Of a DNA stretch of 64,000 nt, positions 1 to 64,000 are shown in pieces (the first letter of the stretch is position 1; each line of letters opens with the position of its first letter). A program made the position numbers and the translations under genes. The notes below the pieces were generated by a model, which saw only the letters and a program-made list of their open reading frames with translations, did not search any database and was not told where the DNA came from. Origin of the DNA: Ornithinimicrobium faecis (lineage in GTDB: Bacteria > Actinomycetota > Actinomycetes > Actinomycetales > Dermatophilaceae); assembly GCF_023923225.1 (NCBI RefSeq), contig NZ_CP099489.1:3410001-3474000 (forward strand), given 5' to 3'.

Positions 1-2
1 AG

Positions 3-1814
3 GTCGATCGGTGCACCCTCAAAGGTGCAGGCCAGCTCCATCGTGAACGGCCCATCGGCTGCCTCGGCGCCGTCACCCTCAAGCAGCTTGGTCACGTCGA
101 CCGCGCCGACATCGAAGGTGTTCGTCACCGTGAATCCTGCAGCCTCGTCATCAGCACCGACCACCAGGTTGGCGGGAGCGATCTCGGACGAGGTCGCACC
201 GCCGTCCTCGGTCTCCAGGGCGGAGCACTCGGCACCGATCGGCAGACCCGACCACGATCCGGTCAGGCCATCCTCGACAGAGAGCACTCGCGAGGAGTCG
301 TCACCCAGGTCGATCGGCTCACCCTGGAAGGTGCACGCCAGCTCGACGGTGAACGGACCAGTGCCGAAGTCGGCTGCCGCGCCCTCGACCACCTTCTCGA
401 CGGAGACCTCACCCAGCTCGAAGGTGTTGGTCACCTCGAAGGCAGCAGTCTCGGCGTCAACAACCCCGACGGTCACCGCAGCGGGGACGATCTCCGAGGA
501 GGTCGCACCGCGATCCTCGGTCTCCGTGAGGCCACACTCGGCACCGACGGGCAGACCCGTCCAGGATCCGCTGAGATCGTTCTCTGCGGACAGGACCCGC
601 GAGGCGTCCTCGCCCAGGTCGATCGACTCACCCTGGAAGGTGCACGCCAGCTCGACCTCGAAGGGGCCGGCGCCAAACTCAGCGCCCTCACCGGTGACCA
701 ACTTCGTGACGTCAACCTGACCTGCCTCGAAGGTGTTGGTCACCTCGAAGGCAGCAGTCTCAGCGTCAGCCACCGCGACCGTCACCGCAGCCGGCACGAT
801 CTCCGAGGAGGTCGCACCGCCATCCTCGGTCTCGGTCAGGCCACACGCGGCGCTCACGGGGAGGCCGGACCAGGAGCCAGTCAGGTCGTTCTCGACAGAC
901 AGGACACGTGGGGCATCCTCACCGAGGTCGATCGACTCACCCTGGAAGGTGCAGGCCAGCTCGACCGTGAACGGCCCCGTGCCGTATGCCGCAGCGTCGC
1001 CTTCCACGATCTTCTGGACCGAGACCTCGCCCAGCTCGAAGGTGTTGGTGAGGTCGAAGACCGCGGGGGCCGCCGTCTCCTCACCGACAGTCACCGTGTC
1101 CGGCGTGATCGCCACCGAGGTGGCACCGCCGTCCTCGGTCTCCGCGAGGGAGCACTCGGCACCGACGGGCAACCCGTCCCAGGCACCGGTCAGACCATCC
1201 TCAACAGACAGCACCCGGGATGCGTCGTCGCCCAGGTCAACCGGCTCACCCTGGAAGGTGCACGCCAACTCAACCGTGAACGGACCAGAGCCGAAGTCAG
1301 CGCCAGCACCCTCAATGGTCTTGCCCACAGCAACCTGACCCAGCACGAAGGTGTTGGTCACGACAAACTCGGCCGGCTCCTCACCGGCAAGCACCGTCAG
1401 CGACTCGGGGACGACCTGCGCCAGCGTCGCACCACCGTCGTCGGTCTCGGTGACCGAGCACTCGGCGCCGATCGGCAGCTGCCCCCAGGACCCGGCATAC
1501 CCGTTGTCCTCGGACAGCACCAGCGAGGCACCGTCCACGTCAACCGGCTCACCCTGGAAGGTGCAGGCCAGCTCGACCGTGAACGGACCAGCACCGAACA
1601 GCTCGGCACCTGGGCCGGTCACGACCTTGGACACCGCGACCTCACCGAGATCGAAGGTGTTGGTCAGGTCGAACGTGGCCGGGGCCTCGAGGTCCTCACC
1701 GACAGTCACCGTGTCCGGGGTGATCGCCACCGAGGTGGCACCGCCGTCCTCGGTCTCCTCAAGGGAGCACTCGGCACCGACCGGCAGGCCCTCCCAGGCA
1801 CCGGTCAGACCATC
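3..1814 (-). pseudogene. DUF5979-repeat surface protein, 5'-truncated, runs off the left edge
   Basis: The minus strand is open for 604 codons and encodes near-identical domains of about 101-103 residues, each with a motif like GPFTVELACTFQGEPIDLG followed by DGLTGSWSGLPIGAEC and a TVTNTF-type end. The motif recurs near 15, 321, 630, 939, 1248 and 1551, a period of 303-309 bp. Such DUF5979 arrays form stalks of wall-anchored actinobacterial surface proteins, so an anchor is expected beyond position 1. The first unit starts in mid-domain at DGLTG and is immediately preceded in frame by TAG (1815-1817); upstream DNA is AT-rich and unrelated. There is no start codon with a ribosome-binding site and no signal peptide. 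Either the gene is a truncated remnant or the assembly is misjoined at a repeat. The family is clear; the status is uncertain. Confidence 0.75.
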
Positions 1815-1828
1815 CTAGAGTGACGTCT

Positions 1829-1856
1829 ACCTTAAACTTTTTTGAGACGGAGTCAA
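1829..1856 (-). promoter_or_regulatory. possible promoter reading into the truncated DUF5979 frame
   Basis: On the minus strand TTGACT and TAAGGT are 16 nt apart in a 69-bp AT-rich gap between the rdgB stop and the DUF5979 frame. This is only a consensus-like match; AT-rich DNA yields such matches by chance and no translatable start follows. Confidence 0.2.
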
Positions 1857-1883
1857 TTAAATACTCGTGAGTTCAGTCACATT

Positions 1884-2504
1884 TCACGCGAAGGCTGCCG
1901 CGATGTCCTCGGCGAGAGCCCGGAAAGCCCGCCCGCGGTGGCTGATCTCGTGCTTCTCCTGGGCGGTGAGCTGCGCCAGCGTCCTGCCGTCCGGGAGCAC
2001 CAGCAACGGGTCATAGCCGAATCCGTTGCTGCCGATCGGCTCACGGCCCAGCGCACCGCGCACCGCGCCCTCGCGCACGATCGTGTCCTGCCCGGGCACA
2101 GCGAGCGCTGCGGCACAGACGAACCCAGCGGCCCGGTGCTGATCCGGGACATCGCCCAACTGCGCCAGGAGCAACGCGTTGTTGGCAGCATCCTTGTCCG
2201 CCCCCGAGACCCCCGACCAGCGGGCCGAGAAGACTCCCGGGCTGCCACCGAGGACGTCGACAGCCAGCCCCGAGTCATCGGCGAGCGCCGGCAGCCCGGT
2301 CGCATCGCGCACCGCCTCGGCCTTCAGGGTCGCGTTGGCGGCGAAGGTGACACCCGACTCGACGACGTCCTCCAGCTCGGGGAAGTCGGTCACGGGCACC
2401 AGATCGAGCCCGGTCCGCTCCAGCACGTCGGCGAGGATGTCACGCAGCTCCTCAACCTTGTGGGCATTGCGGGTGGCCAGGACGATGCGCGTGGGCTGGG
2501 TCAT
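1884..2504 (-). CDS. rdgB: RdgB/HAM1 non-canonical purine NTP pyrophosphatase
   Basis: A 206-residue cytoplasmic enzyme that hydrolyses dITP, ITP and XTP to monophosphates, cleaning the nucleotide pool. The N-terminus MTQPTRIVLATRNAHKVEEL carries the family's substrate-binding T/S-x-N-x-x-K motif. Further family motifs are SGVTFAANATLKA, ALADDSGLAVDVLGG, GFGYDPLL and SHRGRAFRAL near the C-terminus. Length is normal (about 200). The ATG at 2504 starts exactly at the family N-terminus; a longer frame to 2900 is unrelated sequence. In actinobacteria this gene usually follows rph directly; here ggt and tetR on the other strand lie between them. Confidence 0.95.
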   Translation of the reverse strand: MTQPTRIVLATRNAHKVEELRDILADVLERTGLDLVPVTDFPELEDVVESGVTFAANATLKAEAVRDATGLPALADDSGLAVDVLGGSPGVFSARWSGVSGADKDAANNALLLAQLGDVPDQHRAAGFVCAAALAVPGQDTIVREGAVRGALGREPIGSNGFGYDPLLVLPDGRTLAQLTAQEKHEISHRGRAFRALAEDIAAAFA

Positions 2505-2583
2505 GCCTCCAGCGTAGGTCGAGGCACGGCGCGCCAGTGGCGTGGGCCGGGAGCGTCGGTCGGTCCAGGTAGCGTTGCCGACG

Positions 2584-4437
2584 ATGCAGACTCCCGCCCC
2601 CGACTCCCGCCGTGTGAGCGCCCGCCACCGCGTCCTCGCCCTGGCCCTGCCGGTCCTGCTCGTCGTGGCGACAGCCTGCTCCGGCGGGGAAGACCCGGAC
2701 GACTCAGACTCCTCCCCCACTGCCAGCTCGACGGTGACTGGCGCGCCCCCGGCCACCAGCACCGCACCGGCCGACGATGCAGGGACCACCAGTGTCGGAC
2801 CACCGGACGACGCCGGGACGACGAGTGCCCCGCCACCAGACGACTCAGAGACCACGAGCAACCCGCCGCCGACGGAGACCGCCGCACCGACCGAACCCAC
2901 CGGTCCGGCCCACGCGTTCGGCGCCTATGGCATCGCGGCCGGTCACCCAGAGGCAGTGCAGGTTGGCATCGACATCCTGGAGCGGGGCGGCAACGCGGTG
3001 GATGCGGCCGTGGCCACGGCCTTCGCGATGGGTGTGATCGAGCCACTGACCTCCGGCGTGGGCGGCGGCGGCACGGCACTGGTGGTGCCGATGCCCGACA
3101 GCACGGCACCAGGCAACCCCGACAAGGCCCTGGCCTACGACTACCGCGAGACCCTGCAGTCCTCGGGCAAGCTGCCCAAGAGTCGCACCGGCATCCCCGG
3201 TTTCGTGGCGGGCATGGCCGAGCTGCACGCCGAGCACGGGCAGCTGCCCTGGCGCGACGTGCTGCAGCCGGCGATCGACCTCGCCGAGTTCGGCGTGCCG
3301 GCCTCGTGGTGGCTCGCGCAGGAGTTGCGCACCGAGCGGGGGCGCGCGGTCACCGCGGACCTCCCGCAGTTCCGCAACCAGGCGCTGGAACCGCTGGAGG
3401 AGAATGACCTGCTGATCCAGCTCGACCTCGCGGAGACCCTGGAGACCATCGCCCGGGACGGTCGCGACGGCTTCTACACCGGCTATCTCGCGCAGGAGCT
3501 CACCCGCGCTGACGGCATCGACGCCAAGGGGCTCGACACCTACGCGGTGGACGTGCGCGACCCCGTCCGCGGAGCGATCAGGGGCCACGTGGTGATGGCC
3601 GCCGCCCCGGCCACTGCCGGCGTGGCCCTGGTCCAGCTGCTCCAGGTCGCCGAGGCCAACGGGTTGGACCACACCAAACCCGGCACCTCGGCATACATCG
3701 ACACTCTCTCCGATGCCTGGCTGGTGGCCGACGAGTCGATGGACACCGTCGTGGGCGACCCCAACTTCGTCGACGTGCCGATCAAGAAACTGACCGATCC
3801 CACGGCCAACGCCGCCCTCGAGGTCGCGGCACCCGCGCCCAGCGGTGAGGTGGCGGCAGGCCGACCGGCCGACGGCAACACCACCCACCTCAGCGTGGTG
3901 GATGCCGACGGGCTCTCGGTCTCGATGACCAACACGGTCACCGACTTCTGGGGCTCCGGGCAGGAGATCGGCGGGTTCTTCGTCAACAACCACCTGATCC
4001 GGTTTGGCACCACGGGACGGACCAAGGCCAATGACCCTGAGCCGGGCAAACGGCCGGTCAGCTTCATGGCGCCAGCCATCGTGCTGGACTCCGAGCTGCG
4101 GCCGGCGCTGATCGTCGGCTCGCCCGGCGGCCGCCGCATCCCCAACATCCAGGCCAACGTGATCTCCCGGTGGCTGGACGGCCAGCCGTTGCAGGACGCC
4201 GTGGACTCGCCCCGGTTCCACCTGGACGAGGGGACGCTGTATGCCGAGAAGTTGCCTCAGTCGACGACGCGCGGGTTGGAGAAGCTGGACTATCGGATCC
4301 GGGTGGCCCCGGCGGCCTGGAATCTGTTCGGGTCGGCTCAGGCGCTGGAGCTGGACCACGCCGGGGGCACGGTGATCGGGGCGACCGACAAGCGCCGCAC
4401 CGGTGCCTGGGACAGCGGGCCCGGCCTGCGCCCCTGA
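2584..4437 (+). CDS. ggt: lipoprotein gamma-glutamyltransferase (Ntn hydrolase, T3 family)
   Basis: A 617-residue exported enzyme that cleaves or transfers the gamma-glutamyl group of glutathione and similar compounds. The N-terminus has basic residues, a hydrophobic segment and lipobox VATAC (Cys32), so it should be lipid-anchored outside the membrane. A Thr/Ser/Pro-rich linker (about 35-105) precedes the GGT domain, which opens with the ASGHPEA-like AAGHPEAVQVG stretch. NTTHLSVVD matches the autoprocessing site, giving Thr433 as nucleophile, and GSPGGRRIPN matches the oxyanion region. The ATG at 2584 is chosen because it gives a clean signal peptide; an in-frame start at 2542 adds 14 residues. 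A TetR gene follows by 45 nt on the same strand. Confidence 0.93.
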   Translation: MQTPAPDSRRVSARHRVLALALPVLLVVATACSGGEDPDDSDSSPTASSTVTGAPPATSTAPADDAGTTSVGPPDDAGTTSAPPPDDSETTSNPPPTETAAPTEPTGPAHAFGAYGIAAGHPEAVQVGIDILERGGNAVDAAVATAFAMGVIEPLTSGVGGGGTALVVPMPDSTAPGNPDKALAYDYRETLQSSGKLPKSRTGIPGFVAGMAELHAEHGQLPWRDVLQPAIDLAEFGVPASWWLAQELRTERGRAVTADLPQFRNQALEPLEENDLLIQLDLAETLETIARDGRDGFYTGYLAQELTRADGIDAKGLDTYAVDVRDPVRGAIRGHVVMAAAPATAGVALVQLLQVAEANGLDHTKPGTSAYIDTLSDAWLVADESMDTVVGDPNFVDVPIKKLTDPTANAALEVAAPAPSGEVAAGRPADGNTTHLSVVDADGLSVSMTNTVTDFWGSGQEIGGFFVNNHLIRFGTTGRTKANDPEPGKRPVSFMAPAIVLDSELRPALIVGSPGGRRIPNIQANVISRWLDGQPLQDAVDSPRFHLDEGTLYAEKLPQSTTRGLEKLDYRIRVAPAAWNLFGSAQALELDHAGGTVIGATDKRRTGAWDSGPGLRP

Positions 4438-4482
4438 CGCGCCGTCGGGTCGCTTTCTGTGAGCAGCGGGCTACGCTGAGAC

Positions 4483-5106
4483 ATGACCCCCGACCAGCCG
4501 GGGTCGGCCCGGCTCGGCCGACCCCCCGCTTCCTCTGCTGACAAGATCGAGCAGACCTCCATGGCATTGCTGCTCGAGCGAGGCTTTGACCACGTCTCGG
4601 TCGCAGAGCTGGCCGCGGCCGCGGGCATCAGCCGTGCCACGTTCTTTCGGTATTTCCCGACCAAGGCCGACGTGGTCTGGCGGGGGTTTGACCGGGCCCT
4701 CGACGCCATGGAGCAGGCCCTGGAGCAGGCGCCCGAGCAGCTGGACACCATGGCGGCGATCCGCGAGGCGATCGACGAGTCGTTCCTGGCCACCGCCCCT
4801 CATCGGGACGTGTGGTGGCAGAGCTTCATGCTGGTCAACGCGCAGCGATCCGTGGGCGGCGAGTCTCACGATCGGTGGGCACGCTGGACCGACCTGGTCA
4901 CGCGCTTCGTGGCCGGACGGATGGGCGTGCCCGAGGGCCACGCAGTCCCCGCCGCCATCGCGTGGGCACACCTCGGGATCTACCTCGCCACGCTGCGTGC
5001 GTGGGCTGGCCAGCCGATGGACGCCGACCAGATGCAGGCACAGGCCCTGAGCTCCATCGACCTGGTCGCGGCCGAGATGGCCGGCCTGCTCGAGTTCACC
5101 GACTGA
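4483..5106 (+). CDS. TetR-family transcriptional regulator
   Basis: A 207-residue regulator. Residues about 20-65 form the N-terminal TetR helix-turn-helix: KIEQTSMALLLERGFDHVSV, then AELAAAAGISRATFFRYFPT and KADV. The rest is helical and variable, as expected for a ligand-binding dimer domain; it contains MftR-like spacing but no recognisable ligand motif. It lies 45 nt downstream of ggt on the same strand and may be cotranscribed with it. Target and inducer cannot be read from the sequence. Confidence 0.9.
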   Translation: MTPDQPGSARLGRPPASSADKIEQTSMALLLERGFDHVSVAELAAAAGISRATFFRYFPTKADVVWRGFDRALDAMEQALEQAPEQLDTMAAIREAIDESFLATAPHRDVWWQSFMLVNAQRSVGGESHDRWARWTDLVTRFVAGRMGVPEGHAVPAAIAWAHLGIYLATLRAWAGQPMDADQMQAQALSSIDLVAAEMAGLLEFTD

Positions 5107-5129
5107 CCGCGCAGCGCCACCTGGCGTCA

Positions 5130-5150
5130 GCGGGCCTGTAGGCGGCCCGC
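5130..5150. terminator. hairpin between convergent tetR and rph
   Basis: GCGGGCC, a 7-nt loop and GGCCCGC form a perfect 7-bp GC stem between the tetR stop (5106) and the rph stop (5166). No T-run follows, which is common in high-GC actinobacteria. It could serve both strands. Confidence 0.5.
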
Positions 5151-5165
5151 GTCACGCAGCCAGTG

Positions 5166-5966
5166 TCAGGAGGTCGGCGGCCCCTGGTCGACGTCCGAGC
5201 CGGCCTCGCGCGCGTCGGAGCCACCCATGTCGTCGCCGCCGAGTGCGGCGATCTGGCGGGCGGTCAGCTCGGCGCAGCCCTCGGCGGCCTGGTCGAGGAG
5301 AGCATCCAGCAGTTCGCGGTCGAACGGCACGCCCTCGGCGGTGCCCTGCACCTCCACGAACCGGCCGTCGCCGGTCATCACCACGTTCATGTCGGTGTCG
5401 GCATCGACGTCCTCGACATAGTCCAGGTCCAGCACCGGCTCCCCCTTGACGATGCCCACGCTGACGGCGGCCACCGACCCGGTGATCGGCTCGGCGCCCT
5501 TCTTGATCAGCCCGAGGGAACGGCCCTTCTCGACGGCGTCGACCAGCGCGACATAGGCGCCGGTGATCGCCGCGGTGCGGGTGCCCCCGTCGGCCTGCAG
5601 GACGTCGCAGTCCAGCTGGATGGTGTTCTCCCCCAGAGCGGACAGGTCGATCACCGCACGCAGGCTCCGGCCGACCAGGCGAGAGATCTCGTGCGTGCGG
5701 CCACCGATGCGCCCCTTGACCGACTCACGGTCGCTGCGCGTGTGCGTGGCGCGCGGGAGCATGGCGTATTCAGCTGTGGCCCACCCCAACCCGCTGCCCC
5801 TGCGCCAGCGCGGCACGCCCTCACTGAAGGAGGCGACACACAGCACGCGCGTCTTGCCAAACTCGACCAGGACGCTCCCCTCGGCGTGGTCGAGCCACCC
5901 GCGGGTGATCCGGATCTCACGGAGTTGGTCGGGCTGGCGGCCATCGTGGCGGGGTCCATCACTCAT
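5166..5966 (-). CDS. rph: ribonuclease PH
   Basis: A 266-residue phosphorolytic 3'-5' exoribonuclease that trims tRNA 3' ends. The family motifs are all present: [15 protein letters not shown] at the N-terminus, the arginine-rich stretch [20 protein letters not shown], the phosphate-site stretch [20 protein letters not shown], and [17 protein letters not shown] with conserved acidic residues. Length is slightly over the usual 240-260 because of a short Asp/Gly-rich tail ([20 protein letters not shown]). The ATG at 5966 is chosen over upstream in-frame codons because the homologous sequence begins there. It lies 111 nt after the ROK repressor on the same strand and is normally followed by rdgB, here separated from it. 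Confidence 0.95.
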
Positions 5967-6077
5967 GCCCCCCAGCGTAGGCGCACGCCGCACTGTCGGC
6001 GTCACCGAGGCTGGGCGCTCAGCGAGCGGTGTGCGCCAGGTCGCCCTCACGGCACGCAAAGCACCAACTCGGTGTCC

Positions 6078-7244
6078 TCAGGCCCCGGAGTGGACCAACT
6101 CGGTGTCCTCGGCGGCCAGCTGCACAGCCCCGACCAGGCTCGCCCGGTCGCCCAGCTCGCTGATCACGATCGGGGTCTCGGCCACCGAGGAGAGCGCGTG
6201 GCGTCGCAGTCCGGTGCGGGTCGGCTCCAGCAGCAGCTCACCGGCCTGGGCGGAGGCGCCGCCCAGGATGATGATGCCGGGGTTGAGCAGGTTCAGGACC
6301 GAGCCGAGGGCCCACCCGAGGCGCAGGCCGGCATCCTCGATCACCCGCTGGGCCGCGAGGTTGCCCTCCCCCGCCGCGACGACCACCTCCTTGAAGGTGG
6401 CGCCTGGCAGGTGTGAGCCGAGCAGCCGCAGCAGGTGCTCGCTGGAGGTGTAGGTCTCCAGGCAACCCCGGCTCCCGCACCGGCACATCGGCCCCTGCTC
6501 ATCGACGGTCAGGTGGCCGATCTCCCCCGCAGTGCCATCGGCCCCGTGGAACAGCTCGTCGTTGATCATGATCCCGGCACCCACGCCGCTGGCGATCTTC
6601 ACGAACACCGAGCTGGTGTGCCCCTGGCCCTGCCCGTGACGGTGCTCCGCGAGCGCGCCGAGGTTGGCGTCATTCTCGACGCGCACGGGCACCCCGAAGG
6701 TCTCCTCCGCGACGGCGGCGGCGTCCACGCCCTCCCACCCCGGGAAGATGGCAGACGACCGCACGACGTTGTTGACCACCGGCGCCGGCAGACCGAGACC
6801 GACCTGCCGCAGCGGCCCGACTGCCGGGTTGATGCGCTCCAGGAGCGTCCGCGCCAGCCGCAGGTCGAGGACGTGGTCCTCCGGCTCGGAGGCCACCCGC
6901 TCCTCGGCCAACACCTTGCCGGTCAGGTCCCCGACAGCGACCGCGATGTGACTGTGCCCAAAGTCGATCCCCGCCACCACCCCGGCACCCGGCGCAAGAC
7001 GCACCGCCGAGCCACGTCGCCCGCTGCTCGGCTCGGTGTCCAGCAGCCCGGCCGCCGTCAGGTCGCGCACGATGTTGGACACGGTGGCGTGGGCCAGCCC
7101 GGTGGCCCGGGCGAGCTCAGCCTGGGTGTGCACGCCCTTGTCCGTGGGCGTGCGCAACACCGAGAGCAGTCGCCGCTCGTTGGACGCTCGCAGCGATGTC
7201 GACGAGCCGGGCGCAGCAGTCGGACGTGGCGCGCTTCGGGGCAT
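6078..7244 (-). CDS. ROK-family transcriptional repressor
   Basis: A 388-residue repressor of the NagC/XylR (ROK) type. A winged helix occupies about residues 20-85 (TQAELARATGLAHATVSNIV). A sugar-kinase-like domain follows, with VVAGIDFGHSHIAVAVGDL as the phosphate-1-like motif and CRCGSRGCLETY as the ROK zinc signature (about 250-262). The gene is divergent from a xylose-type ABC importer whose start lies 201 nt away, and AACGATAA/TTATCGTT elements lie between them. It therefore most likely represses that importer and itself, released by a sugar. The inducer (xylose or another pentose) is inferred only from the binding-protein family. Confidence 0.92.
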   Translation of the reverse strand: MPRSAPRPTAAPGSSTSLRASNERRLLSVLRTPTDKGVHTQAELARATGLAHATVSNIVRDLTAAGLLDTEPSSGRRGSAVRLAPGAGVVAGIDFGHSHIAVAVGDLTGKVLAEERVASEPEDHVLDLRLARTLLERINPAVGPLRQVGLGLPAPVVNNVVRSSAIFPGWEGVDAAAVAEETFGVPVRVENDANLGALAEHRHGQGQGHTSSVFVKIASGVGAGIMINDELFHGADGTAGEIGHLTVDEQGPMCRCGSRGCLETYTSSEHLLRLLGSHLPGATFKEVVVAAGEGNLAAQRVIEDAGLRLGWALGSVLNLLNPGIIILGGASAQAGELLLEPTRTGLRRHALSSVAETPIVISELGDRASLVGAVQLAAEDTELVHSGA

Positions 7245-7280
7245 GGCTGAACTGTGCCTGCCCGCTCATTAACTGTCAAG

Positions 7281-7341
7281 CGATAACGATAAATGTTGCA
7301 AGATTCAGCACTGAACCCATCTTGACCAGACCGTTATCGTT
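7281..7341. promoter_or_regulatory. putative ROK operator pair between rok and the sugar ABC operon
   Basis: CGATAACGATAA (7281-7292) and its near reverse complement CCGTTATCGTT (7331-7341) lie in the divergent intergenic region. The 8-bp element AACGATAA (7285-7292) is exactly the reverse complement of TTATCGTT (7334-7341). AT-rich inverted elements of this kind are typical of ROK repressor sites. The assignment to the adjacent repressor rests on position. Confidence 0.5.
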
Positions 7342-7445
7342 CACCTCTTGACGACAAAGCCGTCCGGCGGGACACTTCAGGGATCTTGTTCGCAACGAAG
7401 CGGGCGCTGGGTCTCCCGGTCCGCTCCACCCAAGGAGGACCCACC

Positions 7446-8636
7446 GTGACCACAACAGTTCGGCGCCGCTCGGCCGTCGGCATCACCGCCCTGCTCGCCT
7501 TCACCTTGTCTGCCTGCGGGGCCAACGACCCCGCACCAGAGGACACCGACGACACGGGGGCCGATGCTGCAGTCGACGACGCCGATGCGGGCGAGGACGT
7601 CGGCGAGGCAAGCGACGAGACCGGTGACGACACTGGCGGTGCCCCGGGAGGCGAGAGCATCAGCATCGCGCTCCTGCTCCCCGAGACGCAGACCACCCGT
7701 TACGAGGCGTTCGACAAGCCGCTCTTCGAGGCCAAGGTGGCCGAGCTGTGCGAGGAGTGCGAGGTCCTCTATTACAACGCCGACCAGGACGAGACCGCCC
7801 AGTCCCAGCAGGTGGACACCGCGATCAGCGAGGGCGCATCAGTCATCGTGCTCGACCCGGTCAACGGCGCCGGAGCCGGTGGCATGGTGACCGCTGCGCA
7901 GGCCGAGGACATCCCGGTCATCGCCTATGACCGGTTCATCGCCGAGGCCGACTACTACATGTCCTTCGACAACGAGACCGTCGGCAAGATGCAGGGCGAG
8001 GCCCTCGTCGAGGCGATGGGCGACACCGGCAACATCCTGATGCTCAACGGCGCCCCCAGCGACCCCAACGCCGCTCAGTTCAAGGCCGGCGCGCACAGCG
8101 TCATCGACGCCAGTGGCCTGACGATCCTGGAGGAGTATGACAACCCCGACTGGTCCCCGGAGAACGCCCAGCAGTTCGTCACCGACCAGCTCAGCGCCTA
8201 TGACCCCTCGGAGATCAACGGCGTCTATGCCGCCAACGACGGCCAGGCCGGTGGAGTGGTCGCGGCCCTGACCGGCGGCGGCATCGCGGTGGACGACCTG
8301 CCGCCGATCACCGGCCAGGACGCCGAGCTCGCGGCGGTGCAGCGGATCGTGGCCGGCCAGCAGGCGGTCACCGTCTACAAGCCGATCCCCATCGAGGCCG
8401 AGACCGCGGCCGAGCTGGCCGTCACCCTGGCCCGGGGCGAGGAGCCTGCCGCCACGAGTGACACCGGCGTCGAGCTGTCCGACTTCGAGGGCGTCCCGTC
8501 CTACATCTTCGACCCGATCGCGGTGACCCAGGACAACGTCAACGACACGATCGTGGCCGACGGCTTCTACTCCGCCGACGAGATCTGCACCGGCGACTAC
8601 GCGGCGGCGTGCGAGTCGCTCGGGCTCGGCGGATGA
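7446..8636 (+). CDS. xylose-type sugar ABC transporter substrate-binding lipoprotein
   Basis: A 396-residue lipoprotein that captures sugar outside the cell. The GTG at 7446 follows AAGGAGG by 7 nt and gives a signal peptide with lipobox LSAC (Cys24), then an acidic linker to about residue 75. The periplasmic-binding-protein fold includes features of the XylF/ChvE group: ALLLPETQTTRYEAFDKPLF, VIAYDRFIAEADYYMSFDNE and LMLNGAPSDPNAAQFKAGA. An in-frame start at 7386 would spoil the signal peptide. The ATPase gene overlaps its stop codon (ATGA). Xylose or a related pentose is the likely ligand by family; the exact sugar is not provable here. Confidence 0.9.
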   Translation: MTTTVRRRSAVGITALLAFTLSACGANDPAPEDTDDTGADAAVDDADAGEDVGEASDETGDDTGGAPGGESISIALLLPETQTTRYEAFDKPLFEAKVAELCEECEVLYYNADQDETAQSQQVDTAISEGASVIVLDPVNGAGAGGMVTAAQAEDIPVIAYDRFIAEADYYMSFDNETVGKMQGEALVEAMGDTGNILMLNGAPSDPNAAQFKAGAHSVIDASGLTILEEYDNPDWSPENAQQFVTDQLSAYDPSEINGVYAANDGQAGGVVAALTGGGIAVDDLPPITGQDAELAAVQRIVAGQQAVTVYKPIPIEAETAAELAVTLARGEEPAATSDTGVELSDFEGVPSYIFDPIAVTQDNVNDTIVADGFYSADEICTGDYAAACESLGLGG

Positions 8637-9460
8637 CCCAACCGGTCATCGCGCAGGGCACGGTGCCGGTCGGGGACAGCGTGCTGTCCCTGACCGGCAT
8701 CACCAAGCGCTTCGGCGCGGTCCAGGCCCTCACGGACGTCTCGCTCGAGGTGCATGCCGGGGAGGTGGTCGCCCTCGTGGGTGACAACGGCGCCGGCAAG
8801 TCGACGCTGGTCAAGATCATCTCGGGCGTCTATCAGCCCAACAAGGGCACGATCGTCGTCGACGGTCGCGCGGTCGAGGTGCACGGGCCCTCCGACGCCC
8901 AGCGCCTCGGGATCGCCACGGTCTTCCAGGACCTGGCGCTGTGCGACAACCTCGACGTGGTCGCCAACCTCTTCCTCGGGCAGGAGCGGACCAACGCCAC
9001 GATTCTCAACGAGGTCGAGATGGAGCAGGAGTCGTGGCGGTTGCTGCGCACCCTGTCGGCCAAGATCCCCTCGGTGCGCATCCCGATCGCGGCCCTGTCC
9101 GGCGGGCAGCGCCAGACGGTGGCCATCGCCCGCAGTCTGGTCGGCCAGCCCAAGGTGGTGCTGCTCGACGAGCCCACCGCTGCCCTCGGGGTGGCCCAGA
9201 CCGCGGAGGTGCTCAACCTGGTCGAGCGCCTGCGCGAGACCGGGCTGGGCGTGATCCTGGTCAGCCACAACATGGCCGACGTGCAGGCTGTCGCCGACCG
9301 GATCGTCGTGCTGCGGCTGGGCCGCAATGCCGCGGACTTCGCCGTCGAGGAGGCCACCACCGAGGAGTTGGTCGCCGCGATCACCGGCGCCTCAGACAAC
9401 GTGGTCGCTGCCCGGGCGTCACGGCATACCCGTCTCGAGGATGAGGTGACCGATGAGTGA
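8633..9460 (+). CDS. sugar ABC transporter ATP-binding protein, single NBD
   Basis: A 275-residue cytoplasmic ATPase energising the adjacent importer. Walker A is GDNGAGKST, the signature is LSGGQRQTV and Walker B is VVLLDEP, followed by the switch histidine in ILVSHNMADV. Classical XylG/RbsA proteins are about 500 residues with two ATPase domains; this has one, like the FrcA class, so it must act as a dimer. The start at 8633 overlaps the binding-protein stop by 4 nt, and the end overlaps the permease start by 8 nt, indicating translational coupling. Confidence 0.93.
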   Translation: MTQPVIAQGTVPVGDSVLSLTGITKRFGAVQALTDVSLEVHAGEVVALVGDNGAGKSTLVKIISGVYQPNKGTIVVDGRAVEVHGPSDAQRLGIATVFQDLALCDNLDVVANLFLGQERTNATILNEVEMEQESWRLLRTLSAKIPSVRIPIAALSGGQRQTVAIARSLVGQPKVVLLDEPTAALGVAQTAEVLNLVERLRETGLGVILVSHNMADVQAVADRIVVLRLGRNAADFAVEEATTEELVAAITGASDNVVAARASRHTRLEDEVTDE

Positions 9461-10709
9461 GGCCACCAAGACACCCGCCGCCGCAGTGGCGGCGGACCTC
9501 GCCGACGAGCGGCTGATCAAGTCCGAGGGCTTCAGCGGTTATCTGTCCGCCCAGGTCAACCGGCTGCGCTCGGGCGACCTCGGCAACCTCCCGGTGATCC
9601 TGGGTCTGGTCATCATCTGCATCGGGTTCTATCTGCAGAACGCCCGGTTCCTCTCCTCGCGCAACATCGTCTCGATCACGCAGTATGCCGCCCCCATCGG
9701 CATCATCGCCCTCGGCATCGTGCTGGTCCTGCTGCTCGGTGAGATCGACCTGTCGGTGGGCTCAGTGAGCGGGATGGCCGCCGCCGTGATGGCGGTGCTG
9801 ATGGTCAATCACGGCCTGTCGACCACCGTGGCGATGCTGGGCGGGGCCGCTGTCGGTGTGGCCGTCGGCCTCTTCTATGCGGCGCTCTATCTGTGGATCG
9901 GCATCCCCTCGTTCGTGTTCTCGCTCGCGGGGCTGCTCGGCTTCCAGGGCGTCCTGCTGTTTGTCCTGGGCAACACCGGCACGATCAACCTGCCCCAGGG
10001 CTCCTGGCTGCTGGAGTTCACCCGGTTCAGCTTCGTGACCGGGTGGCAGTCGTATGCCGTGGTGGCGGTGATCGTGCTGGTCTACCTGGGCTCGCAGTGG
10101 CGGACCACGGTCCGCCGCAGGGCGGCGGGGCTGACGCCCCCGTGGTGGCCGATGATCCTCATCAAGGCGGGCGTGTTCGCCGTGGGGCTGGGTCTGGTGA
10201 CCTACTACGTCAACATCGACCGTGGCTTCAGCTATCTGTGGTGGCTCTTCTTTGGCCTCGTGGTGCTCGTCGACTTTGCGCTCCGGCGCACCCGTTGGGG
10301 CCGGCACGTGTTTGCGGTCGGTGGCAACGAGGAGGCTGCCCGGCGCTCGGGCATCAAGGTCAACCGCGTCTATGTGTCGGTCTTTGTGATGACCTCGTTG
10401 CTCGCTGCCTTCGGCGGTCTGATGGCCGCCGGGCTGCAGACCAGCGTGTCGCAGGCGACGGGCACGACGGACACCAACCTGACGGCCATCGCGGCCGCAG
10501 TGATCGGCGGCACCAGCCTGTTCGGTGGGCGCGGGACGGCCTGGGCTGCGCTCATGGGTGTCCTTGTCCTGCAGGCCATCACCAGTGGTCTCAACCTCGC
10601 CGGTGTCGAGTCCGAGGTGCGCTTCATGGTGACCGGCGCCGTCCTGGTCGTCGCCGTCGGCATCGACTCGCTGTCCCGGCGCGCACGCTCCTCCAGCGGG
10701 AGTGGTTAG
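9453..10709 (+). CDS. sugar ABC transporter permease (XylH/RbsC-like)
   Basis: A 418-residue integral membrane subunit of the same importer. About ten hydrophobic segments start near residue 45 (LPVILGLVIICIGFYLQ). The family signature GEIDLSVGSVSGMAAAVMAV sits in the second or third segment and the ATPase-contact stretch FAVGGNEEAARRSGIKV lies near residue 290. Such EAA-like loops are characteristic of BPD_transp_2 permeases. Length matches XylH (about 390-430). It is the last gene of the operon and is followed by a large hairpin. Confidence 0.92.
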   Translation: MSEATKTPAAAVAADLADERLIKSEGFSGYLSAQVNRLRSGDLGNLPVILGLVIICIGFYLQNARFLSSRNIVSITQYAAPIGIIALGIVLVLLLGEIDLSVGSVSGMAAAVMAVLMVNHGLSTTVAMLGGAAVGVAVGLFYAALYLWIGIPSFVFSLAGLLGFQGVLLFVLGNTGTINLPQGSWLLEFTRFSFVTGWQSYAVVAVIVLVYLGSQWRTTVRRRAAGLTPPWWPMILIKAGVFAVGLGLVTYYVNIDRGFSYLWWLFFGLVVLVDFALRRTRWGRHVFAVGGNEEAARRSGIKVNRVYVSVFVMTSLLAAFGGLMAAGLQTSVSQATGTTDTNLTAIAAAVIGGTSLFGGRGTAWAALMGVLVLQAITSGLNLAGVESEVRFMVTGAVLVVAVGIDSLSRRARSSSGSG

Positions 10710-10721
10710 CCGCCCCCGGAC

Positions 10722-10784
10722 GTATGCCGAAGGGGCACCACACGCGCGGCCGTCGCCGTCCGCAGTGGTGCCCCTTCGGCATAC
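10722..10784. terminator. long perfect inverted repeat after the ABC operon
   Basis: Two 20-nt arms (10722-10741 and 10765-10784) are perfect reverse complements, beginning GTATGCCGAAGGGG and ending CCCCTTCGGCATAC, with a 23-nt GC-rich loop. It lies 12 nt after the permease stop and just before the GTG of the next gene on the same strand. It probably ends the importer transcript. Confidence 0.65.
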
Positions 10785-10792
10785 AGTGAGCT

Positions 10793-11215
10793 GTGTCTCA
10801 GGACTCCCCGCAGACCCCGTCGAAGGCCCCGTCGAGGACCCCACCGCGCGACCCCGGCGTGCCGGGCACTCCCCTCGAGTGGGCGGCTGGCACCGGCGCG
10901 TTCCTGGTCGAGCTGGCCCTGGTCGGCACCGCTGCCGTGGCCACCCGGCTGCTCGTCGGTGGTGGCCTCGGCTGGGTCGCCGGGCTCGCGAGCGCGGTGG
11001 TCGTTGTTGCCATCTGGGCGACCTGGATGGGTCCCCGCTCCAATCGGCGGCTCCCCCTGGCCGGGCGGTTGGTGCTCGGCTGTGGCCTGGTCGTGCTGGC
11101 AGCTGCACTCGCCCACACCGCGGGGCTCACGTCGTGGGCCTGGTGGTTTGGCGGCGTCGGCCTGCTGCTGACGGTGGCGGGTCAGGCGCTGACGCCACCG
11201 AACCCGCCTCGATAG
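10793..11215 (+). CDS. small membrane protein, YrdB/DUF2568-like
   Basis: A 140-residue protein with a Pro/Ser-rich cytosolic N-terminus (about 1-28) and four predicted membrane helices: residues about 30-52, 57-75, 90-108 and 112-130. The pattern, with WMGPRSNRRLPLAGRLVLG between helices 2 and 3, resembles YrdB/DUF2568 proteins of unknown function. The start is GTG, 8 nt after the long hairpin arm. It is followed by the MntA-like gene with a 22-nt gap, but a functional link is not evident. Confidence 0.7.
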   Translation: MSQDSPQTPSKAPSRTPPRDPGVPGTPLEWAAGTGAFLVELALVGTAAVATRLLVGGGLGWVAGLASAVVVVAIWATWMGPRSNRRLPLAGRLVLGCGLVVLAAALAHTAGLTSWAWWFGGVGLLLTVAGQALTPPNPPR

Positions 11216-11237
11216 GATTTGCCATCAAGGAGGTGTC

Positions 11238-11588
11238 ATGCCTGATCAGCAGAGCCCGAGTGACCTGACCCTGGCGCGGCTGCACTTCCAGCCGACCAGT
11301 CCCCGCGGCCGCAGAGTCGCTGCGCGCCGCAAAGATGTCGTCGAGCTGGCGCGATCAGCCGGGTTCGCCAATGTCCGCATCTTCGGCAGCGTCGCTCGGG
11401 GCGACGATGGAGCAACGTCAGACATCGATCTGCTGGTGACTCTTCCGGCAAACGCCAGCCTGTTCACCATCGCGCGTCTCGAGAGAGACCTCACCGAGTT
11501 GCTCGGCGCGGAGGTGGACGTCGTCCCCGACAGCAGCCTGCAGCCCCACCTCGCGGACCGCGTGCACGCTGAGGCAGTGAACCTATGA
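11238..11588 (+). CDS. MntA-type nucleotidyltransferase antitoxin
   Basis: A 116-residue minimal nucleotidyltransferase. The signature GSVARGDDGATSDIDLLV (about residues 47-65) holds the GSxxRG turn and the DxD metal pair; a third acidic residue lies in VDVVPD. Standalone proteins of this kind are antitoxins that AMPylate a HEPN (HepT) toxin encoded just downstream with an overlapping ATGA. A very strong ribosome-binding site (AAGGAGGTGTC) precedes the ATG. Here the overlapping partner frame ends after 14 codons, so the antitoxin appears to be an orphan. Activity against another HEPN protein elsewhere is possible. Confidence 0.85.
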   Translation: MPDQQSPSDLTLARLHFQPTSPRGRRVAARRKDVVELARSAGFANVRIFGSVARGDDGATSDIDLLVTLPANASLFTIARLERDLTELLGAEVDVVPDSSLQPHLADRVHAEAVNL

Positions 11589-11629
11589 GCCACACCGACC
11601 TGGAGTTGCTGGAAGAGGCACTAACGTGA
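11585..11629 (+). pseudogene. 14-codon remnant of a HEPN (HepT-like) toxin
   Basis: ATG at 11585 overlaps the antitoxin stop (ATGA) and encodes MSHTDLELLEEALT before TGA. The start position and the text MSxTDxELLxxAL match the beginning of DUF86/HepT toxins, which are usually 110-140 residues. The remaining toxin is missing and the amidohydrolase start (GTG 11626) lies in the last codons. This suggests a deletion joining the toxin start to the next gene. The call rests on a short match plus exact operon position. Confidence 0.55.
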
Positions 11630-12858
11630 CGACGCTGCTGTTCACGGATGTCAGGGTCTTCGACGGCGAGTCGGACACCCTGCAGGAGGGCCCGGTCGTC
11701 GTGCGCGATGGGCGGATCGTGGCGGTGGGTCCGGGCTCCGACGACCAGGTGGACGGATCGGTTGAGCGGATCGAAGGTCGGGGCCGCACGCTGCTGCCCG
11801 GCCTGATTGACGCGCACTTCCACGCCTATGCGGTCTCCCTGGACATGATGGAGAACGAGACCCGGCTGCTGAGTTATGTCGCCCACGTGGCCTCGCAGCG
11901 GCTGGGTCGAGCGCTGTCTCGCGGATTCACAACCGTCCGGGATGTGGCCGGTGGCGACGCCGGGCTCGCCGCGGCCATCCGCGAGGGCTTCTTCCCCTCA
12001 CCTCGCTATCTCTACACCGGAGCCGCCCTCAGCCAGACCGGTGGCCATGGCGACCCGCGCTCGGCAGACCTGGAGACTGACCTGTGCGGTGGCCACTCCA
12101 CCGAGGTCGTCGACGGCGTGGATGACCTGCGCCGAGCCGTGCGCGAGAGGTTCCGCACCGGCGCCCACGCGATCAAGGTGATGACCTCCGGCGGCGTCAT
12201 CTCACCGGTCGACCCGCTGCGCATCCCGCAATACTCCCCCGACGAGCTCACGGCCGTGTCCGAGGAGGCCACCCGTCGCGGCAGTTACGTTGCGGCACAT
12301 GCCTACTCCCCCGAGGCCATCGTGCACTCGGTGACCCACGGCATACACACGATCGAGCACGGCAACCTGCTCGACGAGCCGACCGCCGCCCTGATGGCCG
12401 AGCACGGCGCCTTCCTGGTGCCGACCTTGGCGACCTATGCCGCGATGGACCGGCACGGACTCGATCTCGGCATGCCAGAGGTCGCGCGCGCCAAGAACGC
12501 CGAGGTCCTCGACGCCGGACAGCGTGCGGTCGAGATCGCCCTGCGTGCAGGCGTCAGAGTCGGCTTCGGCACGGACCTGATGGGCAGCCTGGAGACCGAG
12601 CAACTGACCGGGTTGCGCCTGCAGGCCGAGGCGGTCGGGGCCCATCAGACCCTGCGCTCGGCCACCTCCGTCAACGCTGACCTCATCGGACGGCCCGACC
12701 TCGGCCGCATCGCAGCCGGGGCAGTGGCAGACCTCTTGCTCGTCGAGGGCGATCCACTGGCCGACATCAACACCCTGGCCGACCCCGATGCGGCGCGCGA
12801 GATCTGGCAGGGTGGCGTCCTACGATCGACAGATGCGCTCACCAATCGTCACGGATGA
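11626..12858 (+). CDS. metal-dependent amidohydrolase (imidazolonepropionase/Xaa-Pro dipeptidase-like)
   Basis: A 410-residue cytoplasmic hydrolase. The small beta-sandwich domain is at both ends (VRVFDGESDTLQEGPVVV and GAVADLLLVEGDPL). The TIM-barrel ligands are HxH in LIDAHFHAY (His64, His66), the lysine stretch HAIKVMTSGGV, histidines in VAAHAYSPEA and HTIEHGN, and the aspartate in FGTDLMG. This arrangement fits the cyclic-imide/peptidic amidohydrolase group that includes prolidase-like enzymes. The exact substrate cannot be assigned. Start is GTG at 11626, 3 nt before the end of the HEPN remnant frame; the next gene overlaps its end by 26 nt. Confidence 0.85.
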   Translation: MTTLLFTDVRVFDGESDTLQEGPVVVRDGRIVAVGPGSDDQVDGSVERIEGRGRTLLPGLIDAHFHAYAVSLDMMENETRLLSYVAHVASQRLGRALSRGFTTVRDVAGGDAGLAAAIREGFFPSPRYLYTGAALSQTGGHGDPRSADLETDLCGGHSTEVVDGVDDLRRAVRERFRTGAHAIKVMTSGGVISPVDPLRIPQYSPDELTAVSEEATRRGSYVAAHAYSPEAIVHSVTHGIHTIEHGNLLDEPTAALMAEHGAFLVPTLATYAAMDRHGLDLGMPEVARAKNAEVLDAGQRAVEIALRAGVRVGFGTDLMGSLETEQLTGLRLQAEAVGAHQTLRSATSVNADLIGRPDLGRIAAGAVADLLLVEGDPLADINTLADPDAAREIWQGGVLRSTDALTNRHG

Positions 12859-13405
12859 TGTCTTCGAGCTCTATCCCCACGGACCCGAGGAGACTCACCA
12901 GGATCTGGCCGAGCACCTCCTTGCTCTCGCTGCGGATCCGCACCAGGACGATGAGGTCACCGTGGGCGGACTGCTGGTCCTGGCAGGGGAACACCTCGAG
13001 TCGGCAGGCAATCTGACCGCGGCCGAAGACGCCTTTCGCGAGGCCGCTGCGCATAGGCAGGACCCCAAGGTGCCCGAGCCGCTGACGTATCTGGTGGACG
13101 TGCTGCTCGAACAGGACCGACGCGACGAAGCCGTCGGGATAGACGACGAGCTGCAGCGCAGCCGACCAGAGGACCCCAACACCTACGTCGCGCAGGCTGA
13201 GTCTTGGGAGCACCACGGAGACCTGCAACGCGCGCTCGGCTGGGTCAATCGCGGACTCGCTCTCGATGAGCGGACCGGGGCGTTCCACCAGTCCGACGTC
13301 AAGATGATCTGCCAGACCAGGTGGCGGATCCGGAGGGCACTGGGCTTCGGGGCGGATGAGTATGACCAGGTGGCCATCACCATTCAGGAGACATTCTCCG
13401 GCTGA
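12833..13405 (+). CDS. TPR-like helical-repeat protein, copy 1
   Basis: A 190-residue cytoplasmic protein without a recognised named family. It reads as paired helices with tetratricopeptide-like spacing (LLVLAGEHLESAGNLTAAED, ALGWVNRGLALDERTG) and an acidic N-terminal third. It is clearly related to the protein at 26493-27089: both share the order LA..HL/YF..G(N/D)LT(A/R)AE, then GW(V/Y)NRG(L/I)xLxER. ATG at 12833 is preferred over 12788 because the paralogue starts at the equivalent place. The gene overlaps the amidohydrolase end. A protein-interaction role is only inference. Confidence 0.75.
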   Translation: MRSPIVTDDVFELYPHGPEETHQDLAEHLLALAADPHQDDEVTVGGLLVLAGEHLESAGNLTAAEDAFREAAAHRQDPKVPEPLTYLVDVLLEQDRRDEAVGIDDELQRSRPEDPNTYVAQAESWEHHGDLQRALGWVNRGLALDERTGAFHQSDVKMICQTRWRIRRALGFGADEYDQVAITIQETFSG

Positions 13406-13446
13406 AACCCGTTGCGCCAGCATGCCGTTGAGTCGACGATGATCCC

Positions 13447-14478
13447 GTGAGCACCACGACCTATCCCCTGCACACCGACCGGCTGACCGTGCGCATGCTG
13501 CGTGAGGACGACATCGACGTCCTCACTGCCTATCGCAACGACCCGCAGGTGTCGGCCCTGCAGGACTGGGATCTGCCCTATCCGCGCGAGCGCGCTGAGC
13601 GGCTGGTCGCAGCGCACGCAGACCGCGACGACGTCGAGCCTGGCAAGGGCACGCAGCTCGCCATCGATCTGGACGGCCAACTCATCGGCGACCTCTTCGT
13701 CGGCCTGGATGAGCACTGTGGCGTCGCCGAGATCGGCTTCAGTCTGGCGGCGGATCACCACGGCAAGGGGTATGCCGTGGAGGCGGCTTCGGTGGCCGTC
13801 GATGACCTGATCGATCGGCTGGGTGTGCATCGCCTCGTCGGCGAGTTGTCACCGGACAACCTGGCCTCCGCCCGATTGCTGGAGCGGCTCGGGATGACCT
13901 TTGAGTATTTCGCGGAGAAGTCGTTCTGGTGGCGTGGTGCCTGGGACGACAACCTGTTCTACTCGATGACCGCCGACCAGCGGCGCGCCTGGCGCGACCG
14001 TCTGCTCACGCCGCCGGAGCAGGTGCGGCTCGTCGAGCTCACCCACGAGAACATCGGGCCCTACCGGCGGCTGCGCACGCACCGCACCCAGGAGCGCTTC
14101 GTGGCCACGATGGACCAGTCCTTCGCCGATGCGCTCTTCCCCGAGCCGGAGAACGGACACCCTGTGGTCGCCGTGCTGCGCGGCATCGAGGCCGACGGCG
14201 AGCCGGCCGGCTTCCTGATGTGGGCCGACGCCATTAACGAGGGCACCCCCGATCCCTACCTCTGGCGGTTCCTGATCGACCGGCGCCACCAGGGCCGCGG
14301 GATCGGCCGGCAAGCTCTCGACCTCTGGACCGCCGACCTGCGCGCCGCCGGACAGACGGCCGTCGAGGCCAGCTGGGTGCAGGCACCCGGCGGTCCCGAA
14401 GCGTTCTATCTCAAGGCCGGCTTCGCACTCACCGGTGAGATGGACGACGACGAGGCCGTGGCCCGCCTCGAGCTCTGA
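13447..14478 (+). CDS. double-domain GNAT N-acetyltransferase
   Basis: A 343-residue fusion of two GNAT domains. Residues about 1-170 resemble RimJ/RimL-type acetyltransferases (TDRLTVRMLREDDIDVLTAY, acetyl-CoA loop HHGKGYAVEA, and LLERLGMTFE). Residues about 185-343 form a second GNAT with acetyl-CoA loop RRHQGRGIGRQAL and ending FYLKAGFALTGEM. Tandem GNATs are seen in antibiotic- and small-molecule-acetylating enzymes, but the substrate is unknown. Start is GTG at 13447. A member of the dispersed hairpin family follows 22 nt after the stop. Confidence 0.87.
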   Translation: MSTTTYPLHTDRLTVRMLREDDIDVLTAYRNDPQVSALQDWDLPYPRERAERLVAAHADRDDVEPGKGTQLAIDLDGQLIGDLFVGLDEHCGVAEIGFSLAADHHGKGYAVEAASVAVDDLIDRLGVHRLVGELSPDNLASARLLERLGMTFEYFAEKSFWWRGAWDDNLFYSMTADQRRAWRDRLLTPPEQVRLVELTHENIGPYRRLRTHRTQERFVATMDQSFADALFPEPENGHPVVAVLRGIEADGEPAGFLMWADAINEGTPDPYLWRFLIDRRHQGRGIGRQALDLWTADLRAAGQTAVEASWVQAPGGPEAFYLKAGFALTGEMDDDEAVARLEL

Positions 14479-14500
14479 GGACGAGGGACCTACGCGACAC

Positions 14501-14534
14501 GGGTGGGTGGGTCACCACCTGACTCATCCACCCC
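14501..14534 (+). terminator. dispersed hairpin family, copy A
   Basis: GGGTGGGTGGGTCA and TGACTCATCCACCC enclose a CCACC-type loop; two positions pair as G-T. It follows the GNAT stop by 22 nt. Three relatives with the same core GAGTCA...TGACTC occur at 16594, 29086 and 43307, all outside genes. Confidence 0.65.
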
Positions 14535-14619
14535 TTCCCCACCCAACTGGCCCCGCCGGCGAGCGCACGCTGTGTCAGCATGGCCAGCGACACAGACGTC
14601 CACCCGAGAGGGACCAACC

Positions 14620-16560
14620 ATGAGTCTTCGTGCCCGTCCGACCCTGCTCCTGGTCCTGCTGGTGATGTGGGGCCTGATCGCCTGGACACCGGGCGCCCCG
14701 GTGACGTCACCGGTCGAGTCTCCCCCACCAGCCCCGACCACCAACCCGATCGACGGGGTCCCGACCACCGGGCTCACGGCATACGAGGACATGGTCACCG
14801 AACTCACGCGACTTCGGGACCGGCACGGAGTGCAGCTCAGCCAGGCCGGCACCTCCAACGAGGGCCGCGGCGTCTGGCTCGCAGGGGTCGGTGACGGGCC
14901 ACGCGCCGTCCTGGTCGTCGCCCAGCAGCACGGCAACGAACCGCACGGCAGTGAAGCAGCGCTGGACTATCTGCACACCCTCGCAACGAGCAACAAGCCG
15001 GCGATCCGGCACATCCGCGACGAGCTGACCATCTGGGTCATGCCGCGCGTCAATCCCGATGGCGCAGCGAACAATTGGCGGCAGAACGTCGACCCCGAGT
15101 GCGACCCCGAAATCCGGGACTGCACGCCTGGTCGCGGCATCGACCCGAACCGCTGGCACGACCCGACCGAGCTGACGCAGGACGTGCCAGCGCCGGAGAC
15201 CGTGGCGGTGCGCGGGGTGTTTGAACAGGTGGATCCCGAGCTGGTGGTGGACCTGCACGGTCAGCTCAGTTATGTCGATGACGAGGTGGCACCGATCACC
15301 GCGAGCGTCGCGTGGCCAGTCATCGCCCCGGAGGACCTGACGCCCGAGCGCGAGGCCGCGATCGCCTATGCCAAGCAGGTGTCGGTGCTGATGGCCGACT
15401 CGGTCGACAACTCCCGGCGCGGTCTGGCCTCGCAGTATCCGCTGGGCACCGGTTCGCTGCTGACCGCCCGCAACGCCTATGGGTGGCAGGGCGCCGCGAC
15501 GGTGCTGTTCGAGCAGCGCTCCAATGGCGGGATCCGCGACCTGCGGCCGCGGGTTGACGAGGCCTATGACGCGCTGATGACCGTGACGACCGCGGTGGCG
15601 GACGGCTCGGTCCACGATGTCGACCCGGCGCTGGCCGACGCGATCCCCGAGCGGGGACTGCAGGTCGGTCCGGAGCGGCCGATGTTGCCGCGCTCGTGCC
15701 CGGCCAGCCACGGCGTTCGCGGCAGCGGCGAGGTGCTCGAACACGAGGGCAGCGTCTATGACCTGGTCACCGAGCACGCCACGCGCGTGGTGCCCGACGC
15801 CAGCGAGGCCTACGAGCGACCCACCACCGCGCAGGCTTGCGATCTGGGCAACGCCTTCCGGATGCTGGAGCGCGGCAACGCGGCCCGGGCGGCGGACCTT
15901 GTGGCCCCCTATGACTACAGCGTGCTCCAGATCGAGGACCCGGAGACGGGGCGCGAGCACCTCGCCCTGGTCGAGGACTTCGGCGGCAGTGGTCCGTATG
16001 CACGGGGCTGGGGTCTGTTTGTCCACTCCCCCGACTCGTCGTCGTCGACCACGGTGGTCGCGGCCTACCCGACGTCCGCGACCTTCTCCGAGCGGCTGGC
16101 TGCGCAGGTGTTTGACCGCGACGACGCCGAGAACCTGCTCGTCGCCGGAGCGCACCGGACTGCGAACCGGGCCGATGCCGACACCTATGAGCCTGCCAAC
16201 GCCACAACCGCTTCGGAGAGCGCTCTGCGCCGGGTCGCGATCGAGGCGGTCGACCGGGACGAGACGTCGCTCCAGGTGCTCGGCGCCACGCGTGACGGAC
16301 TCGAGGTGCCCCTCACCTCCGGCACCGTGCCACCGAGCGACCTGGCGTGGACCGTCGACTCGGGGCTGTCGTCCGCTGGCTATCCGACCTGCCTGTATGC
16401 CGATGGCACCTGTGACGATCTCGGCTCCACCGGCAACCTGCTCGCCCAGGATGCACGCGCGGTCCGCGCCGAGCCATTGGTGATCTATCCGTCCTATGCC
16501 GTGCGCGGCACGCTCGCAGCTCGGGAGAAGTTGGCGGGCGTGCTGGCCGAACTGCTCTGA
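14620..16560 (+). CDS. secreted M14-family zinc carboxypeptidase
   Basis: A 646-residue exported peptidase. ATG at 14620 gives the signal segment SLRARPTLLLVLLVMWGLIA; an earlier in-frame start (14503) lies inside the preceding hairpin. The M14 domain (about 55-350) shows the zinc ligands in QQHGNEPHGSE (HxxE) and DLHGQ, the substrate-binding stretch WVMPRVNPDGA, and a candidate general base in VLFEQRSNGG. About 300 residues after it have no clear family; they contain paired cysteines and may bind cell wall or ligand. The product likely trims peptides or peptidoglycan stems outside the cell. A perfect bidirectional hairpin follows. Confidence 0.88.
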   Translation: MSLRARPTLLLVLLVMWGLIAWTPGAPVTSPVESPPPAPTTNPIDGVPTTGLTAYEDMVTELTRLRDRHGVQLSQAGTSNEGRGVWLAGVGDGPRAVLVVAQQHGNEPHGSEAALDYLHTLATSNKPAIRHIRDELTIWVMPRVNPDGAANNWRQNVDPECDPEIRDCTPGRGIDPNRWHDPTELTQDVPAPETVAVRGVFEQVDPELVVDLHGQLSYVDDEVAPITASVAWPVIAPEDLTPEREAAIAYAKQVSVLMADSVDNSRRGLASQYPLGTGSLLTARNAYGWQGAATVLFEQRSNGGIRDLRPRVDEAYDALMTVTTAVADGSVHDVDPALADAIPERGLQVGPERPMLPRSCPASHGVRGSGEVLEHEGSVYDLVTEHATRVVPDASEAYERPTTAQACDLGNAFRMLERGNAARAADLVAPYDYSVLQIEDPETGREHLALVEDFGGSGPYARGWGLFVHSPDSSSSTTVVAAYPTSATFSERLAAQVFDRDDAENLLVAGAHRTANRADADTYEPANATTASESALRRVAIEAVDRDETSLQVLGATRDGLEVPLTSGTVPPSDLAWTVDSGLSSAGYPTCLYADGTCDDLGSTGNLLAQDARAVRAEPLVIYPSYAVRGTLAAREKLAGVLAELL

Positions 16561-16593
16561 GCAGTCGTTCCACAGCCGGCATACATGACGCAG

Positions 16594-16626
16594 GGGTGGG
16601 TGAGTCAGCACCTGACTCACCCACCC
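16594..16626. terminator. dispersed hairpin family, copy B (perfect 14-bp stem)
   Basis: GGGTGGGTGAGTCA, loop GCACC and TGACTCACCCACCC pair perfectly. It lies between the convergent stops at 16560 and 16649, so it can end both transcripts. Confidence 0.75.
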
Positions 16627-16648
16627 GTCGTCACCACGCTTGAGTTGC

Positions 16649-18952
16649 TCAGTCGACCCAGGCATCCTCCACCGTGCGGGTCAACGTGGAGCCGTCGCCG
16701 TCGAGGACCGTGATGCGCACATCGACCGCACCGCTCCCCCGGGTCGGCAGAGCCTTCCAGACGCCACGCGTGAAGTGACCGCGCTGGTCGGTCCAGGTCG
16801 CGCCGTTGTCCCAGGACAGCTCGACCTGAACGTCGGCCCTGCGGAGGGATGCACCGTCAACTCGCCACGGCGTGACCTCGAGGAGGCCGCGCGCGGAGCG
16901 CTGCGCCGAGGCGTCCACCGGGAACGAGGTCTGTGCCTCGATCATCGGCAGAGCCGTCGGCGTCTCCTCGGTCGAGGCACCGGCGACGAACTCCCAGACG
17001 GACTCCACTCGCGAGGACCCCTGCCAGATGACGGGCGAGTGCGTCGTGGACAGCTCGATCCGCCAGGGCGCAGGAGCGGCCGGGGCATCGAGTTGCATGG
17101 TGCCGCCGAAGGTGGGGGCGACCACGACACCATCCCGGCTGATCGTGCCCGAGCGCGGGAACGGACCGGAGAGGCTGTGACCCGCGCCGTCAACCGCCCC
17201 GAGACGCAACTTGACCTGCCCGTTCGCCGTGGTGGCGGGCGCCTGTGAGTCGGTGGGCAGGGTGCCAGTGACCGCGCCCGCACCGATGGCACCCGCGAAC
17301 CAGTGACGCTCGGGGTCCATCGTCTCGTCATAGGCTGCGGGCACCGTCCGGGACTGCAGTGCGGCACCGTGGATGACCGTCTGCTGCCAGGTGCTGCCGT
17401 TGTCGATCACGTGATCCAGACGAGTGGAGCCAGGCTCGACGATGTCAAAGATCGGGGTGAGCAGGCATCGGCACGGCGAGTTCGGGCCGCGTGCCTCGAA
17501 CATCTGCGAGGCGTTCCCATCGGTGTGGAAGGTCTGGTGCACGGTGGTCAGGTCGGCCGCGCTGAGCGCACCGAACGGGTCTGCCTCGACCGTCGGGAGC
17601 TCGTCGATCAGGTCATAGACATCGTCAGGCTGCGGGTCCACCGCGAGCTGCAGCCGGCCGACACCGCCCATCCGCTGGATCCGCTCAGCCAGCGCCGTCG
17701 CATCACTGGAGTGGAGCGACAACAGCGGCAGGCTCGAGCCGACACGCGGCTCGGTCAGCCCCTCCTGGGCCGGGCCGATGAGCACAGCCGGCGCTCCCGC
17801 GGCCTCCGCCGCCGCGACCTGTGCGGCCAACTCCGGGCCGTCCGTGAGCAGCGGCACGTCGCCGGAGGTGAGCCCGTCGAGACCGACTCGCACAGGCACG
17901 GTGCCCTCCACGGGAGTGGGGTTCATCGGGTTGAGCAGCCGGACCGGCAGATCGACAGGCTGTCCGCCACCCACCGCGCGGGCCGCAGCCCAGGGCTCGG
18001 TGTTGCGCACCCACGGGAAGAACGAGAACACGCCGTCACTCACCGGGTCGCTGGGGATCAGCGAGATGCGGGACACCGAGGACGACTGGGGATAGACCAC
18101 GGTCGACTGCGCCAACGGCGGGTTGCCCTCGATCCCCCGCTCCCACCCGAGCACGACGATCGAAGGGGTGCTGGTCTGCGGGGTGTCGACCACGAGCGGC
18201 TCCCCGTCACGGGCGTCGACGGTGATCGTCAGCGGTTCTCCGGCCACCACGTCAAACTCCGGATCACCGCCAAAGGTCACCTCCTGCGCAAGAGTCCCCG
18301 AGGTATCCAGCGTTGTGGCGTAGCCGAGCAGGCTGTAGGTGCCCGCAGGCAGGTAGAAGGTGTGGGGAGAGCCAGGGTTGAGCCCGAAATTGATGAAGCC
18401 GTTGGCCTCATAGGGCTCGCAGTGGAAGTCCATCATCGTGAAGCTGCCACCGGCCGGCTCTCCTGCACGGTCCAGCGCGTTGACCGTGACGGCCACCTTG
18501 CCCGGACCAGGCTTCGTGGGATTGGCATTGGCCGGGTCGCGGCAATAGTCCGGGGTCTCCACGATGTCCGTCTCCGCAAGGTCCGCGGAGGTCATGGATG
18601 GCGGCGCCAGCGTGGTCACGCCAGCCGCCTGCTCGGTGCGCAGGAGGTCTGGCTGGGCACCGACTTGGAGCGTCTCGGTGGGGACGCCGGTGACGTCGGT
18701 CGGAGTCAGCAGCGTCGAGTCCTCGAGTTGTGTGGTCTGCACGATGCCCGGCCCACCACTGCGAGAGGCGACGAGCCCGGCATACGTCCCGTCCTCGGTG
18801 ACCACCTCGACCCCGCCGATCGACGACCTGGCGAGCACCGGCAGGCCGTCGTCTGGGTCCGACGCAGCCGTCACCGATGGTGCGGCCAGACCAGTGACCA
18901 GGGTGGCGGCAGCCGTCAGGACGCCGAGGGCTCGCGAAGGGGACAAGGGCAT
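16649..18952 (-). CDS. large secreted protein with PA-like region, no catalytic domain recognised
   Basis: A 767-residue exported protein of unrecognised family. The N-terminus (PSRALGVLTAAATLVTGLAA to about residue 30) is a signal peptide. Residues about 150-260 look like a beta-sandwich (VAVTVNALDRAGEPAGGSFT, YLPAGTYSLLGYATT). Residues about 365-430 resemble a protease-associated domain (LAAQVAAAEAAGAPAVLIGP). The C-terminal 200 residues are again beta-rich and end VRITVLDGDGSTLTRTVEDA. Similar architecture follows the peptidase domain in large actinobacterial subtilases as I remember them, but no Asp/His/Ser triad region is present. It may bind protein or carbohydrate. ATG 18952 has no strong upstream alternative. 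Confidence 0.7.
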   Translation of the reverse strand: MPLSPSRALGVLTAAATLVTGLAAPSVTAASDPDDGLPVLARSSIGGVEVVTEDGTYAGLVASRSGGPGIVQTTQLEDSTLLTPTDVTGVPTETLQVGAQPDLLRTEQAAGVTTLAPPSMTSADLAETDIVETPDYCRDPANANPTKPGPGKVAVTVNALDRAGEPAGGSFTMMDFHCEPYEANGFINFGLNPGSPHTFYLPAGTYSLLGYATTLDTSGTLAQEVTFGGDPEFDVVAGEPLTITVDARDGEPLVVDTPQTSTPSIVVLGWERGIEGNPPLAQSTVVYPQSSSVSRISLIPSDPVSDGVFSFFPWVRNTEPWAAARAVGGGQPVDLPVRLLNPMNPTPVEGTVPVRVGLDGLTSGDVPLLTDGPELAAQVAAAEAAGAPAVLIGPAQEGLTEPRVGSSLPLLSLHSSDATALAERIQRMGGVGRLQLAVDPQPDDVYDLIDELPTVEADPFGALSAADLTTVHQTFHTDGNASQMFEARGPNSPCRCLLTPIFDIVEPGSTRLDHVIDNGSTWQQTVIHGAALQSRTVPAAYDETMDPERHWFAGAIGAGAVTGTLPTDSQAPATTANGQVKLRLGAVDGAGHSLSGPFPRSGTISRDGVVVAPTFGGTMQLDAPAAPAPWRIELSTTHSPVIWQGSSRVESVWEFVAGASTEETPTALPMIEAQTSFPVDASAQRSARGLLEVTPWRVDGASLRRADVQVELSWDNGATWTDQRGHFTRGVWKALPTRGSGAVDVRITVLDGDGSTLTRTVEDAWVD

Positions 18953-19046
18953 ATGGATCTCCGGTCAGATTGAGGGGCGAACTGCCACTATCTCCCCCGG
19001 CTCGGCTCCAGAGAAGCACCACGAATGTCTGATAGTCGTAGGTGTC

Positions 19047-20027
19047 GTGGATCGGACATCATCAGCATGGGCAGCTCTCGGACTCGGACCTGCGGACCGC
19101 GAGATCTATCTCAGCGTCCTGGCCGGCGCAACGGACGAGGCAGCGATCCGAGAACAGACGGGGCGCACGACTCGCGAGGTCGCCGCCGCGCTCAGGTCGT
19201 TGCGTGAGCAGGGGTTGATCGGATCAGGCGCCGACGGCGGGGTGGTGGCAGGCAAACCGCTGCTGACCCTGCGGCGTGCCGCCGCCCACCTGCACACATT
19301 GGCCGGGGAGATCCTGGACGAGTCCACCCACCTGCAGGTGCTGCATGACCGGACCAACATCCCGGAGCGCAACCGCCCCGATCTGCAGGTGCTGAGCTCG
19401 ACCGCCGAGGTGCAGCGGGCGTTCGCGGACCTGTTGTCCGGCGCCGAGGAGCAGGTCCTGGCCTGCGTGAAACCGCCCTTCCTGGCCACGGGCGATTTCG
19501 CCGAGGACGAGGACGAGCAGCTCCACCGCGGCGTGGAGTTCCGGGTCATCTATGATCCTGCCGCCCTCGAGTTCATGGGCGGCTTGGACCAGTTCACCTC
19601 CACCATGCCAGGCGGCGAGCAGGCCCGGGTCAGCGACGGGATCCCGCTGAAGATGTTCATCGTCGACCGGCAACGCGCCCTGCTCCTGCTCAGCGACGAC
19701 GGCTCAGCAGACGACAGCGGGGCGGTGCTGGTGAGCGGGACCGGTCTGGTCGGCGCGCTGATCGCACTGTTCGAGACCGTGTGGACGCGGGCGTGGGACC
19801 TCACCGACCCTCCCCCGCCCGACGGCGTGGTGGTCGACGACCGCGATCGCACGATCATCTCGGCCCTGCGCCTTGGTGCCACGGACGAGGCCATCGCCCG
19901 GCGCCTGGGCGTCACCACACGCACGGTGGGGCGCCGCATCGCCCGACTGCACGAACTCACCGACACTCGGACCCGGTTTCAACTCGGCTGGCGGCTGGCG
20001 CGACTGACAGGGGACCCTCAGGAGTGA
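19047..20027 (+). CDS. LuxR-type HTH regulator with TrmB-like N-terminus
   Basis: A 326-residue regulator. Residues about 10-60 form an N-terminal winged helix (TDEAAIREQTGRTTREVAAA). The middle carries a phospholipase-D-like/TrmB-type sensor fold (VLACVKPPFL, VEFRVIYDPAALEF, LKMFIVDRQRALLLLSD). The C-terminus is a LuxR-type helix-turn-helix (ISALRLGATDEAIARRLGVT, TRTVGRRIARL). Actinobacterial regulators with this order often sit beside exported hydrolases, and this gene is divergent from the 767-residue secreted protein. GTG at 19047 begins where the helix pattern begins, but no strong ribosome-binding site is visible and an upstream start remains possible. Confidence 0.8.
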   Translation: MDRTSSAWAALGLGPADREIYLSVLAGATDEAAIREQTGRTTREVAAALRSLREQGLIGSGADGGVVAGKPLLTLRRAAAHLHTLAGEILDESTHLQVLHDRTNIPERNRPDLQVLSSTAEVQRAFADLLSGAEEQVLACVKPPFLATGDFAEDEDEQLHRGVEFRVIYDPAALEFMGGLDQFTSTMPGGEQARVSDGIPLKMFIVDRQRALLLLSDDGSADDSGAVLVSGTGLVGALIALFETVWTRAWDLTDPPPPDGVVVDDRDRTIISALRLGATDEAIARRLGVTTRTVGRRIARLHELTDTRTRFQLGWRLARLTGDPQE

Positions 20028-20059
20028 CACCACTCACGGGTGGATTACGCCGTGAAATC

Positions 20060-20087
20060 GCGCTCGCCACGCTGCGTGGCGCAGCGC
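20060..20087. terminator. hairpin between convergent luxR-type and response-regulator genes
   Basis: GCGCT-CGCCACG, loop CTG and CGTGGCG-C-AGCGC form a 12-bp stem with one bulged C, located between stops at 20027 and 20101. It can act on both strands. Confidence 0.55.
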
Positions 20088-20100
20088 CCAAGGGTGGCTG

Positions 20101-20730
20101 TCAGAGCAATTGGCGCTCCATCAAGACTCGCACGAGCTCGCTCCGCCGCTTCACCTCGTAACGCCGCAGAAGGGCTCCGACGTGAAACTTGACCGTGTGC
20201 ACGCTGACGTGCACCTCTGCTGCGATCTCGTGGTTGTCGTATCCCTCGGCGATAAATCGGACGATCGCTAGTTCGCGATCGCTGAGTGTCTGCGGTGCCG
20301 CCGACCCCATCGCAGTCAGAAGTGCCTGACTCGCGATCCTGGGATCGAAATGGGACCCGTCGCAGCGGATGGTGCGCAACCGGTCAGGCAGGCCAGCAGT
20401 GCTGGAGTCCTTGAGGATATAGCCGACCGCTCCCGCCCTGATCGCGGCCGCCAGAAGGTCCTCGTTGCCGAAAGCGGTGAACATCACGATCGAGACTTCC
20501 GGGAACTCAGAATGCAGCTCGGCACAGAGTGGGATGCTGTTCTCCCCGTCCAAGCGCAGGTCCAAGAGCAGGATCTCTGGTTGTTCGCGACGCAGTAGGT
20601 CAGCGGCCTCGCCTGCTTGAGAGGCCCCGCCACAGAACTCGAGGTCCGGTTCCCGTGAGGCCATAGCTTCGAGTCCGAGGAGCACGATGTCATGGTCATC
20701 GACAACGCAGAACCGGATGGGAGGGGTCAC
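20101..20730 (-). CDS. NarL/FixJ-type response regulator
   Basis: A 209-residue two-component regulator. The receiver domain starts IRFCVVDDHDIV with acidic pair Asp11-Asp12 and has phosphoacceptor Asp57 in LLLDLRLDG; the conserved Thr and Lys lie in MFTAFG and YILKDS. The LuxR-type helix-turn-helix at the C-terminus is LSDRELAIVRFIAEGYDNHE to VHTVKFHVGALLRRY. GTG at 20730 lies 1 nt after the kinase stop and matches the receiver N-terminus; the longer frame to 20910 reads antisense-free kinase sequence and is rejected. It is cotranscribed with the kinase. Confidence 0.92.
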   Translation of the reverse strand: MTPPIRFCVVDDHDIVLLGLEAMASREPDLEFCGGASQAGEAADLLRREQPEILLLDLRLDGENSIPLCAELHSEFPEVSIVMFTAFGNEDLLAAAIRAGAVGYILKDSSTAGLPDRLRTIRCDGSHFDPRIASQALLTAMGSAAPQTLSDRELAIVRFIAEGYDNHEIAAEVHVSVHTVKFHVGALLRRYEVKRRSELVRVLMERQLL

Positions 20731-20731
20731 T

Positions 20732-22366
20732 TCACCACGTCCTGGGCACGCGCAGATGCACCGTGGTGCCCGCATCGGGGCTGGACGTGACGTCCAGGTG
20801 ACCATTAACCGAGCTGGCCCGGCGAAACATCGACGACAACCCGAAGTGACCACCGCGGACGAGGCCTTCGAGTGCCCCCTGCAACTGGGCCGAGCCATGG
20901 CCGTCATCACTGATCAGCAGTTCCACTGTGTCTGGTCCGCTGATGATCTCCACCCGCTCGGTTTGAGCAGCTGCGTGTCTCAGCGAGTTCGTCAGCGCCT
21001 CGACGCCCACCTGGACGAGCACCTCCGCGACATTGTGTGGCAAAGTCTCGTGCTCGATCACCGGGCTCAGGTAGATGTTGCGCTCCGCGCCAGGTCTCAG
21101 CGGGACATCAGTAATTTGCTCCACCACCGCACCAAGCTCGGTGACGCCGGTGGATGGGTGCAGGATCAGACCGCTCAGTTCCTCCCTGAGCGTGGTCAGG
21201 GCTTCCTCCGCTGCCACCTGAATCTGGGCGATCGACTGGCTTGTGGCCTCGTGCTGAGCAGAGGCCGATGCCTGCTCGGCGGTGAAGCCAATCTGCACGA
21301 GCGACCGGACGACTGAGTCATGGATCGCGTGCGCGAAGTCCTCACGCAGCCGCGTCGATTGGGACTCGCGCACCGCGTCCTGGTAGTGAGGCTCCCCCAT
21401 GAGCAACCCGAGGTACTCGGCAAACTCCTCCAGAACGCGCTCGTCGGTTTCACTGAAAGGGGTCGGGGTTCGGTTGCCGATATAGATCACGCCTCGCACA
21501 GCACCACCGCTGAAGAGCGGTGCGGCCATCGCCGAGGAAATCCCCTCCACCAGCGTCTCGCTGACCGGAGGGGCCTTGAGTCGGTCGTCGTCGGCGTAAC
21601 GCAACGTCCGCACAACCTTGCCCTCGCTGCGGGCCAGCCCACCCAGCCCCTGCTCAAAGCGCATCCGCAACTGCCGGAACTGCGGTGTGTTGACGTTGGC
21701 CATCGAGGCGAAGTAGTACTTGGTCGTTTCCGACTCCTCCGGCAGCGCCAGGTAGGCGGTGTCGGAGCCGAATATCTCCCGGGCCGAGGCGACGAGGGAG
21801 GTCAGCCGCCCCATCCGGCCGACACCCGTCGGTCCACTATCCAGCACGGCACGGACCGCGTCACCCAGATTGCGTTGCAGCGCAAGAGTGCCCTGCAGTC
21901 GTGAGGCGTTGAGCGTCTCGACCAGACGCCCGATCTCGGCACGGTGCAACTGATCGGACAGATCGGGCATGGCCGAGTTGGCGTCTTGAACGCCGATCAG
22001 TGCGACTCCGCGCCCGTACGGGTCCTGCCAGGGGATCGACACTGCACTGTCGAGGACGAGAGTGAACGGTCGTAGTGTTGAGGTCGCAGACAGCCCCGAG
22101 ACTGTGCGCGGCTGATCAAGGTCGAGTCGCTGATTCAGCACCAGGCGCTCGTTGCCCATGGCGGCCGGACCCTCGACATCACAACTGTCGGACAGGACGA
22201 AGTATCCGTGCGAAGGTGACATGCCGGTTGGGCGGTAGAGCGCGACGGCACGGTCGCCCAAGAACGGTGTCCGCAGTTCCTGTAGCACTGCCTGGAGGCT
22301 CGTGAAGACCGCGCGGGAACCCGCTCCGTCTGCCCAGTAGATGCGGGCTGCGGGGTCCATCGCCAT
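20732..22366 (-). CDS. GAF-domain sensor histidine kinase (HisKA_3)
   Basis: A 544-residue cytoplasmic kinase without membrane helices. A GAF domain spans about 185-325 (MGRLTSLVASAREIFGSDTA to GVIYIGNRTPTPFSETDERV). The dimerisation/phosphoacceptor helix is LREDFAHAIHDSVVRSLVQI with His349, followed by the ATPase domain: N-box EALTNSLRHAAAQ, then SDDGHGSAQ and GHFGLSSMFRRA. Such NarX/DevS-like kinases sense soluble ligands or redox state. ATG at 22366 has GGAAGG 7 nt upstream. It is the first gene of a kinase-regulator pair and is separated from the deacetylase gene by a terminator hairpin. Its signal and targets are unknown; the neighbouring acylase operon is a candidate. Confidence 0.9.
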   Translation of the reverse strand: MAMDPAARIYWADGAGSRAVFTSLQAVLQELRTPFLGDRAVALYRPTGMSPSHGYFVLSDSCDVEGPAAMGNERLVLNQRLDLDQPRTVSGLSATSTLRPFTLVLDSAVSIPWQDPYGRGVALIGVQDANSAMPDLSDQLHRAEIGRLVETLNASRLQGTLALQRNLGDAVRAVLDSGPTGVGRMGRLTSLVASAREIFGSDTAYLALPEESETTKYYFASMANVNTPQFRQLRMRFEQGLGGLARSEGKVVRTLRYADDDRLKAPPVSETLVEGISSAMAAPLFSGGAVRGVIYIGNRTPTPFSETDERVLEEFAEYLGLLMGEPHYQDAVRESQSTRLREDFAHAIHDSVVRSLVQIGFTAEQASASAQHEATSQSIAQIQVAAEEALTTLREELSGLILHPSTGVTELGAVVEQITDVPLRPGAERNIYLSPVIEHETLPHNVAEVLVQVGVEALTNSLRHAAAQTERVEIISGPDTVELLISDDGHGSAQLQGALEGLVRGGHFGLSSMFRRASSVNGHLDVTSSPDAGTTVHLRVPRTW

Positions 22367-22392
22367 GGTGGTCCTTCCGAGTGTCGATAGCC

Positions 22393-22431
22393 GGCCGGCA
22401 CCACGACCAAGTCTAGGTCGCGGTGCCGGCC
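22393..22431 (-). terminator. terminator of the deacetylase operon
   Basis: GGCCGGCACC and GGTGCCGGCC (10 bp, perfect) enclose an inner CGACC/GGTCG stem and a 7-nt loop. It lies between the deacetylase stop (22445) and the kinase start (22366), both minus-strand genes. Confidence 0.7.
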
Positions 22432-22444
22432 CCTCTGACGATGG

Positions 22445-23374
22445 TCAGGCCTGCGCGCGAACCCAACTGGAGTCGGCCGGTGCCTCTTCCACGCCACGGA
22501 TGTCTTCCGCTGCCATCATCGCCTTGTCGTCCTCGTCGTCGACCCACGTCGCGACGATCTCCTCAAGGGTGGCGAACCAGACACCGTCCTTTCCAGCCAT
22601 GTGCTCGATCAGCCGCTCGTACCACAGCATGTGGTGCGGCTGCCCGATGATCTGTGGGTGCACACAAGACGCGAAGACGGCGTTGTCCACCCGCTCGTAG
22701 GCGTAGTCGAAGATGTCCTGCCAGCGGCGCAGGATGGTCTCCGTGTCCTGCATCCCAGTCTGGGCCCCGGTGTAGCCGAGCGGTGGAAAGTCATCGAGGT
22801 ACCAGTTGACCGGCACCTCCAGCACTTGGCTTGCCTTCCCCGGCACGTTGCCCTTCTCCCAGTTCACCTGCCACCGACGGGGGTGGTAAGGAACGAGGTC
22901 ACGAGCCATCAGGCTGCTGTCATAGGTGAACCCAAACTCCTCGACCAGGTCGAGGGTGTTGTCGCTGTAGTCCCAGTACGGCGACCGGTAGCCGACCGGC
23001 CGCACTCCGAGCACCTTGTCGAATGAGGTGAACGCCAACTCCATGAGCCGACGCTCGGTCTCGACCGTGATGCCCGGCGGCACCTCGTGGTAGTAGCCGT
23101 GGTGGCCGAATTCGTGCCCCGCATCCTGCACCTTCTTGCACCAGTCGGAGAAGGTGTCGACGGTGTGTCCCGGGGTGAACCACGTGGTCTTGACATCGAA
23201 GCGATCGTAGAGCTCGAGGAGTCGCGGGACGCCGACCTCGGCACCGTACTCGCCGCGTGACATGAAGGAGGGGCTTGGACGGTTGAATCCGCCGAGCCAG
23301 AGTGACTGGGCGTCAAAGTCGGTGCCCAGGTTGACCGCGATCTTCTTGCCCTCAGGCAGTTGCAGGTGTCCCAT
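22445..23374 (-). CDS. polysaccharide-deacetylase-family (NodB-like) hydrolase
   Basis: A 309-residue cytoplasmic hydrolase with a NodB-fold. Metal-site motifs are LGTDFDAQ (Asp) and HEFGHHGYYHE (His pair); RSPYWDYSDNTLDLV matches the third motif. The text fits the PgdA/PuuE-like branch, which includes peptidoglycan deacetylase and allantoinase-type amidohydrolases acting on C-N bonds, rather than secreted chitin deacetylases: there is no signal peptide. ATG at 23374 follows AAGGAAAGG. It lies 41 nt downstream of the acylase gene and is likely in one operon with it. Substrate unknown; an amide or N-acyl compound handled with the acylase is plausible. Confidence 0.87.
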   Translation of the reverse strand: MGHLQLPEGKKIAVNLGTDFDAQSLWLGGFNRPSPSFMSRGEYGAEVGVPRLLELYDRFDVKTTWFTPGHTVDTFSDWCKKVQDAGHEFGHHGYYHEVPPGITVETERRLMELAFTSFDKVLGVRPVGYRSPYWDYSDNTLDLVEEFGFTYDSSLMARDLVPYHPRRWQVNWEKGNVPGKASQVLEVPVNWYLDDFPPLGYTGAQTGMQDTETILRRWQDIFDYAYERVDNAVFASCVHPQIIGQPHHMLWYERLIEHMAGKDGVWFATLEEIVATWVDDEDDKAMMAAEDIRGVEEAPADSSWVRAQA

Positions 23375-23415
23375 CAGGTTCCTTTCCTTGCGGGGTGATT
23401 CGTGATGTGTTGTGG

Positions 23416-25785
23416 TTAGTCAGTGCGCGGGGTCAGCCGGATTCGTCGTTCTGTCGCCTCCTCGACCTTGTCCCGCGAGTAGAGCAGCGGGAAGGCCTCC
23501 CCGGCAGCCCATGGCTCGAACAGGTCGGTGTAGTGGGAGTCCCGCAGATTGCCGGATTGGCCCGGGGCGTTCATCGCCAGCGAGGAGTCCCATTCGCCCA
23601 CGTCAACAACAAGCCGGAAGGTTGACCCGGCGGACTGGACGAAGTTCGGTCCGTATGCCGTGTTGCCGGCTGTGTCGCCACTGCCTCCCCTGGGCAGGGG
23701 GCCGACCTCGAGCAGCCGGTCCTCCACTCCGGTAAGACGCGCCTTCAGCGGGTGCGCGGCCTTGCTCACGTGCAGGGCTCCCCAAGTCCAACTGTCCCGG
23801 TCCGATCCGAGCAACTGCTCGATGTCGGCGACGGCGGCCGGAATGGTCTGCACCACGGCCTCGGCCAAGAACTGTTCTGGATCGGGGCCGAGCTCCTTGC
23901 CAGGCGTCTCGATCAGACGCAGTTCGACGCGCGCATCCGCCAGCAAGTCCTCCTTGTTAGCAATCCGGGCCAGGACGTGCTGTGGGTCGCCGTCGGTGAC
24001 CTGCGCGACGGCGCGCGCCAGCACGGCTGGGCGCAGGTGACGCCGAAACCACACCTCAAAGAGCAGGCCCGGCCAGGATTCCGCGCGGAGGTCGCCGTCC
24101 CAGGCCAACAGGGCTGCCAGTCCGTCAACGGCACCGGCATTCTCGATCGGCAGGTCACGCACGGCCGCCAGGATCCTCTGGGCAGGGATGCTCACGAAGT
24201 CGTTCTGCAGCAACGACATCCGTTCTGGCGTGGCATCAGTCGTCTGGCTCAGGACATTGTCCAAGCGGTGCCGGCGATAGGGCGCATACCAGTCGTAGGT
24301 GATGTGCCGGTCCTCTGGAAAGTCCTCTGGCAGGTTCATCTCGTTGGCGGTGGCCACCCACCCACCCTCGGGGTTGGCGACACCGGGCAACTGGTCCATG
24401 TCGTAGAACCCATCCCACTCGTATCGACCGTCGCCGGGCACTGGCAGGGTGCCGTCCCAGTTTGGGCGAATGGGGGTCAACCCACCGGTTTTCCAGCCGA
24501 TGTTCCCCTGGGTGTCGGCATAGACCTGGTTCTCCGGCGGCGCGCCCCATCGGTTCATGGCAGCGAGGAACTCGTCCCAGTCGCGGGCTCGCATGTAGTC
24601 CATGCTGCCCAGGTAGGGGGCCATCCCGGGTTGCAGCCAGGCCGCGCGCACCGCGAAGGCGGTCCCAGCCTCCTGGTCGCGGTAGATGACTGGTCCGTGC
24701 CGGGTGAAGAGCAACTCGATCGACTCGCTGTCGCCGCCGCCCACCTCGACGGAGTCGCCCACCACCGTCATCGGCTCCCATCGATCCTGGTAGCGGTACT
24801 CGAGCGGGTTGTCCGGGTTCAGCTCATAGACGTAGAGGTCCTCCTGGTCGATGGCGAAGATCGTCAGTCCGAAGGCGATCTGTCCGTTGTGGCCGATGCT
24901 GATGCCGGGCAGTCCAGGCTCGCCGCCACCGATGACATCGAAGCCGGGGGCGCTGAGGTGGGACAGGTAGCGCAGCCCGGGCAGGGCCGCGGCCGCCCGG
25001 TGCGGGTCATTAGCCAGCAGCGGTCGCCCCGAGGCGGTGCGCTGCCCGGCCAGCACCCAGTTGTTGCTGCCTTCTGGCAGCACCTTGCCCTGTGCAGCGG
25101 TCGGGTCAACTGGCCCGAAAGCGGGAGGGGTGGTGGCGAGATCGTAGACCGCGAGGACGTCGTCCGGGATCACGCTCAGGTCCAACCCGTCGGGGACCTG
25201 GAGCGGCCGTGCGGGTTCCCGTGTGCGGCGCAACTCCTCGACCTCTGGGCCGAAGTCACGGATGGTCAATGCACGGGCGACCTCCTCCCGGAGGTTGTAG
25301 AACAGGCCGTGGCTGCGGATCCGCGCGACATCCTCCGGATCCCACAGGGCCGGCTCATAGCCCAACTCGTGGAACTCGACAGGCAGCAGGCTCGGATCGG
25401 ATCGCGTCAGCTCCACGAACGAGTTGATGCCTTCCACGAAAGCGGTCGCAGCGCGCTTGGTGTCCGAGCCGTAGGCCAGCCACTCCGCGTGCATATCGCC
25501 TCGGAAGAGGAATAGCCGAGCCGCTCGGTCCCGCTCCACATGCTCGGGACCGAAGACTTCAGAGAGTTGTCCGAGGCCGCGTCGTCGCCAGAAGTCGATT
25601 TGCCACAACCGATCGCGGGCGGCATTGAAGCCCTGCGCGCGGAACGCGTCGTAGGTGCTCTGCGCGTAGATGTGCGGGACGCCCCACCGGTCCACCAGGA
25701 TCTCCACCGGTTGCGTCAACCCTGCGATCGGGAAGATATCTTCCGCGGCGGATGGGTGATGCGTGCTCTGGTTGCTGGGCTCCAT
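23416..25785 (-). CDS. penicillin/N-acyl amidase family Ntn hydrolase
   Basis: A 789-residue amidase of the penicillin-acylase family, which cleaves N-acyl bonds in beta-lactams, acyl-homoserine lactones or acyl amino acids. The start of the family (VEILVDRWGVPHIYAQSTYD) is at residues about 30-50. The autocatalytic site GSNNWVLAG places the new N-terminal nucleophile at Ser240. HGPVIYRD and VYADTQGNIGW match conserved beta-subunit stretches. Most relatives are exported, but there is no signal peptide here, so the enzyme may be cytoplasmic or the start may be misplaced. ATG at 25785 and TTG at 25797 both lack a clear ribosome-binding site. Tyrosine codons are mostly TAC, unlike neighbouring operons. 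Confidence 0.9.
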   Translation of the reverse strand: MEPSNQSTHHPSAAEDIFPIAGLTQPVEILVDRWGVPHIYAQSTYDAFRAQGFNAARDRLWQIDFWRRRGLGQLSEVFGPEHVERDRAARLFLFRGDMHAEWLAYGSDTKRAATAFVEGINSFVELTRSDPSLLPVEFHELGYEPALWDPEDVARIRSHGLFYNLREEVARALTIRDFGPEVEELRRTREPARPLQVPDGLDLSVIPDDVLAVYDLATTPPAFGPVDPTAAQGKVLPEGSNNWVLAGQRTASGRPLLANDPHRAAAALPGLRYLSHLSAPGFDVIGGGEPGLPGISIGHNGQIAFGLTIFAIDQEDLYVYELNPDNPLEYRYQDRWEPMTVVGDSVEVGGGDSESIELLFTRHGPVIYRDQEAGTAFAVRAAWLQPGMAPYLGSMDYMRARDWDEFLAAMNRWGAPPENQVYADTQGNIGWKTGGLTPIRPNWDGTLPVPGDGRYEWDGFYDMDQLPGVANPEGGWVATANEMNLPEDFPEDRHITYDWYAPYRRHRLDNVLSQTTDATPERMSLLQNDFVSIPAQRILAAVRDLPIENAGAVDGLAALLAWDGDLRAESWPGLLFEVWFRRHLRPAVLARAVAQVTDGDPQHVLARIANKEDLLADARVELRLIETPGKELGPDPEQFLAEAVVQTIPAAVADIEQLLGSDRDSWTWGALHVSKAAHPLKARLTGVEDRLLEVGPLPRGGSGDTAGNTAYGPNFVQSAGSTFRLVVDVGEWDSSLAMNAPGQSGNLRDSHYTDLFEPWAAGEAFPLLYSRDKVEEATERRIRLTPRTD

Positions 25786-25841
25786 GAATCGAGTCAAACA
25801 GCATGGATGGCACGCTGGCGGTCAGACTTTGCGGAGTCGAA

Positions 25842-25870
25842 TGGCTAAACCATGACTAGCCAGATGGCTA
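25842..25870. promoter_or_regulatory. TGGCTA/TAGCCA repeat upstream of the acylase gene
   Basis: TGGCTA (25842), TAGCCA (25857) and TGGCTA (25865) form an inverted repeat followed by a direct one in the 82-bp gap before the acylase start. It could be an operator; no matching regulator is identified. Confidence 0.3.
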
Positions 25871-26323
25871 AGCCGGCTTCGGCGACTTATCAGCCGACTC
25901 GTCGCGTCGGCCTGGATCGGCCACATTCACGCGCCCGTGGGCGACGGCACACAGGCGAGAGTCGCCGGCCACGCGCAGGTCGGCCCGACACACGGCCAGA
26001 CGGCGACTGGAGTGCACCACCTGGGCGGTGACGGTCAGGACGCCCTCTCGAGCAGGGCGCAGATAGTCGATCGACACTCCGGCCGTCAGCACCTTGGGCC
26101 CGAGCACGCTGCCGGCGGCAAAGGTGATCGCGTTGTCCGCGGCATACGCCCAGACTCCCCCGTGGACAAAGCCGAACTGCTGGCAAAGGTCGTCTCGGAT
26201 CGGCACTTCGATGGTTGCGACGCCGGAGCCGAACTCGGTGATGCGCGCTCCGATCAGCTCACTGAACGGCTGCGCGGCCAAGACGCCTTGGGCAAAGAGC
26301 AAGGGGTCGTCGGGCGGTTCCAT
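25868..26323 (-). CDS. PaaI-like hotdog-fold thioesterase
   Basis: A 151-residue hotdog-fold protein predicted to hydrolyse acyl-CoA thioesters. The hallmark stretch QQFGFVHGGVWAYAADNAIT (about residues 50-70) contains the HGG turn and the catalytic-region Asp in ADNA. The C-terminal strands are STRRLAVCRADLRVAG-like. The tail after residue 135 is polar and charged. ATG at 26323 follows AAGGAG by 6 nt; the longer frame to 26356 lacks such a signal. It precedes the acylase gene on the same strand by 82 nt and could act on an acyl-CoA formed from the acyl group released by the acylase, which is inference. Confidence 0.85.
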   Translation of the reverse strand: MEPPDDPLLFAQGVLAAQPFSELIGARITEFGSGVATIEVPIRDDLCQQFGFVHGGVWAYAADNAITFAAGSVLGPKVLTAGVSIDYLRPAREGVLTVTAQVVHSSRRLAVCRADLRVAGDSRLCAVAHGRVNVADPGRRDESADKSPKPA

Positions 26324-26492
26324 GGTGCTCCTTCGATGCGGGGCTGCAGCAGACACTGCACGTCAAACACTCTGTCAGAGGCAACGCGGCAGCACTCATC
26401 CTTCAGTTAGCCCATGGGAGCTGCAGTCGTGGGAGCGGGCTCCGACTCCGGCATGATCTCCTCCGTCAGTGGGCTGCCCTACCGTCACGACT

Positions 26493-27089
26493 ATGCGACA
26501 ACCGCTGACCCACGACCACGTGCTCGATCTCGAGCGGACCTACGACGACGCTGCACCCGAAGAGTTGCTGGAATTGGCTGAGCGACTCTTGGTCATGGCC
26601 GAGGAATCTCAACCGGGCGATGAGATTGACCAGAGCACGCTGCACGCGCTGGCCGGTCAGTATTTTCGCGACGGCGGTGACTTGACCAGAGCCGAGCATG
26701 CCTTGACCTTGGCGGCCCGCACACCGTCGCGCAGCGACGCGATGGACCCGCGCTGCTTTCTGGTGGGCGTCTACCTTGCCCAAAGGCGCCTCGCTGACGC
26801 CGCCAACCTGGACAACGTGCTGCGCAAGAGTCGGATGGAAGAGCTACCCGCCTACTCCGTGCTAGGCGAGATCTGGCACGAGCACGACCCGCAGAGAGCC
26901 GTGGGATGGTACAACCGCGGCATCGAGCTTGCCGAAAGGACCGACGATGTGGAGGGTGCCTTCACGCTCCTGTGCATGGGCCGCTGGAGCGTGCGCAAGG
27001 AGCTGGGTCACGATCCAGACGCGTATGACCGGATCGCCCAGCACGCGATGAGGACCCTTAAGCAGGCCGGGGTTGATCCCTCAAGATAG
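26493..27089 (+). CDS. TPR-like helical-repeat protein, copy 2
   Basis: A 198-residue paralogue of the protein at 12833-13405. It has the same layout: N-terminal acidic segment, a LAxRLLxMAEExQxGDEI stretch, AGQYFRDGGDLTRAEHALTL, then AVGWYNRGIELAERTDDVEG, and a C-terminal RWSVRKELGHDPDAYDRIA segment matching RWRIRRALGFGADEYDQVA in copy 1. No catalytic motif or membrane helix is seen. ATG at 26493 corresponds to the start of copy 1. Function unknown; helical repeats suggest a binding role. Confidence 0.75.
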   Translation: MRQPLTHDHVLDLERTYDDAAPEELLELAERLLVMAEESQPGDEIDQSTLHALAGQYFRDGGDLTRAEHALTLAARTPSRSDAMDPRCFLVGVYLAQRRLADAANLDNVLRKSRMEELPAYSVLGEIWHEHDPQRAVGWYNRGIELAERTDDVEGAFTLLCMGRWSVRKELGHDPDAYDRIAQHAMRTLKQAGVDPSR

Positions 27090-27091
27090 GT

Positions 27092-27123
27092 GCGCAACTA
27101 TTGCGCGTGTGCAGATTCTGCAC
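27092..27123. promoter_or_regulatory. two adjacent 6-3-6 palindromes upstream of the HTH/VWA operon
   Basis: GCGCAA-CTA-TTGCGC (27092-27106) and GTGCAG-ATT-CTGCAC (27109-27123) are perfect inverted repeats with identical geometry and centres 17 bp apart, ending 13 nt before the ATG at 27137. They look like tandem operators for an autoregulating HTH dimer. Confidence 0.55.
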
Positions 27124-27136
27124 ATACACTCATGTC

Positions 27137-27502
27137 ATGAGCGACGAACTGACCACCCGCTACACCGAGGCCGTCACCGCCCTGGGCGAGGTTGACCTGA
27201 CCTCCCCCACCGTCGCGGTGACCTCGCTGACTCGGGCACGGGACGTCGTCCAGTCGGCGCTGGATGAGGCGATGGCTCAGGCCGTGACCCACGAGGGCAC
27301 CTCGGTGCGCCAGGTCGCTGCGCTCGCAGGCATCGCCCCCAACAGCGTCTCGCCGCGCCTGGCACGCTCGGCCACGCTCTCGGCATACAGCAGACAGGGC
27401 CGGGTCGACGCCGAGGGGATCACGCTCGCCCGGGCCGACCACCACCAGGACGAACCGATGCGGTTCGTCCGACGCACCACCAAGGGGAACAACCGTGACT
27501 GA
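27137..27502 (+). CDS. small HTH DNA-binding protein
   Basis: A 121-residue protein. Residues about 53-78 form a likely helix-turn-helix (GTSVRQVAALAGIAPNSVSP, then RLARS); the N-terminus is helical and the C-terminus carries many charged residues ending RRTTKGNNRD. No named family is recognised. ATG at 27137 is preferred over 27101, which lies inside the palindromic region. It overlaps the VWA gene by 8 nt and probably represses its own operon through the two palindromes upstream. Confidence 0.75.
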   Translation: MSDELTTRYTEAVTALGEVDLTSPTVAVTSLTRARDVVQSALDEAMAQAVTHEGTSVRQVAALAGIAPNSVSPRLARSATLSAYSRQGRVDAEGITLARADHHQDEPMRFVRRTTKGNNRD

Positions 27503-28157
27503 CCCGAACTACACCCACCTGGCCTTCCTGCTCGACGCCTCCGGCTCAATGGCCGGCATCAAGAGCGACGTCGAGGGCGGCTTCGACGCCTTCATCGCCG
27601 AGCAGCGCAAGGAGCCCGGCCGCTGCACCGTCACCCTGGCCGACTTCTCCAGCCCCGGCGACTATGTCGTGCGCTATGCCGGCAAGGACCTGGCCAAGGT
27701 CGAACCGCTGTCGCTGCACCCGCGCGGCATGACCGCCCTGCTGGACTCGATCGGACGACTGGTCACCGAGACCGGGCAGTTCCTCGCCGACCTCCCCGAG
27801 GACCAGCGGCCCGGCCTGGTGATCGTCGGCATCATGACCGACGGGCACGAGAACAGCTCGCAGGAGTGGACCCACGCTGGCATCAAGACCCTGATCGAGA
27901 CGCAGGAGCAGACCTACAACTGGGTCTTCCACTATCTCGGCGCCAACCAGGACGCCATCGAGGTCGGCGCCAACCTGGGCGTGCGTGCCGACTCTGCCCT
28001 GACCTATGCCCCCGCGGCAGCCGGGTCGGCAATGGAGGCCTACTCCGCGTCGCTGAGCTCACTGCGCGGCGCCGTCGCCCGGGGCGAGGACGTCGAGTCC
28101 GCCCGGCGTGGCTCGGCCTACACCGCGGCCCAGCGCAAGAAGGCGGGCAAGAACTGA
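27495..28157 (+). CDS. VWA-domain protein
   Basis: A 220-residue cytoplasmic protein consisting of one von Willebrand factor A domain. The MIDAS metal site is complete: DASGSM at residues about 14-19, the Thr in RGMTALLDSIG near 78, and the Asp in GIMTDGHEN near 116. The C-terminus is helical and ends in basic QRKKAGKN. Similar single-domain VWA proteins occur in phages and in chaperone-like pairs with MoxR ATPases; no ATPase is nearby. GTG at 27495 overlaps the HTH gene. Role unknown; it presumably binds a partner protein in a metal-dependent way. Confidence 0.85.
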   Translation: MTDPNYTHLAFLLDASGSMAGIKSDVEGGFDAFIAEQRKEPGRCTVTLADFSSPGDYVVRYAGKDLAKVEPLSLHPRGMTALLDSIGRLVTETGQFLADLPEDQRPGLVIVGIMTDGHENSSQEWTHAGIKTLIETQEQTYNWVFHYLGANQDAIEVGANLGVRADSALTYAPAAAGSAMEAYSASLSSLRGAVARGEDVESARRGSAYTAAQRKKAGKN

Positions 28158-28323
28158 GGCGGCTCGTGCGACCTCAACTCGGCAGAGTCCGGCCTTCCTA
28201 CTAGGCAGATTCCTGTGGTCTCGCCGGGTGTTTGACCGCGTCCGCATTCGGTGGTGTTCCAGGAGAGGGAACACGTGGGCGAAGTGGAACAGGTGAGGAC
28301 GTAATCCGGAGCGTCCACCCGGA

Positions 28324-28921
28324 CTACTGGTCCATGGTCATCTGCAGCGGCGGCTCATCGGGCTGATAGGTCGCGCCCATCGGATAGTCCCTGCCCGGCT
28401 CACCAGACATCTCGATGTGTCACCCCATCACATGGGTGACGGGCCGAGCGTCGGCAAAATCCACCAGCCGCTCCAAGCTCGCCGTGAGCGCGGGCAGGTC
28501 GAACCCATAGAGCCGCCCCGGATAGACCGTGTCGCCCGTGAGCAGGAACCCCGTCCACGGGTCGAAGATCGCCACCGACCTCCTCCAGTTCCTTCCCGAT
28601 CACCGTGGTGTGCGGACGCTCGGCGAGCTGGGCATCACCGGCCACATGGTCACCGTGGGCGTGGCTGTGCGCCACCACCAACTCACAGTCACTGTCGGAA
28701 TGGCCATCGCGCGGGTGCTTGTCCAACCAGGCTGAAAGGAACAGGAAGGGTGCCTCGAATGTGACGTCCTTGCTCTGCCGCAGGATGACCGTGTGCTCGT
28801 CATAGTGGTGCACCTGCAGCAGTGGGTCGGCGCGACCCGTCGACCGCGATCCGTGGACCCACTGCACGCCGAGGTCCCCCTCGACCGGGCCTCCACTGAA
28901 GTCCAGCACGTCGTCACCCAC
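28324..28921 (-). pseudogene. decayed MBL-fold metallo-hydrolase
   Basis: Pieces of one metallo-beta-lactamase-fold protein lie in two frames. The first (about 28921-28583) contains LLQVHHYDEHTVILRQSK and the metal motif VVAHSHAHGDHVAGD, but the strand between FLFL and AWLDKHPRDG is missing. The second (28575-28324) reads VAIFDPWTGFLLTGDTVYPG and then PVTHVMG-stop-HIEMSG; the TGA at 28420-28422 replaces the cysteine expected in the GCHIEMS stretch. The sequence between the pieces, where a GPGHQ-type motif belongs, is also lost. Two internal deletions, a frame change and a stop make it non-functional. Residues 28158-28323 and 28922-29085 show no other gene. Confidence 0.8.
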
Positions 28922-29085
28922 TCTCGCGACCGCCCCCAGTCAGTATGCCGCGTGGCTCAGACAGTGCGCTCGTTCCCTGCTCGGTGGTCACCGTTGCGTC
29001 GACGGGCGCGGCGCGACGCTGCGCGCGCGTGACGACTCTCAGCCCAGGGCGACGCCGCGCGGCCGCAGGATCGGCAGTAGGGGCC

Positions 29086-29124
29086 CACGGGTGACTGAGT
29101 CACCACAGGACTCACCCACCCGTG
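29086..29124. terminator. dispersed hairpin family, copy C
   Basis: CACGGGTGACTGAGTC, loop ACCACAG and GACTCACCCACCCGTG pair with two mismatches. It lies between the MBL pseudogene region and the DUF4287 stop (29166). The loop matches copy D exactly. Confidence 0.65.
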
Positions 29125-29165
29125 TCCCCACCATGCGCGGTCGCGACCCGGCACCCTCTCGCGGC

Positions 29166-29459
29166 TCAGGCCTCTTGGCTGCGGACCACGACCCCGTCCA
29201 GTCGCAGCACCGCAGACTCATCCCGGTGCGCCCCGGTCGTCCCGACGTGCTTGTCGTTGATGCCGGGGCCGTTCTTGATCACGTGCACCAGCGCCATGCC
29301 GTGGCCACGACCGAGATCGAACTCGGCCTTCAGCCACTCCAGGATGGGGCCAGCCTTGGTGTCCGGACCGAAACCCTCGGCGTGCGCGAGATCGACGAGC
29401 TCTTGCGGTGTGCGACCGGTCTTCGCCTCAGCGGCATCGAGGTAGGCCTGGAATGACAT
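29166..29459 (-). CDS. DUF4287-domain protein
   Basis: A 97-residue cytoplasmic protein. MSFQAYLDAAEAKTGRTPQE to VDLAHAEGFGPDTKAGPILE and WLKAEFDLGRGHGMALVHVI match the compact DUF4287 helical domain, found alone or joined to DUF5655 in actinobacteria. Function unknown. The stretch after residue 68 (NGPGINDKHVGTTGAHRDE) is polar. ATG at 29459 follows GAGGAT with good spacing; the longer frame to 29600 overlaps the neighbouring gene's end and is rejected. Confidence 0.85.
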   Translation of the reverse strand: MSFQAYLDAAEAKTGRTPQELVDLAHAEGFGPDTKAGPILEWLKAEFDLGRGHGMALVHVIKNGPGINDKHVGTTGAHRDESAVLRLDGVVVRSQEA

Positions 29460-29545
29460 GGTGGGTGATCCTCTCGTGGGGCGGCTCTGCCCATCATCGA
29501 CCGCGTCGGTGACCGAGAAGTCATCGGTGCACTCAGACTGTGCGT

Positions 29546-31516
29546 TCAGAGCGTCCGCTCGCTCCCACCGTCGACGGCCACCTGTGCGCCCGTGGTGCAC
29601 GCGAAGGTGTCATCCACCATGGCGCGCACCATCCGCGCGACGTCACGGCTCGTCACCTCTGCGCTCAGCAGGTTGCGCCTCTTGTAGTCCTCCACCGACA
29701 TCCCGTAGTGCTCGGCCCGGCTGGCCAACAGTTCCGGGGTCCACAGCCCGGTATCAAAGACGGCGTCGGGGTGCACCGTGTTGACGCGGATCCCGTCCGG
29801 CGCCCACTCCAACGCCGCCACCCGGCACAGTTGGGTCAGGGCGGCCTTGGAGGTGGAGTAGGCCGCTGCGCCCTTGCCGGGAGCCGGCACGTTCTTGGAG
29901 GACACGACGGCCACCCGCGCACCGGAGGGTGCGAGCGCCAGCAGCGGGTGCACCGCGCTGAAGAGGGCGGCGACAGAGTCGACGTTGACGGCCATCGTCT
30001 TGCGCCACTGGTCGGCCGTCAGGTCGGCGATGTCCTGGCTCTGCGGGAAGATGCCCGCCGAGATCACCACGATGTCCACGCCGCCGAAGCGCTCGACAGT
30101 CTGCGCCAGGGCGCGCTGCACCTGGTCGGGGTCGGTCACGTCGACGGTCAGCCCGAGCCAGGCCTGGTCGGTGAAGGCGTCTGCCGTGTCCGCTGCGAGG
30201 TCCCAGCCGGCGACCGCAGCACCGGCGGCCATGAGCTCCTGCGCGCAGGCCCGTCCGATCCCGGAGGCAGCGCCGGTGACGAGCGCCACCTGCCCCTCGA
30301 GCGGTTTGGGCTTGCCAGCGGCCTTGAGCTTCAGCTGCTCGAGCACCCAATACTCCAGGTCGAAGATGTCGCCCGCGGGCAGCGCGACATAACCGCCCTG
30401 CCCCTGCGCCAGCTCGATCGTGTCGAGGGTGTGCGAATAGATGTCCTCGGTGATCCCGGTCTCGCGGGCCGTGCGCCCGAGCGAGAGCATCCCGAGCTCG
30501 TCATCGAGCACCACGCGAGGAGCTGGGTCGAGCATGGTCAGCTCGAGACCACGCCGGTCCTTGTGCGCAGCGAAATAGTCCTCGTATGCCGCGGCGAACC
30601 CCGCCACGTCCCTGCCCATGAGTGGGGTGCGCTTGGTGTAGAGCACGTGGTCGGGCGTCATCGGTCCCTGCTGAGTCGTCTCCCGCAGCACCGGGTCGGT
30701 GAGGAAGGCGGAGACCTGGCCGTCGGTGCGCCGGCGCATCACCAGCGGTTTGCCGGCCACGCCGCTGATGGCGGCGCGCAGCTCCGCGAGCGCCAGCACC
30801 TGGTCCGCGGCCGACGTGGATGAGGATGTGGTGGCCGAGGCTTGGGCCTCGTGCTCGGGCACCTCGCCGAGCAGTGCGCGGGCCTCGGCGATCATCTGCT
30901 CGTGCCGGACCAGTGCCTCGCTCGGGGTGTCGCCCACGGCGAACAGCCCGTGGTTGAGCACCACGATGCCCTCGGTCCCCTCGTGGGCCTGCTCCTGCCA
31001 GGCGGCAAAGCAGGCCTCTCCCAGGTCGGGTCCGGGCATGACGTAGTCCACGATGACGACGCGATCGCCATAGAGCTCCTCGACCTTCGCCCTGCCACCC
31101 TCGGTGTTGGTGATGGCCAGGACCGCGTCGGCGTGGGAGTGCAGGACCGCGGCGTGCGGGACCAGCGCGTGCACGAGGGTCTCGACGGAGGGGTTCGGGG
31201 CCTTGGCGTCCAGGCTGGCGGCACGCAGTTCGTTGCCGAGCTCCAGGTCACCCATCTTCACCGGCGGCAGCAGCTGGCGGAGCCGCTCCAGGCGCAGCGG
31301 GGCAAAACCGACCCGCCCGATGGTGGCCAGGTCGTGGCCGCTGCCCTTGATGAACAGCACCTCGAGCTCGTCACCGGTGATGTCCTGCCAGGTCGCCTTG
31401 ACCGAGGTGTTGCCGCCACCGTGCAGCACGAGCGAGGGGTCTGCCCCCAGTGCCCGGGAGGCCTGCACCAGGTCGTCAAGCAACTCCAGCGCACGGGGAC
31501 TCAGCCGGTTTTCCAT
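29546..31516 (-). CDS. bifunctional class II aldolase / short-chain dehydrogenase
   Basis: A 656-residue fusion of the RhaD/RhaE type. Residues about 1-385 are a class II aldolase/adducin fold: LVLHGGGNTSVKATW, then the zinc histidines in AVLHSHADAVLAIT and VVLNHGLFAVGD. Residues about 400-656 are a Rossmann dehydrogenase: VALVTGAASGIGRACAQEL, active-site Ser/Tyr/Lys region VVSSKN..AAYSTSKAALTQ. The family cleaves a ketose-1-phosphate to DHAP plus an aldehyde, and the fused domain then oxidises or reduces that aldehyde. No rhamnose isomerase or kinase is nearby; MtnK- and MtnA-like genes are. The likely substrate is therefore 5-methylthioribulose-1-P or 5-deoxyribulose-1-P. The gene starts 39 nt from a GTTGTC palindrome and is divergent from the transketolase genes. 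Confidence 0.88.
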   Translation of the reverse strand: MENRLSPRALELLDDLVQASRALGADPSLVLHGGGNTSVKATWQDITGDELEVLFIKGSGHDLATIGRVGFAPLRLERLRQLLPPVKMGDLELGNELRAASLDAKAPNPSVETLVHALVPHAAVLHSHADAVLAITNTEGGRAKVEELYGDRVVIVDYVMPGPDLGEACFAAWQEQAHEGTEGIVVLNHGLFAVGDTPSEALVRHEQMIAEARALLGEVPEHEAQASATTSSSTSAADQVLALAELRAAISGVAGKPLVMRRRTDGQVSAFLTDPVLRETTQQGPMTPDHVLYTKRTPLMGRDVAGFAAAYEDYFAAHKDRRGLELTMLDPAPRVVLDDELGMLSLGRTARETGITEDIYSHTLDTIELAQGQGGYVALPAGDIFDLEYWVLEQLKLKAAGKPKPLEGQVALVTGAASGIGRACAQELMAAGAAVAGWDLAADTADAFTDQAWLGLTVDVTDPDQVQRALAQTVERFGGVDIVVISAGIFPQSQDIADLTADQWRKTMAVNVDSVAALFSAVHPLLALAPSGARVAVVSSKNVPAPGKGAAAYSTSKAALTQLCRVAALEWAPDGIRVNTVHPDAVFDTGLWTPELLASRAEHYGMSVEDYKRRNLLSAEVTSRDVARMVRAMVDDTFACTTGAQVAVDGGSERTL

Positions 31517-31554
31517 GGGACGCCTCTCTCACGCAACGTGTCTCACTCAAGCCA

Positions 31555-31567
31555 GTTGTCCGACAAC
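31555..31567. promoter_or_regulatory. GntR operator, site 1
   Basis: GTTGTC-C-GACAAC is a perfect 6-1-6 palindrome 39 bp upstream of the aldolase-dehydrogenase start. The same palindrome precedes mtnA at 37094. Confidence 0.65.
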
Positions 31568-31634
31568 CTAGCATCGACAATGCTGATGCGACCCCTTCCG
31601 CAGCACGGCGACCTCGTCGTAGGCTGCTTGGGAA

Positions 31635-31647
31635 GTTGTCAGACATC
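31635..31647. promoter_or_regulatory. GntR operator, site 2
   Basis: GTTGTC-A-GACATC differs from the palindrome at one position and lies 70 bp before the transketolase start, 80 bp (about 7.6 turns) from site 1. Confidence 0.55.
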
Positions 31648-31669
31648 TCGCGTCGGCAGCACGCGTCCG

Positions 31670-31703
31670 CCAGAGCCACACGTCAACCAGAGCCACACGT
31701 CAA
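31670..31703 (+). repeat. 17-bp perfect tandem repeat before the transketolase ribosome-binding site
   Basis: CCAGAGCCACACGTCAA occurs twice in direct succession (31670-31686 and 31687-31703). The second copy runs into AAGGAG, the ribosome-binding site of the gene at 31717. Confidence 0.8.
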
Positions 31704-31716
31704 GGAGTGAGCGCAG

Positions 31717-32625
31717 ATGGAGCCAGACCTCGATCGGATGGCCGAGATCGCCCAGGGCATCCGCCGCCGGGTGCTCGAGCACACGGTCAAGAACAACGGC
31801 GGCTACATGAGTCAGGCGTGCTCGGCCGCCGAACTGCTCGCCGCCTGCTATGGCGGGGCCATCCGCCTCGCGGAGGTCGAGGCCCCCTATGAGCCTCCAC
31901 CGTTCACGCAGGTCCCGGCACCCGGGCTCGACCCGATCTCCGGTGCCGTCGTGCACGGACCGGCCTCCCCCGGAGCCGATCGCTTCATCATCTCGCCGGC
32001 GCACTACGCCCTCGTGGTCTATGCCGCCCTCATCGAGACCGGTCGGCTGGCCGAGCACGCCCTGGAGCAGTTCAACGCCGATGGCAGCACCGTCGAGATG
32101 ATCGGCGCCGAGCACTCCCCCGGCTTCGAGACCACCACCGGCTCCCTGTCCCAGGCCCTGTCACAGGCGGGCGGCATCGCGCTGGCCCGCAAGCTCAAGG
32201 GTGACACCGGCCGCACCTGGGTCTTCCTGTCCGACGGCGAGTTCCAGGAGGGGCAGACCTGGGAGGCCGTGCAGGCCCTGGCCCACCACCACGTCAGCGG
32301 CGTGCGCGTGATCGTCGACGTCAACCAGGCCCAGTGCGACGGCCCGATGGAGGACGTCATGCGCATCGAGCCGGTCGCCGACCGGCTGCGGGCGTTCGGC
32401 GCGAGCGTGGACGTGGTCGACGGCCACGACCTGACCGCCCTGACCCAGGCCATGGATCGGGAGAGCGACAAGCCGCACTTCGTGCTCGCCTACACCGACC
32501 CCGCGCGCGGCCTGCCACTGCTGGAGGAGCGCCGCCCCGTCCTGCACTATCTGCGATTCACCAGCGAGGACGAGCGGGCGAAATATGCCGACGCCTATGC
32601 CGAGCTGGCCGGAAGGAGCCTGTGA
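31717..32625 (+). CDS. transketolase-like protein, N-terminal (TPP-binding) subunit
   Basis: A 302-residue subunit of a split transketolase. It binds the pyrophosphate end of thiamine diphosphate: histidines in FIISPAHYALVVY and EHSPGFETTTGSLSQ, and the TPP motif LSDGEFQEGQTWEAVQ with the metal-ligand Asn in VDVNQAQCDG. The N-terminus IRRRVLEHTVKNNGGYMSQA resembles split transketolases used in pentose and branched-sugar catabolism, for example apulose-4-P transketolase. AAGGAG precedes the ATG by 9 nt. The stop overlaps the next start (TGATG). It would act as a heterodimer with the next product; its donor sugar is not known. Confidence 0.88.
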   Translation: MEPDLDRMAEIAQGIRRRVLEHTVKNNGGYMSQACSAAELLAACYGGAIRLAEVEAPYEPPPFTQVPAPGLDPISGAVVHGPASPGADRFIISPAHYALVVYAALIETGRLAEHALEQFNADGSTVEMIGAEHSPGFETTTGSLSQALSQAGGIALARKLKGDTGRTWVFLSDGEFQEGQTWEAVQALAHHHVSGVRVIVDVNQAQCDGPMEDVMRIEPVADRLRAFGASVDVVDGHDLTALTQAMDRESDKPHFVLAYTDPARGLPLLEERRPVLHYLRFTSEDERAKYADAYAELAGRSL

Positions 32626-33692
32626 TGACCCAGCAGACACCCGTGACCGGAGACCAGCCCGCCCCCGGCGAGCTGGTCCGCCGCCCCCACCTGCAGAACT
32701 TCATCGACTGGAGCGCGGACAAGCCCGAGGTGCTCGTCCTCACCGCCGACCTCACCAACTCGTGCGAGGTCGGGCCGTGGCGCGACACCTATCCCGAGCG
32801 CTATTTCTCGATGGGCATGGCCGAGCAGAACATGATGGGCTTCGCCGCTGGCCTGGCCCGCGAGGGCTTCGAGCCGTGGCTGCACACCTTTGCGGTCTTC
32901 CTCTATCGCCGCCCGCTCGATCAGCTGCTGATGTCCGTGGCCTATCCCGCCCTGCCGGTCCGGCTCATCGGCTTCCTGCCCGGCGTGACCACCCCCGGCG
33001 GCGTCACGCACCAGGCGATCGACGACCTCGCGGTGCTGCGCTCGGTGCCCAACCTGACCATCCTGAGCACCGGCGACGCCACCGAGGTGGAGAGCGTCCT
33101 GGACGTCATCCACGAGCAGCCCGGCCCGGTCTATGTCCGGATGCTGCGCGGCGAGATGCCCCGGCTGTTCCCGCAGTCCGAGCCCTTCGCGCTCAGCCGC
33201 GCCCGGGAGCTGGGACCCGACCACTCGGCATACGGCAGTGATCATGTCCTGGTGCTCACCGAGGGGATCTGCACCGAGGAGGCCATGCGCGCGCTGCCGG
33301 CCGTGCGCGAGCGGGGCGTGGAGGTGCGCCACCTGCACATCTCGACGCTCAAGCCGTTCGACGACCCGGCCGTGCTCGATGCCCTGGCCGCTGCTGGCGG
33401 CGGGGTGATCACGATGGAGAACCACCTGCGCACGGGTGGGCTCGGGTCGGCCGTCGCCGAGGTGATGGCGGACGCGGGCATCGGCAACCGGCTGGTGCGG
33501 CTCGGGCTCGACGACACCTATGCCCACGGCGCGTCGCAGGGGCACCTGCTGGCGGAGTATGGCCTGGACGCTGCGGCCCTGGTGCGCGCGGTCGAGGGAC
33601 TGGTCGGTCAGGATCTGGCCATCACCTCCGAAGACCTGACCGAGCTGCGGGTCGCCGACGTGCACAGCTCGGCCAAGGCGGAGGCGCTGTGA
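32625..33692 (+). CDS. transketolase-like protein, C-terminal (Pyr) subunit
   Basis: A 355-residue partner of the preceding subunit. The pyrimidine-binding domain includes the essential glutamate in FSMGMAEQNMMGFAAGLARE, the aromatic cradle in LHTFAVFLYRRPLDQL, and the PGGVTHQAIDDLAVLR segment. The C-terminal domain begins near 225 (VLVLTEGICTEEAMRALPAV) and includes TMENHLRTGGLGSAVAEVM. Transketolases and DXS share this build; length is typical of split enzymes. It overlaps the upstream stop by 1 nt and the RuBisCO-like gene by 4 nt, so the three products are made together. Confidence 0.88.
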   Translation: MTQQTPVTGDQPAPGELVRRPHLQNFIDWSADKPEVLVLTADLTNSCEVGPWRDTYPERYFSMGMAEQNMMGFAAGLAREGFEPWLHTFAVFLYRRPLDQLLMSVAYPALPVRLIGFLPGVTTPGGVTHQAIDDLAVLRSVPNLTILSTGDATEVESVLDVIHEQPGPVYVRMLRGEMPRLFPQSEPFALSRARELGPDHSAYGSDHVLVLTEGICTEEAMRALPAVRERGVEVRHLHISTLKPFDDPAVLDALAAAGGGVITMENHLRTGGLGSAVAEVMADAGIGNRLVRLGLDDTYAHGASQGHLLAEYGLDAAALVRAVEGLVGQDLAITSEDLTELRVADVHSSAKAEAL

Positions 33693-34789
33693 GCGAGCTC
33701 GGGGCGGATCCCACGCGGCTCTATGTCCGCTATGCCGTCGCCGGCGACGTCGCGGCGGTCGCCGAGGCGATCCGGGTCGAGCAGACCATCGAGTTCCCCG
33801 CCGACCTGGCGCCCGAGTGGATCCAGCAGGAGGTGGTCGGCCGGGTCGAGAGCCAGGACGAGGACGGCGTGGTCATCTCGTTTGCTCCTGGTGTGTATGC
33901 CGGGGGGCTGGGTCAGGTGCTCAATGTCCTGTGGGGCAATGTGTCCCTCTTTGAGGGTGTGCGGGTGGTCCAGGTGCAGTTGCCCGCGGCGGAGCACCTG
34001 GGGTTGCGTGGGCCGCGGTTTGGCGGCGCAGGGATGCGGGAGCTGCTTGGCGCGCCCTCGCGCCCGCTGCTGGCGACGGCCCTGAAGCCGATGGGCTCGT
34101 CCTCCGACGAGCTCGCTGCCACTGCAGCTGTCCTCGCCGAGGCGGGCATCGACCTGATCAAGGACGACCACTCCCTGGGCGACCAGCCGTGGTCGACGTG
34201 GCGCGAGCGCGTGGCCCGGTGCACCGAGACCGTGCGCGAGGCCAACGAGCGCGCGGGCACGGCGGCGCGCTATCTGCCCTCGCTCAATGTGCCGGCTCAC
34301 GAGGTCTTCGAGCGGGCGCACGAGGCGAAGGAGTTGGGGGCCGGCGGGCTGCTGGTCCTGCCTGGCATCAGCGGCTTCGACACGATGCGGGCACTGGCCG
34401 ATGACGACGACCTGGGCTTGCCGATCATGAGCCACCCCTCGATGCTGGGCTCGCACGTGGTCAACCCTGCGCAGGGGCTGGACCACGGCATCCTGCTGGG
34501 CCTGGTCAACCGGCTGGCGGGAGCGGACATGGCGGTCTTCCCCAATGCCGGCGGACGCTTCGGCTTCTCGGTGGAGCAGTGCGCACAGATCCGGGACGAG
34601 TGTGCTGCCGAGCGAGCGGGACTGGCGTCAGCGCTGCCCACGCCCGGTGGCGGCATGACACTGGAGCGGGTGCCCGAGATCCTGGACCTGTTTGGCCAGG
34701 ACGTGGTGCTGCTGATTGGTGGCGCCTTGCACCGCGGTGACCTGCGGGCCAACGCGACCGCGTTGCGGGAGGCCGTCGAGACGCACTGA
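33689..34789 (+). CDS. RuBisCO-like protein (form IV)
   Basis: A 366-residue RuBisCO-like protein, shorter than true large subunits (about 450-475). It keeps the barrel motif ATALKPMG (first active-site Lys), and GIDLIKDDHSLGDQPW, where Lys158 aligns with the carbamylated lysine and Asp160 with the metal ligand. The expected Glu is His161, and the second Lys of KPK is Met, so carboxylation is not expected. SHPSMLGSH, FPNAGGRFGF and LIGGALHRG match the remaining phosphate-site loops. Known form IV enzymes tautomerise, isomerise or decarboxylate phosphosugars, including 5-methylthioribulose-1-P in Rhodospirillum. GTG start overlaps the transketolase stop. It probably acts on the MtnA product; this is inference. 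Confidence 0.88.
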   Translation: MSELGADPTRLYVRYAVAGDVAAVAEAIRVEQTIEFPADLAPEWIQQEVVGRVESQDEDGVVISFAPGVYAGGLGQVLNVLWGNVSLFEGVRVVQVQLPAAEHLGLRGPRFGGAGMRELLGAPSRPLLATALKPMGSSSDELAATAAVLAEAGIDLIKDDHSLGDQPWSTWRERVARCTETVREANERAGTAARYLPSLNVPAHEVFERAHEAKELGAGGLLVLPGISGFDTMRALADDDDLGLPIMSHPSMLGSHVVNPAQGLDHGILLGLVNRLAGADMAVFPNAGGRFGFSVEQCAQIRDECAAERAGLASALPTPGGGMTLERVPEILDLFGQDVVLLIGGALHRGDLRANATALREAVETH

Positions 34790-35035
34790 CGTCGCGGCGG
34801 TCGTCAGCAGTGGCTTCATCGGCCCTGCTTTCGCCCCATTTCACTAGCAGCACCCCGCACTTCTTTACCTTGTCTTTGCCTGATCTTGAGCCATGCTAAA
34901 GTCTCCAACCGTTGCAGATCGAGTCGCTAGGGCCATCACAACTAGTCCGCCAGACGCCACGCCTGCCACGAGCAAGAGACAGACGCAGCGCGAAATGTGT
35001 TGTGCCGCAAATAGATTTGGGACTCGAGGGTTAAG

Positions 35036-36178
35036 ATGAACAAAGTGACGGGGTCATTCGCGAGCGCGATGTGTGTGCTTGCCCTCACACTCAGCGGGTG
35101 CGGCGGATCCTCGCCGGAGGACGAAACTCCCGCTGAGGCCAATGCGGAGGCGGTCACACAGGAGCCCGCCTCGGAGAGCAGTAGTTCACCTCAGGCCAGC
35201 TCTGAGCCGTCCGCTCCAGTGGCCGAGCCCGCTAGCGATACTTCGTCGAGCGACGACGAAGCTGCTGACGGAGACTCATCCTTCGCGGATGGGGTTCTGA
35301 CGACACCAGACCTGAAGATCGTGATCACTGAACACAAAGTGATCCCGGCGGGTGAACCAGGCAATGAGTACAGCGACAAACCGGTCCTCGCGTTCTGGTA
35401 CGAGACCACCAACCTGACCGACGAAGACGTCAGTCCGATGGACTTCATCTTCTACTTCGAGGCGTACCAAGACAACAACCCCAACGCGGAAAACCGGTTG
35501 GAGGTGTCCAGTCTCCCGGATGACAAGTTCCGGGAGACCCAGATGGAGAACATCAAGAAGGACGGCACTGTCGAGAACGCCATGGCCTATGAACTCGACG
35601 ACGAGACGACCCCCGTCGACCTCGTCGCATCAGACTTCATGACCGAGTTCGGCAAGACCACTTACAACCTGGATGGCTCGGTCTCGGACGCCGCTCCAGA
35701 GGACGCGAGCGAGCCCACCCCCGCCGTAGAGGAGGACTCCGAGAGTGATGCCGGCGGCGAGTCCGCTGCGGGCGAGCCCACGTTCGAAGACGGAGTGCTC
35801 ACAACCTCGGACCTGAAGATCGTGATCACTGACCACAAGGTGATCCCCGCAGGTGACCAAGGCAACGAGTACGGCGACAAGCCTGTCATCGCGTTCTGGT
35901 ACGAGACCACCAACCTGAGCGACGAAGACGTCAGCCCGATGGACTTCCTTTGGCACATTGAGGCCTACCAGGACAATAACCCGAACGCCGAGAACACCCT
36001 AGAGGTCGCCGGACTCCCTGACGACCAGTTCCTAGACACGCAGACGGAGACCATCAAGAAGGGTGGCACCGTCGCGAACGCGATGGCTTACGAACTCGAC
36101 GACGAGACAACCCCTGTTGACCTCGTAGCATCAGACTTCATGACCGAGTTCGGCAAGACCACCTACGACCTCGAGTAG
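35036..36178 (+). CDS. lipoprotein with two tandem DUF5067 domains
   Basis: A 380-residue lipoprotein: signal peptide with lipobox LSGC (Cys22), a Ser/Glu/Pro-rich linker to about 78, then two domains. Each contains DGVLTT-DLKIVIT-HKVIPAG, FWYETTNL-DEDVSPMDF, AYQDNNPNAEN and AMAYELDDETTPVDLVASDF, at about residues 84-215 and 255-380. The copies are nearly identical, including long stretches of DNA, so duplication is recent. DUF5067 is an extracellular immunoglobulin-like domain of unknown role. Base composition is lower in GC than the flanks, and the gene interrupts the sugar-catabolic island, suggesting insertion. GAGGG precedes the ATG. Confidence 0.85.
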   Translation: MNKVTGSFASAMCVLALTLSGCGGSSPEDETPAEANAEAVTQEPASESSSSPQASSEPSAPVAEPASDTSSSDDEAADGDSSFADGVLTTPDLKIVITEHKVIPAGEPGNEYSDKPVLAFWYETTNLTDEDVSPMDFIFYFEAYQDNNPNAENRLEVSSLPDDKFRETQMENIKKDGTVENAMAYELDDETTPVDLVASDFMTEFGKTTYNLDGSVSDAAPEDASEPTPAVEEDSESDAGGESAAGEPTFEDGVLTTSDLKIVITDHKVIPAGDQGNEYGDKPVIAFWYETTNLSDEDVSPMDFLWHIEAYQDNNPNAENTLEVAGLPDDQFLDTQTETIKKGGTVANAMAYELDDETTPVDLVASDFMTEFGKTTYDLE

Positions 36179-36212
36179 GGCCGGTCGGAGCCGGTCCAAT
36201 TCTCCCACTGGC

Positions 36213-36227
36213 ACCTCCTGGGGAGGT
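36213..36227. terminator. weak hairpin between the lipoprotein and gntR
   Basis: ACCTCC, loop TGG and GGAGGT form a 6-bp stem between convergent stops at 36178 and 36249. It is short, so the call is tentative. Confidence 0.35.
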
Positions 36228-36248
36228 CCGCATCTTCCTAAGAATGGG

Positions 36249-36965
36249 TCAGACGGTGCGGACCAGGGAGAAGGAGTAACGCCCCTCGATGAAGTAGGTG
36301 CGCGAGTAGAGGATCAACTCCCCCGTCGCGTCGTGGTGCAGCTGGTTGAGCAGCAGGAACAGCTTGTGGGTGGCCGCCTCGCTGCCCCATCCGACGTGGT
36401 TGGACTCGACGGCGTGCACCTCGGCGAAAGCGGTCACCGGCACGCGGTTCAGGCGGGTCTTCATGAACTCGAACAGTGAGCCCGTGAGCTCCTCCGGGTC
36501 GAAGTCCTTGGGCAGCAGGCTGGCCGGCATCAGGTCGTAGGAGTAGGCCATCACCTCGCCGTCGGCCAGGACGGTGCGCCGGATCTCCAGCACCTGCGTG
36601 TCACCGGACACCTCCATGCGCGCGGCCTCCTCCGGAAGCACCGCGCGCAGGATGCGGCTGGCATAGACCATGTCGGGCACGTGGCCGTCCGCGCGGATGG
36701 ACTCCGTGATCGAGTCGAGGCGCTCCAGGCCAGTGCGGACGGCAGGTTGTTCGACAACAAAGGTGCCAACCCCGTGAGATGTCTTGACAAGTCCGAGCGC
36801 TTCAAGCTCCCTGAGCGCGGCCCGGACAGTCGGTCGGGAGACGCCAAACTGTGACCCGAGCTCGGCCTCTGGAGGCAGCTTGGCTCCTGCGGGGTATTGG
36901 TCCGCTGCCAGTGCGCTGCGCAGGTCCTCCGCCACGCGGGAAACGAGCGTGCCGCTGCGGGCCAT
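36249..36965 (-). CDS. GntR-family (HutC subfamily) repressor
   Basis: A 238-residue repressor. The N-terminal winged helix is LPPEAELGSQFGVSRPTVRA, ALRELEALGLVKTSHGVGTFV (residues about 28-75). The UTRA effector domain follows (IRRTVLADGEVMAYSYDLMP, ending RTYFIEGRYSFSLVR). HutC-type regulators bind short palindromes and are released by a pathway metabolite, often a phosphosugar. The ATG at 36965 has GGGAGG 7 nt upstream. It is divergent from mtnA. The palindrome GTTGTC-N-GACAAC at mtnA and at the aldolase/transketolase promoters is the likely target. A related sequence lies inside this gene at 36746-36758. Confidence 0.9.
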   Translation of the reverse strand: MARSGTLVSRVAEDLRSALAADQYPAGAKLPPEAELGSQFGVSRPTVRAALRELEALGLVKTSHGVGTFVVEQPAVRTGLERLDSITESIRADGHVPDMVYASRILRAVLPEEAARMEVSGDTQVLEIRRTVLADGEVMAYSYDLMPASLLPKDFDPEELTGSLFEFMKTRLNRVPVTAFAEVHAVESNHVGWGSEAATHKLFLLLNQLHHDATGELILYSRTYFIEGRYSFSLVRTV

Positions 36966-37055
36966 GCATCCTCCCAGTGCATCGTGCGCCCGGCGGTCCC
37001 GGGCGGTTGCCGAAGACACTGTACGCGCAACGCTTCACGAAGTCGTCCCCATCTA

Positions 37056-37084
37056 TTGACAACCTGTTTGCCTCCGCTTACGTT
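37056..37084 (+). promoter_or_regulatory. mtnA promoter
   Basis: TTGACA (37056-37061) and TACGTT (37079-37084) are spaced 17 nt, a good match to the housekeeping consensus. The GTTGTC palindrome begins 10 nt downstream, covering the expected transcription start. Confidence 0.55.
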
Positions 37085-37093
37085 TGCTCAACA

Positions 37094-37106
37094 GTTGTCA
37101 GACAAC
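37094..37106. promoter_or_regulatory. GntR operator, site 3 (mtnA operon)
   Basis: GTTGTC-A-GACAAC is a perfect palindrome just downstream of the -10 box, where a bound repressor would block transcription. It is the same element as at 31555 and 31635. Confidence 0.7.
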
Positions 37107-37125
37107 GTCGTTGCGGAGGAAACAC

Positions 37126-38163
37126 ATGGTGCTGGCCGTCGAGTGGGTCGAGACCCCCGAGCCGATGATTCGGTTGCTCGATCAGACCGCGCTGCCTGCG
37201 CAGGAGACCTACCTCGACATCACCACGGTGGATGCCCTCGTCGACGCCATCCAGACGCTCGCTGTGCGCGGGGCACCCGCCCTCGGAGCCGCTGGCGCGC
37301 TCGGCGTCGTCGTGGCGATGCACCAGGGCGCTCGGGACGGCTGGGACGACTCCCGCCTGCAGTCCGAGATCGATCGGATCCGTCTGGCTCGTCCCACGGC
37401 AGTGAACCTGGCCTGGGGCGTTGACCAGGTCCGCGGCGGGATGACACAGGGTGTCGATCAGGTGCTGACGCTGGCCCGCGGTGTCGTGACCGACGACGAG
37501 GCCGCCAACCGGCAGCAGGCCCGTCTGGGCGCCGACTGGATCCTGGAGCGCACCGGGCTGGAGCGCGTGCGGGTGGTGACCCACTGCAACACCGGCGCGC
37601 TGGCGACGACCGCCTGGGGAACGGCATACGGGATCATCCACGAGCTGCACGACCGCGACCGTCTCGGCCTGGTCTATGCCGACGAGACCCGTCCCCTGCT
37701 GCAGGGGTCCCGACTGACCAGCTGGGAGCTCACGCAGGACGGCATCGAGCACGTTGTCCAGGTCGACGGGGCCGCTCCCAGCACGATCCTGCGGGGCCTG
37801 GTCGACGTCGCCATCATCGGCGCCGACCGGATCACCGCCAACGGCGACACCGCCAACAAGGTCGGCTCGGTCTCCCTGGCGCTGGCCTGCGCCCGCGCCG
37901 GGATCCCCTTCATCGTGGCCGCCCCGTCCTCGACCGTCGACCTGGCCACCGCGACCGGTGACGAGATCGTCATCGAGCAGCGCGACCCGGAGGAGGTCGT
38001 CAACTTCGGCGGCCGCCGCACCGCCCCCGAGGGTGCCGTCGGCTTCAACCCGGCCTTCGACGTCACACCCCACGACCTGATCAGCGCCGTCGTCACCGAG
38101 CGCGGCGTGGTCGAACCAGCCAACACACCCCACCCCAACCTGCTCGCGAGGATCGCGGGCTGA
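37126..38163 (+). CDS. mtnA: MtnA-like 5-methylthioribose-1-phosphate isomerase
   Basis: A 345-residue isomerase converting an aldose-1-phosphate to the ketose-1-phosphate in methionine salvage. Family motifs are VRGAPALGAAGALGVVVAMH, the catalytic cysteine in VVTHCNTGALAT (Cys154) and the catalytic aspartate in IIGADRITANGDTANKVGS (Asp234). Length matches MtnA (about 340-360) rather than eIF2B. The ATG at 37126 is preceded by GGAGGA; the longer frame starts inside the operator. It is the first gene of an operon with an ABC importer and MtnK. The substrate may be 5-methylthioribose-1-P or 5-deoxyribose-1-P. Confidence 0.92.
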   Translation: MVLAVEWVETPEPMIRLLDQTALPAQETYLDITTVDALVDAIQTLAVRGAPALGAAGALGVVVAMHQGARDGWDDSRLQSEIDRIRLARPTAVNLAWGVDQVRGGMTQGVDQVLTLARGVVTDDEAANRQQARLGADWILERTGLERVRVVTHCNTGALATTAWGTAYGIIHELHDRDRLGLVYADETRPLLQGSRLTSWELTQDGIEHVVQVDGAAPSTILRGLVDVAIIGADRITANGDTANKVGSVSLALACARAGIPFIVAAPSSTVDLATATGDEIVIEQRDPEEVVNFGGRRTAPEGAVGFNPAFDVTPHDLISAVVTERGVVEPANTPHPNLLARIAG

Positions 38164-38199
38164 GCAGATCGCAGCCACCGCTGCAAGGAGAGGAAGATC

Positions 38200-39345
38200 A
38201 TGAGGAACAGCAAGGTTCTTCTGGCAGGACTGCTTGGCGCATCCGTCTTCGCGATGTCCGCGTGCAGTCAGGGCGACGCCGAGGGCGACGAGCCCACCGA
38301 GGAGGGCACCACCGCGGAGGCCGCTGACAGCACGGCAGGCGGCGCCACCGACGAGGCGGAGGTCACCGAGGCTGCCGCCGAGGCACCCGCACCGTTCGAC
38401 GGCGACGGCGTCAACATCGCCATCGTCCAGCAGAGCGGCCAGGGCGACTACTTCCAGCAATACCTCAACGGCACCCGCCAGCAGGTCGAGGCGCTGGGCG
38501 GTGAACTGGCCGTCTTCGACGCCCAGGGCGACAACGCCACGCAGGCCTCGCAGCTCGACCAGGCGATCGCCAGCTCGCCCGATGGCATCATCGTGCGGCA
38601 CGGCTTCCCGGACACCCTGTGCCCGGGGGTCAACAAGGCGATCGAGGCCGGCATCCCGGTCATCATCTATGACGTCGAGATCCAGGAGTGCGCACCCGAC
38701 GCCATCCAGACCCAGCAGTCCGACATCGAGATGGCCTCACTCGTCCTTGACCAGATGGTCGAGGACGTCGGCAGCGACGTCAACGTCGGCTATGTCAACG
38801 TCGCCGGCATCGCCCCGCTGGACCGCCGCGACGGGGTGTGGCAGGAATACAAGGCCGACAACAACTGGACCGAGCTGTTCAAGACCGGCACCTACACCAA
38901 CTCCAGCGCCACCGACACCGCCCCGATGGTCAGCAACGCCCTGAAGGCCAACCCGGACGTCGCGGCGATCTACGCGCCCTATGACGAGCTGACCAAGGGC
39001 ACCCTGTCGGCCCTGGAGCAGAACCCGGACCTGACCGATGTCCTCGTCTATGGCGCGGACATCTCCACGGCCGACATCGAGCTGATGAAGGCTGAGGGCA
39101 GCCCGTGGGTGGCGACCGGCGCGACTGACCCCAACGCCATCGGCGCCACGGTCACCCGCACCCTGGCGCTGCACATGGCCGGTGAGCTCGAGGAGACCAA
39201 GGTGGAGTTCCCGCCGATCCTGATCACCGCAGACTTCCTGCGCGAGAACGACGTCAACAACATGGAGGACCTGCGGGCGGCCGAGCCGGCCCTCAACATC
39301 TCCGACGTCTCCTCCGCCGACTGGATCCCGACCGTCACCTTCTGA
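38200..39345 (+). CDS. ABC transporter substrate-binding lipoprotein (RbsB-like)
   Basis: A 381-residue exported lipoprotein with lipobox MSAC (Cys22), an acidic Ala/Glu-rich linker to about 65, and a type I periplasmic-binding fold (VNIAIVQQSGQGDYFQQYLN, QLDQAIASSPDGIIVRHGFP, VYGADISTADIELMKAEGSP). It lies 36 nt after mtnA and has GGAGAGGAAG upstream. Because kinase and isomerase for a 5-substituted ribose flank the transporter, the ligand is likely 5-methylthioribose or 5-deoxyribose; the family as a whole binds pentoses and AI-2. A GC hairpin follows the stop. Confidence 0.9.
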   Translation: MRNSKVLLAGLLGASVFAMSACSQGDAEGDEPTEEGTTAEAADSTAGGATDEAEVTEAAAEAPAPFDGDGVNIAIVQQSGQGDYFQQYLNGTRQQVEALGGELAVFDAQGDNATQASQLDQAIASSPDGIIVRHGFPDTLCPGVNKAIEAGIPVIIYDVEIQECAPDAIQTQQSDIEMASLVLDQMVEDVGSDVNVGYVNVAGIAPLDRRDGVWQEYKADNNWTELFKTGTYTNSSATDTAPMVSNALKANPDVAAIYAPYDELTKGTLSALEQNPDLTDVLVYGADISTADIELMKAEGSPWVATGATDPNAIGATVTRTLALHMAGELEETKVEFPPILITADFLRENDVNNMEDLRAAEPALNISDVSSADWIPTVTF

Positions 39346-39357
39346 TCCACAGCATGG

Positions 39358-39390
39358 GGGCGGCGGCCGGCCACAGACCGGCTGCCGCCC
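39358..39390 (+). terminator. intra-operon hairpin after the binding-protein gene
   Basis: GGGCGGCGGCCGG and CCGGCTGCCGCCC pair over 13 bp with one G-T, around a 7-nt loop, between the binding-protein stop and the ATPase start. It probably lowers downstream expression or protects the upstream message, a common arrangement for binding proteins. Confidence 0.55.
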
Positions 39391-39433
39391 ACCCGTGCAG
39401 GCAACCACACGGCATACGAGCAGGGAGGACCAC

Positions 39434-40975
39434 GTGCAGGACGAACCCAGGACGGACCCGACCGGGTCCGGTGACGTGGCCCTGCGCCTGACCGACATCA
39501 CCAAGGACTTCGGCCCCAACCGGGTCCTCAAGGGCGTCACGATGGACCTGCGGGCCGGGCGGGTCACCGCGCTGCTCGGTGCCAATGGCGCCGGCAAGTC
39601 CACGCTCATCAAGATCCTCAGTGGCATCTATGAGAAGCAGGACGGATCGGTCCAGGTCGCCGGTGCGGACGTCGACATCACCACGCCGATGACGGCCGCC
39701 CAGCACGGCATCCAGACGGTGCACCAGCGCATCGACGACAGCATCATCCCGGACCTGACCGTCGCCGAGAACCTGGTCTTTGAGGAGTTGGTGCGCGGCG
39801 CACTGCCGCGCGTGCGCAGCCTGAAGGCCCTGCTCCCCCGCGCCCGCGAGATCGCCTCGAGCCTGGACCTGGGCTGGTCGGACACCTTCCTGCTCAAGGA
39901 CGCCTTCGAGATCAGCATCGCCGACGGCCAACTGCTCCTGCTGGCCCGTGCGCTCAACCAGCGCCCCAAGGTGTTGATCCTCGACGAGCCGACGTCCACG
40001 CTGTCCGCAGCAGAGGCCGATCGACTGTTCACGCTGGTGCGCAGGCTGCGCGACGACGGCGTGGCGATCATGTATGTCACGCACCGGCTCAGTGAGGTCC
40101 GCGCCCTCGCCGACGACCTGGTCGTCCTGCGCGACGGCCGCCTCCAGCAGGAGCAGACCACCCCCTTTGACATGCCGGCGGCGGTCGAGGCGATGCTCGG
40201 CAAGGCGATCCAGGTCGAGGCCGACTCGCTGACCGAGCACCGGGGCGAGCAGGTCGCCCTGCAGCTGCGCGGCCTGCAACTGCTCCCCCGCTCGGCGCCG
40301 CTCGACCTGGATCTGCGCTATGGCGAGGTCACTGGTGTCATCGGGCTCATCGGGGCGGGCAAGACCGAGCTGGCCCAGGCCATCTTTGGCGTGGACCGCC
40401 TGCGCGCCGGGACGATGCAGCTGGACGGGACCGACTTTGCGCCGCGCTCCACCGGTGCCGCGGTGCGCCGCGGGATCTATCTGGCCCCCGAGGACCGGGC
40501 CGCCCAGGCGATGCTGCCGGGCTGGACCCTGGCGACCACCGGCAGCCTGCCGTTCCTGTCCTCCATCAGCCCAGGGTCGGTGATCAACCGTCGCGCCGAG
40601 CGCAAGATGGCAGCCGACATCATCAACTCCTATGGCGTCGTGGCCACCGGACCCGACCAGGAGATGGATGCCCTCTCCGGCGGCAACCAGCAGAAGGTGG
40701 TCGTCGCTCGCTGGTTGCGCCAGTCGCCACGGATCATGCTCCTGGACGAGCCCTTCCGCGGAGTCGACCTCGGCGCCCGGCGAGAGATCGCCGGCAAGGC
40801 GCGCGAGCAGGCCGCCAACGGTGCCTGCATCGTGGTCCTGGTCAGCGACGTCGAGGAGCTGCGCGAGGTCGCCGACCGGGTGGTCGTCCTCGCCGAGGGC
40901 CAGATCTACCTCGACGCCCATGCGTCCGAGATCGACAACAGCACCATCATCGCGAGCATGTCGGAGGTTGCTTGA
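39434..40975 (+). CDS. ABC transporter ATP-binding protein with two NBDs (RbsA-like)
   Basis: A 513-residue double ATPase. Domain 1 has Walker A GANGAGKST, a signature region ISIADGQLLLLARAL and Walker B VLILDEPTST. Domain 2 has the degenerate P-loop GLIGAGKTELA, signature LSGGNQQKVVVAR and Walker B IMLLDEPFRG. This is the standard RbsA/MglA pattern, unlike the single-domain ATPases of the two other importers in the window. GTG at 39434 is preceded by AGGGAGGA; an earlier GTG at 39395 lies next to the hairpin. The permease starts 3 nt after the stop. Confidence 0.92.
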   Translation: MQDEPRTDPTGSGDVALRLTDITKDFGPNRVLKGVTMDLRAGRVTALLGANGAGKSTLIKILSGIYEKQDGSVQVAGADVDITTPMTAAQHGIQTVHQRIDDSIIPDLTVAENLVFEELVRGALPRVRSLKALLPRAREIASSLDLGWSDTFLLKDAFEISIADGQLLLLARALNQRPKVLILDEPTSTLSAAEADRLFTLVRRLRDDGVAIMYVTHRLSEVRALADDLVVLRDGRLQQEQTTPFDMPAAVEAMLGKAIQVEADSLTEHRGEQVALQLRGLQLLPRSAPLDLDLRYGEVTGVIGLIGAGKTELAQAIFGVDRLRAGTMQLDGTDFAPRSTGAAVRRGIYLAPEDRAAQAMLPGWTLATTGSLPFLSSISPGSVINRRAERKMAADIINSYGVVATGPDQEMDALSGGNQQKVVVARWLRQSPRIMLLDEPFRGVDLGARREIAGKAREQAANGACIVVLVSDVEELREVADRVVVLAEGQIYLDAHASEIDNSTIIASMSEVA

Positions 40976-40978
40976 CCC

Positions 40979-42007
40979 ATGGCTGGAACCACTGTGGACA
41001 CCACTGCCCTGGATCGGGCCCGTGACGTGATCGTTAAATACGGCTTCATCGCCGTCACGATCCTGCTCTTCATCTATTTCGCGCTGACCGAGCCGGCCTT
41101 CGCCACGTCCTCCTCGATCTTCTCGATGCTCAAGTTCGTCTCCGTGACGGCCATCCTGGGTCTCGGGATCATGTTCACGATGGTGGTCGGCGGGCTGGAC
41201 CTCTCGATCGGCTCGGTGGCCGGGCTGGCCGTGCAGATGGCCGCCATGACGATGGTCTTCTACAACATGACCGGCTTCACCGCCGTGGGCGTGGTGATGC
41301 TGGCCGGCGTGCTCGTCGGCCTGATCAACGCCTTCCTCATCGTCGTCTGCAAGATCCCCGACCTGCTGGCCACCCTCGGCATGATGTTCGTCATCCAGGG
41401 CGCCAAGCTCATCCCGGTCTCTGGCCAGTCGGTCACCAGCGGCATGGTGACCCGGGACGGGTCAGAGGCCCCGGGCCGCTTCACCGAGGGGTTCCTGCAG
41501 ATCGACCGTGGCTTCGTCGGCCCGATCCCCCTGCCCGTCGTCATCATGCTGCTGCTGGTGATCGCCTCCTGGTTCTTCCTGAGCCGGACCACGTGGGGAC
41601 GGGTCATGTATGCCATCGGCGCGAACCCCGAGGCCGCCCGGCTGGCGGGTGTGCGGGTGGGCTTCTATCGCGGCCTGGCCTATGTCATCTCCGCGATGCT
41701 GGCCTCCGTCGGCGGCCTGATCCTGGTCTCGCGCATCGGCCAGGGCGACGTCAACGCTGGCGCGTCCAGCCTGCTCGAGGCAGTCGCCGTGGCCCTGGTC
41801 GGCCGCTCGGTCCTGGGCGCTGGCAAGCCCAACGCCTGGGGCACCCTGCTCGGCGCCGTCCTGATCGCGATCGTGCTGACCGGCCTGACCATGAAGGGCT
41901 TCCAGTACTACCACCAGGACACCGCCAAGGGCGCCGTTCTGATCCTCGCGCTGATCTTCTCCTACACCCTGTCCCGCAAGAAGATCCGTTATGTCTCAGC
42001 AACCTGA
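40979..42007 (+). CDS. ABC transporter permease (RbsC-like)
   Basis: A 342-residue membrane protein with about ten hydrophobic segments. The signature VVGGLDLSIGSVAGLAVQMA lies near residue 60 and the ATPase-contact loop YAIGANPEAARLAGVRVGFY near residue 210. The first membrane segment (FIAVTILLFIYFALTEPAF) begins at about residue 20. It completes the importer with the two preceding genes and is followed 59 nt later by mtnK. Confidence 0.92.
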   Translation: MAGTTVDTTALDRARDVIVKYGFIAVTILLFIYFALTEPAFATSSSIFSMLKFVSVTAILGLGIMFTMVVGGLDLSIGSVAGLAVQMAAMTMVFYNMTGFTAVGVVMLAGVLVGLINAFLIVVCKIPDLLATLGMMFVIQGAKLIPVSGQSVTSGMVTRDGSEAPGRFTEGFLQIDRGFVGPIPLPVVIMLLLVIASWFFLSRTTWGRVMYAIGANPEAARLAGVRVGFYRGLAYVISAMLASVGGLILVSRIGQGDVNAGASSLLEAVAVALVGRSVLGAGKPNAWGTLLGAVLIAIVLTGLTMKGFQYYHQDTAKGAVLILALIFSYTLSRKKIRYVSAT

Positions 42008-42066
42008 CCCCACGCACGCAGCCTCCACCCACGGGGCGTCCACGCACGAAAGAAGAGTTCACGCAC

Positions 42067-43299
42067 ATGGCGCACGACTATGAGTTCCTGACGGTCGACA
42101 CGGTCGCGGACTACATCCGCACGGTGCCCACCCTGGCGGACCTGATCGACCCGGACGACCTGGTGTCCGTGGACGAGATCGGTGACGGCAACCTCAACCT
42201 GGTCTTCGTCGCCAAGGACTCCGCTGGCCGGGGTCTGTGCCTGAAGCAGTCGCTGCCCTATGTGCGCATGACTGGCCCGGACTGGCCGATGACGCCGGAG
42301 CGCTCCCGCCTCGAGGCTGACTCGCTGCGCATCCACGCTCCGTTGGCCCCCGGTCTGGTCAGCGAGGTCCTCCACTACAACCACGACCGGTTCATCATCG
42401 CGCTGGAGGACCTGAGCGACCACACCGTGTGGCGCGCCGCCCTCAACGAGGGACTTGTCCATGATGGCGCGGCGGCGGCAGCTGGCCGTTATGTCGCGGG
42501 CGTGGCCCTGGGCACCTCGGTCCTCGGGCTGGAGCGCGAGGAGCTGGCTGAGCGCCTGGCTGCCTCGGTCAACCCGCAGCTGTGTCAGATCACCGAGGAC
42601 CTGGTCTTCACCGAGCCGTCGGTCGATGCCGGCCGCAACAGCACCATCGAGGCCAACGCCCAGGACGCCGTCGAGCTGTCGGTCGACGCCGAGTTTGTGG
42701 CCGCGATGGGCCGGGCCAAGTGGTTGTTCATGACCAAGGCCGAGGCGCTGATCCACGGTGATCTGCACACCGGATCGATCATGGTGCGCAGCCCGGAGGG
42801 CAACACCGAGTGCGACAGCATCAAGGTCTTTGACTCCGAGTTCGCCTTCTATGGCCCGGTCGCCTTCGACCTGGGGGCGCTCTGGGCGAACTACACCATC
42901 GCCGCCGCCCGCGCCTTTGCCCTCGGCGAGGACGACCGCGCGCAGTGGGCCCTCGCGCTGGTCACGCAGACCTGGGATGCCTTCGAGGAGGAGTTCCGCC
43001 GTCGCTGGCCGGACCGGCTGGACCAGCGGGTCTGGGGCGATCCGTTCCTCGAGGAGTTGCTGGCCACGTGGCAGCAGGAGGCCTGGCTGTTCGCGGCGGC
43101 CAAGATGTCCCGCCGGATCGTCGGAGCAGCGAAGACGACGGACATCGAGACCCTGCCGGAGAACCTGCGCGAGGGCGCTGCCCGCGGCGTGCTGCAGACC
43201 GCACGCCGGGCAGTCCGTGAGGCTGCCGCCGACAGCTCGCCCAAGGCGTTCACAGCCCTGGCGAGCGAGATCCTGGTGAGCACCCGCACGGCCACCTGA
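42067..43299 (+). CDS. mtnK: MtnK-like 5-methylthioribose kinase
   Basis: A 410-residue kinase of the APH-like fold that phosphorylates the anomeric carbon of 5-methylthioribose. Diagnostic motifs are GDGNLNLVFVAKD in the nucleotide loop, LCLKQSLPYVRMTGPDWPMT, the catalytic loop LIHGDLHTGSIMV and the metal-binding FDSEFAFYGPVAFDLG. These texts are closer to MtnK than to other aminoglycoside-kinase-like proteins, and length is as expected (about 400). The product is the substrate for the MtnA-like enzyme in the same operon. ATG at 42067 is the start of homology; the frame extends back to 41593 but reads through the permease. Substrate could also be 5-deoxyribose. Confidence 0.93.
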   Translation: MAHDYEFLTVDTVADYIRTVPTLADLIDPDDLVSVDEIGDGNLNLVFVAKDSAGRGLCLKQSLPYVRMTGPDWPMTPERSRLEADSLRIHAPLAPGLVSEVLHYNHDRFIIALEDLSDHTVWRAALNEGLVHDGAAAAAGRYVAGVALGTSVLGLEREELAERLAASVNPQLCQITEDLVFTEPSVDAGRNSTIEANAQDAVELSVDAEFVAAMGRAKWLFMTKAEALIHGDLHTGSIMVRSPEGNTECDSIKVFDSEFAFYGPVAFDLGALWANYTIAAARAFALGEDDRAQWALALVTQTWDAFEEEFRRRWPDRLDQRVWGDPFLEELLATWQQEAWLFAAAKMSRRIVGAAKTTDIETLPENLREGAARGVLQTARRAVREAAADSSPKAFTALASEILVSTRTAT

Positions 43300-43306
43300 T
43301 GGACAC

Positions 43307-43339
43307 GGGTGAGTGAGTCACCACAGGACTCACTCACCC
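43307..43339. terminator. dispersed hairpin family, copy D (perfect 13-bp stem)
   Basis: GGGTGAGTGAGTC, loop ACCACAG and GACTCACTCACCC form a perfect stem 8 nt after the mtnK stop. The XRE gene converges from the right. Confidence 0.75.
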
Positions 43340-43441
43340 CTGCCCGCCAGGTGCGGCCACCGGTGGAGGAGTCACCTCACCCTGATCTATCCCGCGCACC
43401 ACAACCCCGTCGTATGCCGACAGGTGACCGTGTCGGTGAGC

Positions 43442-43987
43442 TCACCTGTCCTCGGGTGAGGGCGCTGGCGGCCGCGTCTGAGCGGACTGGGTCGCCTCCT
43501 GAGCAGCCGCCTCCCGGTCAGCGGCCTCCCGATCAGCGGCCTCTTCCCGACGGCCATACAGATCCAGGCCCACGGTGGTCCACACGGGCTGCGGCCCCAA
43601 GGGGCGGGAGAGCCGGAGATACTCCTGTTCCCACCACCAGTAGGGCCCGTCCTTCGCGGGATACACCCTGCGTTGCGCAGGAAACCGCCGACCGGAGCGG
43701 TCGCGGGCGACGAGATCCGTGCGCTCCCAGTCAGCGGCTCGAATCTGCCGACCCTCACGCACCACCACCAACTCAAACCCAGCCAGCTCCACCATTTCCT
43801 GGACCGTGCCGAGCGGCAGTTCACCCGCCCGCGTCTCCAGTCGGCTGATCATGGACTGGCTGCGCCCCAGCACCTCAGCCAGCCCCCGCTGGCTCAGCCC
43901 GACCCTCTGGCGCCACGCCCGCACGGCCAGCCCGACCTGCTCGGTCAGCGACGGCGGATCCAGCGTCTGCTCCCCATCAGCACTCAT
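43442..43987 (-). CDS. XRE-family HTH protein
   Basis: A 181-residue DNA-binding protein. Residues about 20-75 are an XRE helix-turn-helix (VGLSQRGLAEVLGRSQSMIS, RLETR). The middle has an uncharacterised region with tryptophans (PYWWWEQEYLRLSRPLGPQP, VWTTVGLDLY). The C-terminus is a low-complexity helix with repeated EAADREAADREAAAQEA. ATG at 43987 is selected because the reading frame beyond it resembles non-coding sequence; no strong ribosome-binding site is visible. It is divergent from the small peptide gene at 44237, 250 nt away, and could control it. Confidence 0.8.
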   Translation of the reverse strand: MSADGEQTLDPPSLTEQVGLAVRAWRQRVGLSQRGLAEVLGRSQSMISRLETRAGELPLGTVQEMVELAGFELVVVREGRQIRAADWERTDLVARDRSGRRFPAQRRVYPAKDGPYWWWEQEYLRLSRPLGPQPVWTTVGLDLYGRREEAADREAADREAAAQEATQSAQTRPPAPSPEDR

Positions 43988-44162
43988 GCGATCCAGTCTC
44001 TGGTCGCTCGCCCTCACCGACGCTGTGTGATGCCGAGATGTGGAGGACGGTGTGACCACGCGGACGCCTGTGGACAGGGCCGTCGTCTGCCTGGTGACAT
44101 CGGCGGTGTCAGGCGATGGGTCAAGACTGCTTAAAGGTTGTCCCACAGTCTGATTGGGTCTC

Positions 44163-44191
44163 TTGCCATCCCACGAGACGATCTCTAGCCT
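44163..44191 (+). promoter_or_regulatory. possible promoter of the small peptide gene
   Basis: TTGCCA (44163-44168) and TAGCCT (44186-44191) are 17 nt apart, 45 nt before the peptide ATG. The match is modest. Confidence 0.35.
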
Positions 44192-44236
44192 CATTCGCAC
44201 TCGAAGGGATCGAGTTATTACAACGGGAGGAACGCA

Positions 44237-44371
44237 ATGAAGCGCAAGACCTTCGCCACGATGGTGGCAGTTGTCGCACTGATGGCCGGCACGACGGGGG
44301 CAGCCAGTGCCGCAGGCGGGGAGAGCCCTGACATCTGTTTCAGCGCCGCGACCTGCAAGATGCTGATGTAA
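44237..44371 (+). CDS. small secreted peptide, 44 residues
   Basis: ATG at 44237 follows GGGAGG by 7 nt and opens a 44-codon frame ending TAA. The product has a basic start (MKRKTF), a hydrophobic core (ATMVAVVALMAGTTGAA) and an Ala-x-Ala site in SAA, a textbook secretion signal. Cleavage near residue 26 leaves about 18 residues, GGESPDICFSAATCKMLM, with Cys34 and Cys40 able to form a small disulfide ring. A strong terminator follows. It belongs to no family I recognise. A signalling peptide, small antimicrobial or redox peptide are possible; evidence for expression is indirect. An XRE regulator is divergent from it. Confidence 0.6.
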   Translation: MKRKTFATMVAVVALMAGTTGAASAAGGESPDICFSAATCKMLM

Positions 44372-44407
44372 GAGACTCCAACGAGCGCCCTGAGCGGCGC
44401 GTTGTTC

Positions 44408-44444
44408 GCGGGCGTCGCCGAACCCTGGGTTCGGCGGTGCCCGC
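44408..44444 (+). terminator. terminator of the small peptide gene
   Basis: GCGGGC-GT-CGCCGAACC, loop CTG and GGTTCGGCG-GT-GCCCGC form a long GC stem with one internal loop, 36 nt after the peptide stop. The converging M20 gene ends at 44530, so it may serve both directions. Confidence 0.65.
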
Positions 44445-44529
44445 GCTGCATTTGCGCGACGAGGCGCGCCGTCACAGTGGTCCAACCTGTACAAAACACG
44501 TACGGCGTGGCCCGAGCCTCCCTTCACAC

Positions 44530-45780
44530 TCAGAGGGCTGCGTCAGCCTCCAGGACGGTGCGGGTCAGCACCTCGATGCCGCGCTCGACGTCGGCCAGGT
44601 CGGTCCACTCCTCGGGGCAGTGACTGCGCCCGTCGCGTGAGGGCACGAAGATCATCGTGCTCGGCGCCAGGGCGGACATCTCGACGCTGTCGTGGGTCGC
44701 GCCCGAATAGAGCCGGAACGCCTCGTGGCCGGCCGCGGACGCAGCGCGCACGGCAAGAGCGGAGAGCTGCTCGTCCATGATCGCCGGTGCGTCGGTGTGG
44801 CCCCAGGTCACGGTGCTGCGCGTGCGGTGCCGCGAGTCAGCGACCTTGGCCTCCGCGTCGAACTCCGCCTGCAGCTGCTTCAGGCCCGCCAGCTCGGGGC
44901 TGCGGAACTCCCCGGTGAGCCGCGCCGTCTCCGGGATCACGTTGGTCAGCGGGCTGGCGGAGGTGAGCTCACCGACCGTGCCCACAGAGTCGCCACCGGC
45001 CGCGGCGATCCGCTGCACGGCCAGGATCCCGTCGGCCGCACAGCACAGCGGGTCGCTGCGCTTGGTCATTGACGTGGTGCCGGCGTGGTCGCGGCGCCCC
45101 TCGATGTCAAGCACGAAGGTGCTGATGCCGCAGACCCGGGTCACGACGCCGATCTCTGCGCCCTGCTCCTCCATCACCGGTCCCTGCTCGATGTGCAACT
45201 CGACATATGCCGCAAGGTCATCCGCCTTCCACCGGCACCCTGCGACGGCGTCGGGTTGGTGACCGGCACCGGTGATCAGGTCGGCCAGGGTGGTCCCCTC
45301 ACTGTCCGCGGCGGCCAGCTCGGTTGCGCTGAGCGTGCCTGCGGCAGCGCGGCTGCCCACGAGCTTGACGCCCTGGGGGTTGCCCTCCTCGTTGGCGAAG
45401 TCGACGACCATCAGCGAGTGGGTGGGCCGGATGCCAGCGCGGCGCAGGGTGCGCGCGACCTCGATGGCGCCGAGGACCCCGACGATGCCGTCGAAGCGGC
45501 CTCCGCCAGGGACCGTGTCGCTGTGGCTGCCCACGACGATCGCGGGGGCCGAGGGGTTGGTGCCCTCGAGCATCCCGATGACGTTGCCGACCGCGTCGAC
45601 TCGGGTGGTCAGACCCGCCTGGCGCATCTGCTGGGCGACCCAGTCACGGCCAGCCACGTCCTGCTCACTGAAGCCGACCCGGGACCAGCCGGGGAGGTCG
45701 GTGTCGACGAGTCCGGACAGGTGGGTCCAGCCCTCCTGCACCCAGTCGCCCTCGGGGGCGAGGTTCTGCGAGCGCGTCAT
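44530..45780 (-). CDS. M20-family amidase (N-carbamoyl/allantoate amidohydrolase-like)
   Basis: A 416-residue cytoplasmic metallo-amidase. Zinc ligands are visible in VVGSHSDTVPGGGRFDG (His, Asp), VDFANEEGNPQG (Glu pair) and VELHIEQGPVME (His), with a further His in GATHDSVEMS. The ending MIFVPSRDGRSHCPEEWT is typical of the ureidopropionase/N-carbamoyl-amino-acid hydrolase/allantoate amidohydrolase group. It would hydrolyse a ureido compound to amine, CO2 and ammonia. ATG at 45780 follows GAGGAG; an earlier frame start is unlikely. It lies 111 nt after the ribokinase gene on the same strand, consistent with base degradation alongside nucleoside use. Confidence 0.87.
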   Translation of the reverse strand: MTRSQNLAPEGDWVQEGWTHLSGLVDTDLPGWSRVGFSEQDVAGRDWVAQQMRQAGLTTRVDAVGNVIGMLEGTNPSAPAIVVGSHSDTVPGGGRFDGIVGVLGAIEVARTLRRAGIRPTHSLMVVDFANEEGNPQGVKLVGSRAAAGTLSATELAAADSEGTTLADLITGAGHQPDAVAGCRWKADDLAAYVELHIEQGPVMEEQGAEIGVVTRVCGISTFVLDIEGRRDHAGTTSMTKRSDPLCCAADGILAVQRIAAAGGDSVGTVGELTSASPLTNVIPETARLTGEFRSPELAGLKQLQAEFDAEAKVADSRHRTRSTVTWGHTDAPAIMDEQLSALAVRAASAAGHEAFRLYSGATHDSVEMSALAPSTMIFVPSRDGRSHCPEEWTDLADVERGIEVLTRTVLEADAAL

Positions 45781-45891
45781 GCTGACTCCTCTGTCACGCT
45801 GTCGGGTCCAACAGGCTGTCGTGTCCATCATGGGGCCGTCCCGTCGTTGAGGCGACCCAGCGTTGGATCGACCCAGCGTGGAGGCGCCGCC

Positions 45892-46800
45892 TCAGGCGGA
45901 CTGTTCGACTCCGAAGGTCGCGGGCACCTGCGCCCCGGGATAGCGCGTGCTCGTGGATGCCAGGGCCACCGCACGGCGCACCGCGCCCGCCAGGTCACTG
46001 GCGTCTCGGGCGAGCTCGTGGGCGAGCACACCACAGAAGGCGTCGCCGGCACCGCTGGTGTCGGCCGCCTCGATCGTTGGCGCGGGCACCTGCTCGACGA
46101 CCTGGCCGCCGGGCTCGATGATGACGGCTCCGTCGCGCCCGAGCGTCACCACGAGCGAGCCGGCGAAGTCCAGGGCGGCCGCGCACTCGCTGACCTCGGC
46201 CAGGGTGGTCGGCGTGGGCCGTCCCGCCAGCTGTCCGAGCTCGGCCCGGTTGGGCACGAGCACATCGACGTGCGCCAGCAGCTCCGCGAGCTCCGTGGCC
46301 GCACGGGCCGGGGCCGGGTTGAGCACCAACCGCGACGGGCCAGCCTCCGCAGCGGCCAGCAGGCCCTCGATCGGCACCTCCAGCTGGGCTAGGACGATCT
46401 CCTGCGAGCAGTCGCCGATGGCCTCGCCGACCCAGGCCGCATCAACGTGGTCGTTGGCGGCCGGGTCGACGATGATCAGGTTCTCCCCGTCGGCAGCGAC
46501 CACCACGATGGCCGTGCCGGTCGGGGTCTCCTCGAGCTGGCGCACCCCCGTGGTGTCGATGCCGCGCTCGGTCAGGGCGCCGAGCCCGGTGCCGGCGTTG
46601 TCGTCCGAGCCCACGGCGCCGATGAAGCGCACCTGGCTGCCCAGGGTGGCGGCCGCAACCGCCTGGTTCGCGCCCTTGCCGCCTGGGGAGGACGACCGGC
46701 CGGTGGCGAGGATCGTCTCGCCGTGGCCGGGCAGGACGGGCACGCGATAGGTCGTGTCGACATTGATCGAGCCGACGACACAGACCCGGCCCGTGGTCAC
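45892..46800 (-). CDS. rbsK: ribokinase
   Basis: A 302-residue PfkB-family kinase that phosphorylates ribose to ribose-5-phosphate. Key parts are VVGSINVDTTYRVPVLPGHG, GGKGANQAVAAATLG near residue 40, and the anion-hole/base motif DTSGAGDAFCGVLAHEL near 250. Length matches ribokinase (about 300). GTG at 46800 overlaps the nucleoside-hydrolase stop by 4 nt. In this operon it would use the ribose released by the hydrolase. Confidence 0.9.
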   Translation of the reverse strand: MTTGRVCVVGSINVDTTYRVPVLPGHGETILATGRSSSPGGKGANQAVAAATLGSQVRFIGAVGSDDNAGTGLGALTERGIDTTGVRQLEETPTGTAIVVVAADGENLIIVDPAANDHVDAAWVGEAIGDCSQEIVLAQLEVPIEGLLAAAEAGPSRLVLNPAPARAATELAELLAHVDVLVPNRAELGQLAGRPTPTTLAEVSECAAALDFAGSLVVTLGRDGAVIIEPGGQVVEQVPAPTIEAADTSGAGDAFCGVLAHELARDASDLAGAVRRAVALASTSTRYPGAQVPATFGVEQSA

Positions 46801-47834
46801 GGCCGTGCCTCCACGGGTGCGGCCCCGGGAGCGGGGTCGCTGTGCCCGACAGCGCCGTCGCCCTGCACGACAGCGCCTTCGCCCTGCCCGACAGCGGGGG
46901 TTCCGAGGGTGTCGACGGCGGCAAGCACGAGGTCCCAATAACGCTGCGCGTCCAGCGTGATGGCGATCTGCGCGTTGGGGGTACGGTCCGGATAGCGACC
47001 ATAGAGGTCGGCGATCGTGGTGCCGCGGGTCCAGGTGCCATCCAGCTCGACGGCCAGGAAGGCCTCGCGCCACTCGATCACGTCTGGATCGATCAGCGCC
47101 GCGATGGTGCAGGGGTCGTGCACCGGCGGGGCGTCGAACTCCCACACCTTCTTGTAGGAACTGCCGAAGAAGCCCATCCACGCCGCACACGTCTGCCCGA
47201 TCACGTGCTGCATGGCGGCCATGCGCTCGACCACCTCGGGGGTGGCCAGCGCTTGGTGAGTCAGGTTGAGCCCGATCATGCGCACCGGCACACCGGCCGA
47301 GAGCACGATGTCGAGAGCCTCCGGGTCGGCATAGGTGTTGAACTCTGCCGTCGGGGTGTGGTTGCCGCCGTGGGTGCCACCGCCCATGAAGATCACCTCG
47401 GCGATCTTGTCGGTCAGTTCGGGCTGGTCGCGCAGCAGCGCGCCCACGTTGGTCATCGGACCGGTCACCACGACCGTCACCGGCTCGGGGTGCTCGCGCA
47501 GCACGCGCGAGAGCAGCTCGACCGCCGACTCCCCCACGAGCTCAAACCCGGGCTCGGGCAGGTCCGGCCCGTCGAGGCCGCTGGCACCGTGGACATAGTT
47601 GCCCAGAGCCAGGTCACCAGCCAGCGGCCCAGCCGCACCCTCGGCGACCGGGACGTCGGTGGCGCCAGCCAGCGTCAGCACCCGCAGCGCGTTGCGGGTG
47701 GCATCGGTGACCGCACAGTTGCCGAAGCAGGTGGTGACGGCCAGCAGGTCGATGGCCGGTGAGCTGACCGCCAGCAGCAGCGCGACCGCGTCGTCGTGTC
47801 CCGGATCGCAGTCCAGGACGATCGGGCGGGCCAT
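46797..47834 (-). CDS. nucleoside hydrolase (IunH/RihA family)
   Basis: A 345-residue enzyme that hydrolyses ribonucleosides to base and ribose. The calcium-binding hallmark DCDPGHDDAVALLLA is at residues 8-22; further family parts are VVVTGPMTNVGALL, EVIFMGGGTHGGN, AEFNTYADPEALDIVLSAG and FDAPPVHDPCTIAALID with the conserved His-Asp. After residue 315 a repetitive tail (VGQGEGAVVQGDGAVG) is added, which is unusual for the family. The ATG at 47834 overlaps the upstream stop (TGATG), and the ribokinase gene overlaps its end. Confidence 0.92.
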   Translation of the reverse strand: MARPIVLDCDPGHDDAVALLLAVSSPAIDLLAVTTCFGNCAVTDATRNALRVLTLAGATDVPVAEGAAGPLAGDLALGNYVHGASGLDGPDLPEPGFELVGESAVELLSRVLREHPEPVTVVVTGPMTNVGALLRDQPELTDKIAEVIFMGGGTHGGNHTPTAEFNTYADPEALDIVLSAGVPVRMIGLNLTHQALATPEVVERMAAMQHVIGQTCAAWMGFFGSSYKKVWEFDAPPVHDPCTIAALIDPDVIEWREAFLAVELDGTWTRGTTIADLYGRYPDRTPNAQIAITLDAQRYWDLVLAAVDTLGTPAVGQGEGAVVQGDGAVGHSDPAPGAAPVEARP

Positions 47835-48595
47835 CAGCGCGCCGAGGTGTTGACCGGCTCGCCGGCGAGCCAGCGCAGCATGCCACCGACCAGGGGCGCG
47901 AAGCCGTCCCAGTCCAGGAACTCCTGCGGGCACCAGTGCGGGCCGATGTCGGAGGCCCAGGCCAGGGACCGGCCCGTGCCCACCTCGCGGGTGGCCAGCA
48001 GCACGTCCTCGCCGACCGTGGCCTGCACGACGGCGTCCTCGCGGGCCACGATCTCGTTGTAACCCAGCAACTCGGGGGCACCAGCACACAACCCGGCGAG
48101 CTCGTGCTCGGCGCCGGTCTCGCTGACGGCGGCACCCTGCGGCACCTCGACGCGGTCGTCGCCGGGGATCATCGAGATCGGCAGGACGTCGGCGATCGGG
48201 CTGCGCCCGAAGTTGGCGATGGCGTTGATGCCCTGGAAGCTCAGATAGCCGCCGGCCATCATCAGTCCCCCACCGTCACGGGTCCACTGCGCGAGGGCCT
48301 CGAGCGAGTTGTCGCTGCGCTGCCCGCCCTTCCAGGTCTCCGGGGTCAGCACGAAAGAGTTGTAGCCGATGTCGGAGATGATGATGACGTCATAGGCCGA
48401 CAGCGCCTCGGCGGTGCGGGGGAACTTGGCGGGGACGTCGTGCCCATACATCTGCTCGACCTCGATCCCCTGCTCCTTGGCGGCCGCGATGAAGGCGTCG
48501 GCGCCGGTGTCGAAGACGGTGCTGTTGAAGTGGTCGAACCCCTTGTGGTGGGTCTCGTGGACGACCCAGCTCTCTCCGGCCAGAAGCACTCGCAT
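47834..48595 (-). CDS. glutamine-amidotransferase-like (ThuA/DUF1355-type) protein
   Basis: A 253-residue protein with a class I amidotransferase-like fold. The text SAYDVIIISDIGYNSFVLTP, GGGLMMAGGYLSFQGINAIA and PVQGAAVSE-like strands match the GATase-like/DUF1355 group, which has the fold but usually not the full Cys-His-Glu triad; here the position after GGY is Leu, not Cys. A hydrolase or ligand-binding role is possible. ATG at 48595 follows GAGGAG-like AGGAGAGAC. It lies between the phosphotriesterase-like and nucleoside-hydrolase genes in the operon. Function uncertain. Confidence 0.75.
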   Translation of the reverse strand: MRVLLAGESWVVHETHHKGFDHFNSTVFDTGADAFIAAAKEQGIEVEQMYGHDVPAKFPRTAEALSAYDVIIISDIGYNSFVLTPETWKGGQRSDNSLEALAQWTRDGGGLMMAGGYLSFQGINAIANFGRSPIADVLPISMIPGDDRVEVPQGAAVSETGAEHELAGLCAGAPELLGYNEIVAREDAVVQATVGEDVLLATREVGTGRSLAWASDIGPHWCPQEFLDWDGFAPLVGGMLRWLAGEPVNTSAR

Positions 48596-48681
48596 GTGTC
48601 TCTCCTCAGTCTCGTGTGTCGATCTCGTGTGTCAGTGGTCGTGCGTGTGTCAGTCGTGTGGGTGATCGGTGTGGGCAGGTG
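48596..48681. repeat. degenerate CGTGTGTC repeats in an operon gap
   Basis: Several imperfect copies of TCGTGTGTC or TCGTGTGGG occupy the gap between two minus-strand genes. It looks like simple-sequence expansion and shows no hairpin. Confidence 0.45.
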
Positions 48682-49731
48682 TCAGGAGCCAGCGCGGCCG
48701 ACAAACAGGGCCCGCGGGTTGGTCACGAGCAGCTGGTTGATCTGGTCGTCGGTCATCCCGTGGCGGCGCAGGCGGGGCACGAAATATTGCAGGATGTGGC
48801 CATAGCCCGGCCCGCCGTGGCGGCGCAGCAGGGACTTGATGAAGATGTCCTGCGAGATCAGCAGCTGGTCCCCGAAGCCGTCCGCCACCAGCTCGGTGAG
48901 AGCCGCGGCGTTGTCGTCGTCGGAGGGGCACTGCACGTCCTGGTCGGCATAAAAGACCTCCATGCCGATCATGTCGTATTGCACCCACGCACCGCGGCGC
49001 AGCAGGTCACGCTGATAGGGCCGGTCAGCCGCCGAGGGGCCCATGTGACACAACACAACGCGCGCCGGGTCGACGCCGACCTGCTCGGCCAGGTCGAGGA
49101 CCTCACCGCCGCGGCGGAACCAACCAGGCAGATGCACCTGGATCGGCAGGCCGCCGCTGAGCATCTGCGCGAGGAAGGCACCGTGCAGGCTGACCCGCTC
49201 GGCCGGCGTGAAGTCGGCGCTGACACCGATCTCACCGATGATGCCGGGCCGGACCCCGTCCTCGCCGTCCGCCAGGTCCGCGAGGATCACCTCGGCCACG
49301 GCCTGGGGGGCCATCGCCCCCACGTCGGTGGGGTGACTGCCCTCCAGATAGAACCCGGTCCCCGCGATGACCTGCACCCCGGTGCGCTCACTGACCTCCC
49401 GCAGACCGGCGAGATTCCGACCTGCCCCCAGGCCGGTGGTGTCGATGATCGTCCGCCCGGCGAGCTCGGCATACCGAATCACCTCGGTGACCGAGACCTC
49501 CACGTCCGCCAGGAGGAGGTTGTCCAGGTTGCCAAACGGGTCCTGGCGCAGGTCCCAGAGCAGGTCCTCAGTGACCGGCCGCTGGGCGAAGTCGTCGGGG
49601 TCCCAGCCGGTCGAGGAGGTGCGGTGCGCCCAGGAGGTCACGTCGGTGAAGATGTGCTCGTGGGTCAGGGTGATGCCCAGCTGGTCGGCCGGCACCGGCC
49701 CGGTGACCGTGGTGACCAGTGGCTCGCTCAC
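48682..49731 (-). CDS. phosphotriesterase-family metal-dependent hydrolase
   Basis: A 349-residue TIM-barrel hydrolase. Metal ligands are HxH in ITLTHEHIFTDV, the bridging residue in IIGEIGVSADF (Glu, as in lactonase-like members), His in IQVHLPGWF and VVLCHMGPSA, and Asp in ISQDIFIKS. The family includes lactonases, carboxylesterases and phospho-sugar lactonases. GTG at 49731 overlaps the permease stop by 4 nt. In a nucleoside operon it might open a lactone or ring intermediate, but the substrate is not predictable. Confidence 0.87.
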   Translation of the reverse strand: MSEPLVTTVTGPVPADQLGITLTHEHIFTDVTSWAHRTSSTGWDPDDFAQRPVTEDLLWDLRQDPFGNLDNLLLADVEVSVTEVIRYAELAGRTIIDTTGLGAGRNLAGLREVSERTGVQVIAGTGFYLEGSHPTDVGAMAPQAVAEVILADLADGEDGVRPGIIGEIGVSADFTPAERVSLHGAFLAQMLSGGLPIQVHLPGWFRRGGEVLDLAEQVGVDPARVVLCHMGPSAADRPYQRDLLRRGAWVQYDMIGMEVFYADQDVQCPSDDDNAAALTELVADGFGDQLLISQDIFIKSLLRRHGGPGYGHILQYFVPRLRRHGMTDDQINQLLVTNPRALFVGRAGS

Positions 49732-50747
49732 TTGCGCGTCCTGGCGATGCGGCTGAACAGCTTGGAGTTGAGCAAGATCGCGACGACCAGGATCAGGCCC
49801 TGCACGATCGGCACCCAATAGACGTCGACGCGCAGCTGCACCAGGCCGTTGTTGATGATGCCCAGGGTCAGCGCGCCGATGGCCGTGCCGACGACCGAGC
49901 CGCGCCCACCCATCAGGGAGGTGCCGCCGAGCACGACGGCGGTGATCACCTCGAGCTCAAACATGGTGCCCGAGTTGGGTGAGCCGCTGGACAGGCGGGC
50001 GGCGGTCAGGATCCCGGCGACGGCAGCGGCCAGACCGGTCAGGGCGAGCACACCCATCTGGATGCGGCGGATGTCGACACCGGCGCGGCGCAGGGACTCA
50101 CCGTTGGAGCCGACGGCGGTGACATAGCGGCCGAACTTGGTCTGGGTGAAGACATACCAGGCGAGCACGACGGCCGCGATCGCGATCCAGGTGGGGGTGT
50201 AGAGGCCGAGCAGCTTGCCGTGCGCCAGCGGCGCGATCAGGTCCGAGGAGATGGGCTCGCTGTAGCCGCCGGTGATCAGCAGCGCGAGACCGCGGATGGC
50301 GGTCAGTGCGGCCAGGGTGACGATGAAGGACTGCAACATCCCGTATGCCGTGAGCAGGCCATTGAGGGTGCCGATGGCCAGTCCTGCGACCAGGGTGAGG
50401 ACGAGGGCGAGCAGTGGGTTGCCGGTGGAGGCCCAGATCCCCAGGACAGCGGCCGACAGACCGAGGGTGGAGCCGACGGACAGGTCGATCTGACCGGTGG
50501 TGATCACGAAGGTCATCGCCATCGCGACGATCACCGTGGGCGCGACCTGCCGGGCCACGTTGACCAGGTTGGCGCTGGTGAAGAAGTTGTCGGTCTGGAT
50601 GGAGAAGAAGGCGAACAGCACGACGAAGACGACGGCGATCGACAGGACGCCGAAGTGCTTGGCGGCAAAGGCCGAGACCGCGCCGCTGGACTCGCGGCGG
50701 CTGCGGGTGGGTGGGGTGGCCGGGCTGGCCGTGGTGGTGTCGGTCAT
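49728..50747 (-). CDS. sugar/nucleoside-type ABC permease (RbsC-like)
   Basis: A 339-residue membrane subunit. About ten hydrophobic segments begin at about residue 33 (FGVLSIAVVFVVLFAFFSIQ). The signature TTGQIDLSVGSTLGLSAAVL lies near residue 85 and the ATPase-contact loop TAVGSNGESLRRAGVDIRRI near residue 210. The N-terminus is Thr/Ser/Pro-rich. It lies 4 nt downstream of the ATPase gene. Confidence 0.9.
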   Translation of the reverse strand: MTDTTTASPATPPTRSRRESSGAVSAFAAKHFGVLSIAVVFVVLFAFFSIQTDNFFTSANLVNVARQVAPTVIVAMAMTFVITTGQIDLSVGSTLGLSAAVLGIWASTGNPLLALVLTLVAGLAIGTLNGLLTAYGMLQSFIVTLAALTAIRGLALLITGGYSEPISSDLIAPLAHGKLLGLYTPTWIAIAAVVLAWYVFTQTKFGRYVTAVGSNGESLRRAGVDIRRIQMGVLALTGLAAAVAGILTAARLSSGSPNSGTMFELEVITAVVLGGTSLMGGRGSVVGTAIGALTLGIINNGLVQLRVDVYWVPIVQGLILVVAILLNSKLFSRIARTRK

Positions 50748-50751
50748 TGGG

Positions 50752-51513
50752 TCACTTCCCCATCATCGCTGCGACGAGTTCGGTCAGGTCGGTCTCGGAG
50801 GGCTCGAGCTCACGGTGCATGACGCCCTCGTGCAGGACCACCAGGCGGTCGCACACCTCAAACAGGTCCTGCAGGCGGTGGGTGATCAGCACGACGCTGA
50901 CCCCGCGGGCGGAGACGTCGCGGATCAGCTGCAGGACCATCTCCACCTCCTTGGCGGCCAGGGCCGCGGTCGGCTCGTCCAGGACGAGGACCTTGGGGTG
51001 GAAGGTCACGGCACGGGCGATCGCCACGGCCTGGCGCTGGCCACCGGAGAGGTTGCCGACCTCCTGATAGGTGTCGCTGATCCGGATGTGCAGGGTCTTC
51101 AGGTCCTGCGCGGCCTCCTCGTGCATGCGCTGGTGGTCCAGGCGGCGGGTCCACTTGCTGTGGAGCTCCCGGCCGAGGAAGAGGTTGGCGGCGACGTCGA
51201 GGTCGTTGCACAGGGCGAGGTCCTGATAGACCATCTCGATGCCGTGCTCGCGCGACTCTCGGGGCCCGGCGCCGGTGAGCTCGGTGCCGTCGACGCGGAT
51301 CGTGCCGCTGTCGGGGGTGACGGCCCCCGCCAGCATCTTCATCAGCGTCGATTTGCCGGCGCCGTTGTCGCCGACCAGCCCGATCACCTCACCCGCCGCG
51401 ACCTGGAGGTTGACTCCGCGCAGGACGTCCATGACGCCATAGCGCTTGCGGATGTCCTGCATCTCGACCCGTGGGCCGGTCGGCCTCAGGTCCTCCGTCA
51501 CGGACGATGTCAT
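50752..51513 (-). CDS. ABC transporter ATP-binding protein, single NBD
   Basis: A 253-residue ATPase. Walker A is GDNGAGKST, the signature is LSGGQRQAVAIARAV and Walker B is VLVLDEPTAAL; THRLQDLFEVC contains the switch histidine. Like the ATPase at 8633 it has one domain instead of the RbsA-type two, and the two proteins share long identical motifs (VGLVGDNGAGKSTLMK, VYQDLALCNDLDVAANLFLG-type). It must work as a dimer with the adjacent permease. Confidence 0.92.
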   Translation of the reverse strand: MTSSVTEDLRPTGPRVEMQDIRKRYGVMDVLRGVNLQVAAGEVIGLVGDNGAGKSTLMKMLAGAVTPDSGTIRVDGTELTGAGPRESREHGIEMVYQDLALCNDLDVAANLFLGRELHSKWTRRLDHQRMHEEAAQDLKTLHIRISDTYQEVGNLSGGQRQAVAIARAVTFHPKVLVLDEPTAALAAKEVEMVLQLIRDVSARGVSVVLITHRLQDLFEVCDRLVVLHEGVMHRELEPSETDLTELVAAMMGK

Positions 51514-51593
51514 GCGTCAACCTCCAGGGTCGGTTGCGGTCGGGTGTGCTCAGGTGTGGTGGGTGGTGGTCAGTGGCTAGTTCTGCGCCGTGG

Positions 51594-52619
51594 TCACTCG
51601 AAGATGGCGCGGAAGTCGTCGACGTTCTCGCTGGTCACGATCGTGATCGGCACGTCGATGAAGCCCTGGGGCTCGGCGCCGCCGAGGATGGCCTTGAGCT
51701 CGTTGACCGCCTCGACACCCTCCTGCTTGGGGTCCTGCTGGATGACGGCCTCGACGACACCGCTGTCGATGCCGCCGATAACCTCCTTGGTCAGGTCCCA
51801 GCCGATGATCTTGGTGTCGCCTCCGCCGCCGAGGGCAGCGGTCGCGCCGACGGTGGCCGGCTCGCCGGTGGTGTAGATGAAGCCCAGCTCCGGCTGTGCG
51901 GTGATCAGGTCCTGGGCGGCGGTGGCCGCGGTCTCCTGGACGTTCTCACCGTTGACGCTCTGGGTGTATTCGGCGCCGCCGGCGTCGATCACCTCGCGGA
52001 AGCTGTCCTCGCGCTGGTTCTGGATGAAGGAGTTCTTGGCGTCGACGACGCCATAGCTGCGGCCCTCGATCAGGCCGTTCTCGACCATCCACTCGCCGGC
52101 CTCCTTGCCCGCGCCGAGGTTGTCGACCCCAACGAAGGTCTCCACGCCCTCGAGCTCGGCGTCGATCGCGACGACCGGGATGTCCTGGGCCTGGGCGGCC
52201 TCGACGGCCGGCATCACACCGTTGACGTCGATGGCCACGACGATCAGGCCGTCGATGCCCTGCGTCATGAAGTTCTCGATGTCGTCGCTCTGCTTGGCCG
52301 AGTCGTTGTTGGCGTTGGCGATGACCAGCTCACAGCCAGCCGCGTCCGCGGCCTCCTGCGCGCCCTCGTTCATCTGGGTGAAGAAGACGGCCGTCTGGTT
52401 GATCTGGGTCATGCCGATGGTGCAGTCCTCATCGCCGCCCCCAGCAGCTTCGGACTCGCCGGCGCCGTCGTCTGCTGCGCTGTCATCGGCCGCCGCGTCG
52501 TCGGCTGCGGCGTCATCTGCTGGCTCCTCGTTGCCCGTGGTGCAGGCGCTGAGGAACAGGGCCCCCGAGAGTCCCAGCGCAAGGGCCAGCCGGGAGTGGG
52601 AGCGAAGGTGCGTGGTCAT
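51594..52619 (-). CDS. ABC transporter substrate-binding lipoprotein (RbsB-like)
   Basis: A 341-residue lipoprotein: signal peptide with lipobox LSAC (Cys26), an Asp/Ala-rich linker to about 60, then a type I binding fold (TIGMTQINQTAVFFTQMNEG, MTQGIDGLIVVAIDVNGVMP, TKIIGWDLTKEVIGGIDSGV). AGGAGG lies 6 nt before the ATG at 52619. It is the first gene of an operon containing nucleoside hydrolase and ribokinase, so a nucleoside or ribose is the probable ligand. A near-perfect LacI-type operator lies 20 nt upstream of the start. Confidence 0.9.
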   Translation of the reverse strand: MTTHLRSHSRLALALGLSGALFLSACTTGNEEPADDAAADDAAADDSAADDGAGESEAAGGGDEDCTIGMTQINQTAVFFTQMNEGAQEAADAAGCELVIANANNDSAKQSDDIENFMTQGIDGLIVVAIDVNGVMPAVEAAQAQDIPVVAIDAELEGVETFVGVDNLGAGKEAGEWMVENGLIEGRSYGVVDAKNSFIQNQREDSFREVIDAGGAEYTQSVNGENVQETAATAAQDLITAQPELGFIYTTGEPATVGATAALGGGGDTKIIGWDLTKEVIGGIDSGVVEAVIQQDPKQEGVEAVNELKAILGGAEPQGFIDVPITIVTSENVDDFRAIFE

Positions 52620-52638
52620 GGGAGCCTCCTGGGGGTCC

Positions 52639-52658
52639 GTCGGTAATCGATTTCCGAC
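52639..52658. promoter_or_regulatory. LacI-type operator
   Basis: A 20-bp palindrome centred on AATCGATT (arms GTCGGT and TCCGAC region) has only one asymmetric base pair. Its central CG is the LacI-family hallmark. It lies between the divergent lacI-type gene (52753) and the importer operon (52619). Confidence 0.75.
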
Positions 52659-52752
52659 GCGTGGCCTTACGGTAGCCTGCCCGTCACAGGATGACCAGAC
52701 CCCACGAGGTCTCGGTTTGATAAAGGGCACGAAAAACGGGGAGGACAGCGCT

Positions 52753-53760
52753 GTGGCAGCACGCAGCAACCGCGTGACGATCTCGGATGTCGCGCGCCAG
52801 GCCGGCGTGTCGTCGGCCACCGTGTCGCGGGCCCTCAGCGGCAACCGGCCGATGTCTCCCGAGTTGGCCGAGCACGTCCGCAAGACGGCCCAGGAGCTGG
52901 GTTATCGCACCAACCTGCTGGGCCGGGCCCTGCGTCAGCAGCGCAGCAGCGTGGTCGGGCTGCTCGTCCCTGACCTGGACAACCCGTTCTTCGCCTCGCT
53001 GGCTGAGCACCTCAGCCGGGTCGTGGAGACCTCCGACATGGAGCTGCTCGTGGCCAGCGCCGGCGGCAGTGTGGAGAACGAGGCGCGGCTGATCTCATCT
53101 TTCCTCGACCGGCAGGTGGCAGCTCTTGTTGCGATCCCGTGCGATGAGATCGAGAGCGCACCCGGGCTGGAGCAGGCCATCTCCCACACGCTCACCGTGC
53201 AGTTGGACCGCCGCGTCCTGACGACGGGTGCCTATTACGTCGGCTGCGACAACCGCCACGGCATGGACTTGATCGCCGAACACGTCGCGCATGACGTCGA
53301 CACCACCGCCCAGCCGGTGGTCTATGTCGGCGCCGAGACCCAGTCCTCCTCAGCACACGAGCGCCTTGACGGGTTCCGCCGCCACTTCCCCGACTCCCCC
53401 GTGTTCCTGGGCGACTTCAGCACCCAGTGGGGGCAGGAGGCCGCCGACCAGATCCTCGAGTCGGGGCTGTCCGCCGCCACGATCGTCGCCACGGCCGATG
53501 TCATCGCTCTGGGGCTGATGAGCCGCCTGCACGCCACCGGCCACCGCATCCCGGAGGACTTCCGGGTGATCGGCTTTGACGGCGTCGGCGTCACGCCCTT
53601 TGCCCACCCCACACTCACCACGGTGCGCCAACCGGTCGAGGCGATCAGCCGGCGCATCCTCGACCTGGTCCTGGAGCTCCCACAGGAGCAGGACGAGCAC
53701 GAAGTCCGGTTGGAGCCGACGCTGGTCGTGGGGCCCTCGAGTCCGGCGCGAGACGCCTGA
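52753..53760 (+). CDS. LacI-family repressor
   Basis: A 335-residue repressor. The N-terminal LacI helix-turn-helix and hinge are VTISDVARQAGVSSATVSRA, LSGNRPMSPE and LRQQRSSVVGLLVPDLDNPF. The effector domain has the ribose-type binding fold (VVYVGAETQSSSAHERLDGF, FDGVGVTPFAHPTLTTVRQP). GTG at 52753 is the homologous start; a long upstream frame reads antisense to the binding-protein gene. It is divergent from the nucleoside operon with a palindromic operator between them and so most likely represses it until a sugar or nucleoside binds. Confidence 0.92.
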   Translation: MAARSNRVTISDVARQAGVSSATVSRALSGNRPMSPELAEHVRKTAQELGYRTNLLGRALRQQRSSVVGLLVPDLDNPFFASLAEHLSRVVETSDMELLVASAGGSVENEARLISSFLDRQVAALVAIPCDEIESAPGLEQAISHTLTVQLDRRVLTTGAYYVGCDNRHGMDLIAEHVAHDVDTTAQPVVYVGAETQSSSAHERLDGFRRHFPDSPVFLGDFSTQWGQEAADQILESGLSAATIVATADVIALGLMSRLHATGHRIPEDFRVIGFDGVGVTPFAHPTLTTVRQPVEAISRRILDLVLELPQEQDEHEVRLEPTLVVGPSSPARDA

Positions 53761-53824
53761 CCATCAGGAATAACAGCCCGTCAGACCCGCACCATCGTTG
53801 GCGCAACTGAAGGGACGTGACGTG

Positions 53825-54571
53825 ATGTTGCTCGAAGGAAAGGTCGCTCTGGTCACTGGAGGCGGCGCCGGACTGGGCAAGGCCATCGCAGAGTCTTATG
53901 CCCGTGAGGGAGCCACCGTCATGGTCACCGACATCAACGCCGAGGCCGCTGCCTCCGTTGCGGAGGCCATCACTTCAGCGGGTGGCACGGCAGCGAGCGG
54001 TCATCTGGACACCACCAACCCACAGCAGCACCTCGACATCGTCGCCGAGATGGAGGAGAAGTTCGGGCGCGTGGACATCGCGGCGAACAACGCCGGCATC
54101 ACCATCCCAGCGGTTCCAACGGCTGACCTGCCGGTCGAGGACTGGGAGCGGGTGCGGTCGGTCGACCTCGATGGGGTCTTCTATGGTCTCAAGGCACAGC
54201 TGCCTGCCATGTTGCGCGCAGGTGGAGGCGTGATCATCACCACCTCCAGCATCGCCGGTGACCGCGGCCTCTGGGGCATGCTGCCCTATTCCGCCGCGAA
54301 GCACGCCGTCATCGGCATGATGAAGACCGTGGCCCTCGAATACGGCACCCAGGGCATTCGCGCTCTGGCGGTCGGACCGGCTTTCATCAAGACCGGCCTG
54401 GAGGACAACATGCCGGAGGACGTGCGCAAGCAACTCCCGGGCATGCACGCCGTGGGCCGCATGGGTGAGCCCCACGAGGTCGGAGACACGTTCGCTTGGC
54501 TCAGCAGCGACCAGGCCAGCTTCATCACGGGCTCCTACATCCCCGTCGACGGCGGCTATCTCGCTCGCTGA
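53825..54571 (+). CDS. short-chain dehydrogenase/reductase
   Basis: A 248-residue NAD(P)-dependent oxidoreductase of the classical SDR type. The cofactor motif is TGGGAGLGKA, an acidic residue in VTDIN suggests NAD preference, and NNAG plus the catalytic Ser/Tyr/Lys (TTSSIAGDRG, PYSAAKHAVIG) are present. The ending GSYIPVDGGYLAR is typical. ATG at 53825 follows AAGGGA by 8 nt. It stands alone on the plus strand after lacI and is followed by a hairpin, so its pathway is not indicated. Confidence 0.9.
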   Translation: MLLEGKVALVTGGGAGLGKAIAESYAREGATVMVTDINAEAAASVAEAITSAGGTAASGHLDTTNPQQHLDIVAEMEEKFGRVDIAANNAGITIPAVPTADLPVEDWERVRSVDLDGVFYGLKAQLPAMLRAGGGVIITTSSIAGDRGLWGMLPYSAAKHAVIGMMKTVALEYGTQGIRALAVGPAFIKTGLEDNMPEDVRKQLPGMHAVGRMGEPHEVGDTFAWLSSDQASFITGSYIPVDGGYLAR

Positions 54572-54586
54572 CCAGCTGGACATCGT

Positions 54587-54626
54587 GACGCTGGTCGCGG
54601 GGCTGTCATGCCCCGTGACCAGCATC
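54587..54626 (+). terminator. terminator after the dehydrogenase gene
   Basis: GACGCTGGTCGCGGGG, loop CTGTCATG and CCCCGTGACCAGCATC form a 16-bp stem with two mismatched pairs, 15 nt after the stop. Confidence 0.65.
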
Positions 54627-54726
54627 TGAGTCAGTTGCGCGCGGGCGTCTGAGTGGTCGCGCGCCGCACGACACTGACGCGACAAACGAGAGTTGCTACG
54701 TTTGGTGCGCACCCAGGAGGAGCGCG

Positions 54727-55068
54727 ATGACTACACGAGACGAGGGCATCACGGTTGCGCCTCACAACGCGCTGCTGACCACCCAGCAAGCCGCAGACCT
54801 GCTCGTGGTGAGTCGTCCCACACTGGTGAAGTTGATTGATGACGGCGTCCTGCCGAGCGAAACATCCGGAGTCCGTCGACGCTTGGTCAAACTGACCGAT
54901 GTCCTGAGTTATCGCGCTCAGCGGCGGGAGCAGCAATACCAGGCGCTGATGGCGGACGAGGTTGACTACGACGAAGAGTTGCCCGACGACCTACAAGCCG
55001 AACAGATGCTCCGAAGCGTGCGTGCCGAGGTCGCGGCTACTCGACGGAACACGCGACTGGACCCTTAG
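54727..55068 (+). CDS. excisionase/MerR-like HTH protein, antitoxin-type
   Basis: A 113-residue protein. Residues about 15-65 match the excisionase-type helix-turn-helix (LLTTQQAADLLVVSRPTLVK, LIDDGVLPSETSGVRRRLVK). The second half is helical and acidic (ALMADEVDYDEELPDDLQAE), like antitoxins that pair with PIN-domain toxins. No toxin gene follows: the next 157 bp have no reading frame of note and lead into the permease gene. The gene has GAGGAG before ATG and is probably expressed. It may be an orphan antitoxin or a regulator. Confidence 0.8.
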   Translation: MTTRDEGITVAPHNALLTTQQAADLLVVSRPTLVKLIDDGVLPSETSGVRRRLVKLTDVLSYRAQRREQQYQALMADEVDYDEELPDDLQAEQMLRSVRAEVAATRRNTRLDP

Positions 55069-55225
55069 GAGGAAACGACCAACTGGGCGACAGCGACGGT
55101 CAATGAAGCACGAGGCAGTGCACTGTGCCCAGTCAAGGCACTCACGTTCAGCAGTTCGCCCATTGGCACGCTGAGACTGCGCCCGTAGGTTCACCGGAAC
55201 ACACCTTCCGGAAGGACTGCCAACG

Positions 55226-56557
55226 ATGGCTGACGCAGACGACTTCGCCCTCTCCCGGGTCACACCACAGGCCCAACGCCACTGGTTCGGCATCGCCGTG
55301 CAGCGGTTCGGGCAGGTCAGTGCCCTCTCCCAGTTCCTGCTGGGAGCCACCCTCGGATACGGCATGACCTTTGGCAATGCCGTCCTGGCCTTCATCTTCG
55401 GGTCGGTCATCCTCGAGGTGATCATGTGCATCGTCGGCATCATTGGGCAGAAGGAGGGCCTCAACACGGCCCTGCTCGCACGCTGGACCGGGTTCGGTGA
55501 GGTCGGTGCGTCCTTGGTCGGGCTCGCGATCGGCATCAGCCTGATCGGCTGGTTCGGCATCCAGTCTGCGATCTCTGCCGAGTCCCTCGACTCCCTGCTG
55601 CCGGGGATCATGCCCATCTGGGCCTGGTGCCTGCTGTTCGGTCTCGCTGTCACTGCCATCGTCGCCTTCGGCTTCGGCGGCATGCAGTGGTTGGCCAACG
55701 TCACGGTGCCACTGTTCCTGGTGCTCGTCGGCTGGTCGATCATCACCGAGCTGAGCCGCCACAGCATCGGTGACCTGCTGACCTCACCACCGCCGGGGCC
55801 CAACCTGTCGGTGCCCGCAGGCACCGCCATCGTGGCCGGAGGTCTCATCGTGGGCGCCATCATCACCGCCGACATGACCCGCTTCAACCGGTCCGCCAAG
55901 GACGTCGTCAAGCAGACGGTCGTTGGCGTGACGCTCGGAGAGTTCGTGATCGGTCTGGCCGGAGTCCTGCTCGCTCACGCCGCGGGCACCGGCAACATCG
56001 TGGCGATCATCACCTCCTCCGTGGGCCTGGTCGGCCTGCTGATCGTGGTCACCGGCACGCTGAAGATCAACGACTGGAACCTCTACTCCTCGGCCCTCGG
56101 TCTCGTGAACTTCATCTCCACAGCCTTCGGCCGCGACCTGCACCGGGTCACCACCACCGTCGTCCTCGGCGTGGTCGGCTCGATCCTGGCCGCAGTCGGG
56201 ATCCTGGGACACTTCACCGAGTTCCTCGTGGTGCTCGGAGCGGCCTTCCCACCGATCGCCGGCATCATGATTGCCGAGTATTTCTTCGTGAAGAAGTGGC
56301 GTGGGGAGCTCGATGCCACCCGCGATGCCGTGACCCTTCCCGAGACAGCACCCCGGGTCGTCCCGGCGACCCTGGTGATCTGGGCGGTCTCCTCCGTGGC
56401 CGGCTATTTCCTCACCTGGGGGATCCCGAGCATCACCTCACTGGTGCTGTCGATCGTCCTGTATGTCGTGGCGGGCCGACTCGGTCTCGTCCAGGGGGTG
56501 GGGGTTGCCCAGACTCGGTCACCCAGGACTGCCGAGCTCACCCCCGAGACCAACTGA
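55226..56557 (+). CDS. NCS1-family cytosine/purine permease-like transporter
   Basis: A 443-residue membrane protein with about twelve segments. The CodB-like pattern includes FGQVSALSQFLLGATLGYGM at the first helix, IGISLIGWFGIQSAISAESL, MTRFNRSAKDVVKQTVVGVT in the central loop, and FPPIAGIMIAEYFFVKKWRG. NCS1 permeases import cytosine, hydantoins, allantoin and similar ring compounds with protons or sodium. It begins an operon with HyuA-like and DUF917 genes, pointing to a hydantoin-like substrate. Confidence 0.9.
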   Translation: MADADDFALSRVTPQAQRHWFGIAVQRFGQVSALSQFLLGATLGYGMTFGNAVLAFIFGSVILEVIMCIVGIIGQKEGLNTALLARWTGFGEVGASLVGLAIGISLIGWFGIQSAISAESLDSLLPGIMPIWAWCLLFGLAVTAIVAFGFGGMQWLANVTVPLFLVLVGWSIITELSRHSIGDLLTSPPPGPNLSVPAGTAIVAGGLIVGAIITADMTRFNRSAKDVVKQTVVGVTLGEFVIGLAGVLLAHAAGTGNIVAIITSSVGLVGLLIVVTGTLKINDWNLYSSALGLVNFISTAFGRDLHRVTTTVVLGVVGSILAAVGILGHFTEFLVVLGAAFPPIAGIMIAEYFFVKKWRGELDATRDAVTLPETAPRVVPATLVIWAVSSVAGYFLTWGIPSITSLVLSIVLYVVAGRLGLVQGVGVAQTRSPRTAELTPETN

Positions 56558-56584
56558 CCCTGATCACACCTGAGGAGACAAGCA

Positions 56585-58132
56585 ATGCACATCGGAATTG
56601 ATGTTGGCGGCACCAACACCGACGCTGTCCTGATGGAGGGCACCCAGGTGCTGGCCTCCGTCAAGCAGGCCACCAGCGACGACGTCACCAGCGGCATCAT
56701 CAGCGCCATCGAGCAGTTGCGTGCCCAGCGACAGTTTGAGGGGTCCGCTGTCAAGGCGGTCATGATCGGGACCACGCACTTCATCAACGGCCTGGTGGAG
56801 GCCCGCCGGCTGGCCCCGACCGCAGCGCTGCGACTTGGCCTCCCAGCCACCCGGGCGCTTCCGCCGCTGGTCGACTGGCCGGAGCGACTCAGCGCAGCGA
56901 TTCAGGGCCGTGCCTACCTGGCCCACGGCGGCTACGAGTTCGACGGTCGCCCCATCTCCCCCATGGACCCCGACGAGTTGCGACGGCACGCCGCTGACAT
57001 GGCGAGCCACGGCATACGGTCGGTCGCGATCTCCTCGGTCTTCAGCCCCGTCAACCACGACCTGGAGGTCGAGGCCGCGAGCATCATCGGCGAGGAACTC
57101 GGTCCCGACGTCGCGATCTCGCTCTCTCACGAGATCGGTCGGATCGGCCTGCTCGAGCGGGAGAACGCCACGATCATCAACGCCGCCCTGCGCGAGATGG
57201 CCACGAACATCGTCGACGGGCTCAACACCGCAGTGCGTGCCCACGGGATCGATGCGCCCATCTTCCTCAGCCAGAACGACGGCACCCTGATGGACGAGGA
57301 CTACGTCCGGCGCTATCCCGTCGCGACCTTCGCCTCGGGCCCGACCAACTCGATGCGCGGGGCCGCGGCCACCAGCGGCCTGGAGTCCTGCGCGGTGGTC
57401 GACATCGGCGGCACGACGAGTGACGTGGGCCTGCTGGTCAAGGGCTTCCCTCGGGAGAACACCACCGAGGTGCGGGTGGCCGGCGTCCGCACGAACTTCC
57501 GTATGCCCGACGTCCTCTCGCTGGGCATTGGCGGTGGCAGCCATGTGGCCCTCGACACTGGCATGGTCGGTCCGGAGTCGGTGGGCTACCAACTGACCTC
57601 TCAAGCCAGGGTGTTCGGCGGGTCGCAGCTGACCGCGACCGACCTCGCGGTGGCCAGCGGTCGTGCCGACATCGGCGACAAGTCACTGGTCTCCGACCTG
57701 GACCCTGCCTTCGTGGAGCGCGCGCTCGCGGGTCTCGCCGACCGGATCGCCGAGGCCGTGGACCGGATGCGCACGTCCGCCGAGCCGGTCCCCGTCGTCG
57801 CCGTCGGCGGTGGCTCCATCCTGCTCCCGGATGAGCTCCCCATCTTCGGTGCCATCCACCGACCGGAGAACTATGCGGTGGCCAACGCGATCGGAGCCTC
57901 GATCGCCCAGGTTGGCGGCGAGATCGACAAGGTCTTTGCGGTCGAGCCCTCTCGGCGTGACGCGATCCTCGATGATGCACGCCAGGAAGCGGTGGACAAG
58001 GCCATCGCGGCCGGAGCGAGTCCCTCGAGCGTGCAGATCGTCGACTTCGACGAGGTGCCGATCCCCTATCTGCCCGGCAACGCCACGCGCATCCGGGTCA
58101 AGGCAGTGGGCGACCTCGACATGGGGGTGTGA
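56585..58132 (+). CDS. hydantoinase/oxoprolinase-family protein (HyuA-like)
   Basis: A 515-residue protein of the ATP-dependent hydantoinase/oxoprolinase A group. It has the actin-like ATPase motifs MHIGIDVGGTNTDAVLMEG (phosphate 1), VDIGGTTSDVGLLVKGF (phosphate 2) and VVAVGGGSILLPDEL (adenosine region), plus IGTTHFINGLVEAR. Usual HyuA partners carry a HyuB subunit; none is present and the protein is shorter than the typical 650-700, ending after the ATPase core. It is followed by DUF917 genes, an arrangement I know from other genomes. ATG at 56585 follows GAGGAG. Confidence 0.9.
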   Translation: MHIGIDVGGTNTDAVLMEGTQVLASVKQATSDDVTSGIISAIEQLRAQRQFEGSAVKAVMIGTTHFINGLVEARRLAPTAALRLGLPATRALPPLVDWPERLSAAIQGRAYLAHGGYEFDGRPISPMDPDELRRHAADMASHGIRSVAISSVFSPVNHDLEVEAASIIGEELGPDVAISLSHEIGRIGLLERENATIINAALREMATNIVDGLNTAVRAHGIDAPIFLSQNDGTLMDEDYVRRYPVATFASGPTNSMRGAAATSGLESCAVVDIGGTTSDVGLLVKGFPRENTTEVRVAGVRTNFRMPDVLSLGIGGGSHVALDTGMVGPESVGYQLTSQARVFGGSQLTATDLAVASGRADIGDKSLVSDLDPAFVERALAGLADRIAEAVDRMRTSAEPVPVVAVGGGSILLPDELPIFGAIHRPENYAVANAIGASIAQVGGEIDKVFAVEPSRRDAILDDARQEAVDKAIAAGASPSSVQIVDFDEVPIPYLPGNATRIRVKAVGDLDMGV

Positions 58133-58133
58133 C

Positions 58134-59231
58134 ATGTCGTGGACATTGACCGCGGATGCCGTCCGTGATCTCGCGCGGGGTGCCGCTGTGCTGGGCACCG
58201 GTGGTGGCGGGGACCCCCATGTGGGTGCTCTGCTCGCTGAGCAGGCGATTGTCGCGCACGGACCAGTGGAGGTCGTGCCCCTCAACGAGCTCCCAGACGA
58301 CGCGATGGTCGTGATGGTCGCCATGATGGGCGCACCGACCGTGATGGTCGAAAAGCTGCCGAGTTTGGAGGAGGTCCGGGCGGCCGTGCAGGCCGCCGAG
58401 TCGGCCCTGCCCGAGGGGACGATCACGCACATCGTCTGCGCCGAGATCGGCGGCGTCAACTCCACGCTGCCCGTGGCCGCAGCAGCCACACTCGGGCTCC
58501 CGCTCGTCGACGCCGACGGCATGGGGCGGGCCTTCCCGGAGCTGCAGATGGTGCTGCCCACCCTCTCCGGCATCGCCGCGTCACCGGTGTCGTTCGCCGA
58601 CGAGAAGGGCAACGTCGGGGTGGTCCACACCGCCGACAACACCTGGGCCGAGCGCATCGTCCGCGTGGCCTGCGTCGAGATGGGCTGCACCATCATGATC
58701 ACGACGTTCCCCCAGCGGGGGGCGCAGGCGCGCACCTCCTTGGTCAAGGACTCCGTGACCCGAGCGGTGCAGGTCGGGCGTGCCATCACTGACTCCCGTG
58801 CCAGCAACCAGGACCCGGTTGCTTCCGTGGTCGAGGTGCTCGGCGGGCGCGAGTTGTTCGCCGGCAAGGTGGTCGACGTTCAACGCGCCACGACCGCTGG
58901 CTTTGCGCGTGGACGTGCCCGGATCGATGGCGAACACGACGTGCTCGAGCTCTCCTTCCAGAACGAGCACCTGGTGGCTCAAGCCGGCGACACGGTCCTG
59001 GCCACTACGCCCGACCTGATCATGGTTCTGGAGCATGACTCCGGCGAGCCGATCACCACCGAGGGGCTGCGCTACGGGCAGCGGGTCCGGGTCATCGCTG
59101 CACCGTCTGATCCCCGGTGGCATAGCGCTGAGGCCCTGCAGATGGTCGGCCCGGCCTACTTCGGGTATGCCGTGGAAGGTCACCGATTCGACGGCTCACC
59201 AGATCACCCCGAGCAGGAGGACGTGGCATGA
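58134..59231 (+). CDS. DUF917 protein, copy 1
   Basis: A 365-residue DUF917 protein. The N-terminal motif LGTGGGGDPHVG, the middle GGVNSTLP and DADGMGRAFPELQM, and EPITTEGLRYGQRVRV near 325 are family landmarks. DUF917 proteins have been linked to desulfuration of S-methyl-thiohydantoins and are coded beside HyuA-like proteins, which fits this operon. ATG at 58134 follows directly after the HyuA stop. Its motifs are nearly the same as copy 2. Confidence 0.85.
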   Translation: MSWTLTADAVRDLARGAAVLGTGGGGDPHVGALLAEQAIVAHGPVEVVPLNELPDDAMVVMVAMMGAPTVMVEKLPSLEEVRAAVQAAESALPEGTITHIVCAEIGGVNSTLPVAAAATLGLPLVDADGMGRAFPELQMVLPTLSGIAASPVSFADEKGNVGVVHTADNTWAERIVRVACVEMGCTIMITTFPQRGAQARTSLVKDSVTRAVQVGRAITDSRASNQDPVASVVEVLGGRELFAGKVVDVQRATTAGFARGRARIDGEHDVLELSFQNEHLVAQAGDTVLATTPDLIMVLEHDSGEPITTEGLRYGQRVRVIAAPSDPRWHSAEALQMVGPAYFGYAVEGHRFDGSPDHPEQEDVA

Positions 59232-60334
59232 GTTGGCAGATCGCTCGGGACGACCTGCCCGACCTCGCCCGCGGCGCGACGCTGCTCGGCACAGGTGGTG
59301 GCGGCGACCCCTACATCGGCAAAATGCTGGTGGAGCAGGTGCTGGGCGAGGGCTCGATCACGATCCTGGACCCCGACGAGTTGGCCGACGATCTCTTCGT
59401 TATCCCCACCGCCCAGATGGGCGCTCCCACGGTCATGGTCGAGAAGATCCCCGCTGGCACTGAGCCGTCGCTGTCGCTGCGCATCCTGGAGGAGCACCTC
59501 GACCGGCGCGCGGAGGCGACGATGCCGATCGAGTGTGGCGGCATCAACTCGATGATCCCGTTGATCGTGGCGGCGGAGACCGGGCTGCCAGTCGTTGATG
59601 CCGACGGCATGGGTCGGGCCTTTCCCGAGCTGTCCATGGAGACCTTCGCCGTCTATGGCGTCCACGGATCTCCCCTCGCGCTCGCGGGCGAGCGCGGCGA
59701 GCGCGTCATCATCGACACGGGCGATGACGACCGGCAGATGGAGTGGCTGGCCCGCGCCATCACCATCCGTCTCGGCGGTGTCGGTCACATCGCTGAATAC
59801 GCCATGACCGGGGCCGACGTCCGGCGCACTGCGGTGCCGCGGACCCTGTCGATGGCCCTAGCCCTGGGCCGAGCCATCCGGGTGGCGAGGGAGGAGCACC
59901 GATCTCCCTTCGACGCCATCGCAGAGACGTTGTCCAGCACGCTCTACTGCCACATGCGGACGCTCTTCGAAGGCAAGGTTGTTGATGTCGACCGACGCAC
60001 GACCGAGGGCTTCGCCAAGGGCGTCGCCCGCATCGTCCCCGTGGATGGTGGTGACGACGAGCTGGAGATCCGCTTCCAGAACGAGAACCTCATCGCCCTG
60101 CGCAACGGCGAGCTCGTCGCCATCGTCCCGGACCTGATCTGCATCACCGAGAGCGAGTCGGCTGAACCGATCACGACCGAGGGGCTGCGTTATGGGCAGC
60201 GTGTGCGGGTGCTGGGCATCTCGACCCCGGACCTGATGCGCACCCCGGAGGCCCTCGCGGCCTTCGGCCCGTCCGCCTTCGGTCTGTCCGAGCGGTTCGT
60301 GCCCGTGGAGGAGCTCATCCCCGGCGAGAACTAG
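59228..60334 (+). CDS. DUF917 protein, copy 2
   Basis: A 368-residue relative of copy 1 with LGTGGGGDPYIG, CGGINSMIP, DADGMGRAFPELSM and EPITTEGLRYGQRVRV in the same order. The start overlaps the copy 1 stop by 4 nt. Copies 1 and 2 probably form a hetero-complex because paired DUF917 proteins with conserved motifs recur in such operons. Confidence 0.85.
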   Translation: MSWQIARDDLPDLARGATLLGTGGGGDPYIGKMLVEQVLGEGSITILDPDELADDLFVIPTAQMGAPTVMVEKIPAGTEPSLSLRILEEHLDRRAEATMPIECGGINSMIPLIVAAETGLPVVDADGMGRAFPELSMETFAVYGVHGSPLALAGERGERVIIDTGDDDRQMEWLARAITIRLGGVGHIAEYAMTGADVRRTAVPRTLSMALALGRAIRVAREEHRSPFDAIAETLSSTLYCHMRTLFEGKVVDVDRRTTEGFAKGVARIVPVDGGDDELEIRFQNENLIALRNGELVAIVPDLICITESESAEPITTEGLRYGQRVRVLGISTPDLMRTPEALAAFGPSAFGLSERFVPVEELIPGEN

Positions 60335-60343
60335 TCTTGCTGG

Positions 60344-61375
60344 GTGCCTCTGCTCCTCGATCAAGCCGACCTGCCAGCCCTGGCTCTGGGTGCAGCCGTG
60401 CTCGGATCTGGCGGGGGCGGTTCGACTCATGTGGGGCAGATCATGGCGCAGCGATCGACGTCATGGCCGGTCACCGTCCATGACGTGGCGGAGCTCGACC
60501 CGACGACGCCGTGCATCGCTGTGGGCTATGTCGGATCGACCCTCTTGCTCGAGGAGCGGTTGCCCGGCCACGCTCCGTTCGACGAGGCGATCGCGGCGGC
60601 GCAGCGCTGGCTGGGGTCCCCCGCAAGGGCGGTGTGCACTCTGGAGGCGGCCGGACTCAACGGCCTCACAGCCCTCCACCTGGCGGGCAGCCACCAGGTG
60701 GTTGATGCCGACTGCATGGGTCGGGGCCTGCCGGACCTGGACCAGTTGTCCCTGCTCATCGACGATGTGCCCGGGCTGGTGGTCTGCGCCCCCACCGGCT
60801 CCGGCGGCGTGGCTCTGCTCGACGGGGCACGGCCCGCCGACGTGGAGCGAGTGGTGCGCACAGCCATCGAGTCCAACGGCGGATGGGCTGGTCTGGTCAT
60901 CGCTGGCTTCACCGTGGCCGACCTCGTGCAGCATGCCATCCACGGCAGCACCAGGCGCGCCCTGTCGGTCGGCAGAGTGCTGACCCTGGGGGCGGACCTC
61001 GACGCGTCGGCGCTGGCCAGCTCAGTGGGTGGCACGCTGCTGGGCGTCGGACGGGTGATGGATGTGCGCCAGGAGCCCGACCGCCCCGATGTCATCTCCA
61101 CGGATGTGCGGACGTCAGCTGGCGACGTGCTGCGTCTCGTGTCGCGCTCGGAACACATCGCCGCGCTGCTGAACGGCAAAGTGATGGCCAACTCCCCCAC
61201 GCTGGTGGTCACCCTCGACGCCGCCACCAGGGCGCCCCTGCAGGTGCACGAGTGCACGATGGCCCGCGACCTGATCATCCTGACGCTGCCCGCACCCCAG
61301 TGGTGGTCCCAGGAGCCTCGTCGGGCAGCTGTGGCTCGTCCCGCACACTGGGGGCTGGACGGGTTGTCCGCGTGA
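60344..61375 (+). CDS. DUF917-like protein, copy 3, diverged
   Basis: A 343-residue protein with recognisable family order but altered motifs: LGSGGGGSTHVG (Asp-Pro replaced), AAGLNGLTA (Asn kept, Ser replaced), DADCMGRGLPDL, and no TTEGLRYG segment (APLQVHECTMARD instead). It may be a non-catalytic or regulatory subunit. GTG at 60344 begins 9 nt after the copy 2 stop. The PucR gene overlaps its end. Confidence 0.8.
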   Translation: MPLLLDQADLPALALGAAVLGSGGGGSTHVGQIMAQRSTSWPVTVHDVAELDPTTPCIAVGYVGSTLLLEERLPGHAPFDEAIAAAQRWLGSPARAVCTLEAAGLNGLTALHLAGSHQVVDADCMGRGLPDLDQLSLLIDDVPGLVVCAPTGSGGVALLDGARPADVERVVRTAIESNGGWAGLVIAGFTVADLVQHAIHGSTRRALSVGRVLTLGADLDASALASSVGGTLLGVGRVMDVRQEPDRPDVISTDVRTSAGDVLRLVSRSEHIAALLNGKVMANSPTLVVTLDAATRAPLQVHECTMARDLIILTLPAPQWWSQEPRRAAVARPAHWGLDGLSA

Positions 61376-62874
61376 CGACCACAGGACTCACCCTCACCAG
61401 CTTGCTGGAGCACCCCGGCGCGGGCGGCCTCGTCGTGATCGCCGGCGGCGAGCGCACCTGGTCCACCGCCGTGGTCGAGGGCCGCGAGGATGATCTGCCT
61501 GACGAGGTCGAGAAGGCGTTGGCGGTGGTGCTCTCCCCTGTCCCGTCTGCCTCCTGGCAGGTCGACGCGCTCCTGCGACGGGTCCGCGACCGTGGATTCA
61601 CCGGCCTCGTGCTGGCCGGGACCCTCAGCACGTCGGTCGAGGCTCTCGCGCAACGACTCGATCTTGTGGTCTTGCTCGCGGAGCAACCCATCCGCGTGGC
61701 CAAGTCCGCATGGGAGCTCGTCGAGGCCCCGGACGTGCTCGCGCTCTCCGTGGTCCGCAGGGTTGCTCAGTCCATTGAATACCGGGCCGACAGCATGGAG
61801 GATCTCCTCCACAACGTGGCCGCCAACGTGGGCCACGGCATCGCACTCGTGGGCAGGGACGAGGTGGTGAGCACGGCGGGTGACCCGCTGCCAGAGTCGT
61901 TGCGCTCCGCCATCGCGTTCAGCCAGTGGCTCGACGTGTCCGTCACCACCGATGGGTTCGCCGCGTCTGTTCCTGTGCAGAGTCGCAGTCGCACTGACCT
62001 CCGCGTCGTGCTGCACAGCCGTGACTCCGGCCGCGCGCAGCGGACCGCGCTCTCCACCGCGGTCGAGATGGTCATGCCGATGGTCGCCGCGCGCCTCCTG
62101 ATCGACGAGGTCGAGGCTGTCAGCGAGGTCTCCCGATCCTCCGGTCTGCTCGGAGACTTCCTAGAGGCTGGCGGCGCGAGCGACGCAGAGACCGAGCGCA
62201 GGATGCGCGTCCGGGGGTGGCGGACCAACGGACATCACATCGGGTTCCGGGTGCTGGGTCGCGGTCGCCTGGACCCCTTCGCGCTCTTGCAGGTCGTCAA
62301 CGCCCACCTGGCCACGATTCGACTCGACTCGCACGCCACCACCCGCGGCGGCGGTGTCATGGGATGGGTCAGCTTCAACGAGGCCCCCTCCCCGCAGCAG
62401 GTCTCGGGGGTCGCGCAGGACCTGCTCGATCTGCACCAGAGCGCGCTGGCAAGTTTCCGTGTGGCGACGGGCGTGGGTTCGCTCCAGTCCGGGGCGACGG
62501 GCCTGACCGTCACCCTGGGTGAGGCACGCGACGCCGCACGCTTGGCCAGCGACCGTGAGCGCTCCGGATGGTTCGTCCACGTTGATCGCCTCGGTCTCGG
62601 CCAGTTGCTGCTGGCCGGGACCACCGGTGACTCCCTGACCCGCGCGGCCGTTGCCCTCCTGTCACCCCTGAGCGAGCGCGAGCGCGAGACGCTGGCGGTC
62701 TATCTGGACGAGGAGTCCTCAATCGTCGCGACGGGCAAACGTCTCGGGCTCCACCGCAACACCGTGACGTCGCGTGTGCAGCGGATCCAGACGTTGCTCG
62801 GCTCCGACCTGAGCGACCCAGAGACCCGATTGGCCCTCCAGCTCGCAGCCCGCGCGGCCCACGGATCCTCCTAG
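61372..62874 (+). CDS. PucR-family transcriptional activator
   Basis: A 500-residue regulator. The N-terminus (LTLTSLLEHPGAGGLVVIAG) is the PucR sensor domain, the middle is GGDEF-like/CdaR-type, and the C-terminus carries a HTH: LSPLSERERETLAVYLDEES, SIVATGKRLGLHRNTVTSRV. PucR proteins usually activate purine or ring-compound catabolic genes. GTG at 61372 overlaps the copy 3 stop by 4 nt. It is the last gene of the permease/HyuA/DUF917 operon and likely controls it. Confidence 0.9.
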   Translation: MTTTGLTLTSLLEHPGAGGLVVIAGGERTWSTAVVEGREDDLPDEVEKALAVVLSPVPSASWQVDALLRRVRDRGFTGLVLAGTLSTSVEALAQRLDLVVLLAEQPIRVAKSAWELVEAPDVLALSVVRRVAQSIEYRADSMEDLLHNVAANVGHGIALVGRDEVVSTAGDPLPESLRSAIAFSQWLDVSVTTDGFAASVPVQSRSRTDLRVVLHSRDSGRAQRTALSTAVEMVMPMVAARLLIDEVEAVSEVSRSSGLLGDFLEAGGASDAETERRMRVRGWRTNGHHIGFRVLGRGRLDPFALLQVVNAHLATIRLDSHATTRGGGVMGWVSFNEAPSPQQVSGVAQDLLDLHQSALASFRVATGVGSLQSGATGLTVTLGEARDAARLASDRERSGWFVHVDRLGLGQLLLAGTTGDSLTRAAVALLSPLSERERETLAVYLDEESSIVATGKRLGLHRNTVTSRVQRIQTLLGSDLSDPETRLALQLAARAAHGSS

Positions 62875-62898
62875 TCGCGCGAGCCGCGCTCTGGGCAG

Positions 62899-64000
62899 TC
62901 AGCCGACCGGCGGATACATCGGCCAGCCCGGCACGACACCGTCGTCGGTGATGTACCCGGTGTAGTCAACGCGGGGCATGTTGTGCCAGACCATGGGGTC
63001 GGTGTTCCACACGTCTCCTGAGGCGAGGCCGTCGAGCAGTTCGGCGGTTCCGAGCACGTTCTGCTTGATCGCCTTGCCGCGGGATTTCTGCCCGATGGGA
63101 CCACCGTAGGTCTCGAAGAACACCATCGGGTGTGAGTGACCGGTGGGGTTGAGGTTGTTCCAGTTCAGCCCGAGCATCGTGGCTGACGAGACGCCACCGT
63201 GGATGTCGAGCTCCAGTTCCCCACTGACGCTGTAGCGGTCCATGGCGATGTAGCCATAGCCCTTGAGCTCGTTGTAGACCAGGCCCTGCATCTGGCGGGT
63301 TTGGATGTCGAAGAGGCCGTCCTTGATGAACGGCAGGGTCGGGCCGCTGGGCGAGAGCGAGATGCCCAGCGACATGGTGATCGCGTCGCCGGACTCGTCG
63401 GTCTTCAAACCCTGGTGGTGGATGTCCAGTCCGAAGGCAGGCTTGACCTGCGCCCAGTAGGCATACCAGGACTGCGACTCCTTGGCGGCGAAGGCGTCGA
63501 GGGCCCAGTCACGGTTCAGGTCGATGCGACGCTCAGTGCCGTCCTGCAGGATGGTGTGCCGGATGTAGAGCTCGGACCCGTCGGGGTTGTACATCGGGAT
63601 GATGTGCAGCGTGAGTTCCTCGCGGATTCGGGAGTAGGCCGGAGACCCGCTGGAGGACACGGACTTCAAGATGGCCAGCAGGCTGTCGACGCCGTAGGGC
63701 TCGTTGCCGTGGATGCGACCCTGCAGCCAGACATGCTTCGGACCAGTCCCCACGGTCGCGACATACAGATCGCGTCCCGCCTCGGACACTCCAGGGGTGA
63801 TCCCGAGCTCGCGCAGCGTCGTCACCGTCACAGACCCCTGTGAGCTGTGCTCAATCTTGCGCAGTGCCGCGATCATGTCGTCATACGTGAGGATCGCGTC
63901 CCGCGGGATGACCGGTCCGGGACTTGGGAAGTTCCCCTTGGCGAAGGCCGGGGCAGCGACAGCGAGGGGCACAGCGGCCAAGCCAGCTGCGAGCACGGTG
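62899..64000 (-). CDS. secreted M14-family zinc carboxypeptidase, cut by the right edge
   Basis: At least 365 residues are visible. The N-terminal end (LAAGLAAVPLAVAAPAFAKG) is the hydrophobic core and cleavage region of a signal peptide whose basic start lies beyond 64000. The M14 domain has QGRIHGNEPYGVDSLLAIL (HxxE), LDIHHQG (third ligand) and VFFETYGG (candidate general base). It lacks the long tail of the 14620 peptidase. The stop lies 24 nt from the convergent PucR gene without an evident hairpin. It should cleave amino acids from extracellular peptides or cell wall. Confidence 0.87.
   Translation of the reverse strand, partial: TVLAAGLAAVPLAVAAPAFAKGNFPSPGPVIPRDAILTYDDMIAALRKIEHSSQGSVTVTTLRELGITPGVSEAGRDLYVATVGTGPKHVWLQGRIHGNEPYGVDSLLAILKSVSSSGSPAYSRIREELTLHIIPMYNPDGSELYIRHTILQDGTERRIDLNRDWALDAFAAKESQSWYAYWAQVKPAFGLDIHHQGLKTDESGDAITMSLGISLSPSGPTLPFIKDGLFDIQTRQMQGLVYNELKGYGYIAMDRYSVSGELELDIHGGVSSATMLGLNWNNLNPTGHSHPMVFFETYGGPIGQKSRGKAIKQNVLGTAELLDGLASGDVWNTDPMVWHNMPRVDYTGYITDDGVVPGWPMYPPVG

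Follow-up and report, generated by a model that had tools for sequence, protein, structure and literature searches.

A RuBisCO-like protein and an altered split transketolase in a predicted methylthioribose/5-deoxyribose catabolic island of Ornithinimicrobium faecis

Gene content and predicted regulation of the island

The window analysed here is a 64,000-nucleotide stretch of the Ornithinimicrobium faecis genome (GTDB lineage Bacteria; Actinomycetota; Actinomycetes; Actinomycetales; Dermatophilaceae; assembly GCF_023923225.1, contig NZ_CP099489.1, forward strand, 3,410,001-3,474,000), within which an island of 11 genes occupies positions 29546..43299 (Table 1). A first-pass annotation had placed there MtnK, MtnA, an importer, an aldolase-dehydrogenase fusion (AldSDR), a split transketolase (TK) and a RuBisCO-like protein (RLP), and all of these genes are found at the locus.

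Table 1. Genes and predicted operators of the island, in window positions
Feature	Position	Strand	Match
AldSDR, aldolase / short-chain dehydrogenase (SDR) fusion	29546..31516	-	NF006196 907 bits, cut-off 831
GTTGTCCGACAAC, predicted operator upstream of AldSDR	31555..31567		
GTTGTCAGACATC, predicted operator (1 mismatch), upstream of TK-RLP unit	31635..31647		
Split TK N-terminal (ThDP-binding) subunit, RLP-linked type	31717..32625	+	PF00456
Split TK C-terminal (pyrimidine-binding) subunit, RLP-linked type	32625..33692	+	PF02779 + PF02780
RLP, 366 aa, predicted 5-X-ribulose-1-P 1,3-isomerase	33689..34789	+	nearest PDB 3qfw
DUF5067 protein, two stretches, probably a passenger	35036..36178	+	PF16729
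GntR/UTRA regulator, predicted to bind GTTGTCNGACAAC sites	36249..37019	-	PF00392 + PF07702
GTTGTCAGACAAC, predicted operator between gntR and mtnA	37094..37106		
MtnA, 5-methylthioribose-1-phosphate isomerase (predicted)	37126..38163	+	TIGR00512 377.9 bits, cut-off 279
CUT2-type importer, three genes	38200-42007	+	
Sugar-binding protein, predicted methylthioribose/deoxyribose binder	38200..39345	+	nearest 4ry8
Importer ATPase	39395..40975	+	sugar ABC ATPase families; none above its own cut-off among matches listed
Importer permease	40979..42007	+	PF02653
MtnK, 5-methylthioribose kinase (predicted)	42067..43299	+	TIGR01767 339 bits, cut-off 275

5-Methylthioribose (MTR) and 5-deoxyribose are by-products of S-adenosylmethionine. 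The earlier proposal that the island acts on sugars of this type is borne out at the sequence level, since both MtnK and MtnA score above their family cut-offs and the importer binding protein is closest to 4ry8, a solved 5-methylthioribose binder; in addition, MtnK matches the PDB entries 2pyw and 2olc (methylthioribose kinase). AldSDR combines PF00596 and PF13561, its Aldolase_II domain being part of an SDR fusion. At another locus (L069) the Aldolase_II and SDR genes are separate neighbours ahead of TK-RLP, and this SDR matches the C-terminal half of the AldSDR family NF006196 at 407.6 bits. A relative of the DUF5067 protein also occurs in O. cavernae (L005, 71%).

Shared operators had been described as well, and GTTGTCNGACAAC-like sites do lie in both divergent intergenic regions (at 31555 and 31635, and at 37094), with another inside gntR at 36746. 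The raw site count is only mildly above chance: there are six sites at two mismatches or fewer against a mean of 2.39, and six were reached in 5 of 100 shuffles. O. cavernae and seven other loci carry the site as well, either at the mtnA/gntR start or at that of TK, and a relative of the GntR protein is found in 12 of 80 loci. A GntR repressor acting on these sites may tie the units together. The mtnA start listed at 37084 is probably too early; the ATG at 37126, set by eye, is preferred because an operator and a GGAGGA sit ahead of it.

The RuBisCO-like protein and its transketolase

The two TK halves overlap by one base if the second begins at ATG 32625, and the RLP gene overlaps the TK stop by four bases. 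By structure match, motif and tree, the RLP is closest to RLP1 of Rhodopseudomonas palustris, not to MtnW, RLP2 or OiaX. Its PDB matches are 3qfw (2.5e-58), the MtnW 4nas (7.1e-41) and the RLP-2 2qyg (4.4e-18); 3qfw is identical to R. palustris P0121, and we infer that it is of the RLP1 type because 2qyg is named RLP 2. Identity with R. palustris P0163, the basis of its predicted function, is 38%. The motif KDDH is found both in island-type RLPs and in the R. palustris group, whereas MtnW has KDDE there, and the clade formed by those of the 80 loci that entered the tree (support 0.989) groups with the R. palustris-type clade at a support of 0.846, with MtnW outside. The nearest structure, the tree and the motif thus lend sequence support to the first-pass assignment of the RLP to the 5-methylthioribulose-1-P isomerase type. 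The product of R. palustris RLP1 is given in PMC5893883 as 1-methylthioxylulose-5-P. Two other identities were considered for the island RLP and rejected: MtnW, since the scores fall far below the cut-offs (190 against 409 and 148.5 against 513.6 bits), and OiaX (65.7 bits against 700).

The nearest PDB chain to the N-terminal TK subunit is 6yak, the N-terminal component of a split TK, and the C-terminal subunit is nearest to 6yaj, the split TK of Carboxydothermus hydrogenoformans. With this ordinary split enzyme the RLP-linked TKs share the domain families, the subunit split, the catalytic Glu418, His481 and Arg528 (these three and Phe442 are kept in 58 of 58); they differ in having Tyr for His30, a hydrophobic residue (Gln in one) for His103, Gly for Asp477 and Leu for His469. 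With the window included, none of 54 RLP-linked TKs has His at position 103, compared with 19 of 22 controls, in a column that adjoins a one-residue gap and whose replacement is also found by hhalign. Asp477 is present in 0 of 58 against 26 of 34 controls, and the equivalents of His30 (0 of 54) and His469 (0 of 58) are likewise lost. The Arg359 column holds Arg in 4 of 58 against 27 of 34 controls, which perhaps reflects a one-column shift. In these alignments, then, donor-side and acceptor-side residues typical of ordinary TKs are missing from the RLP-linked enzymes.

In the yeast enzyme, Asp477 and His469 are described as contacting the acceptor, both also mattering for the donor (PMC5851014). 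According to PMC7696235, whose title speaks of complementing DXP synthase, changes of Geobacillus TK at H102, the equivalent of the His103 position (to G, L or T), and at H474 led to acceptance of aliphatic ketoacid donors such as pyruvate; His481, altered together with H102 in that enzyme, is retained in the RLP-linked TKs. The altered active site would suit modified (methylthio- or deoxy-) sugars.

Linkage across genomes and the genomic background

A search for co-occurrence across genomes, which the first-pass annotation had suggested, finds the RLP-TK pair linked to MtnA or MtnK far beyond O. faecis. Of 61 testable loci, 50 have TK next to RLP. MtnA or MtnK lies near TK/RLP in 25 of 29 well-flanked loci, with MtnK itself seen in only 13 of the 29; this RLP-TK-MtnA/MtnK linkage exceeds chance. 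One Alicyclobacillus locus (L061) has an uninterrupted MtnK-MtnA-TK-TK-RLP run, and in another genome (G108) the 13-kb contig that carries TK-RLP shows no match to MtnA, MtnK or AldSDR. Among the TK matches listed for 296 genomes of the host phylum, only two reach at least 65%, both beside RLP, and the next are at 40% or below. In the remaining 11 of the 61 loci RLP occurs with no TK, so RLP can do without it; seven of the 11 fall within a single nested clade of Planktophila type. An AldSDR match, to either half, occurs in 18 of the 29 well-flanked loci. It is absent from 10 of the 26 that bear TK, a figure to be read with the possibility that the flank of L022 cuts AldSDR off and with an LsrF-like gene in L058; seven of these ten retain MtnA or MtnK. 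Nucleosidase-type and deaminase-type genes stand beside the unit in L008, L009 and L043, identified for the L008 copies only. Carriers of the RLP-TK unit include actinobacteria, Chloroflexi and others.

The island shares MtnK and MtnA with canonical methionine salvage. MtnB and MtnD had been noted as missing, and the genome search agrees: MtnD (PF03079) has no match in the O. faecis genome, the same search being positive in 5 of 14 control genomes, and no MtnB (TIGR03328) exceeds the cut-off there (best 49.9 against 137 bits). A separate DXS and a separate TK, both over cut-off, lie elsewhere in the genome, which also encodes MetY (for methanethiol). An OiaX-like RLP (300 bits of 700) and an OiaK-like kinase (176 of 700) form a separate locus about 44 kb away.

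A candidate second branch and its alternatives

We slightly favour the reading that the island serves inducible uptake and breakdown of MTR and/or 5-deoxyribose, including an RLP-TK branch parallel to the aldolase. The strong family matches suggest that the sugar, once imported, would be converted by MtnK to the sugar-1-P and by MtnA to 5-X-ribulose-1-P (X = SCH3 or H). AldSDR is predicted, from its family, to split this into DHAP and an aldehyde, which the dehydrogenase half would then oxidise or reduce. In the other branch the RLP, because of its relatedness to R. palustris-type enzymes, would move the carbonyl as in Rhodospirillum and R. palustris, giving 1-X-xylulose-5-P (1-methylthioxylulose-5-P or DXP). 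From its residues and gene linkage, the split TK, with a pocket without the His that reads the C1-hydroxyl of the donor, would break C2-C3 of this compound to yield glyceraldehyde-3-P and X-CH2-C(OH)= on thiamine diphosphate. The two-carbon unit may be passed to an aldehyde, be protonated, or lose methanethiol and leave acetyl.

The last of these fates would make the TK a thiol-eliminating, phosphoketolase-like enzyme, in which the methylthio-enamine expels methanethiol and acetyl-thiamine goes on to acetate, acetyl-phosphate or acetyl-CoA. We hold this version to be doubtful; chemical precedents are sulfoacetaldehyde acetyltransferase, phosphoketolase and fluoropyruvate turnover. If true, MTR would be broken down without oxygen to glyceraldehyde-3-P, an acetyl unit and methanethiol, the last of these for MetY, and methionine-sulfur salvage would have a further route built on an RLP.

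Two known systems resemble parts of the island. The MTA-isoprenoid shunt of Rhodospirillum rubrum and R. palustris also uses MtnA and then an RLP, from the group nearest to that of the island; in those organisms, however, the path starts from MtnP and a cupin methylsulfurylase converts 1-methylthioxylulose-5-P to DXP, whereas the island starts with an importer and MtnK, has a dedicated split TK after the RLP and has no cupin among its 11 genes. The DHAP shunt and 5-deoxyribose disposal share an MTR-type kinase and isomerase, over cut-off here, to which the island adds RLP and TK, its aldolase being fused to a dehydrogenase. The aldolase might by itself be enough to complete the pathway, and a second branch through RLP-TK therefore needs a purpose. 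MtnK, MtnA and AldSDR may indeed suffice, with TK-RLP a module for another sugar phosphate under a shared regulator: mtnK-mtnA-ald2 and drdK-drdI-drdA are described as complete pathways in PMC10986504 and PMC6079011, AldSDR matches are frequent and TK is missing from 11 loci. We think this unlikely, given the seven AldSDR-less loci that keep MtnA or MtnK beside TK, the unbroken run in L061 and the operator-like sites ahead of both units. The same residue changes would also fit a TK working in synthesis, where the unit taken from DXP or 1-methylthioxylulose-5-P would be joined to an aldose phosphate and the product would be a 1-deoxy or methylthio ketose, and cyanobacteria reportedly make a deoxy-sugar from 5-deoxyribose by transketolase. 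The importer and aldolase, apparently under the same regulation, speak instead for breakdown, and the acceptor contacts Asp477 and His469, both also donor-relevant, are lost in 58 of 58, which makes a synthetic role rather improbable.

Split TKs and RLPs are also known in apionate and apulose breakdown, which the first-pass annotation had named as the main alternative; a literature search found no paper pairing 'RuBisCO-like protein' with 'apionate'. On this reading the RLP would be a decarboxylase or hydrolase in the breakdown of these or other acid sugars, and the TK would act on apulose-type phosphates. The apionate form of it is weakened by the low OiaX score of the island RLP and by the separate OiaX/OiaK-like locus, and the island kinase and isomerase belong to MTR families, with a binding protein resembling the MTR binder. 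We regard such a function as very improbable.

Breakdown of MTR and/or 5-deoxyribose through both branches thus remains the favoured reading, with the RLP and altered TK pointing to an undescribed branch of S-adenosylmethionine waste-sugar salvage. If this is true, the unit would be a natural case of the active-site change that engineers made by hand for DXS-like activity, and a clue to the way actinobacteria, Chloroflexi and other carriers handle these waste sugars. RLP isomerases would then have a second, unrecognised outlet, into central carbon via a redesigned TK rather than into isoprenoids via a cupin.

Linkage of the RuBisCO-like protein to a split transketolase

A pattern scan with one genome per species yielded at least 574 confirmed relatives of the RuBisCO-like protein (RLP), and the best 80 of these at least 574 were all examined. 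Their loci include ones from Actinomycetota, Chloroflexi, Alicyclobacillus, Bacillota, one Gammaproteobacterium and one Pirellulaceae bacterium; many are MAGs, in which binning can err. The closest named relative by RLP is Ornithinimicrobium cavernae (88%). The split transketolase (TK; subunits TK-N and TK-C) can be sought in the 61 loci whose sequence ahead of RLP spans 2.5 kb or more, and TK-C is found there in 50/61 and TK-N in 49/61. Across all 80 loci TK-C occurs in 59, every time 18-555 bp from RLP as measured between BLAST ends. The 29 well-flanked loci, with at least 5 kb on either side of RLP, contain TK-C (26), TK-N (25), MtnA (24), MtnK (13), MtnA or MtnK (25), either half of the aldolase/short-chain dehydrogenase fusion AldSDR (18), GntR (6), and the binding protein (13), ATPase (10) and permease (10) of the importer. 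The co-occurrence across genomes that the first-pass annotation had proposed as a check is borne out by TK-C beside RLP and by MtnA or MtnK. In the complete genome of an Alicyclobacillus sp. (L061), the genes form a single run, MtnK-MtnA-TK-TK-RLP.

Well-flanked loci that carry TK number 26, and in ten of them AldSDR has no match (L009, L022, L058, L061, L063, L068, L079, L080, L081 and L084). Because seven of these ten keep MtnA or MtnK, RLP and TK can probably function apart from AldSDR.

Among 296 sampled genomes of the phylum, RLP (E 1e-60 or better) is present in three and a TK-C match (1e-35) in 137, some of which are whole-length TKs or DXS by open frame. Only two of the matches listed are RLP-type TK-C (100% and 65%), with RLP adjoining both; the next ones listed reach at most 40%. 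One genome (G108) carries TK-TK-RLP on a 13-kb contig on which MtnA, MtnK and AldSDR are all unmatched. In the third RLP genome (G162), RLP falls outside the TK-type clade and the other query genes are unmatched within 19 kb around it.

The absence of TK from 11 of the 61 loci counts against a shared role of RLP and TK. Four of these are L042, L073, L075 and L077; the other seven (L021, L024, L025, L026, L036, L037 and L040) form one nested clade in the tree, which includes the complete Planktophila lacus chromosome (L036), where TK-C otherwise matches best to a split TK of the ordinary kind, 33% identical and distant from RLP. These Planktophila-type actinobacteria keep MtnA-AldSDR-RLP with no TK pair adjoining, and their RLP product may be routed elsewhere, for example to isoprenoids. 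A further point against the proposed chain is that neither MtnA nor MtnK is found in four of the 29 well-flanked loci (L009, L073, L079 and L084).

Surroundings of the island and operator-like sites

The O. faecis genome is a single contig of 4.62 Mb, and ARAGORN found no tRNA genes in the 64-kb window. The DUF5067 protein of the island, which also occurs in O. cavernae, has no evident tie to the pathway. Near the island are a hydantoinase/carbamoylase-family amidase, above the TIGR01879 cut-off (ErtE 431/520 bits), and a second gene with weak likeness to S-methyl thiohydantoin desulfurase (127/450 bits). The genome also encodes MetY (647 bits against a cut-off of 495) and three matches over cut-off to the PNP_UDP_1 (nucleoside phosphorylase/nucleosidase) family. 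As far as tested (MtnB, MtnD), canonical methionine salvage was rejected as the identity of the island. An apionate-type system was likewise rejected; such genes form a separate locus, which also has importer genes as judged by eye and, with scores under the cut-offs of the named enzymes, is probably of acid-sugar type.

In other genomes, the LsrF-like genes near TK-RLP belong to an ORF cluster also found in L007, L033, L058, L066 and L074, with bit scores from L006 and L069 only. The substrate of LsrF would arise if 5-deoxyribulose-1-P or 1-deoxyxylulose-5-P (DXP) were oxidised, which makes an acetyl-CoA-forming variant possible. The deaminase of L008 is closest, below cut-offs, to 5'-deoxyadenosine/MTA/SAH deaminases, and the same clusters recur in L009 and L043.

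Coordinates of the features (window positions; L-numbers denote other loci)
Feature	Coordinates	Setting	Match
GTTGTCNGACAAC-like site	31555	divergent promoter region	sequence match
GTTGTCNGACAAC-like site	31635	divergent promoter region	1 mismatch
GTTGTCNGACAAC-like site	36746	inside gntR	1 mismatch
GTTGTCNGACAAC-like site	37094	divergent promoter region	sequence match
Protein with two DUF5067 stretches	35036-36178	between rlp and gntR	
Amidase and desulfurase-like gene	44530-45831 and 57663-59231	both at most 15 kb from island	
Nucleoside hydrolase-like and ribokinase-like genes	45892-48089	few kb from island	below equivalog cut-offs
Second RLP locus	L003:13207-15740 (genome 3487207-3489740)		OiaX-like RLP 300/700 bits; OiaK-like kinase 176/700
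LsrF-like thiolase/aldolase	L006:1-891	near TK-RLP	454 bits, cut-off 297
LsrF-like thiolase/aldolase	L069:5049-5900	near TK-RLP	343 bits, cut-off 297
PNP_UDP_1-family gene and deaminase	L008:5389-7502	beside TK-RLP	
RLP of G162	L135:9364-10368		44% identical

Three of the four operator-like sites lie in the two divergent promoter regions of the island, and all four recur in O. cavernae (L005). One single-mismatch site (GTTGTCCTACAAC or its reverse complement) is located near mtnA/gntR in L010, L016, L017, L019, L023 and L027, and close to the TK start in L008. With at most one mismatch, the 80 loci (1.03 Mb) contain 14 sites against 3.0 expected from mononucleotide shuffles; for three of the 14 (L059, L068, L082) no placement near mtnA/gntR or the TK start was established.

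Type of the RuBisCO-like protein and the transketolase active site

Among PDB entries, the window RLP is closest to 3qfw (2.5e-58), followed by MtnW 4nas (7.1e-41) and RLP-2 2qyg (4.4e-18). Across the compared stretch 3qfw is identical to P0121, a protein named as from R. palustris; the window RLP is 38% identical to R. palustris P0163 over 347 positions. Window-type and R. palustris-type RLPs have a KDDH motif and MtnW stretches KDDE. In a FastTree phylogeny with 94 proteins, for which the other RLP encoded by O. faecis served as root, the scanned loci and the window form a clade (support 0.989), as do the R. palustris-type proteins (1.0), and the node uniting the two has a support of 0.846. 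According to PMC5893883, RLP1 of R. palustris and the enzyme of R. rubrum form 1-methylthioxylulose-5-P and 1-methylthioribulose-5-P in a 3:1 ratio; the group is named DeepYkr there.

The aligned RLP-linked subunits, window included, comprise 54 TK-N and 58 TK-C, and the controls 34 loci, with the N-subunit visible in 22; DXS and whole TKs occur among the controls. Columns are from 6yak/6yaj, and the yeast TK numbers are positioned on them by alignment. His30 is replaced by Tyr in 54/54 RLP-linked sequences (His in 19/22 controls), Asp477 by Gly in 58/58 (Asp in 26/34) and His469 by Leu in 58/58 (His in 22/34). The column of His103, which in TK contacts the donor C1-hydroxyl, holds Met (49), Leu (4) or Gln (1) in the 54 RLP-linked sequences and His in 19/22 controls. 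Since hhalign of the RLP-linked against the control TK family pairs His103 with the Ile of EMIGA, the exact residue there is uncertain, but His is absent. His69 is retained in 51/54 (controls 22/22), and Glu418, His481, Arg528 and Phe442 in 58/58 (controls 34/34, 32/34, 30/34 and 26/34, respectively). The Arg359 column has Arg in 4/58 against 27/34 controls, perhaps through a one-column shift, as a conserved Arg stands one column further.

In yeast TK, according to PMC5851014, His469 grips the substrate phosphate, His69 and His481 contact the enamine, and Asp477 binds the acceptor 2-hydroxyl, with D477A weakening donor binding too. In a Geobacillus TK, replacing H102 by G, L or T and H474 by S or N led to aliphatic ketoacid conversion, as stated in PMC7696235, a paper that refers in its title to complementing DXP synthase. 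By the numbering offset, H102 would correspond to yeast His103. H474 is changed in the engineered enzyme, whereas the equivalent His481 is unchanged in the window TK family. In principle, an enzyme able to join glyceraldehyde-3-P and a 1-deoxy unit into DXP should be capable of the reverse cleavage as well.

A candidate reaction chain

Judged by titles and abstracts, none of the open-access papers listed treats RLP together with TK in such a setting. From the observed genes, linkage, residues and MtnK/MtnA family membership, we infer every reaction as follows. 5-Methylthioribose or 5-deoxyribose would be converted to the 1-phosphate, then to 5-X-ribulose-1-P (X = SCH3 or H, respectively) and on to 1-X-xylulose-5-P, whose C2-C3 cleavage would give glyceraldehyde-3-P and X-CH2-C(OH)=ThDP. 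Loss of methanethiol from the ThDP-bound unit would be chemically natural, since X = SCH3 supplies a beta-leaving group, and chemical precedents exist for such loss on ThDP. When X = H, transfer or protonation alone seems possible. The gene neighbourhood, in which MtnK and MtnA occur with RLP and with a TK changed on the donor C1 side, fits a single reaction chain of this kind.
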